From Diphasiastrum complanatum (lineage: Eukaryota; Streptophyta; Lycopodiopsida; Lycopodiales; Lycopodiaceae): 64,000 nt of DNA. Position numbers and translations under genes: made by a program. The stretch covers positions 43,277,054-43,341,053 of the forward strand of contig CM055109.1 of the NCBI GenBank assembly GCA_029204225.1, read 5' to 3'. The notes beneath the pieces are model-generated. The model made no database searches. It was not told the DNA's origin and saw only the letters and a program-made list of their open reading frames with translations. Positions 1-64,000 of the stretch are shown here, in pieces; the first letter of the stretch is position 1, and each line of letters opens with the position of its first letter.

Positions 1-276
1 TCTAGAGATATAAATTTTTTTTTTTTTGGCTCTTTTTCCCTCCAAAATACAGATTGGTGTGTTTTTTGAGTTTTTTGGCTGGTTGGTTTGGGTTTCAAGC
101 CCTTAGAGGTTGTTCAGGGCCTCCTCTACCCTCTCACACCCCCTCCGCTAGCTGTGAACAGTCCAAACACAAAAAAAATATAGAAAACTAACTCTAACTC
201 CCACAAATCTACTTAAACTACTCTAAAAAACAAGAAAATAGCTAAAATGTAGCTAAACTAGTTAGTGGAAACCTAT

Positions 277-293
277 CCCCAGCAACGACGCCA
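277..293 (-). other. Primer-binding site, tRNA-Asp type
   Basis: The reverse complement reads TGGCGTCGTTGCTGGGG, two changes from the plant tRNA-Asp-type site TGGCGCCGTTGCCGGGG. It lies one base inside the LTR edge at 295, the expected place for minus-strand cDNA priming, and it fixes the element's direction. Confidence 0.75.
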
Positions 294-294
294 C

Positions 295-1113
295 TGTGGG
301 GTCGAAGACCTCTTGTAGTATATCCCTTCATCTGTCAACAAGGGTTAGATCACTGGATAGGTACCTAACTATGCATAGATGCTACTTTTCATTAATTTCC
401 TACTTTCTCCCTTAGCCTATTCACCACTATGCTACTCCTCTTTAACTCTACCCCTCTACAATAACATTCATCATGGTTTTGGTTGAAGAGAAGGAATGGA
501 GAAGAAGAGATTGAGAAGATAAGAGAAAGAGAGAGATAGAGAGTGAGGGTGGAGGTTAGCTCAAATGCTCCTTATGCTTGCTAATGGAAAAGCATTCAGT
601 ATGGCAACCAATAAACACGGAAATAGAAAGCAATGGAAAATACATTTAAGAGCATTAGCAAGTAGTGAATAGCAAATGAGGATGTTTCTCTTCCAAAAAT
701 GGTAGAGTTTCCTCCTTCTCATTAAGCATGAAAATAGTGTACAAATGGTGCCTTTTTATAAAATGGGGAAGGCCCTTGCCCCTCAATCTTATTGGCTAAT
801 ATTCACAATGATCCTATCCATTCATCTTGGACCCAACTTGATCCAAGGGTCCACAAAAAGTACATTAGAAATCACAAGATTCATGTGAGTCCCAATTTGG
901 ACTCAACTCTAAAAAGTGATCTCTAAGTTTAAAAATGACATTGGGCCTCTAGTTTTATTTTAATTCCAAGGCCCAAGTCAAGTTTATTTTATTTACAACT
1001 TTAATTGTGTGCTCATTGGGCCATGGGCTTATACACGTAGGATGCCATGCCCTCGCAACACATTTTATTGGAGGATTTTATTTATTTACACTTTGTTGGG
1101 AATACCCCCAACA
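295..1113 (-). repeat. 5' LTR (family 1, copy A)
   Basis: On the plus strand the LTR begins TGTGGGGTC and ends CCCCCAACA, so on the element strand it has TGTTGGGG...CCCCACA ends with the usual TG/CA termini. A TATAAAA-like box lies near 757-763 on the minus strand. Most of its length aligns with 14449-15225 (copy B), which shows this is a dispersed repeat. Confidence 0.8.
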
Positions 1114-1922
1114 AATGGGCAAGTGGCACAGATGCCCTTCAAAGGATGCTATCTGAGAGCAGGGCATATGAGGCTAATATGTCGAGTGAGGAGGAGTTTT
1201 TGGCTTTTCAAAAAAAGTATCCGCCACCTCCCATATATATTATTCCAGCTAACCAGCAATCCACCATTATTGCTGGTCACAATTTAGAAGCTGTTGGTAT
1301 GAGGCAAGCTGACGAGGAGGATTTGATAAGTACACATTCTCATGAAAATCATTTACTATCTAACGTGTAACTAATGATTGATCTGCTAGTTTGACGAACA
1401 CTTGATTATGTGTTGTAGGATATCGTTGAAGTTGATGCTTTTGCTAGCAGGCATGGAGGATTGAGAGAGAGACAAGGTGGGAGACAGAAGGATGCCTCAT
1501 TGGCTCATTATTTGAAACATTTTGTAAATAACAAAATTTGTATTCTTCATGAAAGGTTTTTTGTGAATGCGGGAACCTTAATCATGGCCATCAAGGCCCT
1601 ATCTTATTTTGCCCAAGGGCATAAATATCCAAAAAATACATATAGGATCATTTTTGTCAAAAGAGATGTTGCTCTTAAAGTGTTCAATTACGTGTCAGAA
1701 AATGTTTCTATGAGATCATCTGCTCTGGCAATTCTATCAGGATATATAGATATGAGCAAAAGGCGATCCACTCGATTTTTGGATCCATTTGATAGGAAAA
1801 AGTTTATGACTACACAGCAAAAATTGTCCTTAGAGACAATGAAACAAAATGATTGTACTCTTTTCCATTTAATGTATGTGAAATTTGAGAATTTTTTATC
1901 ACACGTGTTTGATCTTTATTGA
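1114..1922 (+). pseudogene. Second gene of the two-gene unit, copy 1 (unknown function, 5'-truncated)
   Basis: Two exons are visible, about 1114-1334 and 1420-1922, joined by an intron with a GTACAC donor near 1335 and a TTGTAG acceptor just before 1420. Both exons have protein-level counterparts in 59122-59946 on the other strand. Shared features are a SEEEFL motif, a GHN segment, an HYLK-F-NN motif and a stretch MAIKALS followed by a basic, aromatic C-terminus. The upstream part corresponding to 59943-60634 is missing, cut by the LTR at 1113. The gene converges on the transposase-like gene, with 89 bp between stop codons. I recognise no domain. The conserved pairing with a transposase-like gene suggests an accessory protein, which is inference. 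Confidence 0.6.
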
Positions 1923-2011
1923 ATGCCATCAATCTAATTTTGGCTTATAAATTTACATGCTTTTTTGAATCTTTGATATTCAGTTGATCTTGTTGTGTAT
2001 CGAACTTGAGC

Positions 2012-4617
2012 TCATCTATAAAACCATTGGAATAGCTGAATAATGTAACTATTTTTTGAGGATGTTCCACCATGTTGTGTATTTCGATGAAATGCTGCTC
2101 TTGCCTGCCAATGTGATTTCTCCATTCCTTGTGAGGACAATATACTCAAACTGCCATACTTTTTTGCAAAAAATGATGCATGATGCCTTAGTATGTGCTG
2201 CAATATCAAAGATTCATGCATTGGTTAGAATCTATCAAACAAGTTATACTAAAATTATAAAATTGTAAGACACTATTCAAATGTATCTTACCATGTAGTG
2301 GGTGATGTGATCTGAGCCCCAAGCCACCCGAACTGCATCTACAACCTCTATTGTTGTTTTCTCCAAAAGGAGTGCATCTGCAAATGAAATTGTGTCTTTT
2401 CTAAGCACTTCAATCATATTATCGAGCTGTTTCCAAACTTCAACCTTCTTTACCCTTGTTGTTCCTTTATCTTCAAAGTCTTCTGTTGCAGAAATAACAT
2501 CTTTCCAAATCGAGTATTGGATCTTAGACGACTCTTTAGAATGATTTGATAAAAATCGACGAGCTTTGACTCCTCCTATGCTAGGTTTATTGGGTACGTT
2601 TTCTGTCTTTTCTGAAAGCTTTTCATCTTTTTGTATTTTAACATGGCCTTTATGAAGGCCTGCTTTTGACAACACTTCCTCTAATCGAGCGATTGCTTGT
2701 TTAGTGCGCCCGACCCAATCATGATGACTCTAGCTTAATATTCTATGCAAACAAGATATGAAAATATATTAATTTCTCTATGATCCTCATCTCTCTATGA
2801 AGTGTGCAAATATGCACATTTTGTAAAGGGATTGGTAGTACTGGTTTCTAGTTGGAATCTTCAATATCTCTTGAAACTCTTGTGTTCCTTGAAATGTCAT
2901 TTGATGATTTCATACAATATAGACATGGATGTTTCGAATTTGCTCCATGAGATACATTGAACATACATTTCAATGACTTCAAGTCTCCAGCTAAATGCCA
3001 TTCGACCAAAAATTCACCTCTTTCAGGAACACTAAGTACTTTGCCATTCATATGATCCTTTATGATATCTGGATAACTTGTTCTGCTAAAAATCCAGGAA
3101 AGAAAATTGTGATCCTCCTTGATAACATGTTCAACATATGGAATAACAAGTTTTTATGTATTCAAAACAATCACCAAAAGAAATTGCACATGAATAACTG
3201 TCATTTTTTACCTGAAAACATGCTAGCCACCATATGTTGTTTTCTGATTGGACACTGAAGTTGAGATCCCTTGAGTTTGTTGCATTGCTCAATGCTCCAT
3301 TCATGAGGGTAATACTTACTCTTTCCAACTTTTGTCCTTTTATATCTTTCGATTCATCTAGCTTGACCACCAAAATAAGTTTGCTCATACTAACACTTGT
3401 AATATTATAGAATTTCACTATAAATCTCAATAAATGATTCAAATCCACAAATAAGTTGCTGGTAGAATTATATGACAAATTTTTAGACTTTGAATTGTAA
3501 ATCTCGTTGAAGGGATTCCGATGACATTTTGCATACCCTTATTCAATACATCTCTCTCCAATCTTATCTGAAAAGGACGAGGAATGGGAAATTTTCTTAC
3601 ATGCAATTGTCCAAAAGCCTCTTTAATAATTTTAAATATACTGGCATATGCCTCCCTGCTAATACCTGAGAAATCACATGCTCCCTGAATTAACGTTCGG
3701 TCAATAACCTTACTGACCTCGTTCATCAAAGCCTCATTGACCTTGGACTTGATTCGAGAATACCGATTATTGTCCAATAAATACTTTGTGGACTTGGTTG
3801 TCAATACCGAACTTAGTCATTTTTTGATCAGGTCATTGTCCTTCAGATGCTCAGTTGCAACCAATGTTGATCTACAAATGATTATGAAAATCAAGAAACC
3901 CAAATAGGACACATAATAAATGTCATGCTACTTCACAAAACTAAGATAAAACTGATTCAAATCAAATCCTTACTTGAATGCTTGAATCTTTTTTCTCCGT
4001 TGGCCTCCATTTAGCGAAAGCTCATCAATGTCCTTCCGAATTTTTTTTCGCTTGTTTCTTTTTAATTTCTTATCTAGTATGCAAGTTTTTTCTTTTAACT
4101 GGTCATTTGATATACGTAATGTCTGAACAACTTGTCGGAATTGATCATTACTTGCATTCAAATTTAAGATAATATTATGTAAACGTGCATTATCTTCTTT
4201 TGTTTGTAATAATGTGGCCTCTTTTTCTCTATAGCTAGCAAGCAAACCATTTAACATACATTCTAAACTTTGTATTTTCTGAACCGCGTTTGCAACACCA
4301 TAAGTCATCAATCTTTCACAATAACCCAGTAAATCATTTTCTTAGTCACACAAAAACTTTACTAGTTGTGTGATGGATTGGAATTGTGGAGCTTGCATCG
4401 AGCTTGGATCCAATGGATACAAACTTCCGTCAATCCACAAATCGTAATTTTTTCTTTGGTTGATTCTGTGAGCGATCATATCAAGTGGAGAAAGTGTGGA
4501 TTCTTTCACTACTCCTCTTTTAGCTATTAGAGCATTCTCGGCAGGGAGAACAATGTGTAGATGAAACTGAGACATCTCCGCAAACATCAGCTGACAGACC
4601 AAAAAGAAAATAGACAC
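2012..4617 (-). pseudogene. DDE-transposase-like gene, copy 1
   Basis: A split gene. Exon 1 (4617-3974) has an N-terminal domain with a DLW...LYPLDP motif, then a coiled coil and a Lys/Arg-rich stretch (about 3990-4060) that may be a nuclear signal. Exon 2 starts at 3871. Downstream come an Asp in VVKLDESK (about 3365), an Asp in EWHLAGDLK followed about 20 residues later by CLYC (about 2910-3000), a long helical region (2277-2675) and a Glu in QGMEKSHWQ in the last exon (2197-2012). An Asp, then Asp with a CxxC zinc pair, then Glu recalls RAG1/Transib-type RNase H-fold transposases, but the assignment is inference. Defects: TGA at 3817-3819 and a frameshift near 3475. Copy 2 at 51181-59061 shares introns and motifs. 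Confidence 0.6.
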
Positions 4618-4900
4618 TAACTATTCTTCATCCATGGCGTACCTGAGATTCTATGTTTATTTTCTCTCTAGTTAAAACAAGGGACACAATCTCATTTTCA
4701 AATTTGAAAAAGTTAGTTAATGAGCGTCATAGGTTCTTGAAGTCGCAGTTGCATGCATCATAATCGTGTCCTGTTAACTACACATTACTAGTAAGGTTAA
4801 GCTAAACTGGACCTGAAAGTCCGTCGGAGTTTTAAAATCCGACATTTTTTTTGTCCTACGTGGCATTTCTTAGACGGCCCTTTTGATGTTTGTAACTCCT
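4618..4900. other. Non-coding stretch upstream of the transposase-like gene
   Basis: No open frame of note. It separates the first exon of the transposase-like gene from the truncated end of the copia remnant. It should hold the promoter and possibly the terminus of the two-gene unit, but I could not align it with the corresponding region upstream of copy 2 (50810-51180), so no terminal repeat can be claimed. Confidence 0.4.
4823..4843. repeat. Near-perfect palindrome
   Basis: Arms GTCGGA(G)TTTT and AAAATCCGAC pair perfectly apart from one unpaired G. It lies about 200 bp upstream of the transposase-like gene and about 60 bp from the broken copia end. It could be a subterminal or terminal motif of a DNA element, or chance. 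Confidence 0.4.
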
Positions 4901-7740
4901 CTAATGGCAGATATCAGGACGTGTAGTCATTAGATATATCAAACTCCCAACTAGCTGACAAAATAAAGTAGCGTCAACCTGTGCACTATCATCAACACGA
5001 GACAATTTCTTACCAGCTTTGCAAGGAGTGATGGAAGGTTTGCACTCTATCATGCAAAATATCTCTAATATCTCGCACACATACTTGCTTTGACATAGCT
5101 TGATATCATTGCCATTTTGCCATACTTTAACACCCAAGCAATAGTGCATAAGATCTAAATTTGTCATCTCAAATTGCTTGCACAAGTTGGCTTTGATAGA
5201 ATGAATGAGATTGTCATCATTTCCCGTGATAATAATATCATCAACATAAAGTACAATCAAGGCAATGCTATTTTCATTTATAAGAACATAAAGATTTGGA
5301 TCTGAATTTGTCCTTACAAACTCATGAGAAAGAAAGTAATGGTCATTTTGTCCATACCATGTAGGTGGCGCTTGCTTAAGGCCATAAAGTGCCTTGCGTA
5401 GCTTGCACACCTTATGTTCTTGTCCCTTTGCCATAAAGCCCTATGCTTGGACCATGTAAACTTCTTCCTCTAAGTCACCATTCAAAAATGCAGACTTCAC
5501 ATCCATTTGATGGATCTTTTACCCAAAATGAGATGCTAAGGTGATGATAAGGTGTAGTGTAGTCCACTTAGCCACTGAAGCAAATGTCTATTCACAGTCA
5601 ATTCCTTTGTTTTGCTCATAGCCCTTCACTACTAGGCATGCCTTATGCTTTGCTATCGTGCCATCCGCATAAAACTTTGTTCTTAACACCTATTTGTTGT
5701 CAATGGGTTTCTTTCCAAGTGGTAGATCAACTAACTCCCATGTACCATGCATGTGGATGGATTCCATCTCTTCTTCCATTGCCCTTTGTCACTCTTTGTG
5801 ATCCTTGGCCTCATCAAAGGTTGATGGCTCTCGACACTTCAAAATGTCACTCATTAGGACATAGTTCGCATGATAGCGATCAGGAGACTTCCTTTCCTGC
5901 GTTGATCTTCTCACTTCTTCTTGTGTGCTAGATCCTGGTTGATTTAACTTTGCATCCTTCGTGATCTTTTTGTACCATTTTGGTATCTTAGACTCAAGTG
6001 ATACACTTTGTGGAGAGTATGTGTCCCAAGGAGTGTCCAAGTAATGTCTCTTACTTCCAACCGGTTTCTCCTTTGTTTCTCCTATTGGCAAGTACCTTCC
6101 CCTAGGCTCTTGGATAGGTGGTGTCCTCTCATACTCACCTTCTCGACCTTCGTCTTCTTGTGCATCATCCTGTGGAGCATCTTCTTCATCTTCTTCTTCC
6201 AAGATTGTGGGAAGTCTCTTGATGCTTTCATCAGCTGCATGGTCTTTATCTTCATATATGCGTCTCATCAAAGATTACATCTTTACTTATGTTAATGTTG
6301 TTCATTACAAGATCAAGACATTCCCATAACACATCCTTCACATATGGTGTGATGATCATCCTGTAGAGCTGGTAATCTTGTTACCATCTTCAGCGTCACC
6401 ATCAATCTTAAGCTCTCATAGTTTAAGTGACCAAGTCTCTTGTGCCACAACTCAAATTGTAATGTTGTTGAGGTAGCCAAACCATATTCACCTGGTTTTG
6501 CAGCATCCAACTTATAAAGGCCACAATTACTATCCCAATAACCTTTCGCTACCACCTTATTGTTGTGGTCCATATTCTTCATTAGGCATCCATCCTTGAC
6601 AAATTCAACCTTGAGATGTTGATTTGCCATCACACCAATAGAAATCAAACTCTTTTTGAGTCCAGAAACATAATGCACGCTAGGGATATTCTTTATCTTA
6701 CCATCAAAAAACTGCACAGGTACATTGCCAACACCCTGTATTTGGCATTCCTCCCCATTGGCTTGTGTAACCTTGTCCCCATCATGGATTGGCGAGAATT
6801 TCTCAAACCAATCGTGTTTTCTAGTCATATGCCTTGTGGTGCCTGAATCTATGAACCATCTAGCACCATCATCAACCTAGGATGCCAATGTCGATGAGAA
6901 GACACTTGTCTTGTCATCTTTTCCATCATCTTCGGAAATGCTGCCTTGTTGCTTCACTTTTTCCGCCTTTATGTCCACTTTCTTCTTGTAACCAATGACC
7001 TGGTTTGTGGAAATAGTAACATTTGCTCTTCTTCTTCCTTTTTGCCTTCGATGATGACTCTCCCTAGTCATCATCATCCTTGGATTTCTTAGGAATCCTC
7101 TTCCACCCTTTCTGCTTGCCTTTAGCAAGCCATGCTTGATCATCCTGTGGGGTTTGCCTTGACTTCACCACCTCTCGATGTTGCTCCTCCTACAACATGA
7201 TCCCGTGCAAGTCTTCGAAAGTAGGCAATCTCTCCCTCGAAGCAATGCCACTCACAAACATTTGTAGGCTTTCAGAAATGCCACTCATAGTGTATGCACC
7301 AATTCACCATCCCTGATTGGTTCTCCAATTGCCACAAGTTGATCTCTCAGCTCCTTTATCTTGGTGAAGAAAGTTCCCACCGATTTGTCTTCTTCCATCC
7401 TAATTGTGTTCAATCTCGACTTCAACAACATGGCTCGAGCTGGATTGCAAGTTTTAAATTGTGTGATCACATGGTCTTTCACTAAAGGGTTCATCAAGGA
7501 CAATGCTCTCTGCGTCTTTTTATCAAAGGCCCTCATGTCACCTGGAGTAGTATTAGGCCGGACTTCAATGCTTGCAACAATGTCCCTTTAATACTCCTTC
7601 TCCATCAAAATGCTCTTCTTTTTGAATTTTCAGATGTTGTAGTTAGATGCCCCATCAAGTTTGCTTGCATCGCCCAAAATTGCTTCATTGATGTTTGTCA
7701 TTTCCAAAGTACTTGAATCTCCACCTGTAGGCTATAAAGT
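4901..7740 (-). pseudogene. Decayed Ty1/copia gag-pol remnant
   Basis: Read right to left. Gag starts near 7701, and a UBN2-like gag segment ends with an RxRLNTIRMEED stretch (7285-7536). A basic gag tail follows (6877-7143), then the protease C-terminal side and GAG-pre-integrase with a HKRLGHLNYESL motif and CEGC (6313-6828). The integrase core is missing: the frame jumps from CEGC to the linker upstream of RT (5789-6271). RT continues with ALYGLKQAP, YVDDIIITGND and LVGSLIYLMTTRPD (4901-5434) and stops there, so RNase H is lost. Several in-frame stops are visible. The element is therefore internally deleted, 3'-truncated and dead. Confidence 0.85.
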
Positions 7741-9200
7741 GTATGCCGAAGCCAACCATGATGTCAGAAATAAAAAATAATGACTTGCAATTTTTGGCTT
7801 ACTAGGCCACCCGCCACTTTTCTACCAAATTGAAAGCCAAATCGGCGTCGCCTTTTGAAATGCTCCTTGTCACCAACTCTCAACTATGTGCCCAATGGAA
7901 TGGTGAAATCACTTTTGGCATGCTCCAAACACTTTTTCCGTGGCAATCACTCTGTTTTGATGTACTGTACTTGCAGATACAGTCAGGGTGCCCTTCATTT
8001 GGAGGCTATAGCCTTTCGTTTGGCCCAAATAGGCTAAACGAGGTGAAAATAGAGGCACTTTTAGTTTTTGAACTATCTTTTCACCTTGAAAAGACTTCAC
8101 TCTTCACAAAAGTCAGGACCCAACTCCTATTTCAAATTTGAAAATTTTTAAAGAAGTTGAAGGCCCAAGTTTACTTCAATCCCTTGCAATTGAAGTTTAT
8201 GATGGATTTAAGGAAATCCAGTGGTTGTGGAAAATCCAATGGCCCACGTTGCTCTCTGAGCTCACAATCCCAGCCATTGATCCTTTGAAGATCAGATCTT
8301 GCGTCAGCAAAAAAATTTGTGCGCCCAAGCTTGCACTTCCATGCACTAGCCTCTTCTATGCACCAAAGCCCCACTTCTAGTCAACGCGCGCGAGCCTCCA
8401 ACACGACCTTCTCAAGGTCCTGGCTATGGAGATTGCAAAGGGTTTTAAAAGCCCACGACCTACAACACAAATTCTCACCTACAACTCTCCACGGCAGCCA
8501 ACAGCTGTCTGTAGCCAGATTACACCTACTAGGCCGCCCCTCCACAAGTTTTCACAGATTTGAAAAACATTGTGAATGGAGAAAGATCATTAATTTTCCT
8601 GGGCTTCTTGAACTTCTTGGGCTATGCTTAGGTTTTCTCTGAGCTACTTTTTGCAACCTTGTACTGCACTAAGGTCGCCCTATTGTAAGCTATCCACAAC
8701 TCTAGACGATTCCTGGAAGGATCAAGTATTGAGTGCATAGAAGATGCAAAAGCAAAGCTATCCTACGGAGTTTCAGACTTCTATTTAGCTTCCTTGTCCA
8801 CAATACAATTCTGAACAATTTCTTCGAATTTCCGCAACTCGATTTTGTGCTACCCACAGCTTCCAAAAAGCTTTTCCGTTAGCTCAAATCATTATGAATT
8901 CGAAATTCTCCGTCCTTGTCCGGTGATCACGGCCACCAAGGGCCCTGATACCAAGTTGACATTACGCTATAAAAACGATCAATTCAATTACCATAGCACA
9001 CCATCAAGTGCTTCAAGACAAGACAAGATGAAATTGCTCTCACACAACTATTTATACACAATACTTAGCAAGTACAAAGATAAAAGTGCTTAAGAGCACT
9101 CAAAGGGCTCGTAAAAGAAAGACGGCATGATAATTCTAGAACTGGGCACACGTGGTACCATCAAAATCAGAAAGCAGTGTATAAGTTGATCATTGACTAT
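7741..9200 (-). other. Leader, PBS and partial 5' LTR of the decayed copia element
   Basis: Between the gag start and the primer-binding site lies an unusually long leader (7741-8941) with no convincing gene. Its short ORFs have no family features. The reverse complement of 8942-8953 reads TGGTATCAGGGC, an initiator-tRNA-Met-type site. The LTR starts at 8957 (TGACATTACGC) and can be followed to roughly 9200, where the satellite array begins, so the LTR is truncated or interrupted. Confidence 0.55.
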
Positions 9201-11370
9201 CCATCCATTCATGCGTAAATTTACCTACTTGCGTTATGCATGGCATATTATACCTATTGAGATATTCTAAACTGTCGGATTCAACATTAATACATATCAT
9301 CGACGTGCATTAAACAATATATGACACACTTATATCAATTTAAAGGCATGCTATACTATGATATCCATCTTACAACTTTTATTTGCCCACTCATCTACAC
9401 ATAAAACCATAAAACTTCACAAAAAATGTAATTTTTGGCATAAATGACGGCTTCTGAAAAAATGACATATAAACCAAAATAAATAATGGTTTTCTAGGCC
9501 GTCATTTATTCCATTTTTTGCATGAATTCATATTTAAGTCTATGTATCACATATTTTTAACAGCGTAGGCAGTAATCATGTGTAAATTTACCTACTTGGG
9601 TTATGCATGGGATATTATACCTATCGACATGTTCTAAACTGTCGGATTTAACACTAATACATCTCATCGACATATATCAAACAATATATGACACACTTAT
9701 CTCGATTTAAAGGCATGTTATACTATCATATCCATCTAAGTTATTTTTTTTTGCCCACTTATCTACACATGAAGCCATAAAACTTTAAAAAAACATAATT
9801 TTGACATGAATACTGTCATATAAACAAGAATAAATGACGGTTTTTCTAATTTGTCATTTATTCCATTTTTTGCGTGAATTGATATATAAGTCTATTTATC
9901 TCATATATTTATCATAATAGGCAGTAATCCATTTATTCATGTGTAAATTTACTTAATTGGGTTATGCATGGGATATTATACCTATCGACATGTTCTAAAC
10001 TATCGGATTCAACACTAATACATATTATCGACGTGTATCAAACAATATATGACACACTTATATCAATTTTAAAGGCATGTTATACTATCACAAATTTTAT
10101 TTGCCCACTTATCTACACATGAAGTTATAAAACTTCAAAAAAATGTAATTTTTGGTAGAAATGAAGGCTTCTAGCTAAAAAACTATCATATAAACTAGAA
10201 TAAATGACGGTTTTCGAGGCCATTGTTTATTCCATTTTTTTGCATGAATTGATATTTATGTATATGTATCACATATGCTTATCATAATAGGTAGTATTCC
10301 ATCCATTCATGTATAAATTTACCTACTTGGATAATACATGGTATATTATACCTATCGATGTGTTCTATATTGTCGGTTCAAGACCAATACATATCATCGA
10401 TGTGTATCAAACAATATATAAAATACTTATATCAGTTTAAAGGCACGTTATACTATAATATTCATCTAACAACTTTTATTTGCCCACTTATCTACACATG
10501 AAGCCATACAATATCAAAAAATTTTAATTTTTGGCATAAATGAAGCTTCAAAAAACTGTCATATAAACCAGAATAAATGATGGTCTTCTAGGCCATCATT
10601 TATTCCATTTTTTGGATGAATTGATATTTAAGTCTTGTGTCAAATATACTTATCATAATAGGCAGTAATCCATCCATTCATGTGTAAATTTACCTACTTG
10701 GGTTATACATGGGATATTATACCTACCGACATGTTCTGAACTGTCGAGTTGAATACTAATACATATCATTGACGTGTATCAAACAATATATGACATACTT
10801 ATATCAATATAAAGGCATGTTATACTATCATTTCCATCTAACAACTTTTATTTGCCCACTTATCTACACATGATGCTTTAAAACTTCAAGAAAATGTAAT
10901 TTTTGGCATAAATGATGGCTTCTAAAATCTATCATATAAACCAGAATAAATGACGGTTTTCGAGACCGTCATTTATTCCATTTTTTTGCATGAATTGATA
11001 TTTAAGTCATCTAAACTTGAAACCACAAAACTTAAAAAAAAAAATACAATTTTTGGCATAAATGACGGCTTTTGAAAAACTATCATATAAACCAAAATAA
11101 ATAACGATTTTCTAGTCCGTCATTCATTTCATTTTGGCATGAATTCATATTTAAGTCTATGTATCACATATATTTATCATAATATTCAATAATCCATCCA
11201 TTCATATGTAAATTATCGACTCGGGTTATACATGGTATATTATACCTATCGACGTGTTGTATATTGTCGGATTCAACACTAATACATATCAGCGACGTGT
11301 ATCAAACAATACATGACACACTTATATCGATTTAAAGGCATGTTATAGTATCATATCCATCTAACTACTA
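9201..11370. repeat. Satellite array, about 365 bp units
   Basis: Head-to-tail units begin near 9201, 9569, 9929, 10288, 10661 and 11190. The fifth is followed by an extra internally deleted partial unit (about 10990-11190). Each opens with a segment like CCATTCATGTGTAAATTTAC, continues through GATATTATACCTATCGAC and CAAACAATATATGACACAC, and holds an inverted repeat of the type AATAAATGACGG...CCGTCATTTATT. Copies differ by scattered substitutions and small indels, so the array is not recent. No coding content. Confidence 0.85.
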
Positions 11371-11990
11371 TCAAGTTCTCATTGTCATCGCATTGTTATA
11401 AACACCACCACTTGGGTTATGTTGACTGATCTGGTAAACTTGTTGATCATCATAATCATCAAAATATGTTTTATTATGTTTCAGATAGTCTCCATATGAC
11501 ACTTTTTCACACTGATTGGATTCTCCATCACTGTGCTCATAATATTGATCTTCAAAATCATAGTTAGATTGATCTTTGTATTCAGAGTCACTGTCATCTA
11601 TGTATTTGATAAGCAATTTAAATGCTCTTTTCTCCACCCACTTAAAACTCAGAGTTCTATGATGAGTGAAATTGAAAATGAAAAAAACTTGTAGACCATG
11701 TAAAATTGAGCAGTTTTTCTTTTTACTGCATCGAATTCTGAGCTCAAACAGAGATGATATAAAGATTTGAAAATATGTAATAATATACAAAGATTTCAAC
11801 TTTGAAGGAGGGGTATTTAACATGAAGACTTAATTGAAAAGTTGTAATTACAACATTCCGATAACTTATCAATGTCAGGCTCATCATTCTGATCACTTTC
11901 CATTTTTACTGCACTAGAATCCGAACTCACACTATAAAATTATGAATTTTCAAAGAAGTAGAAAGAAATGAAATAAACAACTTAGAATGG
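11371..11990 (-). other. Possible exon debris with an acidic C-terminus
   Basis: One open frame (11823-11371) encodes an acidic, Tyr/Asp-rich stretch with YIDDSDSEY and EDQYYEHSDGE before its stop, next to the satellite. A second short piece at about 11870-11940 resembles part of the first (both contain a stretch like SS-F/S-AVK), which suggests a local duplication. No known domain is visible. It may be a fragment of a real gene or chance. Confidence 0.25.
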
Positions 11991-12258
11991 GGGTAAAGAA
12001 AAACCCAAATTGAATTCTATTAATTTTTTTGGAATTTATTAATGTTGGAGTGCCCTTTGAAAAACTTGTGTGAGAACTGTAAAATATAAAAAATTAAAAA
12101 TTTGACGTTAAATTTTTTTTGGTGGTGACTTTCTCCATCTTTCATGTGCTCATCGAAGAAATAAATCTTGATGTATATAAAATAAACAATAATAAACAAA
12201 AACTTGTTATGCACACGGGCTGGAGAGAGAGATGTTGGAGACTGCAAGCAACCAAAGA
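11991..12258. other. AT-rich sequence, nothing recognised
   Basis: Non-coding AT-rich sequence between the possible exon debris and the repeated-motif cluster. No repeat, promoter or gene can be supported. Confidence 0.4.
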
Positions 12259-12482
12259 TCTGGACCGAGTGGGTATCTGGGCCAAGTAGGTATTTGGACA
12301 GAGTGAAATCTAGACCGAGTCGGGGAGGAGGGGCGTGAGGAGTCTCGACCAAGCCGAGAGTAGTTCGGGAGAGATCTGGATCGAGTCACAGAGGAGGGCA
12401 TGAGATAGAACTCGACCGAGCCGAGTGATCAGAGCGAGAGGGATCTCGATCGAGTGTTACATGGTTGCAATCTCGATCGAGT
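12259..12482. repeat. Cluster of a degenerate 12-bp motif (TCTCGACCGAGT)
   Basis: About nine variants of TCT-S-GAYCGAGT occur in 224 bp with irregular spacing, for example at 12259-12270 and twice near the end as TCTCGATCGAGT. The core CTCGATCGAG is palindromic. The spacing is too irregular for a plain tandem repeat. It could be a decayed minisatellite or a cluster of binding sites. Confidence 0.55.
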
Positions 12483-12849
12483 ATTACCTAGTTGCATGGA
12501 GTTGCAAAGGTAGCCGGATGCCAGAAGTTGAGTGATCATGAGAGGGAAGTTAGCTTACGACGGATGCAAAAGCTCCCAATGCCATAGATATCGATCTACG
12601 TAGAGATCTCTATCAATGCCTATGGGCCCGAAAGAGTTGATGCACGTTGGCTTGTTGTGGACAGAGATAACAATACTATCTCAAGTGAAATTAAACAAAT
12701 TAACTTGAGATAAGAATACTATCTCAAGTAAAATTAAACCGATTAACTGTTGCGGAAGGATTGGTCATAGATTGATGTCACACCAATGATAGCTAGAGCC
12801 AGACTAACAAAACATGATTGCCCAAATACAGATGAGGAGAGACAGAAAA
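12483..12849. other. No gene seen; short direct repeat
   Basis: Non-coding. An imperfect direct repeat is visible around 12674-12740 (AATACTATCTCAAGT repeated about 45 bp apart). It leads into the copia RNase H remnant and may be part of that element. Confidence 0.35.
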
Positions 12850-13560
12850 TGGAAGGTGTACCCTACCGAACTTGATCAGTAGTTTCATGTACCTCACAAT
12901 CTATACCAGACCCGATTTGGCCTTCTCTGTCTATGCTTTAACCAATTCTCTTCAAATCCTGGCATGGCACATTGGCAAATGGTGAAACGAATTCTACAAT
13001 ATCTGAAGGGTACCCAAAACATGGGATTAACCTACAAAGCAGACAAAGAAGACAAAGGATTCGAGCTGCAACACTACAGTCATGCAAGTTGGGCAAGCTG
13101 CAAAGATGACAAGAAGTCCATGATAGGATGATGTTCGATTGCGTGCAGAGCAGCAATCAGTTGGACATGCAAGAAACAAACCTTGGTGGCTCAATCCTCA
13201 TGCAAAGCTAAATATGTCACAGCTTCAAGGATGGCGAACGAGGTTGTATGGTTGTAGATAATGCTGGAAGTAGTTGGCATACCACAAAGAGGACCATGCA
13301 CGATGATGATGGATTCTCAAAGTGCCATATATCTGTTCCAGGATCCTGTTTTCATTCAAAGACAAAACATATACCTCTAAAGTACCATCATGTTCGAGAC
13401 TTGATCTCAAAAGGAGAGCTCAAGATTCAATACATGAAATCTAAAGAAATGATTGTAGATTTTCTCACGAAGCCACTTGACAAACCACTATTCGTAAGGC
13501 AAAGAAAGATAATTGGATTAAATATACAAGGTTGCAAGGTTCAAGAGGGAGTGTCAAAGA
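12850..13560 (+). pseudogene. Copia RT/RNase H 3' remnant
   Basis: The plus strand reads through the end of a copia polyprotein with several stops: HWQMVKRILQYLKGTQNMGL, then SWASCKDDKKS, then QSSCKAKYVTASRMANEVVW, then the C-terminal KEMIVDFLTKPLDKP and VRQRKIIGL. This order is RT thumb/connection followed by RNase H, as in Ty1/copia elements. At least three in-frame stops and frame changes make it dead. Nothing upstream (gag, integrase) is present, so this is a 5'-truncated fragment. It resembles the 3' part of 46951-49917 (DIFTKPL, RRLGL) more than elements B-E. Confidence 0.8.
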
Positions 13561-14448
13561 TGGTGAACTCCTGCAACTTTGTCGCAGAGGTTCCGAAAGG
13601 TGATGATTGTTGGATGATGGTTGGGATACGAAACAAAATCAGCAAGTTGAATGCAGAGTATATAACTCATCAATGACATTTAGATATCACCTTGAAAAAC
13701 AAATGTCTGCTGTATTATAGAAGATGGATAAAATACAAAAATGTTTGGAAGCCACTTGATCAAGATTTTGGAATAAACCTCAAGAGCAACTTTAAATAAG
13801 AGTGAAAAGAAATGAGAACATTCTTGCAATGGTTGAGGTCGAGGAAGATTGGTGTCTCAATCACATTCGATCAGAACTAGACATGTTGCAATTTGATCTA
13901 CCTTAGTGCTATCAATTTCGATTGAATGGTTTAAAGGTACATTATGCCATATTAAAATATTCATTTTTTTTCTATTTTTTAGTGAATCATTTTTAAAAAA
14001 TAAACTAACTAAAACAATTTCTCTTGTGCAGGTAAGAGTAAGGCAAGAAGAGCATATAAAATGCAAAGACATTGGAACATCCATTGAAATTGAAGATTCA
14101 TAGAATATGAACAATGTAATTTTGTATTATGTAATATAATTTTTTGTGTACATCATTTTTGAAAATATATGAACCACTTTTTCTATGAGGCTCTTTCTTT
14201 CCTTGATTTTCATCTTCATGGTGGAGGACACAATGTAATTACAACTGGATAATATGAGTTTTTCATAACAAGCTTAGTTGTCTCCTGCTGGAAATGCATT
14301 ATCTCCATTGGGGAGATCTTCGGGCACTTGAACTCCAGTGACACTACAATCAGATATCGAATCGACGGTTGCCCTTGTTGAAGTCTCGAACGTTGAACCG
14401 ATATTGGCTGTATTTTTTGTCTTCAATGCCTTGGTCTATATTGTTGGA
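13561..14448. other. Mostly non-coding; short open stretches on both strands
   Basis: The plus strand has a small possible terminal exon at about 14034-14103 after a GTGCAG acceptor. On the minus strand, about 14425-14274 is open for roughly 50 codons with a Thr/Ser/Asp-rich composition and ends in a stop. Neither shows a known domain. Confidence 0.25.
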
Positions 14449-15225
14449 TAGGAACGTAACTAAGCTAAGATGCTACTTTAAGTTGATCTCTACTTTTTTT
14501 CCTAACTCTACTCACCTTTAACACTACCCCACTAACTCTACTCCACTAAACTAGCATTCAACATGGTTTTTGAGTGAAATGGGAAGAGAAGAAGAGAAGA
14601 GATAGAGAGGCAAAGAGAGAAAGAAAGAGCAAGAGACTGGAGAAGGAGGTTAGCTCAAATGCTCAAGATGCATGCTAATGGAAAAACCATAACTACTAAA
14701 ACAATAACAAGGAAATGGGAAGCAAATGGAAAACACAACAATAGCATTAGCATAAGTGCTTCGCAAATGAGTAGCAAATGAGGATGCTTTGGCTCTCCAA
14801 AATAGTAGAGTCTCCTCCTTCTCATTAAGCATGGAAATATGGTACAAGAGGTGTCTTTTTATCAATGGGGAAGGACCTTGCCCCAAAATCCTATTGGCTA
14901 CTTTTAAAAATATGTGCACTAATCTTAACCATCCATCTTGGACCCAATCTAATCCAAGGGTCCTAAAAAAAGTACATTGGAATTCACATGATTCATATGA
15001 GTCTCAATTTGGACCCAACTTAGAAAGTTTTATACGAAGTTTATTAACCTGACATTGTGGCCTCAAGTTTTATTTTACTTGCAAAAAGGCCCAAGTCCTT
15101 TATTCTATTTACAACTTGCATGCTCATTGGGCCATGGGCTTATATACGCAGGACGCCATGACCCTCGCAACTATTTTCACTTTACGATTTTATTTATTTA
15201 CAATGTGTTGGAAATACCTCCAATA
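14449..15225 (-). repeat. LTR of family 1, copy B (solo or truncated)
   Basis: Aligns along its length with the LTR at 295-1113, including GGTTAGCTCAAATGCTC, the CTCCTTCTCATTAAGCATG segment, GGGGAAGG-CCTTGCCCC and the CTCATTGGGCCATGGGCTTA block, but with many substitutions and small indels. The first approximately 45 bp of copy A and the primer-binding site are absent. No flanking target duplication is evident, so it is an old solo LTR or a deletion product. Confidence 0.75.
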
Positions 15226-15667
15226 GGACCCACGACCTGAAGTAGTGTCGGTCCCTCGGCACTCTGCCGCTTTAATACAAGGTTCGTCTGGTGCGCCTCT
15301 GGTGGATGAGATATCTAGTGACGTCTTCCATAGATTCCAGTCTGGCTAGGCTTTTCTTGTTTTTCTGGGTATGGAAGGATTTATGTACACCGGTAAGCCA
15401 ATCCTGGTCAATCCACTATTAAAATTGACTTGGCCAAGGATCGCCAAGTTGTGCCGCTCCATAATTGTGCCACTGGTAGTTGATCCTCAATTTTTTCTGA
15501 GACCAGGGCGGTATTTAGATTGGCTGGCAACATGTCGTCCCATTTGGTGGGAACTCCCATTAAAAATTCCAAGTCCCGGGCGTATGTGTATATCCTTAAA
15601 TAATATTGGCCACCAGAATCCTGCCAACAATATTTTTCGAGATGTCATCTCAGATGAGAAGTTGTGA
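15226..15667 (+). pseudogene. Open frame of unknown function with one stop
   Basis: Directly after LTR copy B the plus strand stays open for about 145 codons apart from one TAG near 15347. The composition looks protein-like (Pro, Trp and Leu rich, with WWELP and GRYLDWLA), and it ends in a stop after ISDEKL. I recognise no family. It may be coding sequence of the retroelement family or a captured exon. The interruption suggests it is no longer functional. Confidence 0.3.
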
Positions 15668-16520
<853 letters not shown>

Positions 16521-17074
16521 ATGAGGTGGAGAAGAGATCAATTGTATTTTCTGTTTTTGCATTTTTCAGTGAGTTGTTCAGTGTCTCGTTGGTTGGCAGC
16601 CTGACGCTCACCTCAGTTGCTGTGTTATACTCGTTGGCAAACTTTCATGCACAACTCTACTCTCTACTATTGATGCTCTCCATCCTCTCCATCCTCACCT
16701 TTGTGTTAATCAAAAATGTGTATTTATCTCCACTGTGTAGAGTTTACAATATAGTTAATCAAAGAATAACAAGACAAGTTAATACTAATCGACTAGTTAG
16801 TTATCCTCTGTTATCACTGTCTCTCTCGGTTGAGCGTGAAGTACAATACACCACGCTCATCGAACTGCCAGTTGGCAACACAAATTGTTTTCTTTCATTT
16901 CGTGTCTTCCTCCAGTGTGTTTCGTCACCTGGTCGTTGGGCTGAATCAAGTCCTTACAAATAAACATTCTTTTCGTTCGTCGAACATTGCATTTGGAAAA
17001 AAAATCAACAAAAATAATAAAAGATAGATACCAACTTAATCTACTATTCTTTGAACCAGTGCTACATTTTAATA
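16521..17074. other. No supported gene
   Basis: A 145-codon open frame at 16526-16963 is rich in Ser, Leu and Val but shows no domain, no homologue in the window and a composition expected from TCT/CTC-rich DNA. I leave it uncalled. The sequence around 16720-16880 resembles retroelement leader DNA. Confidence 0.4.
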
Positions 17075-17712
17075 TACTCTAAATATCAATATATAGTCTA
17101 GATTGAAAACTTTCTGAAATTGTTGTATCACGAGAAATCCATTCCTCACTTGAAAGATCTGGTAGAGGATATGGCTCTAATCTACCAACTAAACTATTTT
17201 TATCAGGAAAATAAATGTGATCATAAGAAAAACTCCTAACTCTAAAAGTAATTTTGGAAAATGACCTTTATATTATAAAATGTCGATATCCCAATGTATG
17301 ACATCAATTATTCCTACAATCGATTGAATTGTTTGCCATTCAACGAAATTTGATGGATACAAATCTACAAAACCAACAAAAATATTACAAGAAAAAATTA
17401 ATTTAAAAAAAATGTTGACATTAGAGAAATTAAATCTAAAAACTTACAATTGCATTGGCTTCTATCATTTGAATTCAAATCATGAATGTTGAACTTTTTG
17501 TGAAGATAAGCATGCTGAACTAAAACTTCCGTGATAGATTGACCGGCAGGTGATACTTTGAAATCCATTATCATGCCTTTCCAAGAGCTTCTATATAGGT
17601 TATCCAATCTTTTTCTTTTCCAGAATGAGCCTTTTCCAGAGGGATGCATCAAGATCCATTGATATTTTTTATATATTCTTGGTATCCATTGATCTTTTGC
17701 ATTTTTTTTCAT
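17075..17712 (-). CDS. Possible small split gene, three exons, unknown product
   Basis: Minus strand. Exon 1 (17712 to about 17446) is basic, with a KKYQWILMHPSGKG start region and a WKGMIMDFKVSPAGQSITE segment, and ends at a canonical TT|GTAAGT donor. A GGTTTTGTAG acceptor leads in phase into exon 2 (about 17372-17270) with LYPSNFVEWQTIQSIVG. A third open block (about 17250-17075) follows a TTACTTTTAG acceptor and ends in TAG. Two in-phase junctions argue for real coding ancestry. I recognise no domain. The start codon sits just left of non-coding DNA, and upstream exons cannot be excluded. It could be a remnant of a mobile element or a host gene fragment. Confidence 0.4.
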
Positions 17713-18260
<548 letters not shown>

Positions 18261-18660
18261 TAGTACCTGCAATGGAGGCGCTGCTAGGATGGTTGGCCTC
18301 AGGTGACTGGAAAGAGGAGAGGCTTAACCCTCGAGTGAGGAAGAGGAAAAGAGGGGGGGGGGGGGGGCTTAATGCATAATGTGCTTTTTTTTGGGAATGG
18401 ATCGAAGAAACCCTAAGTTGAACCACTACAAGGAAATTTGTGGTTTTTTTTTTTCGGATTATTCTTGAAAGTATCGCATGGTTAACTACCTAGCTTTTGG
18501 GTTGGTTTGGACAATTAATTTTCTTTTCATGGTGTTCCGGACAGTTTCCACATTTTTAATGTAGTTCTGTGTTGTGTTGGCAATTGTGGCCGACATGGAA
18601 TAAGAATTATTCGATGCGGGAGTTTCATCACCCGTTCGAAGTGTGGGAAGCCTGAACAAT
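18261..18660. repeat. Poly-G tract and leader of the gypsy element
   Basis: A run of 15 G lies at 18353-18367. The rest (to 18660) is non-coding and probably includes leader sequence of the gypsy element whose gag follows. No clear LTR edge or primer-binding site was found. Confidence 0.45.
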
Positions 18661-19218
18661 GGCTAGCAATCTATTTTGGATGTGATAAGTCAAGCATTGC
18701 TTGAGATCCACCAAAGTAACAAGCAGCGGGATGAACAAATTAAATTTCTTTTGTCTAAGCATGATGCGACACCTTCTTCACACTTAGATTTTCAGCCGGA
18801 AGTTTTTTCGGGGGACAAGAAATTTAAGCAGCCGACAGCAGTGGAGTCTTGGATTAACATGTGGAATAGCTATTTTGGTCTGCATGGAGTACCTGAGGAG
18901 AAGCGAATTTCTTCAATACTGATTTTTTTGGTAAGGAAAAGCCATGTCATGGTGGCGGGATCTCGATCCTAAGCCAGTCACTTGGGATATTTTTCGGGAT
19001 GTATTCTTGAAAGCATTTATGACTGTGGATGAGAGGGACTCGTATCGGCATTTTGTAGAGCTTAAAATGGGGTTGTGTGACTTCTTGAACACTTACGTCC
19101 AAGAGTTCATGGATCTTCTTACTAAAGTGCCGCAGTTTCTGAAGAAGTACGTTGAATGGCAGTTTGTGAATGGATTGCCAACGGACTTTTAGAATGAATG
19201 CAAGCACAATTTTTTGAA
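18661..19218 (+). pseudogene. Gypsy gag, N-terminal and core part
   Basis: Retrotransposon-gag-type sequence. An N-terminal helix (ALLEIHQSNKQRDEQIKFLL) leads into F-G-----PTAVESWI and EEKRISSIL (18676-18935). A frameshift near 18935-18945 follows, then MSWWRDLDPKPVTWDIFRDV and FLKAF...YVQEFMDL (18944-19192), with a TAG after LPTDF. This is the capsid-forming part of gag. The frame stops being collinear at the CTCGT target of element B and resumes at 31068. Confidence 0.8.
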
Positions 19219-19223
19219 CTCGT
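19219..19223. other. Target-site duplication of element B (left)
   Basis: CTCGT immediately before the 5' LTR of element B. The same five bases follow its 3' LTR at 31063-31067. Confidence 0.9.
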
Positions 19224-19914
19224 TGTGAAAAATTGCCTACATTGGCAAATCTAGCCATGTGGAATATTGTACATTTTGTCAATATTGTTTGTTGGTTACT
19301 TCAATGGCCAAAGTGCCACTTGTACATACACACCTAAAGTAGGTTACCACGAGTCAAGAGGAGTGGTTGTGTCTATTTGGTAGTGATTTCTACTTTGTAG
19401 GATCTAGACCATGATTTATGATGAGATTTGTACCTACCATGCACCTACCAAGCATGACTCTTGGATCTAGGCTAGGGTTTTCACATTAGGGCAAGAAAGT
19501 GGAGTCTACTTCCTTATTACATGCTGGATTTTCACCTAACTTTGCAAAGGAAGTGTGTTTTACTATGTATTCCCATTCTCCATAGTGAGAAGATAGAAAC
19601 TTTTTGGAGCCTCAAGGAGAAACTCGAGTTTCCTCTCATTGTATGGTGATTACTCTATTTTTCCAATGAAACCCAGCTTTGGCACTTTGTAAACACTGTC
19701 TACAGGCTGTACTACAACCTTATTTCCACACGTGTGGAGTTCGATTATACTAATTGATCAATGCTTTGATTGTCTCTACTGGTTTCCTATCAAGCTGCTA
19801 AACTAGATCTTGTTTTCTGATGACTAGTTTCTGATAGATTGTTTAACAAGCATACAATCACCTTGTGGATCATTCAAAGATCCATTTATGGTCCTTAGTA
19901 CTGTACTTTTCACA
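19224..19914 (+). repeat. Element B 5' LTR
   Basis: Starts TGTGAAAAATTGCC and ends CTTTTCACA. It contains the 14-bp palindrome TCCACACGTGTGGA at 19725-19738. 691 bp. Confidence 0.95.
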
Positions 19915-19931
19915 TGGTATCAGAGCCAAGT
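19915..19931 (+). other. Element B primer-binding site
   Basis: TGGTATCAGAGCCAAGT directly after the LTR, the initiator-tRNA-Met-type site typical of plant copia elements. Confidence 0.9.
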
Positions 19932-20547
19932 ACAAGGCCATTGATCTGTGTTTGAATCTAATCCAGTTTTAGCAGGTTTTGGTGCAAAAAGCTAGTATTG
20001 GAAGGGCGAGCTGGTATCCAGGTTTTGGTGAGGGGATTTGATCCCAAACTTTTTCAGGATCAAAATCCGTACTGTTCACACGTGTGGGCATCTCTGAACC
20101 AGCATTTAATAATCCATATTCATTGGATCATAGAAAATTCATCAGGTGTTAGTTTGATGTAATTTTTGGTGCAAATCCTAGGATAAGCTACCAAGATCAC
20201 TTGCCATTGATTAGTTTTGAATTTGTTTCATGAAAACTAATTAATCTAGGCTGATTTCAGACCTTCTTAAAGTGGAAACCAGGTCTTGAAAGTACATCAA
20301 AGTGAATGAGAGAGAGAGAGAGTCAGTTTTTGTCCAAGAATAGCCAAGATTGGCAAGATTTGCTTGAGTGTAGTTTTCATCTCATCTTATCTTCACTCCA
20401 ACTTGTGAGGGAGTGATAGAACTGTGATTACAAATCCATTTGTTGGATTAGAAGTCAACATTTGAGTGAAATACTGCAAGTTAGAAACCTTTGTGAGTTT
20501 CAAGTACAAACAAATCTATATCTTGTGTGTAAAATCTTGCTAGTAAG

Positions 20548-23500
20548 ATGGGATCAGTGGGAGCCTACCTTCTAGAAGCTAGTGAGAGGTTATGCTACCA
20601 ATTATGCTATTTGGAAAGTGAGGATGGAGTCACTAATGGTGCTCCAGGATCTTTATGAATTTCTAATAGATGATGAAGATGAACCTCTAGGTGCACAAGA
20701 ATTAGTGAGATACAAGAAGAGGTCTAGGCTTGCACTTCACTGTATTAAGATAAATGTAAGCAATGATCTTTTAAGGGAAGTATCATCATGTAAGAGTGCT
20801 AAAGAGGCTTGGGAATCTTTAAAATCTATCTATGAGTCTAGTAACACTTTGAGGGATCTCATGCTTAGGAATCAGATTCTACAAAGCATGAAGAGGAGTG
20901 ATGAGAGTGCATAAGATTATGTGCTAAGAATCAAGTCTCTTAATAGGGAGTTAGCTTCCATTGGAGAGAAGATTCAAGATAGTGAGCTTGTTCAGATTGT
21001 CCTAAATGGTCTAGGGAGTGGCTTTACAAATTTGGTCCAAAGCTTTGCAATCCAAGACACTTTGCCTACTATAGAAAAGCTACACAGTGTATTAGTAGCT
21101 GAAGAGTGTAGGATGTTGCATACCAATGCAAGAATGAATGCTATTTCTCTGCAGGATGGTGATGAGAAAGCTAATTTCTCATTCAAAAGCAAGAAGAAGA
21201 CCAATGGCAAGAAGAAACACTTCAAGGAGACCAAGGAGGAGGATGAGGCTTCAAGCTCAAAGGGCAAGATCAAAGACAAGTCCAAGTACAAATGTTTTTT
21301 CTGTGGAAAGAAAGGACATTTTGCATCAGAATGTCTCAAGAAGAAGAAGGCACAAGAGAGCAAACAAAGCAACATTGCACATCAAGAGGAAGAGGAGGAT
21401 GAAGAGTCATCCTTGATGGTTTCCAACAAACCACCATCATCCAAGAGCAACACCAATGATTCTTGGTGGATTGATAGTGGGGCAAGTTCCCACATGACAT
21501 ATCAAAAGGACATATTCTCCACCTTACTTTCTTACAATGACTTACATAGATCAATCTATACTGCAAGTAGTCAAGAATGTAAGATAAGTGGAATAGGAAC
21601 AATTCCCTTGTATGTGGGATCATCCAAAAGGATGAATCTAGATAATGTTCTTTATGTTTCTAAGTTAACCAAGAATTTGCTTAGTGTTGGCTAGTTAATG
21701 GATAATGGCCTAGATGTACAATTTAGGCATGGAGTTTGTTTCATCCTTAGAAATGATGAATGTATAGCCAAAGGCTTTAAGCAAGGTAGATTGTTTAAGC
21801 TTGATGCTAATATTGCAGTGGAGAGTGTTAACTTGGCAAAGGTGGAGCTATCAAAGGTGAAACTGTGGCACAAAAGGTTGGGCCACTCCAACTACAAAGC
21901 CATGGAATCTATGGCTACAAAGGAGCTTGCAGTTGGACTCCCCAAGCATTTGTCAAAGTGTGGGAAGAGATGTGAAGCATGCAGCCTCTCAAAGGCTCAC
22001 AAACTACCCTTCTCAAGATCTACATCAAGATCAAACTCTCCTCTTGAACTCATCCATTCGGATGTTCATAGTTTTTCACATGAGTCTAATGGTGGTGCCA
22101 AGTACTATGTAATCTTCATTGATGACTATTCTAGATTTTGTTGGATGTACCTCTTGTCTAGCAAATCAATGGTGTTTGATTCTTTTGTAAAGTTCAAGAC
22201 TTTGGTAGAAAATCAACTTAGTACCAAGATTAAGGTATTAAGGAGTGATAATGGAGGTGAATATATCTCCAATAAGTTGATTGACTTTTGTAGTTCTAAT
22301 GGCATAAAGAGGGAGTTGTCATGTCCATACACCCCTCAACAAAATGGAGTGAGTGAGAGAAGAAATAGATCTCTTTGTGAGTGTGCTAAGGCCTTAAGGC
22401 TAGATGCTTATCTATCCAAACCATTTTGGGGTGAAGCAATAACTTGTGCTAACTATTTGTGCAATAGATTGCCAAACCAAGCCATTGGAGGAATCACACC
22501 ATTTGAAGCTCTATTTGGAGAGAAGCCCAATCTCAAAGATCTCAAAGTTTTTGGATCCACTGGCTATGTACACCAATCCTTGGATAAGAGAAGGAAGGAT
22601 GATGCAACATCCATCAAAGGCATCTTTGTGGGATATGGTGAGAATAGCAAAGGTTATAGAGTCTTCAATCCCATCACTAGCAAGGTGATAGTGAGTAGGG
22701 ATGTTATTTTTTATGAAGGACATGCTTGTGATTTGGATAATAATGCTACTAATCATCTTGATGCCAAGGATCATGCTAGGATGGAGGAGGAGCTTCCAAG
22801 TGAAGAAGAACTTGAGGATCCACCTCAAGATGCAAGAACTCCAAGAACTCCAAGAAGATCTACAAGGGCAAGATCCGAGCCATTGAGGCTCACCTATGAT
22901 GGTCAAGGTGATCAAAGGGAAGGCTCATCATCTTTCACATCTTACACCTTTCTTACTTCAATGTTAGATGAGCCAACATGCTATGAAGATGCTTGTAAGT
23001 CAAAAAGTTGGATGGATGCTATGCAAGTAGAGTATGATGCTCTTATTGAGAATCATACTTGGGATCTTGTGGATCTTCCTCAAGGGAAGAAACCTCTTGA
23101 TTGCAAGTGGGTGTTTAGATTGAAGTATAATCAAGATGGATCAATAAGCAAGCATAAAGCTAGGCTTGTTGCCAAAGGTTTTTTACAAACCAAAGGCATT
23201 GACTATGATGAGACTTTTGATCCTGTGGCTAAGCTTGTTACTATCAGGCTGATCATTAGTCTTGCTACAACCTTCAATTGGGAGCTATTCCAACTTGACT
23301 TCACAAATGCATTCCTCAATGGTTATTTGGAGAAAGAGATCTACATGAGGCAACCCTAGGGCTTCATCAAGGCAAAGCATGAAGGAAAGGTGTGTTTTTT
23401 GAAGAAGAGCCTATATGGGCTCAAGCAATCACCTAGAGCATGGTACTCTAGGCTAAACTCTTTTCTCATTTCCATCAATTTTGTAATGAGTGCCTATGAT

Positions 23501-24506
23501 CCATCATTGTATATAAGTTTTCATGATGGCATGATCATTATTCTTGTTTTGTATGTAGATGACATTATCTTGAGTGGTAATGATCTAGATGGAATTAGAG
23601 ATGTAAAAATTGCTTTAGCAAAAGAGTTTAAGATGGTAGATCTCGGCCTATTGAGCTTCATTCTTGGAATAGAGGTTATTAGAGGATGTGATTTTAGCTT
23701 CATTTGTCAATCTAAATATGCTACATCCATCCTAGATAGATTTGTAATGAAGAATTGTAAAGGCATTGAGACACCAATGGAGCAACATGTAAAAGCATCT
23801 ATTGGTTGTGATGAAACATCCTTTGAGGACATCACATTATATAGAAGGCTTATTGGCTCCTTGATCTATTTAACTATAACTAGACCTGATCTTAGTTATA
23901 GTGTTGGAAAGTTAAGACAATTCATGCAAAGTCCTCTAGTTTCACATTGGAAGATGGCCAAAAGAGTTCTTAGATACATTTCATTCACTTAGAGTTTTGG
24001 TATTTTGTATAGAGGAACTAATCTTGGCTTAAGAGCCTATATTGACTCAGATTTTGCAAGTGACAAAGTGGATAGAAGATCAACAAGTGCCTTTGCCACC
24101 TTTCTATGTGATGGAGTAGTATCATAGCTTTCCAAAAAGCAAGATACCATCTCCCTATCTTCCACAGAATCCGAATACAAGGCCTTGACATCAACACGCA
24201 AGGAGGTCTTGGCTCAAAAGGCTATTGGTGGAGCTTCATGTCATGGAGGAGGAGATCCCTATCATCTATTGTGACAACCAATCAGCCCAATCACTTGCAA
24301 CTAATCCTACATTCCATGCAAGGAGCAAACACATCGAAATTGCTCATCATTTCGTGAGGGAAAAAGTGCAAGCTAAAGAGATCAAGCTCCAACACGTGCC
24401 ATCAAAAACTAAACCTTTACCTAAAGATTCATTTGTCAAGCTTAGATCTTCAATTGGAGTTATTGATAAAAGCATTGTGATCTCCAAGGCTAGATTTGAG
24501 GAGGAG
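20548..24506 (+). pseudogene. Element B copia gag-pol, disabled
   Basis: Domain order: UBN2-type gag (20548-21100), a CCHC knuckle CFFCGKKGHFASEC (about 21295-21336), protease with DSGASSHM (about 21473), GAG-pre-integrase HKRLGHSNYKAM, integrase with IHSDVHS, SDNGGEYIS and NGVSERRN, then RT with KWVFRLKYNQDGS, LDFTNAFLNG and YVDDIILSGND, and RNase H to the KSISNEA-type end. Defects: a frameshift near 20590 in the gag start, TAA at about 20912, TAG at about 21692, 23357, 23990 and 24126, and a disturbed C-terminus after 24400. The catalytic residues visible in protease, integrase and RT remain, so decay is by scattered point changes. Related to C and D but a different family. Confidence 0.93.
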
Positions 24507-24552
24507 TGTGAAAAATTGCCTACATTGGCAAATCTAGCCATGTGGAATATTG
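24507..24552 (+). repeat. Element B 3' LTR, left piece
   Basis: Identical to the first 46 bases of the 5' LTR at 19224. It breaks at TATTG (24548-24552), the target duplicated by element C. Confidence 0.95.
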
Positions 24553-25205
24553 TGTGAAAAATTGTCAACTAGTAGTATTTTCCTAACTTGAGATTTTGTA
24601 GGCCTATGGCCAAATAAAAGTTAGAGATAGGTTCATACATGTATGTAGAGGCCCAAAGTATGTGTACACTACTTTTGAGGTCACATTAATTAGAGGAGGT
24701 CGAGTGTGGAGCTCTTCTATTGGCTCATAATTTGGTGCATTCCTATTTGACCAAATTTCTAGGTATATGGGTGAATCCTATTGGACCCCAATTTTAGCCT
24801 ATCATAAGACAAGTGGCCAAGAGGCACTATGGCTGCTATAAATAGCCATCTCCACGAGTATGTACACATCTCATTTTCATTCTATTGAATGAATGTTATG
24901 CTCTTTGAAGATCCATCTTCTTCTCTCTCACTTTTTTGTTCATATCTTGCATTCTAGCCACTAGAATTGTGATTTCTTTGTTGCTATGGCTTCACACGTG
25001 TGAAATGCAGGTTGTAGGCTCTGAAGTACGGACAGGGACAGCAAGTTTCTGTTTGTGGAAGCTTATGATCAGATTTTGATGTTTAGTTGATGTTTAGTAT
25101 GCTTAACTTCACAATTTCTATCATTTTTTCAATCTAGATGTGCATAACTTCCATGGCCAAGATCTTTATGAAACTTTAGCATCTTTTGGATCTGAGTTTT
25201 TCACA
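24553..25205 (+). repeat. Element C 5' LTR
   Basis: Starts TGTGAAAAATTGTC and ends TTTTTCACA. A promoter-like CTATAAATAGCC lies near 24836-24847, and TTCACACGTGTGAA, a perfect 14-bp palindrome, at 24991-25004. Confidence 0.95.
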
Positions 25206-25217
25206 TGGTATCAGAGC
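25206..25217 (+). other. Element C primer-binding site
   Basis: TGGTATCAGAGC immediately after the LTR, initiator-tRNA-Met type. Confidence 0.93.
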
Positions 25218-25814
25218 ATTAGGCGGCCAAATGTGCAGGTTTTGCCAGATTTAGAAGAGATTTGTGGGCGAGTTTGCTTTTGTAGCATTCCAATCAAGTT
25301 TCTAGCTAAAAATCTTGTTGATTTATGTGTAGAAATTGGATCTTTGTGATCAAAACATCATTTGTATGCATTTCAATTGAAGTAGGGCGAATTCCCTCTG
25401 TACTTATCAGAATAAGGAGACAAAAATTGTTTTGGAAAGAGGGAGATGCAAGATCCAACAAGATCCTATTAGTTTTCCATTCTAGCATATAGTTTTTTGA
25501 TTCAATTTCTTGCTTCTTCATGTCAAAAACTTCAAAATTGATGTAACCCTCTGATTTTCAGTTTGCTGAATGATTCAAGAGTGTATTTCAATCTTAGGAG
25601 TGAGGGAAAAGCAAGTATATTGAGGTTTGGTCTTGGTTTGATCAAGAAATCATAAAACTAGTGGCTAAAATTGAGGAAAAAGTGAGGAAAAGAGAGAAAA
25701 AGTAAGGTTTTAGGTTCCAAATCTTTGTGATTTCTTCTTGTGTTTCATTTGTTGATTCAAGAGAGTGCTTAGTGCATTGGAACAGGTCAAAGATCAGAGA
25801 TCAATCATTGCAAC
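25218..25814 (+). other. Element C leader
   Basis: About 600 bp untranslated leader between PBS and gag, A/T rich with no open frame of interest. It presumably carries packaging and dimerisation signals, which cannot be read from sequence. Confidence 0.5.
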
Positions 25815-28800
25815 ATGGCTACAAATGGAGGCTACATGTTGGAAAGCAATGATAGGCTTACCTCCCTCAACTATTCTACTTGGAAAGTAAGGATGGAGTC
25901 TTTGCTTGAGATGAATGAGTTGATGGATATTGTTGTAGGTGTGGAGGAGAGACCTTTGGCACCTCAAGAACAATTGAGGTATGACAAGAGGGCAAAGAAA
26001 GCCCTTCACATGATCAAGATGAATGTGACAAATGAGCTTATCAAAGAGGTTGGTAAGTGCACATCATCTAGTGAAGCTTGGGAAGCCTTGAAGAAGGTTT
26101 ATGAATCCAAGTCTACTTCTAGAGTGTTGACTTTAAGAAGGCAAATCTTTTCTTGTATGCAAAAGAAGAGTGAGAGTGGACATGCTTTTGTTTTGAGAGT
26201 TAAAGCATTGAATGATGAGTTAGCATGCATTAATGATGGCATAAATAATGAGGAGCTTGTTCAAGTGATTCTCAATGGCTTGTTGGATGATCATGCTAAT
26301 CTTGTTCAAAGTTATGCTATCCAAAAATGTTTACCAAGTGTTGGAGACTTGCAAGAGGTCTTGTTGGCTGAAGAATTCAGGTTGCAAGCAAGAGTGGGAG
26401 CATCTTCTACATCTCAAGGAGGAGAAGAGGAGGCAATGTTCTCTAAAGGCAAGTTCAAGGGCAAAGGTAAAAGCAATTGGTCTAAAGGGCAAGACCAAGG
26501 TGAGCACTCTACTTTTGGCAAAAAGAAGGATAGATCTAAGCTAAAATGTTTCTATTGTGGAGTCAAAGGGCATTTTGCTAGTGATTGTTTCAAGAAAAAG
26601 AGGGATCAAGGGGAAAAGCAAACCAATCTAACTATTGATGAGGGTGGGGATGAGCTTCTTTCAAATGATGCTTTTGTTATGTCATCTTGCTTGTTGGCTA
26701 ATCATGGAGACATTGATCCTTGGTGGATTGATAGTGGAGCCACTTCTCATATGACATATCATAAAGAGTATTTTTCATCTTTAATGGCATTTGATGGTGA
26801 TAGGAAGGTAATCTATACCGCAAATGATGGTGAGTGTGCAATCAAGGGGATTGGCACAATTCCTATTTCACTTTCTACAAATAGGAATATAGAATTGAAA
26901 GATGTTTTGCTCATTCCATCCATTACCAAGAACTTACTTAGTGTAAGCCAAATGCTTGACAAAGGATTCAAAGTTGAGTTTGATGGTGATGCTTGCTTGA
27001 TCAAAAAGGGGTGTAGTATCATTGCAAAAGGGAAAAGGCAAGGGAAATTGTTCAAGCTTGATGCATGTGTTGTTGCTAACCAAGTTGGATGCATGGCAAA
27101 TGAACAAATGTCAATTCAAGAGGTATGGCATAAAAGGATGGGACATCTCAACTACAAGGCCTTGGAGGTAATAGCCAAAAAGGAGGTAGTAAGGGGACTT
27201 CCCAAGTCTCTTACTTGCTTGAATCATGTTTGTGAAGAATGTGCTTTGTCTAAATCACATAGATTGCCATATACTAGATCTATATCTAGATCTAAGATGC
27301 CTTTTTCTCTCTTGCATTCGGATATTCATGGTGTTACTACAATTAGCAATGGAGGTGCTAAGATGTATGTAACTTTCATTGATGATTTTAGTAGATTTTG
27401 TTGGGTTTATCTACTAAAGAGCAAGGATGAGGTGTTTGATGTGTTTGTCAAGTTCAAAGTTGCTATTGAGACTCAATTTACAACCAAAATCAAATGCTTG
27501 AGGAGCGACAATGGTGGTGAATACATTTCTAACAAATTCAAAGCCTTTTGCGATGAGCATGGGATCAAGAGGGAGTACACATGTCCAAGAACACCACAAC
27601 AAAATGGAGTGGCCGAGAGGAAGAATAGAACCTTGTGTGAGAGTGCAAAGGCAATGAGATTGAATGCTAATCTTCCTAAACCTTTTTGGAGTGATGCTTT
27701 GTTGTGTGCAAATTTCCTATGCAATAGATGGCCAAGTGTTGTATTGGAAGGAAAAACCCCTTTTGAAGCTTTGTTTGGTACGAAGCCTAATGTCAAGTTT
27801 CTAAGAACTTTTGGATGCATTTGCTACTTCAACATTACTCTTGATGATAGAACTAAGGAGGATCCATCTTCAAGAAAGGGCATTTTTGTTGGTTATAGTG
27901 AAGTAAGCAAAGCATATAGGATTTATGTTCCTTCAATCAAGAAAGTGTTCACAAGTAGGGATGTCATTTTTGATGAAAGTAACATTCCAAAAGTTGTTTC
28001 AAGTGATGATGGTGTTGTTGCAACTAATGTGCTTGATGACAATGGAGTTGATGACACATTGGATGTGGATGTTGAAGAAGCCTCTTCAAGTCAAATTCCA
28101 AGGAGAACTCCAAGGCATAAAGTGAAACCCTCAAGGCTCACTTATGATGGCAAAGGTAAGCAAGTGGTGGATGGATCCAACTATGCTTTCCTAACTTCTT
28201 TTGATGTACCTTCATGTGTAGATGAAGCAAGGCAAAAAGAGGAATGGATCCAAGCAATGGATCTTGAGTTTGAAGCACTTATGAAGAACAACACATGGAG
28301 ATTGGTGGAGCTTCCAAAGGGCAAAAGTGCAATTGGATGCAAATGGATCTTCAAGGTAAAGACAAATCAAGATGGATCTATCAACAAGTTCAAGGCAAGG
28401 TTGGTGGCTAAAGGTTATGCTCAAGAGCATGGCATTGACTATGAGGAAACCTTTGCACCCGTGGCAAAGATGGTGAGCATAAGAGTAATCATTTCCCTTG
28501 CAACTCTTTATGGATGGGATCTTTGGCAATTAGACATTTCTAATGCTTTCTTGAATGGTGATCTTGAAGAGGAAGTCTACATGGAGCAACCCGAGAGCTA
28601 TGTTTCTCATAGCAAGCCTAATCATGTGTGTTTTCTACAAAAAAGTTTGTATGGTCTTAAGCAAGCACCAAGGAGTTGGTATGCTAGGCTTAACTCTTTT
28701 CTACTTTCTCAAAACTTCACTATGAGTGAGTATGATCATTCACTTTACTTTAGAATTAGTGCTAATGATGTTACAATCCTTCTAATTTATGTGGATGACA

Positions 28801-29762
28801 TTATTTTAAGTGGAGGGAACAAGGAAGATATAGAAGATATCAAGAAAGCACTAAAAAAGGAATTTGAAGTGCATGATCTTGGTCTTTTGAGCTATATCTT
28901 AGGAATAGAAGTAATTAGAACTTCTCAAATCACTTTTATTTCACAAGAGAAGTATGCTATTTCTATTCTCAATAGATTTCATATGGTAGATGCAAATCCT
29001 ATTGATACACCTATGGAATCACATGTAAAGCTAACTATAAGAGGTAATGAAAGATCCTTCGAGGACATTACTCTCTATAGGAAGCTAATAGGTTCTCTTA
29101 TATATCTAACCATCACAAGACCTGATTTATCTTATTGTGTTGGTAGATTAAGCCAATTCATGCAAGATCCTAGCATAGAACATTGGAAACTAGGAAAGAG
29201 GATCTTGAGATACATCTCGGGAACAAAAGATTTTGGCATTATTTATAGAGGCTCATCACCTAACTTATTTGGTTTTTCAGATTCAGATTTTGCAGGAGAC
29301 CTTATGGATAGAAAATCCATAAATGCACATGCTATTTTCATAGGTGATGGAGCTATCTCATGGATGTCGAAGAAACAAGCAACTATATCACTTTCTTCTA
29401 GTGAGGCCGAGTACAAAGCTTTGACATCATGCACAAGGAGATGGTGTGGATCAAGAGGATGATTATGGAGCTTCATTTGCTGGATTTTTTAGAGAGTCCA
29501 ATCATCTTTTGTGACAACCTTTCAGCCCAAAGTCTAGCAAGCAATCCGGTTTTCCATGCAAGGAGCAAACATATCGAGGTGGCTTACCATTTTGTGAGAG
29601 AACAAGTGTTGGCAAAAGAGATCAAGCTTGAACATGTCCCATCAAAGGAATGTGTGGCTGATATCTTTACCAAAGCATTGGGAAAGGACTTATTTTTCAA
29701 GCATAGAACAAGTCTTGGTGTACTTTCTAAATCTATGCTAAAACTAGTTGAAGAGGGAGTGT
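25815..29762 (+). CDS. Element C copia gag-pol polyprotein, one frameshift
   Basis: ATG at 25815 heads 1215 open codons to 29462; the frame continues at 29429-29764. Order: UBN2 gag (residues 1-200), CCHC knuckle CFYCGVKGHFASDC (about 245), protease DSGATSHM (about 310), GAG-pre-integrase HKRMGHLNYKAL, integrase with LHSDIHG, SDNGGEYIS and NGVAERKN (Asp, Asp, Glu all present), RT with WQLDISNAFLNG and YVDDIILSGGN, RNase H with SSSEAEYKAL. Near 29440 one A seems lost from a short A run, shifting the frame within RNase H and removing the native C-terminus. The final stop overlaps the first bases of the 3' LTR. All steps up to RNase H could work, and complementation by an element such as D is plausible. 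Confidence 0.95.
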
Positions 29763-30412
29763 GAAAAATTGTCAACTAGTAGTATTTTCCTAACTTGAGA
29801 TTTTGTAGGCCTATGGCCAAATAAAAGTTAGAGATAGGTTCATACATGTATGTAGAGGCCCAAAGTATGTGTACACTACTTTTGAGGTCACATTAATTAG
29901 AGGAGGTCGAGTGTGGAGCTCTTCTATTGGCTCATAATTTGGTGCATTCCTATTTGACCAAATTTCTAGGTATATGGGTGAATCCTATTGGACCCCAATT
30001 TTAGCCTATCATAAGACAAGTGGCCAAGAGGCACTATGGCTGCTATAAATAGCCATCTCCACGAGTATGTACACATCTCATTTTCATTCTATTGAATGAA
30101 TGTTATGCTCTTTGAAGATCCATCTTCTTCTCTCTCACTTTTTTGTTCATATCTTGCATTCTAGCCACTAGAATTGTGATTTCTTTGTTGCTATGGCTTC
30201 ACACGTGTGAAATGCAGGTTGTAGGCTCTGAAGTACGGACAGGGACAGCAAGTTTCTGTTTGTGGAAGCTTATGATCAGATTTTGATGTTTAGTTGATGT
30301 TTAGTATGCTTAACTTCACAATTTCTATCATTTTTTCAATCTAGATGTGCATAACTTCCATGGCCAAGATCTTTATGAAACTTTAGCATCTTTTGGATCT
30401 GAGTTTTTCACA
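29760..30412 (+). repeat. Element C 3' LTR
   Basis: Same 653 bp as 24553-25205 with no difference seen by eye. The palindrome copy is at 30198-30211. Confidence 0.95.
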
Positions 30413-30417
30413 TATTG

Positions 30418-31062
30418 TACATTTTGTCAATATTGTTTGTTGGTTACTTCAATGGCCAAAGTGCCACTTGTACATACACACCTAAAGTAGGTTACCACGA
30501 GTCAAGAGGAGTGGTTGTGTCTATTTGGTAGTGATTTCTACTTTGTAGGATCTAGACCATGATTTATGATGAGATTTGTACCTACCATGCACCTACCAAG
30601 CATGACTCTTGGATCTAGGCTAGGGTTTTCACATTAGGGCAAGAAAGTGGAGTCTACTTCCTTATTACATGCTGGATTTTCACCTAACTTTGCAAAGGAA
30701 GTGTGTTTTACTATGTATTCCCATTCTCCATAGTGAGAAGATAGAAACTTTTTGGAGCCTCAAGGAGAAACTCGAGTTTCCTCTCATTGTATGGTGATTA
30801 CTCTATTTTTCCAATGAAACCCAGCTTTGGCACTTTGTAAACACTGTCTATAGGCCGTACTACAGCCTTATTTCCACATGTGTGGAGTTGGATTATACTA
30901 ATTGATCAATGCTTTGATTGTCTCTACTTGTTTCCTATCAAGCTGCTAAACTAGATCTTGTTTTCTGATGACTAGTTTCTGATAGATTGTTTAACAAGCA
31001 TAAAATCACCTTGTGGATCATTCAAAGATCCATTTATGGCCCTTAGTACTGTACTTTTCACA
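30418..31062 (+). repeat. Element B 3' LTR, right piece
   Basis: Continues the element B LTR from base 47 to its end after the second TATTG. Its palindrome has decayed to CCACATGTGTGG, a C-to-T change typical of methylated cytosine decay. Confidence 0.95.
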
Positions 31063-31067
31063 CTCGT

Positions 31068-31399
31068 TGGAGGATGCCATTCGGATCGCATGTGTGTACG
31101 ATCAGACAGTGGTAGCTTCTAGGAAACGGGGGCAAGAGAAAAGCTCGACAAATTTTCGACCACGAAAAAAGTAAAAAAAAAAATTGATGAACTTGAGAGT
31201 ATGGCTTATCAGAGGCCCAAATTAGTGAAGAAATCAAAGAAAAATTATGGCCATCAGTCAGAGATGCCTTCAAACAGGGACTGTGTTTCAATTGTGGCAA
31301 GGTGGGCCATTTGGCTAAAGAGTGTCCGTTGAAGAACAAGTCCTCATCTAATCTTATGACAATTGATTTGCCAGCAGGTAAAATGGAAATTGATGTTTT
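31068..31399 (+). pseudogene. Gypsy gag C-terminal part with zinc knuckle
   Basis: Resumes the gypsy gag right after the CTCGT duplication (LEDAIRIACVYDQTV). A basic region with a poly-A run and a frame change follows, then a CCHC knuckle CFNCGKVGHLAKEC at about 31282-31326, then the start of the protease region (MTIDLPAGKMEIDVF). It ends at the GTTTT target (31395-31399) of element D and continues at 37836. Confidence 0.8.
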
Positions 31400-32054
31400 T
31401 CTGAAAAATACAGATCCTAAGTGGATCTAAACTCCAAGATCATTGGCTTGAATGCTTGCACTCCAAACTACATAAGCTAGGAATTGGCAACACATTCTAT
31501 GCTACCTAGAATGCAAAGAACTTGATCAAAAAGCATTTACCACAAATGGAAACTTCCATAAACATCAAGTGCGGCCCAAAATAGCATTATACAGTCCATA
31601 ATACATCAGCCTACCACTTTTGGAAAGCACCTAAGATCATACACAATAGCTTGAAGACAATACACACAACAATGCTCTCAATGGAGGAAGAAACAATGAC
31701 AATGATCTATTGATCTCAATGAAGCATACAAAAGGTTTCTCCAACCTGTTCTCCACGACTTCCCTACTATTTATGGATGAGGAAGATGACTCTCTCTCCT
31801 CTCTCTAGAAGGTACTTGACCCTAGATATTCCCTATATAGGAAAAATAGCTAAAAATGGCTTATATGACCAAAATACATCAAAATGGTCTCATTTTGAAG
31901 GGTATGAAGTTTGACACTTCATCATACTGAAAAAATACAGTAAATAAAAACATTGTGGCCTGGTTCACACGTGTGAAACTCCAGAACCAAAACTATTTAC
32001 AATTTTAGCCAATTTAGGCCTCAAACTAGCTAGGAAATGTTGACAATTTTCACA
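31400..32054 (-). repeat. Element D 3' LTR
   Basis: Ends with TTTTCACA at 32054. It holds the palindrome TTCACACGTGTGAA at 31964-31977. The adjacent CTCCCTCTTC (32055-32064) is the complement of the purine-rich plus-strand primer. Confidence 0.95.
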
Positions 32055-35000
32055 CTCCCTCTTCAACATTGGATGCTAGTTTCAACATAGTCTTTGAGCA
32101 CATTCCAAGATTAGATCTATGCATTAAATATAGGTCCTTTCCCAATGGTTTGGTGAAGATATCAGCCACACACTCCTTTGAAGAGACATGTTGAAGCTCC
32201 ACCTCTTTGGCAATGACTTGATCTCTCACAAAATGGTGAGCAATCTCAATGTGCTTGCTCCTTGCATGAAAAACAGGATTGCTTGCCAAGCTTTGGGCTG
32301 AAAGGTTATCACAAAGTATGATTGGAGTCTTCTCTGGTTCCAGCAAGTGAAGATCCAATAACATCCTCTTGATCCAAAGAATCTCCTTGGTGCATGTTGT
32401 TAATGCCTTGTACTCGGCTTCGGTGGAAGATAGAGAGATAGTTGGTTGCTTCTTTGATAGCCATGAGACCACTCCATCTCCAAGATAGATTGCAAAGGCA
32501 CTTGTTGACTTCCTATCCATTTTATCACCTACAAAATCTGAATCTGAAAATCCACAAAGGTTAGGTGTAGTACCTCCATACAAGATGCCAAAATCTCTAG
32601 ATCCCGAGATGTATCTAAGTACTCTCTTTCCTAGCTTCCAATGAGCCTCACTAGGATCTTGCATAAATTGACTTAGTTTACCAACCACAAAGCTTAGATC
32701 AGGTCTTGTGATGGTTAACCATATAAGAGATCCTATTAGCTTTCTATAGAGAGTAATGTCCTTGAAGGATCTTTCATTACTTCTTGTAGTTAGCTTTACA
32801 TTTGATTCCATAGGAGTAGAAACAACTTTACAATCTTCCATATGAAACCTTTTTAGAATAGAGTTAACATACTTTTCTTGACATATGAATGTAGATTTAG
32901 AAGTTCTAATAATCTCTATTCCTAAGATATAATGAAGTTTACCAAGATCTTGAATTTCAAACTCTCTTTTGAGTGCCATCTTGATTTCATCTATATCTAG
33001 ATTGTTACCACCACTTAAGATAATGTCATCAACATAGATCAAAAGTAAAGTGATATCATTTTCATTCAATCTAAAGTAGAGAGAATGATCATACTCACTC
33101 ATAACAAAGTTTTGAGAAAGTAAGAAGGAATTGAGCTTAGCATACCAACTCCTTGGTGCTTGCTTTAGCCCATACAAACTCTTTTGGAGATAGCACACAT
33201 GATTAGGCTCATCATGTGAAACATAGCCCTCGGGTTGCTCCATGTAAATATCTTCTTCAAGATCACCATTCAAGAAGGCATTAGTAACATCCATTTGCCA
33301 CATATCCCAATCATAAAGAGTTGCAAGAGAGATTAGGATTCGAATAGTTACCATCTTTGCCACGGGTGCAAAGGTCTCATCATAGTCAATACCATATTCT
33401 TGAGCATACCCCTTTGCCACCAACCTTGCCTTGTACTTGTTGATTGATCCATCTTGATTTGTCTTGATCTTGAAGATCCACTTACAACCAATTGCCTTCT
33501 TTTCCTTTGGAAGCTTTACCAACCTCCATGTGTTGCTTTTGATGAGTGCTTGATGCTCATGATCCATGGCTTGGATCCATTCCTTCTTTTGAATTGCTTC
33601 ACCTACACAAGTTGGTTCATCAAAAGAGGTAAGAAAAGCAAAGTTAGAGTTGTCCACCACTTGCTTTCCTTTTTCATCATAGGTTAGCCTTGATGGCTTA
33701 GCCCTTTGCCTTTGAGTCTTCCTTGAAGTTTGCTTTGGAGTGGCATCTCCATCTTCATCCAAGACATCTTGCACATCATGATGATTAGTAGGCACATCAA
33801 CATCAACATCAACAACATTGGAAACATTCTCTTCATGAAAGATGACATCCCTACTTATGACAACTTTCTTTGTAGAAGGAATGTACACTTTGTAAGCCTT
33901 GCTTACTTCACTATAGCCAACAAACACACCCTTCTTTGATGAAGGATCTTCTTTAGTTCTATCATCAAGTGTGATATTGACAAAACATGTACATCCAAAG
34001 ATCCTACAATGCTTGACACTCGGCCTTCTACCATAAAGAACCTCATGAGGAGTTTTACCATCCAAGGAAGCACTTGTCCATCTATTACATAGATAGTTAG
34101 CACATGCTAAAGCTTCCCCCCAAAAAGACTTAGCAAGATTAGCATGTAGTCTCATTGCCTTGGCACATTCACAAAGGGTTCTATTCTTCCTCTCGGCCAC
34201 TCCATTCTGTTGTGGAGTCCTAGGACTAGACATCTCCCTCTTAATCCCATGTGCTATACAAAAGTCTTTGAACCTATTTGAGGTGTATTCCCCTCCATTA
34301 TCAGATCTTAAGCATTTGATCTTTGTATTGAATTGGTTTTCCATTTCATTCTTGAACTTGACAAATGCAGCAAACACTTCATCCTTACTTTTAAGAAGAT
34401 AGATCCAAGTATACCTACTAAAGTCATCAATGAAAGTTGCATACATCTTTGCCCCACCATTGCTAGTTGTACTAGAAGAATGAATATCAGAATGCACAAG
34501 TTGAAAAGCTTCTTTAGATCTAGAAGTAGATCTAGAATAAGCAAGTCTATGAGATTTGGACAAGGCACAATGTTCACAAACACTATTGTTTGCAACAAGA
34601 CTTTTAGGGAGACCAAGAACAAGCTCTTTCTTTGCCATTACCTCCAAAGATTTGAAGTTGGGATGGCCCAACCTCTTGTGCCAAACTTCTTGGTTTGTCA
34701 ATTGCTCCCTAGCCATACATCCTTCATGATTAGAGATCACACATGCATCAAGCTTGAAAAGTTTACCATGCCTCCTACCTTGAGCAATCAAGGATCCACA
34801 TTTACTTATCAAACATGCATCTCCAATGAACTCCACATCAAGTCCTTTGTCAATCATTTGACTTACACTAAGCATATTCTTAGTGATTGAAGGAATGTAC
34901 AAAACATTTTCAAGATTTGCTTTCCTATTTGTTGAAAGGGAAATAGGAATAGTGCCTATGCCTTTGATGTCACATTGACCATCATTTGCAGTGTAGATGA

Positions 35001-36003
35001 TGTTACCTTCTCCCTCATAAGTCAATAAGGATGTAAAGTATTGCTTATGTCTTGTCATGTGAGATGAGGCTCCACTATCAATCCACCAAGGATCATTATC
35101 ATCTATGTTGGCTAACAAACTTGAAGTCATAACAAGTGATTCACATGTGTTATGTTCTTCCTCATCTATTGTAAGATTTCCTTGCCTCTCTCCTTGCTCT
35201 CTTTTCTTCTTATAACATTCATTTGCAAAATGACCTTTTATCCCACAATAAAAGCACTTGAACTTTGACTTATTGTTCTTAGTAGAAGAGGAAGAGGAAG
35301 AGTGATCATCATGATCAAAGTTACCACCTTTGGACCATTTCCCTTTGCCTTTACCTTTGCCCTTGAATTTGCCTTTTGTGAAGAAAGCCTCTTCACCTCC
35401 ACCTTGCAAGGATGCACCATCAAGCTTTGATTGCAACCTATGTTCTTCAGCCAATAAGATTTCTTGCAAGTCAACCACACTTGGCAAGACTCTTTGAATG
35501 GCAAAACTTTGCACAAGGTTAGCATGTTCATTTAGCAAACCATTCAACATAACTTGGACTATTTCACCATCTTTTATGTTCTCATCAATGCATGCTAAAT
35601 CATCACTTAGGGACTTAACTCTCAAGATAAATGCATGAGCACTTTCACCCTCTCTTTGCCTACTAGAAAATATTTGTCTCCTTAGGGTCAATACCCTAGA
35701 TGTGGACTTTGATTCAAAGAGCTTCTTTAAGGCATTCCATGCCTCACTTGCACTTTGACACTTTCCAACTTCCTTGAGAAGTTCATTTGTAACATTCATT
35801 TTAATGATATGAAGAGCCCTTTTGGCCTTCTTATCAAACCTTTGTTGCTCTTGAAGTGTGAGAGGTCTCTCTTCAATTTCTGCAACTATGTCCATGAGTT
35901 CATTCAACTCAAGTAAGGACTCCATACTCACTTTCCAAGTAGAGTAGTTTGATGAACTCAACCTTTCACTAGACTCTAGCATGATCCCACCATTGGAAGC
36001 CAT
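32050..36003 (-). CDS. Element D copia gag-pol polyprotein, full length
   Basis: 1317 codons without interruption from ATG at 36003; the stop overlaps the 3' LTR. Order: UBN2 gag (1-200), Lys/Gly-rich linker, CCHC knuckle CFYCGIKGHFANEC (about 250), protease DSGASSHM (about 310), GAG-pre-integrase HKRLGHPNFKSL, integrase with VHSDIHS, SDNGGEYTS and NGVAERKN (catalytic Asp, Asp, Glu), RT with WQMDVTNAFLNG and YVDDIILSGGN, RNase H with SSTEAEYKAL and the C-terminal ADIFTKPLGKDL. This supplies capsid, protease, integrase, reverse transcriptase and RNase H in one frame, usual for Ty1/copia. Sister family to element C. Transcription should start in the LTR at 37176-37830. Confidence 0.97.
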   Translation of the reverse strand: MASNGGIMLESSERLSSSNYSTWKVSMESLLELNELMDIVAEIEERPLTLQEQQRFDKKAKRALHIIKMNVTNELLKEVGKCQSASEAWNALKKLFESKSTSRVLTLRRQIFSSRQREGESAHAFILRVKSLSDDLACIDENIKDGEIVQVMLNGLLNEHANLVQSFAIQRVLPSVVDLQEILLAEEHRLQSKLDGASLQGGGEEAFFTKGKFKGKGKGKGKWSKGGNFDHDDHSSSSSSTKNNKSKFKCFYCGIKGHFANECYKKKREQGERQGNLTIDEEEHNTCESLVMTSSLLANIDDNDPWWIDSGASSHMTRHKQYFTSLLTYEGEGNIIYTANDGQCDIKGIGTIPISLSTNRKANLENVLYIPSITKNMLSVSQMIDKGLDVEFIGDACLISKCGSLIAQGRRHGKLFKLDACVISNHEGCMAREQLTNQEVWHKRLGHPNFKSLEVMAKKELVLGLPKSLVANNSVCEHCALSKSHRLAYSRSTSRSKEAFQLVHSDIHSSSTTSNGGAKMYATFIDDFSRYTWIYLLKSKDEVFAAFVKFKNEMENQFNTKIKCLRSDNGGEYTSNRFKDFCIAHGIKREMSSPRTPQQNGVAERKNRTLCECAKAMRLHANLAKSFWGEALACANYLCNRWTSASLDGKTPHEVLYGRRPSVKHCRIFGCTCFVNITLDDRTKEDPSSKKGVFVGYSEVSKAYKVYIPSTKKVVISRDVIFHEENVSNVVDVDVDVPTNHHDVQDVLDEDGDATPKQTSRKTQRQRAKPSRLTYDEKGKQVVDNSNFAFLTSFDEPTCVGEAIQKKEWIQAMDHEHQALIKSNTWRLVKLPKEKKAIGCKWIFKIKTNQDGSINKYKARLVAKGYAQEYGIDYDETFAPVAKMVTIRILISLATLYDWDMWQMDVTNAFLNGDLEEDIYMEQPEGYVSHDEPNHVCYLQKSLYGLKQAPRSWYAKLNSFLLSQNFVMSEYDHSLYFRLNENDITLLLIYVDDIILSGGNNLDIDEIKMALKREFEIQDLGKLHYILGIEIIRTSKSTFICQEKYVNSILKRFHMEDCKVVSTPMESNVKLTTRSNERSFKDITLYRKLIGSLIWLTITRPDLSFVVGKLSQFMQDPSEAHWKLGKRVLRYISGSRDFGILYGGTTPNLCGFSDSDFVGDKMDRKSTSAFAIYLGDGVVSWLSKKQPTISLSSTEAEYKALTTCTKEILWIKRMLLDLHLLEPEKTPIILCDNLSAQSLASNPVFHARSKHIEIAHHFVRDQVIAKEVELQHVSSKECVADIFTKPLGKDLYLMHRSNLGMCSKTMLKLASNVEEGV

Positions 36004-37163
36004 GATTCTAATGTTTCTTCAACTTTTAGGTTCTGTCCTAAAGCACTTAGCACTCACTTTTCTCTCAACAAATGATAGATAAAGAGATCTATGAAGATTT
36101 AGGACCCTAAAACACTTCTATCTTGAACCTAGATGGTTTCCAAGCATAGAAAGGAAGATTGAAACACATGCAACACTTTGCACACACTAAGAATGGATTA
36201 CAAAATCAAACCAACCTGAACACACTCTTGCTTAAGCTCTCAAACTTTCCAGCAAGTGACCAAATCAAGTTATGGTGTGAAGAGTTACTTGCATTCTTAG
36301 AAAATACCCAAAACTAGGATGCCAAGATTACCTAGTAATGAACAAACTTGATCAACATATGATCAACACACTAAGATATTGATTCAACCTGTAAAACCAC
36401 ATGTAAACCACACTTCTAAAAGTTTATAAACTCCATCAAGTGATAAATACAAGATTTAGAGGTGAATGAATGATCACACTTAGTGAATCACAAGACTAGC
36501 TTCACTATCTTGTCAAATCTTGGTGTTTAGATGTAGATCTAAGATCACTTCACATGAGAATGTTCCTCAACCTGTTAAGAACCTGAAAACACACTTGCAT
36601 AATGGTTAACACCTTCCAGCAAATGCTCCAATCAAATTACATAAGGAGAGTTACTTACATGCTCAACAAAGTACACCAAAATTTATGCCAAAATTGATGA
36701 CAATCTTTACAATATGCTCTTCACAATGGAGCTTACAATATGTTCACCCAAAAAAGGGGATCTTTCATCCAAATGGGAGCTTTGCTCAGCCTTTAGGAGA
36801 ATTACAACTCACTCAAAAGAGCATTTGTCATCCACTTAAGGAGAAGTTTCATCCACTTAAGGAGAGTGTTCATCCAAGAATGGAGATTGTCAACAATAGG
36901 ATTGAAAAGAACATTGTTAGTATTGAATATGCACAAGCCTCACAATCACAAATGATTAGGTGTTATGATCTGATCCAAAATAGTTTCTTTTCAGCCTCTG
37001 ATCTTCAATAGACCTGAAATATGCTTTTGATCCACAAGTTCAACTCACAAAACAAAGGTTAGTAAGATTTGATCAACAAAGCAATGCAAAATCATGCTAG
37101 AACTTGATCAAACATCCAAATATCACCAAAAATGGAATACTTACTGTAAATAGAAGCCAACCA
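36004..37163 (-). other. Element D leader
   Basis: About 1.16 kb of untranslated leader between PBS and gag, long for a copia element. Around 36830-36880 a short motif with CATCCACTTAAGGAG is repeated. No gene is supported; the plus-strand ORF at 36685-37011 lacks family features. Confidence 0.5.
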
Positions 37164-37175
37164 GCTCTGATACCA
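37164..37175 (-). other. Element D primer-binding site
   Basis: The reverse complement of the bases just left of the 5' LTR reads TGGTATCAGAGC, initiator-tRNA-Met type. Confidence 0.93.
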
Positions 37176-37830
37176 TGTGAAAAATACAGATCCTAAGTGG
37201 ATCTAAACTCCAAGATCATTGGCTTGAATGCTTGCACTCCAAACTACATAAGCTAGGAATTGGCAACACATTCTATGCTACCTAGAATGCAAAGAACTTG
37301 ATCAAAAAGCATTTACCACAAATGGAAACTTCCATAAACATCAAGTGCGGCCCAAAATAGCATTATACAGTCCATAATACATCAGCCTACCACTTTTGGA
37401 AAGCACCTAAGATCATACACAATAGCTTGAAGACAATACACACAACAATGCTCTCAATGGAGGAAGAAACAATGACAATGATCTATTGATCTCAATGAAG
37501 CATACAAAAGGTTTCTCCAACCTGTTCTCCACGACTTCCCTACTATTTATGGATGAGGAAGATGACTCTCTCTCCTCTCTCTAGAAGGTACTTGACCCTA
37601 GATATTCCCTATATAGGAAAAATAGCTAAAAATGGCTTATATGACCAAAATACATCAAAATGGTCTCATTTTGAAGGGTATGAAGTTTGACACTTCATCA
37701 TACTGAAAAAATACAGTAAATAAAAACATTGTGGCCTGGTTCACACGTGTGAAACTCCAGAACCAAAACTATTTACAATTTTAGCCAATTTAGGCCTCAA
37801 ACTAGCTAGGAAATGTTGACAATTTTCACA
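37176..37830 (-). repeat. Element D 5' LTR
   Basis: 655 bp, TGTGAAAAATAC...TTTTCACA. Palindrome copy at 37740-37753. A CTATATAGG box near 37610-37620 could serve as TATA on the minus strand. Confidence 0.95.
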
Positions 37831-37835
37831 GTTTT

Positions 37836-39000
37836 TAATAGTACTTGTGAATGTCAATTCAGTACATTGTCTTTTGGTCCTCACAATTTGCTTTGTGTAA
37901 GGGGCAAGTTGTAAAGGAAATATGTGAATGTATTGTTTGATTCTGGCAATACTCATAATTTTATTAATTCTCAACTTGTGAAGAGACTCCAGGTGCCTAC
38001 CAAGCCAAGTGACCATCGTTATGTGGTTAAGCTTGTGTCAGGTGTAGATATTAAAGTTGTTGAAGTACTGCTTCCGGATTTGGAGCTGGATCCTCAAGGC
38101 CATATTGAAAAGATTAATTTCCATGTTCTGAACCTGGGCCAATCGGACGTAACTTTAGGATATGAGTGGTTCTTTAGTAAATCTGATAGTCTACAAATTG
38201 ATTTTAAGAAGTATAAATTACGATTCATAGATTCTAGTGGTAAAGTTGTATCCATTTTTGGTGATGATACTGGAACTCAGTTTTCGATGATTACATCGGT
38301 GGAATTAATAAAGGAAACTCACAATTTTGATTGTTACTATCTTGTTTTAAAATCTTGCTTAAGTGGAATTGTTTCTGAGTCTTCAAATGAGAATGATAGT
38401 ACTAAATCAATTATTGATAGTAATTTCATTGTGAATGATGAAAATCAGTATGGTAATTTAGATCATGATCATGAAGAGAAACATTTGTTAGCAGATTTAA
38501 AACAAAAATTTAGTGATGTTTTTCCTAGTGAACTTCCACATGGTCTACTGCCATCTAGGTCAGTAGATCATAAGATAGAATTAATTCCGGGTAGTCAACC
38601 TATCTTCCGACAACCATATCGGTTTAGTCTGATGGAAGAGGAGGAAGTGACTCGGCAAATTGAGTATCTTCGAAGGGGTCCCATTCGACCTAGTAAGTCG
38701 CCATGGGGAGCGCCGATCCTTCTTAAAGATAAGAAAGACGGTACTTTCTGGATATGCATTGATTACAAGGGGTTGAATAAAGTTACCATCAAGAATAAGT
38801 ATCCTCTACCTAGGATGGATGATCTGGTTGATTGTTTGGGTGGAGCTAGATATTTTATTAAAATTGACTTGCAAACTGGTTATCATCATATTCGAATCCA
38901 TCCAGGAGATGTGTCTAGGATAGGTTTTAGGACTAGATTTGGTCATTATGAATTTTTGGTGTTACCGTTTGGGTTAACAAACGCTTCAGCCACTTTCTTG
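37836..39000 (+). pseudogene. Gypsy protease and RT N-terminal part
   Basis: Continues the gypsy frame after the second GTTTT. Retropepsin motif [11 protein letters not shown] (about 37930) and a flap/second hydrophobic motif DVTLGYEWF, then the RT approach [48 protein letters not shown] and the first catalytic Asp in [14 protein letters not shown], and finally [15 protein letters not shown]. The YxDD box, RNase H and integrase are absent because homology stops at about 39000. The ORF runs on to 39102 in unrelated sequence. The gene order (protease, then RT) fits Ty3/gypsy. Confidence 0.93.
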
Positions 39001-40511
39001 ATTTACAAAGGAACTTTCAGAATTCACAGTATGTCGTGCATGAATCCAGAATTAACTACCCTTTTCAACAGCATGCATATTTTGAAAATAAAATCACATT
39101 AATTCCCTTTACATCCCACTCCAGGATAAAATTTTGAAATTACATGCAATTCAAAATATGCTTCAAAACCAAGAAATTGGAAAACAAAAATTAGAAACCA
39201 TCATTTCATGTCCCCAAGCCAATACCGAAATCATGCAAACAATCCTAAAAATCTAACCAAATCGGTTCAACCAAAATAAGACAGAACACCTACTTGGAAG
39301 ACCACCGATTTACCGAATTTTCACGGATTTCTGTTTACACAATTCCACCACAAGCTGGTCCACACCGGGTTGCTCACAAACTCTGATTGGCTACTTTGAT
39401 ACCAATAATACATCCCCCAACCTCCAATCAACAATGAGCGTCAAGAACACAATAAGTGTGGAGTGTAGTGGACGAAACCATCCAACCAATCCCAGACCGT
39501 CTGATCTAGCCCTTGAGCACTAGGGAATATGGCAAATCTCTATGATAGGAAGCACTTACCAATCCGACAGCATAACGGCCGCAGACTCTCAATGATCCAA
39601 ATGGACACAGGAGAGGGTATATATAGAGAAAAGCTCTTCCCCTGCCTGTCCATGCAATGAATCCACATGTAAGCATGCTACCAACTCATGCCTAGCTCCC
39701 ATGCATGTCCACTGCATGTAGGCACCCCTAACTCACAATAGCAAAGACCCATGCATAGACACAGTGCATGTACATCCTATCCCATACTAGGATGCAACAC
39801 ACATGCTTATACTGCATGCAGGCATAGCCTAAGGCCCTACTTAGCTATTGTCGAAATTAGGCCTGGCCGCTACGTCTACGGCAATCCCCCAATGGTAAAA
39901 ACCCCCATTAGAGCCATAACAGCTACAATGATCCATATTAAAATTTTGTTCCACTGATCTACTGCTACAACATGTACTGATTTGCATTTGTCCTACGTAC
40001 AATGGGTCATCATATACAACGATTCAATGAATGTCTTCTGTTGTACTTTTAGTTCTTCTCTAAGTTCTACTATGGCGGTCTCCCATCTAGTAGAAGTAGA
40101 AATGATACTAAATGCATTGTGTAGGGTGAGTACGGGTAGGATTCACTCAAATCACGATTTCTATTGCTGCTTAGGTTTCTTCTAAGGCGGTCTCCCTACT
40201 AGAAGATGCTTCTACAAGGAGAATTAGAGAATATCACTATGACTATCTCCCATCTAGTGAAAAACATAAACAACCATCAGCAATCCTAGTTAACTCCACA
40301 AGGGATGAAGATGAACTAATTATCCCATAATCGACTACACAATCCAAAGGCGAAGGCCTAGTGGGGCTCGAGCACCTACCACAAGGTATTCAGTCACCAA
40401 TAAGCATAGAAAAATTACACAAAAAGCATTTATATTAATTCAATAGCTTGTACAAGTGTTGTTGAAGGCACTCATCCACTTTCATATATGGCAAAGTGGT
40501 GGGCCTATAGT
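39001..40511 (-). other. Non-coding retroelement debris with a PBS-like site
   Basis: Interrupts the gypsy RT. No gene. The reverse complement of 39398-39405 and flanks reads TTGGTATCAAAGTAG, similar to a tRNA-Met-type primer-binding site, so 39406 onwards may be the 5' LTR of a minus-strand element. A TATATATAG box lies near 39618. Further right, CATGCATG-rich sequence and repeated GCGGTCTCCC-(A/T)-CTAGTAGAAG motifs (about 40070-40260) are visible. LTR boundaries could not be fixed. Confidence 0.35.
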
Positions 40512-40948
40512 TGAAATTTTGTTAGGATCTAGTGCAGCATGCAGATCACATCACACAATCACCATAGCCACTCCTCACAAGCTCTCAAAGATGGCACAAC
40601 AATAGTTAATAGATTACAAAGAAACACTGTACATATAGAGTATTCACAAACTGCATGAAAAGGCAGGTGTCCTAAAATTGGCCTACCACCTGTCAAACTA
40701 AGGTCAGGCCCAATATGGCCAAATTCGACCGACAAACTTGGGACATGCCCCCAAGTATAGCAAGTACTGTAAATAACTATGTACAGGCTAATTCTTCCTA
40801 TGTGTGGCTACTCGGCTAACCCAAGTAGTCGGCTACAGGATCAATGCCCGATCAATACATCCTAATGGGTCACATCCCGATCACAACGCCATATACAGTA
40901 AACCAAATAAATTGTACAGTAATGACATCATCACATTTAGAGCTTACA
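40512..40948 (-). repeat. Element F 3' LTR
   Basis: TGAAATTTTGTTAGG...GAGCTTACA. Differs from the right LTR by scattered substitutions and a small indel near CATGCCCCCAAG. Confidence 0.85.
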
Positions 40949-43900
40949 TCCAATCCAACTGTCCAATAAGTCCTGAAAGTTGATCCCCATCCATTCCCCA
41001 TGCTCCAAGCACAAGAGTCTACCAAGGACTCAATGAGTGAATGTACACAAACCTCACCATAGGCTATACCTGAGTAGCTCGCCCACCTCCCAGAGATACT
41101 GATGATGATCTGTCTGTCCTACATCCATGTAGGTTCAACTTTCCATGTTTGACGTTGCCAACTCTGATTTGACCAGTACATAGGCCTCCCACCAAGGAGC
41201 CTATCTCACCAACAACATCCATCATAGCATCCAAGCCAAAGCAAATGCAAACTAGATCCACTATCGTGATGAATAACTCACCCAGGATCCATAGCATATC
41301 AGGTAGGATAGCTCCAGAACCCTGTACCTTGTACCATCTGATCACCAAGTATCCATTACCCGGTGATAGCTCCCCAAGAATCTGTCCACCTGTAGTGCAA
41401 CTAGACTCCAACTGGATCTAACCAAAAGCTGCCTCCTGCTTACCAAATAATGATGGATAACAACAACATGTGACGCCAACCTAGAGATCATCGTGCATAT
41501 AACTAGGCAGCTCACCTGATCATTGTCACTCCATGAGCAACCATCTCCATCCTTGTCGGCTCACAAGCATGGGCATGCTAGATTCACATTACCCCGTAAT
41601 GCTCTCCATGCTCTCAGGATAGGTATCACCATAGGTACACTCCATGCCACCTACCTCCAAGTAGGCATGACCCATCCCTAGGTCATCACATGATGCATCA
41701 ACTGAAGAACATCGTCCATACATCAAATGACATATCATACTTGAGCAACTGTAGCATCTCCTTGAGTGCCACCCCTAATGGACTCGTCATCCACATACTA
41801 TGCTCACCTGATGTCTCCGATTCTGGTCACCATCCTGCTAGACAAGTCGAACTCCAAAGCATCACCTGCTCCACCTGGCTCCTAGCATCTGCTCGCTCTC
41901 TCTGGCTATGTGCCACCCAACACCATGTCAGCGCAAGCATATCCCTGAGTCGCCGCTCACGGGATTCCGAGACTACTATCTCCCTAATCATACTGAGGTA
42001 TATGGCTCTGAGTGACTTCCTCTAGGCTTATCCCTGATCTCACCACCTAAGAATCTGCACCATGGAAATTCCAACACTTATGCCAAGCCTAGACTCCTGC
42101 AAATACAGCCAAATGCATGAAAGCTATAGATAGCTTATCCACGCCCATGATGGTAGATGCCTCCCCATCGATGCCAATGTCCAAAACTAGCCCCCTGTTG
42201 TAATGCCATCATGTACTTCCAAATGAGCACACCATGAAGTCCCCGCCATCAGTGTCCCCTCTAATAGATCGCTAGCAAAATACCCATCATAGTGTTTGCC
42301 CTTCGATCACACCCCGTGCGATCTCCATCAGCTCTCCAACCTAGAGCTGGCTCCCAAAGCTTCACGCTTTGTCCATTTGTGTTTGCAGTGTTCTGACTCC
42401 ATCATGAATCCCACCTGTAAGTCATGTCCAATCTAAAGACTTAAGTCCAATATGAAATAGCTACCCCATGATGATCATCCCATGTCATCCTACAGTGCTA
42501 TCCCTACCAGGTATTCCAATGCCATCCTTGATCACAAAGATCTGAGCATCTACCCTGTAGTGCCCACCTGTATTCTCCCAAGCTAGCTCCAGGCTACTTC
42601 TGTGAATGGTTCCAAACCACTCCTTGAGAATACATTGAGATGTGAACTCCAAAGCCACCATCAAGTCTCTCACATGATTGTGCATGCCAATATACCTCCA
42701 AGTGACCCTATGAGATCTTCCATGGCCCAAACCAAACGATCCGCACCCTGTCATCACTGGAATCTGCATCCCTGATGCAATACTGATACGACAAATTGAC
42801 TTGACTTATCCAAACTGGCAGTTGAAGAGTATCTCCCTGATGACAAACCTGATACACTACTCCACAGCTAAAATGGCTTGATCAAAATTGACTTACCTAC
42901 TACAAAACTGCAAAATCATCACACTCACCACTCGCCAAGAGCATCCAAAGTGTGATTATTGACCCATTCTTTATCCTCTATGTGTCTGACACACAGCTCA
43001 TCCAATGCAAGTCCGCTATCTTTCCCAGTGGCTTCTAACTGGCACCACCTCACACTTCCATCACCCGTGATCACCAAAATGTGTGTACCTCCAAGCTAGT
43101 CCATATTTCCCTCCGAACGAGAAATTTTCAAGCTACAGATGCGTGTGTCAATGTAGCTATCACCTGACTCGACAATGCCATTGTCGATCAGGCCTGTGAG
43201 AGCATTCTCCCAAAACACCACTTGACGTTGGTTGGTTCTAACTCCAAAAGTTGAATCTGATCACAAAAAATTTTCACCTATAATCGGCATACCATGCCTA
43301 CCTCCCACGAATGATTGCTTGCCCTCTCAAAATTGTCACCAATGATGAGTAGTCACGCCGCCAAACTGCACTTCCGTCACCAAAACTAGCTTTCTCCACA
43401 CAATTCTGCTACCATTCATCCCCATACTGCATTTACCACTTTCAAACACCTGTTACCAAGTCAGGAGTAAGTAATAATGATCTAGAAGTGATAACGCCTC
43501 ATTGTACCGCCCTGTAGCAGGTTTCATTAGCCAAAAATTGTCCCGAATTTGGCCCTACAGTACCCAAATGGCGAATGTAGCCCATCACAAGTTCACATGC
43601 ACTCCGCTCGATAGAATGGTGACAAAAACACCTCGAAACACCTTTCTCCCTGCTCTGTGATGGCGCTCTGTCCGCTGGCTCTGAGCAGCCAGTTTTAGGG
43701 GTCATGTTGGCCCAAGGATGGCAAAAAAAGTGCCTTCTAGCCAAAGATAGGTCCATTTCCAAAATGCCTTGCAAAATTGAACTGATTCTTCATAATAAAT
43801 ATTTTTAATGAAATGAAGTCCATTATGGACTTTAGGTCCCCTTCAGTATTTCAAACTGAAATTTTTTAATGAAAATGAAGGCTAGTTTCTCCTTCATTTC

Positions 43901-44876
43901 TTCATGGCCCCATTCAAGCGCATCTAAAGGCTGATTTCGATCCAATGGCCTATAAGATCCATGATCAACTCCATTGATCTCAAGCCCACCAATTCCGATG
44001 GTGGCCACGGCTTCTACACGCTGAACTGCTCTCCTGCGTCCACAAGCCACTAAAATACGCTAAGCTGTCATCTTGACTCCACGCGCGCGAACTGGCCCGT
44101 GAGCTCTCTCTCCATCTCTCCTTCTTCTCCAGCCATAACTAGGGTTTCAGACTTTGGCTGCCCTCAAGAATCAATCCAGCTCCCTCTTTTGTATGCAGCT
44201 GTCTACGGCCAACTGACATCTTTCCTTCCTCACCAGGGCGCCCCTCTATGCCATTTCACAGATCCAGAAAAGACCTCCTATAGAGAGAAACCATAGTTTT
44301 TCACTTTAAAACCCTTGTTGTCATAAGGAAGAGAATATCTTGGGCATTTCTTAGTCTGTTACTGAGGTTTCACTTGCAGCTCCTATTTGGCTGAGGTCGC
44401 CCTACCTCCAGCTCAGTAACACAATTTACGGCATGCCAATTGGTGCGATATCGACTGCAAACACACTGGTTTTCATTCCAAGTTGTCAACACCCCACGAA
44501 ACTGGAAATTTCTCAAATTTCCTCCGTTTTCCACCCAATCGATCCTTGTAAATTGCTATAGCTCTCCATCATTGCTCTTTGCAAACTTTCTGCAAGCCCC
44601 GTTGCACCAATCGGCTATCCACACAATGAATCATGAAGCCACCACCGATGATTTCCACGAAACCACCAAAACTACAAGTTTCTCTGTGAATTCTCCCCGA
44701 AATCCACCTACGATGATCGTTCTGATCTTCCCCGAAGCTCCGATCGAAGGAACTTTGTTGTCTCCTGCCATCCGGACTACCTATACCCCGTATGGAGTCC
44801 TCTCTCCTGAGACACTTTGAGTGCTATTTCTCCCATAGCTCCATCGGATTGTGCATACCTGCATCACCCTGATGCT
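40949..44876 (-). other. Element F interior, non-coding
   Basis: Cytosine-rich on the plus strand, with many CATC/CCACC-type words and only short open frames (the longest at 41064-41411 minus, 42485-42769 minus and 44440-44820 plus), none with recognisable motifs. Bases 44085-44880 resemble in style the leader at 8380-8940 of the decayed copia element (a CGCGCGCG tract, then gene-like leader, then PBS). Confidence 0.5.
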
Positions 44877-44888
44877 CTGATACCAAGT
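44877..44888 (-). other. Element F primer-binding site
   Basis: The reverse complement of CTCTGATACCA, just left of the LTR, gives the initiator-tRNA-Met-type site, separated from the LTR by a few bases. Confidence 0.8.
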
Positions 44889-45327
44889 TGAAATTATGTT
44901 AGGATCTAGTGCAGTATGCAAATCACATCACACAATCACCATAGCCACTCCTCACAAGCTTTCAAAGATGGCACAACAAAAGTTAATAGATTACAAAGAA
45001 ACACTGTACATATAGAGTATTCACAAACTGCATGAAAAGGCAGGTGTCCTAAAATTGGCCTACCACCTGTCAAACTAAGGTCGGGCCCAATATGGCCAAA
45101 TTTGACCGACAAACTTGGGACATGCCCCCCTCCAAGTATAGCAAGTACTGTAAATAACTCTGTACAGGCTAATTCTTCCTATTTGTGGCTACTCGGCTAA
45201 CCCAAGTAGTCGGCTACGGGATCAGTGCCCGATAAATATATCTTAACGGGTCACGTCCCGATCACAACCATATATAGTAAACCAAATAAACTGTACAATA
45301 ATTACATCATCACATTTAGAGCTTACA
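44889..45327 (-). repeat. Element F 5' LTR
   Basis: TGAAATTATGTTAGG...GAGCTTACA, the partner of 40512-40948. Confidence 0.85.
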
Positions 45328-46950
45328 TAAAATGTATATCAAATTAACTCTGATTTCTAACTCCTATGCTCTAAACATGCTTATGGGACTAAGCCAAACT
45401 TAAAGCTAATTAACATGTGCACTTACAAAAACTTATAATAAAATTTAACTTGAACTTAGGAATTAAATCTTAAACTTGACTTTCTAAGTCGAACCATTAC
45501 AAATGATTGTTTGTAATAATTAAACTTAAATAGTAAAATGTCTAAGTATAAGGTTTTCCTAATACAAATTTACTTGTGGACTTACAAAACACATGCCACA
45601 ATAAATTCCTATGTTGGGCTAACATAAGAAACAACATTATCCCCCTCTTTATTGGATTGGTGGTCCCACACCAATGGCAGTTATGCATTGTCGGGAGTTT
45701 TCATCGTAGGTCTCCTTGTTGAGAGTTATCTAGATGGTATGCAGCTCTTTGCCTACGTGCTCCAACATTTGCCATCGTAGCTTGTCCAGAAAGGTCGTGG
45801 CTCGTAATAGTGGAGCATATTGGGAAGGAATCCATGTGTCTACCAGTATCCACATGGAGAGCGCTCGTCATGGCTACACAGTAATAAAGACGTGCCACAT
45901 TAAAATGGTCCATCTCAGTGATCATTGGCTTATTGAATTCCAAAATAATGGGTGGGAGTGAGTGATCCTAATGAGTTGTCAATGGCGCCGTAAATGCTAT
46001 AAGGCCATAGTTATCTGCAAACTTATGCACATCCATGTCTGCACAGTTATGATATTTCTGGTAGAACTAGCTACAATTAGAAATGAAATCTCAGCCCAAG
46101 TCTTCTGTTTTGACATATTTGTGAAGAAGAGGCCAATAGATTTTGTTGGCCATGAACTCAATGTTGGAATGGAAAAGTGGAGCCACAGCCCACACTCAGA
46201 GAAATCCCATAAGTAGAAGTGGGACTTTGTTCAAAGTGGATATAAGTGGAAAATGTCCAAGTGTTTAATGTCCCCTGGTACCAGCCCCTTTGTGGGTAAG
46301 GGGCAGCTCTTGGATTCATAGGCGGCTAGGAGTCCGGGGATGAGATCCTGGAACGCGGCTCACGGAAGGGGCATAAGGCTCCGTGATTTTGGTGCAACCT
46401 CTAAACCAAAAAAGGTTAAGTTGCATCACAGTGCAACCTCTGAACCAGAAAGGTCAAGTTGTATCCGGTGAAGGTCCACCGAATTCCTACACTCAATGTG
46501 AATGGCTCACGCCGCTTTAGGTGGTAAAAATCTGGATTGACTCTCAAATACATTGGTGCACTGAGGTAGCGTTGGAAGGCTACCTTATTTGAAATAAATA
46601 GTGCTTTGTGCCAAGCTGGTTGTGGCGCAACTACTTGAACCTTGGCCTTATGTGTGCAGCACTCCTTGAAATTTTGAAATGGTATAGACGTCGCATTCTT
46701 CTTCTTTGGCATACTTTGCTTTGAACTCCCTGGACTCAATCATATCCCACCTTGGATTACGAGGTGTCACACGATGTCATTCAGGTGGTACCACTGCGGG
46801 TGGTGGAGGGTTTGGAGATGAAAGGAGTTGGAAAAGTTTGGGTGGAAGGTGAGAAAAATGGATTATTAAAAAGGATTCATGGGGAGTGGAAGGCGTAAGA
46901 AGGGAGGATGGTGGAGGAGATGAAATAGTAGAACATGGGGGAGAGAGTGG
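45328..46950. other. Unassigned region
   Basis: 45400-45600 shares, in inverted orientation, a GGCATGTGTTTTGTAAG-type block with the LTR at 49926-50803. Around 46390-46460 a unit of about 40 bp starting GTGCAACCTCT is present twice in tandem. 46790-46940 is purine-rich low-complexity DNA. A minus-strand frame at 46739-46416 is open for 107 codons but has no recognisable motif. No gene is supported. Confidence 0.4.
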
Positions 46951-49917
46951 ATGAGAATGACGGGAGACAAGAAACTGGAGGAAGTTCTCTATGTCCCTAC
47001 TCTTGATAAAGATCTTCTATCCGTTGCTAAGATAGTCGATACAGGCATGTCAATGACCTTCATGAAGAACTCTTGTAAACTGTTCGAGGAAGATTCTAAT
47101 AACCTGGTTGCTAAAGGCAACAGAGAAGGAAATTCATATCACTTGGACATTCGAACAAGAATCGAACAAGTTAATCAAACTTGGGAATCAACCGATGTAC
47201 TGTGGCACAAAAGGCTATGTCAAATGAACATGGAAGCCTTGTACCAAGCCAATAAAAGTCAGAGAATTCAAGGAGTGAAAATAAAAAACGGAGATATTCG
47301 AACTACCTGCGAATCCTATCTTAAAGGCAAGATGACTAGAACACCTTTCAATAAGGATGTTCATAAAGAAGCTAAGGTACTTGAAATTGTGCATTCAGAT
47401 ATTTGTGGACCATTCGGAGTATTGTCGTTGGATGATGCAAAGTACCTCATTATGTTTATTGATGACTTCAGCAAGTTCGTTGTAGTATACTTTATTTGTA
47501 CCAAATCTGAAGCTTTCGAAAAATTTCTTGAGTATACGAATTGGGCTGAAAAGCATACAGGCAATAAGTTGAAGCAAATTTGCACAGATCGTGGAGGTGA
47601 GTACATTTCCAATGAATTCAAAGCTTATTGTACTGATCGAGGTATTATGCACATGAAGATTGCATCTTACACACCTCAGCACAATGGAAAAGCTAAACAA
47701 AGGAATCATACACTAATGGACGCTGCAAGGTGTATGATGGCTCATGCGAAAGCACCAAAACAGTTGTGGGCAGAAGTAGTGGCTACATCAAATTATCTTC
47801 ATAATCGTATTTTGAAATCTCGAATACCAGATAAAACTCCTCATGAGATATGGTGGAAGTTGAAGCCAAATTTTGCACATGTTCGAATACTTGGATGTGC
47901 AGTGTATACGCACATACTAGGTAAGCTGAGAAAGAAACTCGATGAAAAGACAAAACAAGGTTTTCTGGTAGGATTCGAGTTACATTCATCATATTATCGT
48001 GTTTATATACCCGAAACTGGCAAGATAAAAGTTGTTCGAGATGTTAAATTTGATGAGAAGAAATACATAGCAGATAGTGATCTAGTCGGCTATGAAATTC
48101 TCAAAAATTATCATGAGCTACAATGACAACAGAAGATGAAAGATAGTTACCAGATTCAGAGGGAGGTCAAGATCGAGTGCCTAATAGACTCAAATTGCCA
48201 ACTCAAATTCTAGCCAAAAAGCTCGAATCAGAATTGAACATGAAACCTGCAGAATTGAACTCGAAACCACCTGTGAAAAAATTAGACAGACAACAAAAAC
48301 TACTAGAAAGATATGGTCAGGATGTTTTTAATACAGCCATCAAATTTTGTGAATTCTCTGACAAATCTCAAACATTCGAGGAAGCTATACCAGATAAAGA
48401 TCGTTGGATTCAGACAATGGAGGACGAAATGTCATCCATGTATAAAAACAATGTATGGACACTTGCACCTATACCTGATGGCATAAAACCAGTCAAGTGT
48501 AAGTGGATCTACAAGATTAAAACAGGTCTTGATGGAGAAAACATCAGATACAAGGCAAGGTTAATGGCTAAAGGATTTTCACATAAGTATGAAATCACCT
48601 ACACTGATACTTTCTCACCGGTAGTCAAACATACATCAATGCGTTTGTTACTCGCGTATGCAGTGGCTCATGATCTAAAAATCCATATTGTGGATGAGAA
48701 AACTGCTTTCCTGCACATGGAATTAGAAGAAGACTTATTCATGGACCAACCACTTGGTTTTGTAAGCCAAGAATATCCAAAATATGAATGTCACATGAAT
48801 AAAGGCATTTATGGTCTCAAACAAGCAGCGAGACTGGTATAGAAAGAAGGATGAAGCACTACATTCCATAGGCTTCAGACCTGTATTTGCTTAATCAAAT
48901 GTCTATATCAAGCATGTCCAAAATGAAATAATCATTCTAGCTATTTATGCTGATGACATGCTTATCTTTTCAAGAAGAGATAAGTTAATTTCAGATGTCA
49001 AAAGAGACATTTCTAAAATATTTGAACTGACCTAGGAGATGCTATAATCTATCTAGGCTTGCAGATCGTGAGAGACTTTGAAGGTGGTAACTTGTACCTT
49101 CACCAACAAAGTACACTCAAAAGATCATTGAAGACTTCAACATGATCAAATGCAAAGGTGTGCATACTCCCGTGATAGTTGGAACAATACTGAGCAAGGC
49201 AGATTGTCCGCAGACTCTCAAGGAAGAGGAACGAATGGCCAAAACACCCTATCGTAGGCTGATTAGATCATTGTATATCTAGCAGACAACATCAGGCCTG
49301 ATATAGCGTTTGCAGTATACAGGTTGAGCCAATGTAATTAGAACCCAGGATCGTTACACTGGAAGTTGGCAAAGAGAGTACTACAATATCTCTAGGAAAC
49401 AAAAGACTATGGATTGTGTTATTCAAAGGAAGATGGATTTCACATCGAATCTTACAGTGACGCAAGCTAGGCATCCATGAAGGATGATAGCAAAAGTATT
49501 TCAGGAGGTTGTAGTCTAGCATCTAGCGCAACCATACTTTGGATTAGCAAGAAACAAACAACAGTAGCCCAATCTTCCTGTAAAGCGAAATATGTAGCAG
49601 CAGCCAAGATGACAAACAAGCTGATCTGGATTAAATAGATATTGGAAGGATTTGATGAATCTAGTTCTAAACCTTATGTCTTGTTAATGGATAACACTTC
49701 AGCAATCTATCTTACGAAAGATCTTGTATTTCACTCGAAAAGAAGGCATATAGCTATCAAGTATCATGTGATTCGGCACTTAGTCGAGAAGAAGATACTA
49801 AAGACAGTCTTTTTACCCACAGAGGAAATGACAGCTGATATCTTTACAAAGCCACTAAGTAAAGCTTTGTTCGAGAAGCAACAAAGAAGATTGGGGTTAA
49901 TCCAACTGCCACTTTGA
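46951..49917 (+). pseudogene. Copia pol remnant G with altered integrase active site
   Basis: Starts inside the protease/linker (LEEVLYVPTLDKDLLSV). Next come GAG-pre-integrase (WHKRLCQMNMEAL, and CESYLKGK in place of a CxxC finger) and integrase with VHSDICGP and TDRGGEYIS, but the third motif reads NGKAKQRN where the family has NG-AER-N, so the catalytic Glu is replaced. After a stop near 48126 and a frame change, RT follows with KWIYKIKTGLDGE, VDEKTAFLHMELEEDL and YGLKQAA. The YADD box (about 48935-48960) and RNase H lie in other frames, with stops at 48839-48841 and several later. The end is TEEMTADIFTKPLSK and RRLGL. Gag and the protease active site are missing. A dead element of a different lineage from B-E. 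Confidence 0.9.
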
Positions 49918-49925
49918 GAGGGAGC

Positions 49926-50803
49926 TGTAGAACAACTGATCAAACAGATCTTGATTCTACCAACAAAGTGTGCAATTTACTTGACAAAGGATGAGAAAGA
50001 AATGAACGCGAACTCGAAACATTTCTATTTGTGACCAACTCGAAAAGATTTGCGAAGGATGGCATGTGATTTGTAAGTCCACGTACGAGTATTTATCAAT
50101 AAACTTCAACCATGGCATGTGTTTTGTAAGCCCATGAGTAGAAGCTTAAATAATAATAAAATAGTTTAAACTTAGATTTAGGACTTAGACCTAGGAAACT
50201 TAAGATTAGAAATATTTTATCTTAAGTTTTCCTAAACTTTGAAGTTCTAAATCCTAAGTTAGAAGTTCTAGAAAGGCTAGAAACATATTAGTCCCATAAG
50301 TTAGTAGACACTTGTGGAAGACCCTCCTTGCCATAAAAGGAGAGGTATTTGCATTGTAAACAACACTTTATGATTAAGGCAAAATTACTATTGTGATTAT
50401 CTTGCATTTCATTGTGTTCCCATTGGAAGGTGCATAGCTTGAGGGAAGGTGCTCGGGCCTCCTCTTGTCTCCTTTCATTGGCCTTTAATTGTGGCATAGT
50501 TTGATTTGTTTATTGCTTAGTTTAGCCGCAATTCTTATTATCTCCCTTGGGGGTGTTAAGTAGGATTTAGCAATCTTGCTAGTTGGGCCTACCTTAGCAA
50601 GGATTTTTATTGTTGTTACTAATTAGCTTTATTTCCGTTTCGGGCACTAGTTGGATAAGCCTTAGTGCTCTCATTCATGTTGATTCTTTCCGTATTTTTG
50701 TTGAAGCTTGTTGTAGAAACTTAAAAAGTGGACGAATCTCTACATCCTTATACTACACCCGTAAGTAGATCTAGCCACCGCACACACTAGAAATACTTCC
50801 ACA
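49926..50803 (+). repeat. Putative LTR of element G
   Basis: A purine-rich tract (GAGAGGGAGC) directly precedes TGTAGAAC at 49926, and a TTCCACA end lies at 50803, giving an LTR of about 878 bp. No partner LTR is present upstream of the pol remnant. The following TTGGTGCCCATT looks like a primer-binding site, odd after a 3' LTR. Internal: two GGCATGTG-TTTGTAAG blocks about 60 bp apart. Confidence 0.5.
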
Positions 50804-51180
50804 TTGGTGCCCATTAGAGAAAATATGGGCCCAAAGAGGGCCCTATAAGAAATGTCATGTAGGAGAGAGAAAAATAACTATAAAGTAATTATAATATCAT
50901 TTTCTAACTTCTTTACGCATATGCCCGCACCACTTTCCATGTAAATGAATGCACCTTAGTTTAGTCACATCAAACTTCACTAATGTTTAACCACAGTTAA
51001 AATATAATTTTTCAAAATGCTGAAATATTCCCTTCCAATAGTTGGAAACACTCAAAAATTTGAATTAGGAGTGACATTTCTGAAGAAAGCCTATGCCATC
51101 TCTATCTCCAGCAGAGTCGTTAGCGCCATCTCCAGCTTTGTTATTGTCATTGTATTGTTTGTTACTATACTACTGTACTG
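50804..51180 (+). promoter_or_regulatory. Upstream region of transposase-like gene copy 2
   Basis: Non-coding between LTR G and the ATG at 51181. It should contain the promoter and, if the unit is a transposon, its left terminus. No clear terminal inverted repeat against the far side was found by eye. Confidence 0.3.
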
Positions 51181-51889
51181 ATGACAAAGTTTTATCATCT
51201 TCATGTGGATCTGTCACCAGAATATGCTCCGCTTAGGATGAGATATTCAAAGCAACCCAAATTGTCAACTTCTGATATGGTCCGATACAGGGAGGAAAAG
51301 CTAAAACATGTAGATTTATGGTCATCAAGAACATTGTACCCTATTGATCCATGTTCATTGCAACATCAAGATTTTTATTCGGTGAGTCAGTTACTAGTCT
51401 ATATGTGTCATGGTAAAAATGGCCTTTTGGGTTACTGTGAGAATTTCATGCTCTATGGAAATGCACATTCAATGCAAAGAATACATTATTTGGAAGAGGA
51501 ATCAAGGAAAATATCAAAGGAGTGCGAAGAAAAATCTACAAAGATAAAAACTTGTTTGGATGAAAATGAGATGCTCAAAGAGGAGATCCAAAGGTTGAAA
51601 TCTTTTTTGCATCATTATATAACTAGTAATGATGAGATAAAAATTGCATTTCAATCCATGCGTATCTCATATTTGTCTCTTGTTAAAGATATGGATGTGC
51701 TCAACAGAAAGGTCCGAAGAAACAAGAGGAAAAGACTGGTAAACAAGGATATATGTGATCTATCATCCAGAGAGGTCATAGAAAAAGACGAATCTGTACA
51801 TTCAAGTAAGTTATAGCTTATTTGGTACTGAAAATTGCTTGAACTTTTTGATTTATTTATAATCACTAATTTAGTTATTTATTCAATTC

Positions 51890-52709
51890 TGTTGAATTTC
51901 ACACGTGTGGATTGTCCACTACATGTACTTGTGATCTTCTAAGGTGTGTAGATGCACCAAGATCAAGACTAGATTGAGATTCAAGATCTATCTTTGATTC
52001 TATGGCAAAAACACACTACTACATGCATTCAATCACTTCCAACTCTCACTCACACGTGTGGAAAGTGTTCCAAAAGTATTCTAAGTAAAAACAAGCTGCT
52101 CTCCTCGAGTAGAGAGAGAAAAACCATCAAGAGCTCTCGGGTAGAGAGAGAAAGCTAGAAATTCAATGACACTCAAAATCCACTCAATCTCAAAATCAAT
52201 TAGATCCAAAAGGAGGAGTACAATGATACTAATAGATTCATGAGCTACCACTATGCTTAATTATGATTGGATCACACTTTGCCACCTCTTAATCCTATTG
52301 GACCATTGATCCATGCACCTCTAAATTCTATTGGACTATATTCAAGCACACCTCAATTTTCTATTGGACCTCACAAGGTTCCACCTCTAAATCCTATTGG
52401 ACCTCTTAAGCTTCATCAAACAAAAGCATGACACTTGTCTACACTCTAATTGGCACAAGTTTGGCTCTATTTTGGCTCAATATTGGCATTACAAGTGGAA
52501 ATGGATAATTTGCCATCTATGCCAAATTTGACCCTATCAACATCCTACACCTAAATGCTTGACTATGAAATTCTATGAGACCCCTATATCAAACATTTTG
52601 ATTTACTTTACAATTCTCCACACGTGGGAACATCCTCCACACATGTGAGATTCACTTACAAACTTCTATCATAAAAAATAGCAAGCTAAATTTTTGCCAA
52701 TTTCTCACA
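51890..52709 (-). repeat. Element E 3' LTR
   Basis: TGTTGAATTTCACACGTGTGG...CCAATTTCTCACA. Contains two CACACGTGTG palindromes, near 51899-51909 and 52052-52061. Confidence 0.93.
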
Positions 52710-52836
52710 CTCCTCCTCAAAAAAATAGCTTGGAAAGGTACTAGATCACTTGAGAAGTTTGTAAGTCTTTTTGAGTGGATCCTTTGGTATGCATAAGAAG
52801 TGAAGATCAACCAAGGGATCCATCATAGCAGCACCC

Positions 52837-55410
52837 TCACCATATCCATGATAAGATCTCTTTGGTAGAGATCTCTTGCCAATGCCTTTGAAGAGTGCTC
52901 CACCAATATGCCACTATTATCATGGGTTTCCTCCATGCTTGATGATGATCTTTGCCTTGAAAGTTCCACTTGCATGATGGATGCACCATAAATAGAGAAA
53001 TCTGAGGCTTCCAAGCCTCATAAGGATCATGGAGATCAAGATCATAAGATGTGAAACAATGATGATTATCAAGCTTATGCTTTCTAGCTCGACTAGTCCA
53101 CATACAATGAACTATATCCATGATGGATCTAATCTTGATATCAAAGACTATCTTGATCTTTTTTAGGCTAGTTACTCTCTCAAGGATGTAAGTGTCCACT
53201 TTGGATGCTTCACTTAATCTCAAGAGGAGTTTACACTTTGCCTCAAAACATGTGAAAACATGATTTTCAAAAAAGTGAGTACCAAGCTCAATCTTGTTCT
53301 TACTAGAACCAAGAGCATACTTTTGACAATACAATATCTTGCTTTCAAAAAGTATTGGAAACACAACTAAGTCAATAATGACAAGAAACATGTCCATACC
53401 ATAAGCATCATACAAAACTAGTATAGCTTTTCTTGAACTTTGAGATCCAAAAAATTCAATGAAGCAAGATAGCATTTCAAGCAAAGGAAGAGAAGCATAT
53501 ATGAATGTGTTGTAGTAGATACAACATGAAATATGCCCCTCTTTGCTATGTAAGGTGAGCCATAAAGACTCGGCCATGCATCTTGAAGATCTTCTTGAAA
53601 TCATATGAAGAAGAAACTCCTCCTCACACATTGGCCCCATCATAACTTGAATACCTTCAAAAAGGATAACTTGTGATGCTTCTTGAGAAGCCTTGATCTC
53701 GGCCACTTCCAAGATTGAATCTTCATGCAATATGACATCTCTATTCACCATCACATTTGAAATAGAGAGTGTAAAGACACTAAAGGCCTCCTTGATGGAT
53801 GAGTATCCAATCATGATCCATGAGCTTGGATCATCCTTCCTTCTTGTTTCCAAGGGAATATGTGCAAAGCAAGCACTACCAAGTTCACTAAGGTGATCAA
53901 CCTTAGGCTTCATCTTGAATAAAACTTCATATGGTGCTATTTCTTCAAGAGCTCCAATACTCCTCAAAGCTTTGATCTTCAGTGAGAATTTCTTCTCAAC
54001 ATATGCTTTCAATAATAAGGAATAATCATACACCATAATACTTGAAGAGAGAAGATATGTGCATCTTGTGTAATCCTCCTCCTTTGAAATATTGGAAATA
54101 TAAGAAACATCAAGAGAGTTTGCACTCTCACTTGGATCCAATTTGTAGATGCCTTCAAATCTTGATCCATATGCAAGGATCTCACCATCCTTCTTAATCA
54201 CACAATTGTCAATATTGAAATGGACATCAAAGCCACTATCAAGAAGTTGGCCAACACTTAAGATGTTCTTTGTAAGCTTTGGGAAAAAAAGAACATTGTT
54301 GAGAAAGAGATCTTTAGAAGATGCAAGCTTCAAGGGAATAATCCCTACTCCTTCAATATTGCACTCATGCTTACTTGCAAAGTATATGGTCTTCTTGACT
54401 CCATCATAAGGCATAATAGATGAAAAAAAGTGCTTGGAGCCACACATATGTGAAGATGCTCCACTATCAATATACCATGAGTCATCCTTGTTGAAGGTGG
54501 AAGAGGAGAAGCTTGATGCCATAAGAGAGCCTTCTCCATCACTTGCAATATAGTCATCTTTCTCATTGGTGATGTTGGCTTGATTGAGTTGATTCTTCTT
54601 CTTGAAGCAATTGGTGGCATAATGGCCTTTCTTGCCACAATAAAAGCACTTGATCATCTTCTTCTTGAGATTTGAATTAGAAGCATGAGAGGTATCCTCC
54701 TCCTCTCCATCTTGGTCTCTAGCTTTGTCATTAGAGAAGTGATGGTGTTGCTTCTTACTCCTCTCTTTGTGCTTGGCAAATAGAACTTTGCCATCATCAT
54801 GATTGAGTGATAGCTTGTCCATCCTCAAGAGTTTGTACTCTTGTCTTGATTCTTCAGAAATAAGCACACTTTGAAGGGCCTCCAAACTTGGTAGCTCCTC
54901 CTTAATAGCATAGGATTGGACAAGGTTGTCATATTCATCTCTCAAGCCATTGAGAATGACTTGGACTAGCTCACTTTGATTGATTGAGTCACCAATACAT
55001 GCAAGCTCCCTATGAATATCCTTGACCCTCAAAACATAATTAGATGCACTCTCATCACTCTTTTGACTACTTTGGAATATTTGATTTCTAAGAGTGAGGA
55101 GCCTAGAGGTGTTCTTAGCCTCATAGATGGACTTGAGACAATCTCAAGCTTCCTTGGATGTAGAACAATCACCAATCTCCCTCAATATCTCATTAGAGAC
55201 ATTCATCTTAATGTAGTGGAGAGCCATCCTAGCTCTCTTCTTGTATTTTTGTACTTCTTGAAGGACTTGAGGCTCCTCCTCAATCCCAAGTACAATGTCC
55301 ATCACATCTTGGAGTATCAAGATGGACTCCATCCTCAACTTCCATATTGAATAATTGGAAGTAGACAATCTCTCACTTGGTTGCAACAAGTATGAACTCA
55401 TTGAAGTCAT
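52837..55410 (-). pseudogene. Element E gag-protease with scrambled pol
   Basis: ATG at 55410 starts a UBN2 gag (SERLSTSNYSIWKLRMESIL); one TGA at about 55143 stands where Trp is expected. The frame then stays open to 52837. The CCHC knuckle CFYCGKKGHYATNC (about 54620-54661) and protease DSGASSHM (about 54450) are normal. After the protease/GAG-pre-integrase linker the integrase core is deleted: a short YLLSS...KIKALRS relic joins directly to the integrase C-terminal region (APYEVLFKMKPKV...RRKDDPSS). Beyond the linker, RT is replaced by sequence without RT motifs, and only an RNase H-like relic (ELGTHFFENHVF) is suggested. Keeping a long open frame in rearranged sequence is unusual. Confidence 0.85.
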
Positions 55411-56155
55411 GTAAAGTGGAGATAAATAAAAGTGATGAACAAAAAATGTTGCTTCTCTCTCACTATAGGATCCAATAATGGTGTGCTACCATCTCCTATG
55501 CAAGATCTTGCAACAAACTGTGAGATGATACTCACTAGCTATCTCAATCTCTCCAAGACTAGATCTACTTCACATCAAATGATGGAGTATGGGCAAAGTT
55601 AGGATCAAACACTCTTAGCACGTGTTAAATACACTAAGAAACCAAATTTGACTCAAATACAATGATATTGCATGAAACAAAATGGCTAAGATCTCAAAAC
55701 ATTGCCTAGATCACATATAGATGAGATTGGTAAGCATTCAACTGTGATTTTAGATCAAACAAGCAATCTTTTGACCAAACCAAATGTGTCCACCCAGGTC
55801 TAGGTGCCCTACATAACCCTCTTCAAAAGCTTATAACTTTTGATTGGCTCAACCAAATGGAATGAAACTGATTGCATCAAAAACTAGACAAAAATAGCTT
55901 CAAAACAAGCTATCTAGCAAGATTTTTGGATCAAACATGAAAGAGAACTCCCAAACTGAAATTGGATTTTCCTCACACGTGTCTGAGCACCTGATTCCGT
56001 ATAGTACCAGGTCAGACCCAATCAATGTCCTTTTGATCTCTTTTGATCCAAAGTTGAACAAGATAGCTAGGAAAATGGGCCTTGACAATTTCTAGCTCAA
56101 GATTGATGAATAGTTTTCACTCAAATGGATCAAAATGCATGGTAACCTTAGGTAG
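55411..56155 (-). other. Element E leader
   Basis: Untranslated leader between gag and PBS. A CACACGTGT motif also occurs here near 55975. No gene. Confidence 0.5.
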
Positions 56156-56167
56156 GCTCTGATACCA
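56156..56167 (-). other. Element E primer-binding site
   Basis: GCTCTGATACCA is the complement of TGGTATCAGAGC, directly abutting the 5' LTR. Confidence 0.92.
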
Positions 56168-56987
56168 TGTTGAATTTCACACGTGTGGATTGTCCACTAC
56201 ATGTACTTGTGATCTTCTAAGGTGTGTAGATGCACCAAGATCAAGACTAGATTGAGATTCAAGATCTATCTTTGATTCTATGGCAAAAACACACTACTAC
56301 ATGCATTCAATCACTTCCAACTCTCACTCACACGTGTGGGAAGTGTTCCAAAAGTATTCTAAGTAAAAACAAGCTGCTCTCCTCGGGTAGAGAGAGAAAA
56401 ACTATCATGAGTTCTCGGGTAGAGAGAGAAAGCTAAAAACTCAATGACACTCAAAATCCACTCAATCTCAAAATCAATTAGATCCAAAAGGAGGAGTACA
56501 ATGATACTAATAGATTCATGAGCTACCACTATGCTTAATTATGATTGGATCACACTTTGCCACCTCTTAATCCTATTGGACCATTGATCCATGCACCTCT
56601 AAATTCTATTGGACTATATTCAAGCACACCTCAATTTTCTATTGGACCTCACAAGGTTCCACCTCTAAATCCTATTGGACCTCTTAAGCTTCATCAAACA
56701 AAAGCATGACACTTGTCTACACTCTAATTGGCACAAGTTTGGCTCTATTTTGGCTCAATATTGGCATTACAAGTGGAAATGGATAATTTGCCATCTATGC
56801 CAAATTTGACCCTATCAACATCCTACACCTAAATGCTTGACTATGAAATTCTATGAGACCCCTATATCAAACATTTTGATTTACTTTACAATTCTCCACA
56901 CGTGGGAACATCCTCCACACATGTGAGATTCACTTACAAACTTCTATCATAAAAAATACCAAGCTAAATTTTTGCCAATTTCTCACA
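56168..56987 (-). repeat. Element E 5' LTR
   Basis: 820 bp partner of 51890-52709. Differences cluster around the CTCGGGTAGAGAGAG segments. Confidence 0.93.
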
Positions 56988-59121
56988 ACTTCAACTTTCT
57001 GTTGATTTGCTTATTATATATTGTTGTGAATACTATGAGTGTCCTAATTTCTACTGACATTTTCATGAACATTATGTTTGCAATGCAGATCAGCATTGGT
57101 TGTTGAAGACCATTTGGCCGATGAGATTTCAATTGGAAACTCACTAGGCTCTATCTTGACTTCTAAATCTATGAAATCAATGTTAAATAATAACAAAATG
57201 AAAAAGATTAAGTCTTCAGTTACTGATAGCATTATGGATGAAATTGGAAAAATATTAGACACTACATTGCTTCAAGGGGAATGTGACTTTTCTAGCATCA
57301 GTAGGAAAGCATATGCAACAATGTTTAAGATGATAAAGGAGGCATTTGCACAGGTAAATATTAAAAAGTTTCCAATCCCATGACCATTTTATCTTTAAAA
57401 AGAAAAAGACATGTTAAACCATGGTATGCAGACAATAGTTGGTAATCCATCTCATATTAATGAAGTGTATTGCTCGAAAGGAGAAAGTCTAGCATATAAC
57501 AATTCCAACTATTTATTTATTGACATTAATCAGTTATAAACATTCATCATAAATTTTTATGGTATTACAAATGAGAATGTCAATGATAAGTTTTGATAGT
57601 TGTTCTCAAGTTAGATGAGTCTAAAAATATAAAAGGACAAAAAATGGAAAGAGTCAGTCTCACAATCATGAATGGATCACTTTCAAATTCAGAGGACTCA
57701 AAACACCTCAATTTCAGTGTTCAATCAGAAAATGATATCTGGTGGTTGGCAGCATTTCAAGTATAGTAGTCCTTTCGCATAATAAATAGGGATAATCATT
57801 TGAATATGGATTTCATATCTAGAATTTTTTTTGTGTTAATATTATGAGGCTAATCACGTTTTTGTATTTTCTTATAGGTGCTGAAAGAAGACCATAGCAT
57901 TTTCTCATGGATATTTAATAGAACATCATATCCTGCCACCATAAAAAAATCACATGGAGGGAGTTCCACTCAATATTCCTGGAATTGGCACTTTCAACAT
58001 TGAATGGCATTTAGCAGGAGATCTAAAGAAATTAAAATGTATGTTCAATGTATCTCATGGCGCCAACTCTAAACACCCTTGTTTGTACTGCATGAAAACA
58101 ACAAAAGACATGACAAGGAGTACAAGAATATCAAGAGATCGAGAAGGTCTTAATTGGAAACCTCTACTATTGATTCCTCTACGAAATGTTCATATCTGTA
58201 CATTGCATGCGGAGGTGCGTATTATAGAAAAAATAATATATCTTCACATCTTGTTTGCATGGAATTCCGAGCCAAAGGCCTCTGCAAAGGAAGCTATTTC
58301 CATATTAGAGGATGTGTTGTCCAAAGCAGGCTTACATAAAGGCCATGTTAAAATAAAAAAAGATGACAAGTTATCAGGTAAAACATGAAATATTCCATGC
58401 AAGCCGAACATTGGAGGATCTAAAGCTCGAAGATTTTTATCAAATTATTCTGGCAAACAATCTAAGGTTCAATATACGGTTTGGAAGGAGATTATTGCAG
58501 CAACTCAATATTTTGAAGAAGAAGATTCTACTCGTATACACAAAGTAGAAGTTTGGAAAAAGTTAGACAACATGGTGAAATACTTGAGAAAAGATAAATT
58601 TTCAAATATTGATGTTCAAATGATACAGAAAACAACCAATGAGTTTGTGGATGCAGTTCAGAGTGCATGGGGTGTTGATCATATAACACATTATATGGTA
58701 AGATTTTGATTTTACACTACCATAGACAAATATGTGCAATTAAATTAGATACTTTTGGTACTGATTTAGATTGTGTTTTTATGACATGCAGCACATATTA
58801 TGACATCATTCGACATTCTTTGCAAGAAATAGTGAAAGTCTTAGCATATGGTCATCGCAAGGAATGGAAAAATCTCATTGGCAAGCAAGAGCGACATTTC
58901 ATAAAAGTACACAACATGGCGGGCCTAGCACAAAAAATAACTATATACTGCAACTTTTCCAATGGTTTTACAGAAGAATCCAAATTCGTCATAATACAAA
59001 ATCGACGGATTATAAAAAATTTCAAAAAGCATGCAAATTTATACAAGCCAGTAGGCTATAGTCAGACAATAAAATTTTGTATATTAAATAAAAATATTTA
59101 CAAAGTACAATTCAGCAGTAT

Positions 59122-60634
59122 CTAATATGCTTCCGATATTTTTTCCAATGAAAATTGCAACTTAGAATCATGCAACAATTTTCTTCTTTCGTATGGATCC
59201 AATAGCTCATAGTTTTCATGCTTACTAAGATCAACGTAAGCAGCATACACTGCAAAATAAGATGATCTGAGCATGGAATTCATTGGTCCATATCCTAAAA
59301 TTTTAACCGCAATAGTTTTCTTTACAAAAATTATTTTATGCACCTTATTAAAATTATGTCCTCCAAGAAAATGAGACAGTGCCTTGATTGCCATAATCAT
59401 AGTTTCACCATGTTGATGAAGCTTTGAATGGGCAACACTTATCTCATTATTCTTGAAGGACTTTAGATAGTGCCCGAGTGAATGATCTCTTGAAAATTCT
59501 CCCGCAGAAGATCTTTGCCCTCCTCGACGAATTGCGAAATCATCAAGGAAAGTTGTTTCCTGAAATGATAAAAAACAAAGTAAGCTCTAGTATATAATCT
59601 GACATAAAAAATCTACTAGTACTTGATAAGAGACAAAACTTACGCATTCGGCTTTGTCTTCTCTAATTACTGTCTCACCATCAATATTATGTCCACCTTT
59701 TGATGTCAATATTGTTGGTGAATAGACAGATGGTTGTGGAAATCCAAGTTGACTTTGGATTCTAAGAAACTCCTCCTCAGAAGGCAGATCATCTTCTTTG
59801 TTGCGCATTTCCTCCACAGCCATTTTCAAGCAACCTTTCCCTAAATAAAATCTATCATTATGTATATCGTCGACACCAAGGAGAATATCATCAGTATCAA
59901 AATCAATAATATCCGAAAATTTATCAAGCTCTTTGTTCAAAATCAAAGAGTCTCAGCTTCAGTGAAGTCAAAAAGATCCGATATATCCGATATTGTCAAA
60001 AAGAAATTATTATCTATATTATAAGTAGGCAAAGTGATCAAACATATATCAGAAGGAGAAAGGGTGGTGGGTGTTCTAGGGCCTATAAAGATAGATCTAT
60101 TTTGAGCAGGATCAAAATCAGAACAATCATCTAAATTAACACTCGTATCAATAAAAAAGATTTCTATATCTACAATCTTTGACTTTTCAGACTCTGTACC
60201 ACTAGAAGAAGCTGTTTCAGAAGTGGAGGGCAAAGAGTCCGAATCGTCAGAAATATTTAATAAAAAACAAAAAACAAAAGCAGACTGAAATCAACAAATC
60301 TACAATTTTTAGTATGAATTGGGCACTCATCTACAAACTTGAAGTCATTATGCTTGGTAAACATTATGTCAAACTTAGTTTTATAGATATGCTTGTCTAG
60401 TGCCACCAAGTCCTGATAATGAATCATGTCTTTATTCTGAGACCTAAATAACGGAATAGTGAGCAGGAACTTAAATCTGAGATATATCTCAGAAAATACC
60501 TCCACACCAGAGCCCTCAGTTATAGAAGGTAGAATAAAAAGAAAAGGAGAAAAAAGAGATTTGAAATAGTCCAACCCATCAGTAAGACCAAATTCATTAA
60601 AAGAAGAAACCAAACTGGATTCAAAATTAGACAT
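59122..60634 (-). pseudogene. Second gene of the two-gene unit, copy 2 (unknown function)
   Basis: Start at 60634 (MSNFESS). A first block to about 60257 is hydrophobic then mixed. A second block (60260-59943) is Ser/Glu-rich with SDDSDSLPSTSE followed by KIVDIEIFFIDTS, resembling the acidic plus hydrophobic pattern of SUMO-interacting motifs. A one-base shift at about 59943 leads into DFDTDDILLGVDD...SEEEFL, ending at a GAATGC|GTAAGT donor (59644). The last exon (59559-59122) has the HYLK-F-NN and MAIKALSHF motifs shared with copy 1. The junction between the first two blocks is not resolved. It converges on the transposase-like gene with 60 bp between stops. No known domain; an accessory or DNA-binding role is a guess. 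Confidence 0.55.
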
Positions 60635-61756
60635 TTTAAACAAAAATAACAGAACTGAAATTCCAAATATCGCTCTCAGGTGCAAACACCAGGTCAGACA
60701 AGCAAGTCCAGTCAACGTGCGCTCGAAAGAGATATTGGAAGCTGGAGTATCGGATCCGAGCGCAAGAATAATGAGCAGGAAAGAAAAGGGATACGAAACG
60801 CGCTTGAATGCGATACAAGAGGATGTAGTATCGGATCCAGGTGCATAATAGTCAGCGACACGTAATGAGAGCAAGCGATGCGCTTGAAATCGATATCCGG
60901 CAAAGCAATCATAAATTTGCAGGAAAATTCGAGCCGAAAAATACCTATTTATATAAAAAAATTTGCACGCGTGGAGAAGTGGCGAAGGAACATGTGTCGA
61001 CATGTGATTGGCCAAAATAAATGCATCGTACCTTGAATGATTGATCTGACATTTGTCACGTGCGCGAATGACATGCATCGTCAAGGGATTCACGCACGTG
61101 TCACAGCCCACGTGTCCTTATAATATGATCATCATTGTCAGTACGGACATTCCACGTGGACTAATCATCAGATGACACGTGTCTCAAAAATTCATTAAAA
61201 AACGAGAGCAAACTGGATTCAAAATTAGACATTTTAAATAAAGATATCGCTCTCAGGCACAAACCCCTGGTCCGACAAGCACGTCCAATCAACGAGCGCT
61301 CGAGAGAGATTTTTGAAGTTGGAGTATCGAATCCAAGCGTAGAAACAACGACCAAAAAAAAAAAGGTATGTGAGACACGCTTGAATGCGATACCGGACGA
61401 TGCAGTATCGGATCCAGGCGCATAATAGCCAACGAGTTGTAATGAGAGCAAGCGGCGCCCTTGAAATCGATATCCGGCAAAACAATCTTGAATTTGCATG
61501 AGATTCCGTGTCCAAAAAGATCTATTCATAAAAATTATTTCTCACGTGTGGAAAAGTGGCGAAGTAACACGTGTCGACTTTTGATTGGCCAAAATAAATG
61601 CGTCGTATCTAAAAGAATGGATCTGACATCTGTCACGTGCAAGAATGACACGCATCGATCAGGGATTCGCGCACGTGTCTCAGCCCACATGGCCTCATAA
61701 TTGGTATATCATAATCAGTACGGACATTCCGCGTGGTCTAATCATTTGATGACACG
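60591..61756. repeat. Tandem duplication of a promoter region
   Basis: Two units, 60591 to about 61190 and 61191 to about 61756, match along their length with moderate divergence. Each includes an initiation site (MSNFESSL-S-FNEF), about 300 bp of 5' leader and a distal part with CACGTG elements. The distal copy thus carries a second ATG that opens only a short frame. Confidence 0.85.
61056..61181. promoter_or_regulatory. Cluster of CACGTG (G-box) elements
   Basis: Five CACGTG hexamers in about 125 bp (near 61058, 61085, 61100, 61153 and 61176), several extended to ACACGTGT or CCACGTGG. Four more lie in the sister unit (near 61547, 61569, 61638 and 61673). In plants this core is bound by bZIP and bHLH factors. 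The cluster lies between the two divergent genes. Confidence 0.6.
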
Positions 61757-61995
61757 CTCTTTCATCCTTCAAGCATCCGTTCTCTCATAGTGCGCTTGAG
61801 TCCGATACCGCCTGCTATGCAATATCGCTTTCAAGCGCACATCCCTTTTTTGCATATAATCTCTGTAGATCTTGTGTTCAAAACCGATATTCAATGCTGG
61901 TATCGATCTCAAGTGCCCTTTCGTCGCAAATTTTTTTGTTTTGATCCACTTTTGTTTATTTCAAACATCTTTTTGCTAATTTTCTTCTTCCGAGA

Positions 61996-64000
61996 ATGAT
62001 GGCCAGGACTAAATCCACCGCCTGTGCCATCACCACTGTACAGCCATCCCATTCTTGTGTTCCCCCTGATAGTGGCCGTAGGCATGGCAGGAAGCAGGTC
62101 TGGCTTACGGAGATCAGAAAACTCCAAAGATCAATTGAATTGTTGATCCTAGAGCTCCTTTCGGCCGATCTATCTGAAATGTCACTCTGTCACATGGGCT
62201 TGATGTTCGTTTTGCCATAACAGCCATGCAGGCCTTGCAAGGTGCTGCAGAAGATTTTTTGTCCCAATTTTTTGAGGATACTTGTCTTTTGGCAGTGCAT
62301 GGTAAGCGTGTCACCATCATGCCGAAGGATTTCGTCATTCTCAAAAGGCTTCAGGACAGATATTCTGGTCTTCATGTAGATAATGCCAGCACCTCCAGAA
62401 ACCTGTCTCTGGATAGAACCGACGTGCCGACTACCTCTAGGAGGAAGAGAAACCAGGTTGTCCCCAAGAAGGTTGGATCTCGAAGGCCAGCTACTTCCCT
62501 TCCTCCTAGACGTATCCCGGCCAAAAGACCCCGTGTCATCTTGAGCTCTGAGTCAGATGCTGGAGAATCTGACTCAGATCGAGAATCTTCACCGAGTCTT
62601 CCTCCTCTTATTCGTCCAGCTCCTCAACAGGTTTCATCACCAAAATTGTTGATTACCCAAGAGGAGCTAGACAAAATAACAAAGAAATCTGTAAATATTG
62701 TTTCCACTTCTCTTTCTGCCCCTCATGTACATAGTCTTTTTGTGAGAATTCCATACGATCCAGCCTAGGTTTTTTTTTATTTTGACCATTATAATCAATA
62801 CGAGGCCTAGCTAGCTAACAAAATTGATCTTCTCGGCAACTTTTTTGATTTTCTTCTTTCAGATACACGTAGAAGCTTTAGATTAGGTCCTAAATTTTGT
62901 GCCGAGCTTAAAGATAAGACCTCAAAAATTTCAGATGCAATAGTAGAGGCCGATGTTTTATTTTTGCAGAATAGTATTAGTTTCGATTCCCATGGTACAG
63001 TTTTTGTAGTTAGTCCATTTTTCATGGGAGCGATAAAGGCGATAAAAGCCAATTTTGAGAAGACTTTTTATCGAGTCCAGTCATATGGCGAAATTCTATT
63101 TGATTCCATATGAAAATAGGTAAGGATTGTTCTTTTGTTTTTGTTGCTTTATTTTGGATTGTTGCATGTCTCATTGCGTTAATAAGAATGAAATTTTTTC
63201 ATAAATATGAATTTATTGATATTTGTATCTTGGTTGTTGCAGTCGGCATTGGAACCTCAAAATTCTTTTTGTAAAGATAAATAAGGAGGGAGTATCAAAT
63301 TTTCTATGTGTAAAATTAAACTCAGCTGCAAATACACATAGAGAATTTGATTCTCTATTTCATGATGTCGTTCGGAAAATACCGACAATAGCAACTTCAA
63401 TTGGAGATATAACCATCAAATCTCTGAAGGTATATTCAATTTATTTCTGATATGCATGTATTCCTTTTTTTAATCAAATGTATCGTCATACCATAATCAT
63501 AATATTAGTAATTTTTGTTCTCTATATGCAGTGTGTACAGCAGAATGACGCTTTTAGTTGTGCATGGTTCGTCTTGTACAATACGAAGCTATTTTTTGAG
63601 TGGTATAATTTATAAATGGATGTAGATATTGAAAAGGTAATATTCTATTCATTTGTAGTTCATTTCATTTCATTCCTATTTATTAGAATTATTGTTTGTA
63701 ATTTGCTGATTCTCGTGTTTTGTGATGACAGTTCACTCTTGAGCCATATACTCCTGATGATGTATATATATTTTGACAAGAGTTGATCAGAACCTTTGCC
63801 CAGTACGGTATAAGCATTGTACCTGCAATCGAAGGCCCTCAAAAGGAATCTGCTCCTGCCTTAACAGCCTTTCAGGTTATTCAAGATGCAGATCTTATTT
63901 TATATGATCAAAAAGGAATAAAAGTCCTTCCTAATACAGAGGAAGGCAATTTTGTAGCAGATATTCCTCTTGTCTTAAAAGGCATTGAGGCCCTTCCCAA
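61996..64000 (+). pseudogene. Histone H3-like domain followed by Ulp1-like protease exons (3' end beyond window)
   Basis: ATG at 61996/61999. The N-terminus reads ARTKSTA like the H3 tail (Lys4 kept, Lys9 lost), then LTEIRKLQRSIELLI (alpha-N helix), a one-base shift near 62195, then DVRFAITAMQALQGAAE, FFEDTCLLAVHGKRVTIMPKD (alpha-2/alpha-3), with a basic, then Ser/Asp-rich tail to 62768. After a TTTCAG acceptor, an exon from about 62862 reads DAIVEADVLFLQNSISFDS-GTVFVVSPFF. The next (63241-63428) has RHWNLKILFVKI. The next (about 63532-63640) has VQQNDAFSCAWFVLYN, matching the His and Gln/Cys motifs of C48 proteases, with Asn where Asp is usual. A further open exon starts at 63732. In-frame stops occur after ILFDSI, after FFEWYNL and near 63775. 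Histone homology is clear; the protease call and one-gene model are inference. Confidence 0.55.

Follow-up and report, generated by a model that had tools for sequence, protein, structure and literature searches.

The locus analysed here, a 64,000-nucleotide stretch of the Diphasiastrum complanatum genome (the window), contains two pairs of facing genes and raises the question of whether such a pair is a mobile element. In each pair a transposase-like gene (gene A) converges with a second gene (gene B), and the original prediction took the pairs for two copies of one conserved unit, inverted and about 55 kb apart, in which a mobile element carries an accessory protein. Reading of the window and alignment of the copies bore out both convergent pairs, their inversion and their distance. 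The copies are homologous, with 67% DNA identity over 1.8 kb of gene A and 41% protein identity in the main coding exon of gene B, and they have in common the exon order and the gene A motifs KLDES, AGDLK, HPCLYC, HICTLH and QGMEKSHW (at 57611, 58002, 58074, 58191 and 58852, respectively, in copy 2). The pair, inversion, spacing and motifs thus stand as described; an 89-bp gap between the stops of copy 1 and the equation of the two-gene unit with the whole element do not.

Two copies from related families

Copy 2 lies on the plus strand from 50812, its left end as placed by edge alignment, to the end of the window at 64000; homology extends beyond the window to approximately 65340 and then breaks off, and its right end was not found within the 10 kb that follow the window. 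It begins with the left terminal inverted repeat CATTAGAGAAAATATGGGCCCAAAGAGGGCCCTAT (50812-50846, plus strand), in which 26 of 35 positions equal the reverse complement of the right end of copy L024. Gene A is spliced (51154-59061, plus strand), with exon 1 at approximately 51154-51810, where coiled-coil-like and basic stretches were read by eye, and further exons from 57087. Between exons 1 and 2 sits an LTR retrotransposon foreign to the element (51890-56987), which is 5.1 kb long, has LTRs at 51890-52709 and 56168-56987 that are 99% identical, and is flanked by aattc and acttc, with one mismatch. Gene B (59122-60634, minus strand, one intron near 59560-59650) ends 60 bp from gene A (59061/59122), exactly as predicted. 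Beyond a spacer (60668-61916) follows gene C (61996-64000, plus strand, continuing past the window), consisting of a histone H3 part (61996 to approximately 62390, carrying one stop as well as a frame break near 62134 in this copy), a basic linker and Ulp1/C48-like exons (RHW at 63244, CVQQNDAFSC at 63532).

Copy 1 (1113-4906, minus strand, left end CATTAGAGGAG at 4906) belongs to another family of this kind of element, so that the window holds members of two related families and not two copies of one unit. Together with its gene B it is cut off at approximately 1112 by another repeat (354-1111), which matches 14445-15223 at 77%. Its gene A is degraded (1934-4602, minus strand, by alignment with copy 2), and its gene B lacks the 5' part (1113-1922, plus strand, stop at 1922). 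The gap of 89 bp fits an in-frame gene A stop at approximately 2011, but alignment with copy 2 places the homologous end of gene A at 1934-1936, approximately 11 bp from the gene B stop. In copy 1's own family, H3 was not seen at either of the loci examined, L012 and L050, in which gene C is deleted or interrupted.

A four-gene DNA transposon with the gene pair as its left half

The full element has four genes in two convergent pairs, A> <B C> <D, and is approximately 8.4-8.9 kb long in four measured copies of copy 2's family. The ends of this family are imperfect 35-bp inverted repeats, CATTAGAG...CTCTAATG; the left-end pattern has 586 matches and the right-end pattern 349 matches in the 1.74-Gb host genome, with 0 in the control for either. 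The element is a high-copy DNA transposon with related families. H3 was found between both ends in copies L027 and L016, and by coordinates inside paired ends at C1:33126502-33135397 and C3:37047800-37058529. A second family (L051) has the same B-C-D order, with 41% identity to the copy-2 family in H3, 33-48% in gene B and 41-49% in gene D. We are confident that the A/B pair makes up the left half of a terminal inverted repeat (TIR) DNA transposon with an H3-bearing gene C, that B-C-D and H3 recur in a second, diverged family, and that the H3 is selectively retained. No relatives of gene A or of the L051 H3 were found in IMG/VR.

These data uphold the idea of a mobile element with accessory protein content through its high copy number, definable inverted termini and unfilled sites in related retrotransposon copies, and they change its extent: the conserved pair is real but covers just half of an element that has two further genes, and three genes, including a histone H3, accompany the transposase-like one where one had been proposed. 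The histone-bearing gene C was not noticed in the original prediction. A simple two-gene element was rejected when the right end had been located. That the pairs are instead two unrelated genes or a segmental duplication, with no mobile element, has virtually no chance of being correct: far from there being only two copies without ends, the genome search for further copies turned up exact ends by the hundred and first-look gene candidates by the thousand, unfilled sites exist, and no flank homology connects the two copies within the window.

Gene A gave no transposase match in Pfam and nothing up to E 10 except RRM_fung (0.056, below cut-off). C(2)C and H(3-4)H-type motifs, which in CACTA/EnSpm (CMCT) transposases precede the last E, were assigned by eye, with no Pfam match, in both window copies, and we infer that gene A encodes a DDE-type transposase. 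Gene B, whose stop-to-stop frame in copy L027 spans 523 aa when the intron is counted, gave no Pfam match. The B/C spacer of copy 2 contains 14 TATCGNNYTCARGCGC sites (up to 2 mismatches), against 0.29 expected in the window, and they lie partly within a tandem duplication (60667-61179 / 61244-61756). Six copies of the copy-2 family, including copy 2, have 7-16 such sites each in this spacer; a second guessed spacer motif gave no match.

Insertion without target-site duplication

Alignment of the edges, proposed as a check, revealed the terminal inverted repeats but no target-site duplication (TSD). None was present in nine of nine readable end pairs, a count that leaves out a tenth pair (L027) whose junction is unreadable within (CT)n. 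Two unfilled sites, in related retrotransposon copies without the element at the same position, confirmed insertion without duplication. Other candidate unfilled sites were excluded: the L034 match of C1:33 is its own right end; for C1:95, the L026 match has just 12 bases left of the junction; the L012 match of C3:49 and the L016 match of C2:45 are gapped; and the L029 match of C3:62 is at 79%. TIR elements inserting in this manner are uncommon.

Gene C begins with a divergent histone H3 lacking K9

The start of gene C matches the Pfam Histone family (E 8.9e-24) and H3 in PDB (3.4e-20; 4e-26 for L083), and it has the histone fold with H3 helices and KRVTIMPKD. Of 21 members of the copy-2 family, 15 contain the H3, complete or partial; homology in the remaining 6 ends or becomes rearranged ahead of it. 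The element context of the H3 was read for this family and for L051, and for the L071/L083 and L072 groups just the H3 itself is known.

Across five groups the H3 tail keeps K4, with A, L, P, G/V or R at position 9. K4 is present in 13/13 in-frame copies of the copy-2 family and in 11/11 of the L072 group, and position 9 is not K in any of these 24, nor in L051, L071, L083 or L084; L071 and L083 have K at position 10. The K14-K36 region is shortened or unalignable and the K27 region is lacking, so the canonical tail with K4, K9 and K27 is not found in the element H3. Genome-wide, 836 MARTKxTAR-type starts were counted, 26 with K9, and 24 of those 26 belong to host H3 loci whose identity to canonical H3 is 81% or more. 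The L084/L069 lineage appears distinct, and the 836 starts therefore do not all come from this element.

Mean pairwise dN/dS of the H3 was 0.62 in the copy-2 family (7 copies; range 0.37-0.97) and 0.48 in the L072 group (11 copies; range 0.19-1.25), values just moderately below 1 within families. Between the copy-2 family and L051, dN was 0.52 with dS saturated, and dN was 0.31-0.52 over six pairs of four groups. Purifying selection on the H3 is well supported.

The exons after the H3 resemble an Ulp1/C48 cysteine protease: the downstream part of gene C matches PF02902 (C48) over RHW...FSC with E 0.003 and 17.9 bits, below the Pfam cut-off of 20.7. Pfam gave no C48 match for a second joined query, which was itself chimeric, and a phmmer search of PDB yielded no protease.

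A possible anti-silencing function and its alternatives

Selected retention of the H3 is well supported; for its function, we infer an anti-silencing mechanism. The gene C H3 would be made, processed and placed in nucleosomes over the element, and these nucleosomes would resist heterochromatin marks because the tail retains its K4 end, offers no methylatable K9 and is without the K27 region. The family-specific 16-bp site array in the B/C spacer would be bound by an element protein (B, D or A), confining the effect to the element, and the protease-like domain might free the H3 or strip SUMO from host silencing factors. As a whole chain, an anti-silencing transposon supplying its own K9-less, silencing-proof H3 is a tentative reading that we place somewhat short of probable. 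More doubtful is its extension, in which a superfamily of plant DNA transposons would coat its own chromatin with a self-encoded, K4-bearing and K9-unmethylatable H3, an immunity exerted through a structural protein and renewed in each family by changing site arrays. Transposons counter silencing with enzymes and with sequence-specific anti-silencing proteins; if the reading is true, a transposon-supplied nucleosome part that has lost the silencing residue and conserves the K4 end would represent another, directly testable route. With 586 left ends and thousands of first-look gene candidates in one genome, such an element could alter host chromatin.

The tail itself allows other readings. Position 9 varies among the H3 groups, so a single ancestral loss followed by drift could account for the missing K9, and K4 could be retained for another purpose, such as readers of the H3 N-terminus. 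The H3 may instead be a chromatin-aiming or centromere-like part, incorporated or bound to H4, that guides the transposase to particular chromatin. LLIP at helix 1, shared by the four H3s aligned, and RW in loop 1, present in three of them, are residues that we take to be CENH3-like and would fit a CENH3 origin; the L024 H3 also matches Pfam CENP-T_C (E 3.5e-07, above that family's cut-off), and right ends cluster at C1:48.4-50.2 Mb and L051-like H3 at C3:18.5-30.2 Mb. Yet the first 100 listed left ends are dispersed along C1-C4, and the best 60 PDB matches shown are H3 types, none of them CENP-A; we consider such a chromatin-aiming or centromere-like role unlikely.

A role in the transposition complex, where the H3 would wrap or protect element DNA or replace nucleosomes at the excised element, would make the missing target duplication a reflection of such chemistry and would suit an H3 kept beside a transposase-like gene; to our knowledge, however, Spy elements have neither TSDs nor a histone, and we regard this role as quite improbable. 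It is very improbable that the H3 is a passenger, captured once from the host by transduplication and riding along without function for the element. Fungal hAT elements of Pyrenophora and Pseudocercospora offer a precedent for such capture, but a passenger would hardly be retained in two verified families that are 41% identical with saturated dS, keep its K4 end, and stay joined to a second domain in the same gene order in both.

Comparison with known systems

Helitrons have no TIRs, have TC...CTRR ends and encode a Rep/helicase protein; the present element has TIRs, and the searched pieces of its four genes gave neither a Rep nor a helicase match, which speaks against a Helitron. Spy, a member of PHIS, uses a target between AAA and TTT, which is absent at all nine readable junctions of our element; going by the title of their report, Spy elements share with it the character of DNA transposons without TSD. 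Within the CMCT group (CACTA/EnSpm, Mirage, Chapaev, Transib, Plavaka), plant CACTA elements have a 3-bp TSD, whereas our element has none, ends in CATTA and not in CACTA/CACTG termini, and has no Pfam transposase match.

No plant transposon encoding histone H3 appeared among the listed titles and opening abstract lines of a literature search that covered few subscription papers. The nearest precedent is the fungal hAT elements with a captured H3-like gene in Pyrenophora tritici-repentis (PMC3538342) and Pseudocercospora fijiensis (PMC6710886), likewise TIR DNA transposons carrying an H3-like coding sequence and amplified by transposition. Those elements have hAT domains (dimerization domain or DUF659) and, in P. 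fijiensis, an 8-bp TSD (PMC6710886); copies of their H3 are near-identical or inactivated by RIP and have been treated as transduplicated, and the parts covered mention no protease portion. Our element differs in having four genes, old diverged families, and an H3 under purifying selection that has lost K9. The Pfam search of gene A queries found neither hAT domain, and an 8-bp TSD was absent at readable junctions and unfilled sites, which speaks against hAT membership.

VANDAL elements (MuDR/MULE) carry the anti-silencing protein VANC and are likewise plant DNA transposons with repeated motif arrays that differ between related families and a proposed anti-silencing protein (PMC5735166). No MULE transposase or VANC match was found in Pfam for the element gene pieces searched, and anti-silencing here would act through a histone. 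Other DNA transposons have also recruited epigenetic proteins, namely TET/JBP in fungi and SET in oomycete Harbinger and MuDR elements (PMC12730594). Those are enzymes that edit marks, whereas the protein carried here would be a structural histone without the residue to be marked.

A convergent gene pair belongs to a high-copy mobile element

The original prediction described two convergent pairs of a transposase-like gene (A) and a second gene (B), about 55 kb apart and in opposite orientation, as a likely mobile element, and both pairs were confirmed in the window. Copy 1 (1113..4906, minus strand) and copy 2 (from 50812, plus strand) share 67% DNA identity in gene A across 1.8 kb and 41% protein identity in the main exon of gene B. 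Pfam searches of A and B returned nothing meaningful, the sole match being RRM_fung at 0.056. Gene A of copy 2 is interrupted by a retrotransposon of 5.1 kb whose LTRs are 99% identical, and another repeat truncates gene B of copy 1 at about 1112. The window contains several LTR retrotransposons; the terminal repeats of retrotransposon-like stretches at 24552-30413, 31402-37830 and 51890-56987 are 99-100% identical, which makes these insertions very recent. A tandem array at 9199-11369 comprises several copies of 82-87% identity.

The prediction also proposed looking for further copies, terminal inverted repeats, target duplications and, in relatives, unfilled sites. Searches of the 1.74-Gb genome (5176 contigs; window, G000:C18:43277054-43341053), from which alone all results come, gave thousands of first-look candidates for gene B: 8116 with B of copy 2 (150 scored, every E below 1e-79) and 7463 with B of copy 1, where identities of 63-100% among 150 scored indicate several families. 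Twenty members of the copy-2 family were fetched as stretches of about 10 kb. Wherever present in this sample, the left edge coincided at CATTAGAG, and with four copies extended, the right edge ...GGGCTCTAAGTTTCTCTAAT(G) was common to two family loci, L024 and L027, the final G being absent in L027. The two ends form an imperfect inverted repeat (26 of 35 positions identical), and a related left end lies at 4906 in copy 1. Genome-wide pattern counts gave 586 left ends (0-8 free bases) and 349 right ends, with 0 in controls. Among the matches listed, 19 of the 39 right ends on C1 lay at 48.4-50.2 Mb, 17 of them on one strand, with left ends absent; this cluster may be a tandem array, or a centromeric satellite, that arose from right-end sequence of the element.

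For target-site reading, the eight combinations of a left and a right end whose orientations match and which lie within 15 kb were taken from the matches listed (first 100 per pattern), and L016 and L027, both of the copy-2 family, were added. Spans ranged from 6.1 to 14.1 kb (L016, 8.4; C2:45.47, 8.5; L027, 8.7; C1:33.13, 8.9 kb). The target site duplications (TSDs) looked for did not appear in any of the nine readable pairs (L027, flanked by a (CT)n run, was left out), three of which showed chance matches of 1-2 bases. Because pairing rests on distance and strand, direct junction tests carry more weight. The joined flanks at C3:62.0 aligned without gaps over 118 bases to the window retrotransposon at 54098-54215 (96.6%), and also without a gap to a retrotransposon in L015 (94.9%), while those of L016 form an uninterrupted Copia reverse transcriptase frame (CKWIFKIKYNANGAIDRRKARL). 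The unfilled-site comparison thus supports gapless junctions at two sites, and therefore no bases were gained or lost upon insertion there. At C2:45.47 the joined flanks gave a weak 68% match, ungapped over the junction (E 7e-4). The right ends of L016 (C8:9.30 Mb) and L024 (C8:8.38 Mb) lie at the identical codon of a Copia reverse transcriptase, which points either to one insertion that was duplicated or to a preference for this target.

The element carries a histone H3 gene

Between the ends of L027 lie genes A(+), B(-), C(+) and D(-), although this copy lacks roughly 1 kb from the 5' part of A. The N-terminal part of gene C is a histone H3 (Pfam Histone, 8.9e-24; PDB H3, 3.4e-20); the H3 protein of L024 also matched CENP-T_C above the cut-off (3.5e-07) and CENP-S below it. 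Downstream, gene C continues with a basic linker and exons carrying RHW...KLNS and CVQQNDAFSC. For the joined product, the Peptidase_C48 match (E 0.003) falls short of the curated cut-off; another query for gene C, a chimera, matched nothing, and a phmmer search of PDB was likewise negative. One exon of gene D resembled TMEM215 at 0.034, below cut-off, and a Pfam search of its remaining exons gave no match. Gene A is a putative transposase, and any functions of B, D and the protease-like domain are likewise putative.

In copy 2, gene C starts at 61996 (plus strand), its H3 part interrupted by one frame break and one stop. H3 was present, complete or partial, in 15 of 21 copy-2 family copies (copy 2 and the 20 fetched); in the remaining six (L012, L015, L018, L020, L026 and L028) element homology ends or is rearranged ahead of it. 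By coordinates, H3 and B lie inside paired ends at C1:33.13, C3:37.05 and L016.

L051 (C21), a second-family locus read for B, C and D, has B, C with H3, and D in the order and orientation of L027. Its H3 is 41% identical to that of the copy-2 family, and its B and D are 33-48% and 41-49% identical to those of L027 or copy 2. A dense cluster of L051-like H3 occupies C3:18.5-30.2 Mb, many with a 171-aa open frame. For copy 1's own family, H3 was not found at either locus read, because L012, which holds that family's protease-like exons, is internally deleted and a Copia element breaks up L050. L084 (C18:43251700-43253900) and L069 (C18:43253730-43254260), some 23 kb to the left of the window, represent a second high-copy H3 lineage, with N-terminus MARTKQTARRNP, a low-complexity tail of about 300 residues and a C-terminal histone fold. 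L052-L068 and L070 are its relatives, and 19 of 20 non-host places read from a canonical H3 search are of this type.

The H3 tail lacks K9 and keeps K4

The canonical H3 tail reads ARTKQTARK(9)STGG. The tail is ARTKSTARA in the copy-2 family and VRTKQTARL in L051, the two for which element context was read. Groups known by H3 alone have ARTKQTARP (L083) and ARTKQIARP (L071), both with K at position 10, ARTKQTARG (L072-L082, V once) and ARTKQTARR (L084). K4 was present in 13 of 13 in-frame copy-2 family copies (L010, out of frame at the chosen start, was left out) and in all 11 from the L072 group; L072-L083 are 12 of 150 places chosen for open frames and so biased to intact copies. Past position 8 the tails are scarcely alignable, and the K14-K36 region is replaced or missing.

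Without picking, the pattern MARTKxTA(R), which also accepts Ser at codon 8 and does not capture families starting MV such as L051, occurs 836 times genome-wide (control, 0); 26 of these encode K at position 9. Since 24 of these 26 are H3 loci with at least 81% identity to canonical H3 (one, C11:49645785, with two stops), K9 is absent from 810 of the 812 other starts, a pattern count only that includes the L084-type lineage. The two remaining K9 starts, C1:40570870 and C17:25721131, are mutually identical and lie outside canonical-like H3 loci.

Selection and possible function of the element's H3

Mean pairwise dN/dS was 0.62 (0.37-0.97) for copy-2 family H3 (n=7) and 0.48 (0.19-1.25) for the L072 group (n=11), within-family values being drawn toward 1 by post-insertion decay. 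Between copy-2 family and L051 H3, dN was 0.52 and synonymous sites were saturated; in the six comparisons among four H3 groups, dN was 0.31-0.52 and dS was saturated throughout. On these substitution estimates, H3 is under long-lasting purifying selection.

Between the divergent B and C starts of copy 2 (60668-61916) are 14 sites of TATCGNNYTCARGCGC (up to 2 mismatches), which are all those observed in the window, against 0.29 expected for its entire length. Six copy-2 family copies, copy 2 among them, have 7-16 sites in this spacer, and L027 has one extra site outside the element. None occurred in the L051 or copy 1 stretches, the spacer of copy 1 being absent from the window.

Judged by its tail, the element's H3 would most likely function in anti-silencing. 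If expressed and assembled into nucleosomes, an H3 without K9 but with K4 would be deposited over the element, perhaps steered by an array-binding protein, and could escape K9 methylation. As alternatives, H3 may serve an aiming or centromeric role, or may work inside the transposition complex. It might also be a mere passenger, but purifying selection over a long time counts against this.

Comparison with known systems

A literature search gave no plant transposon with H3 among the matches listed. Some fungal hAT elements carry captured H3; they have hAT domains, and their H3 is treated as transduplicated (PMC3538342, PMC6710886). Those of PMC6710886 have 8-bp TSDs. TET/JBP or SET genes also occur in some DNA transposons, and HPCLYC and HICTLH, motifs assigned by eye in gene A, fit the C(2)C and H(3-4)H of the CMCT group (PMC12730594). 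This fit suggests CMCT membership; a CACTA terminus and a TSD were both sought and neither was found, and the element was therefore left outside the group. Spy elements have no TSDs, a feature that the present element shares, and the Spy target was not found at its nine readable junctions. VANC targets are often arranged as tandem repeats and differ from one related element to the next (PMC5735166), and the element's family-specific spacer array resembles them.
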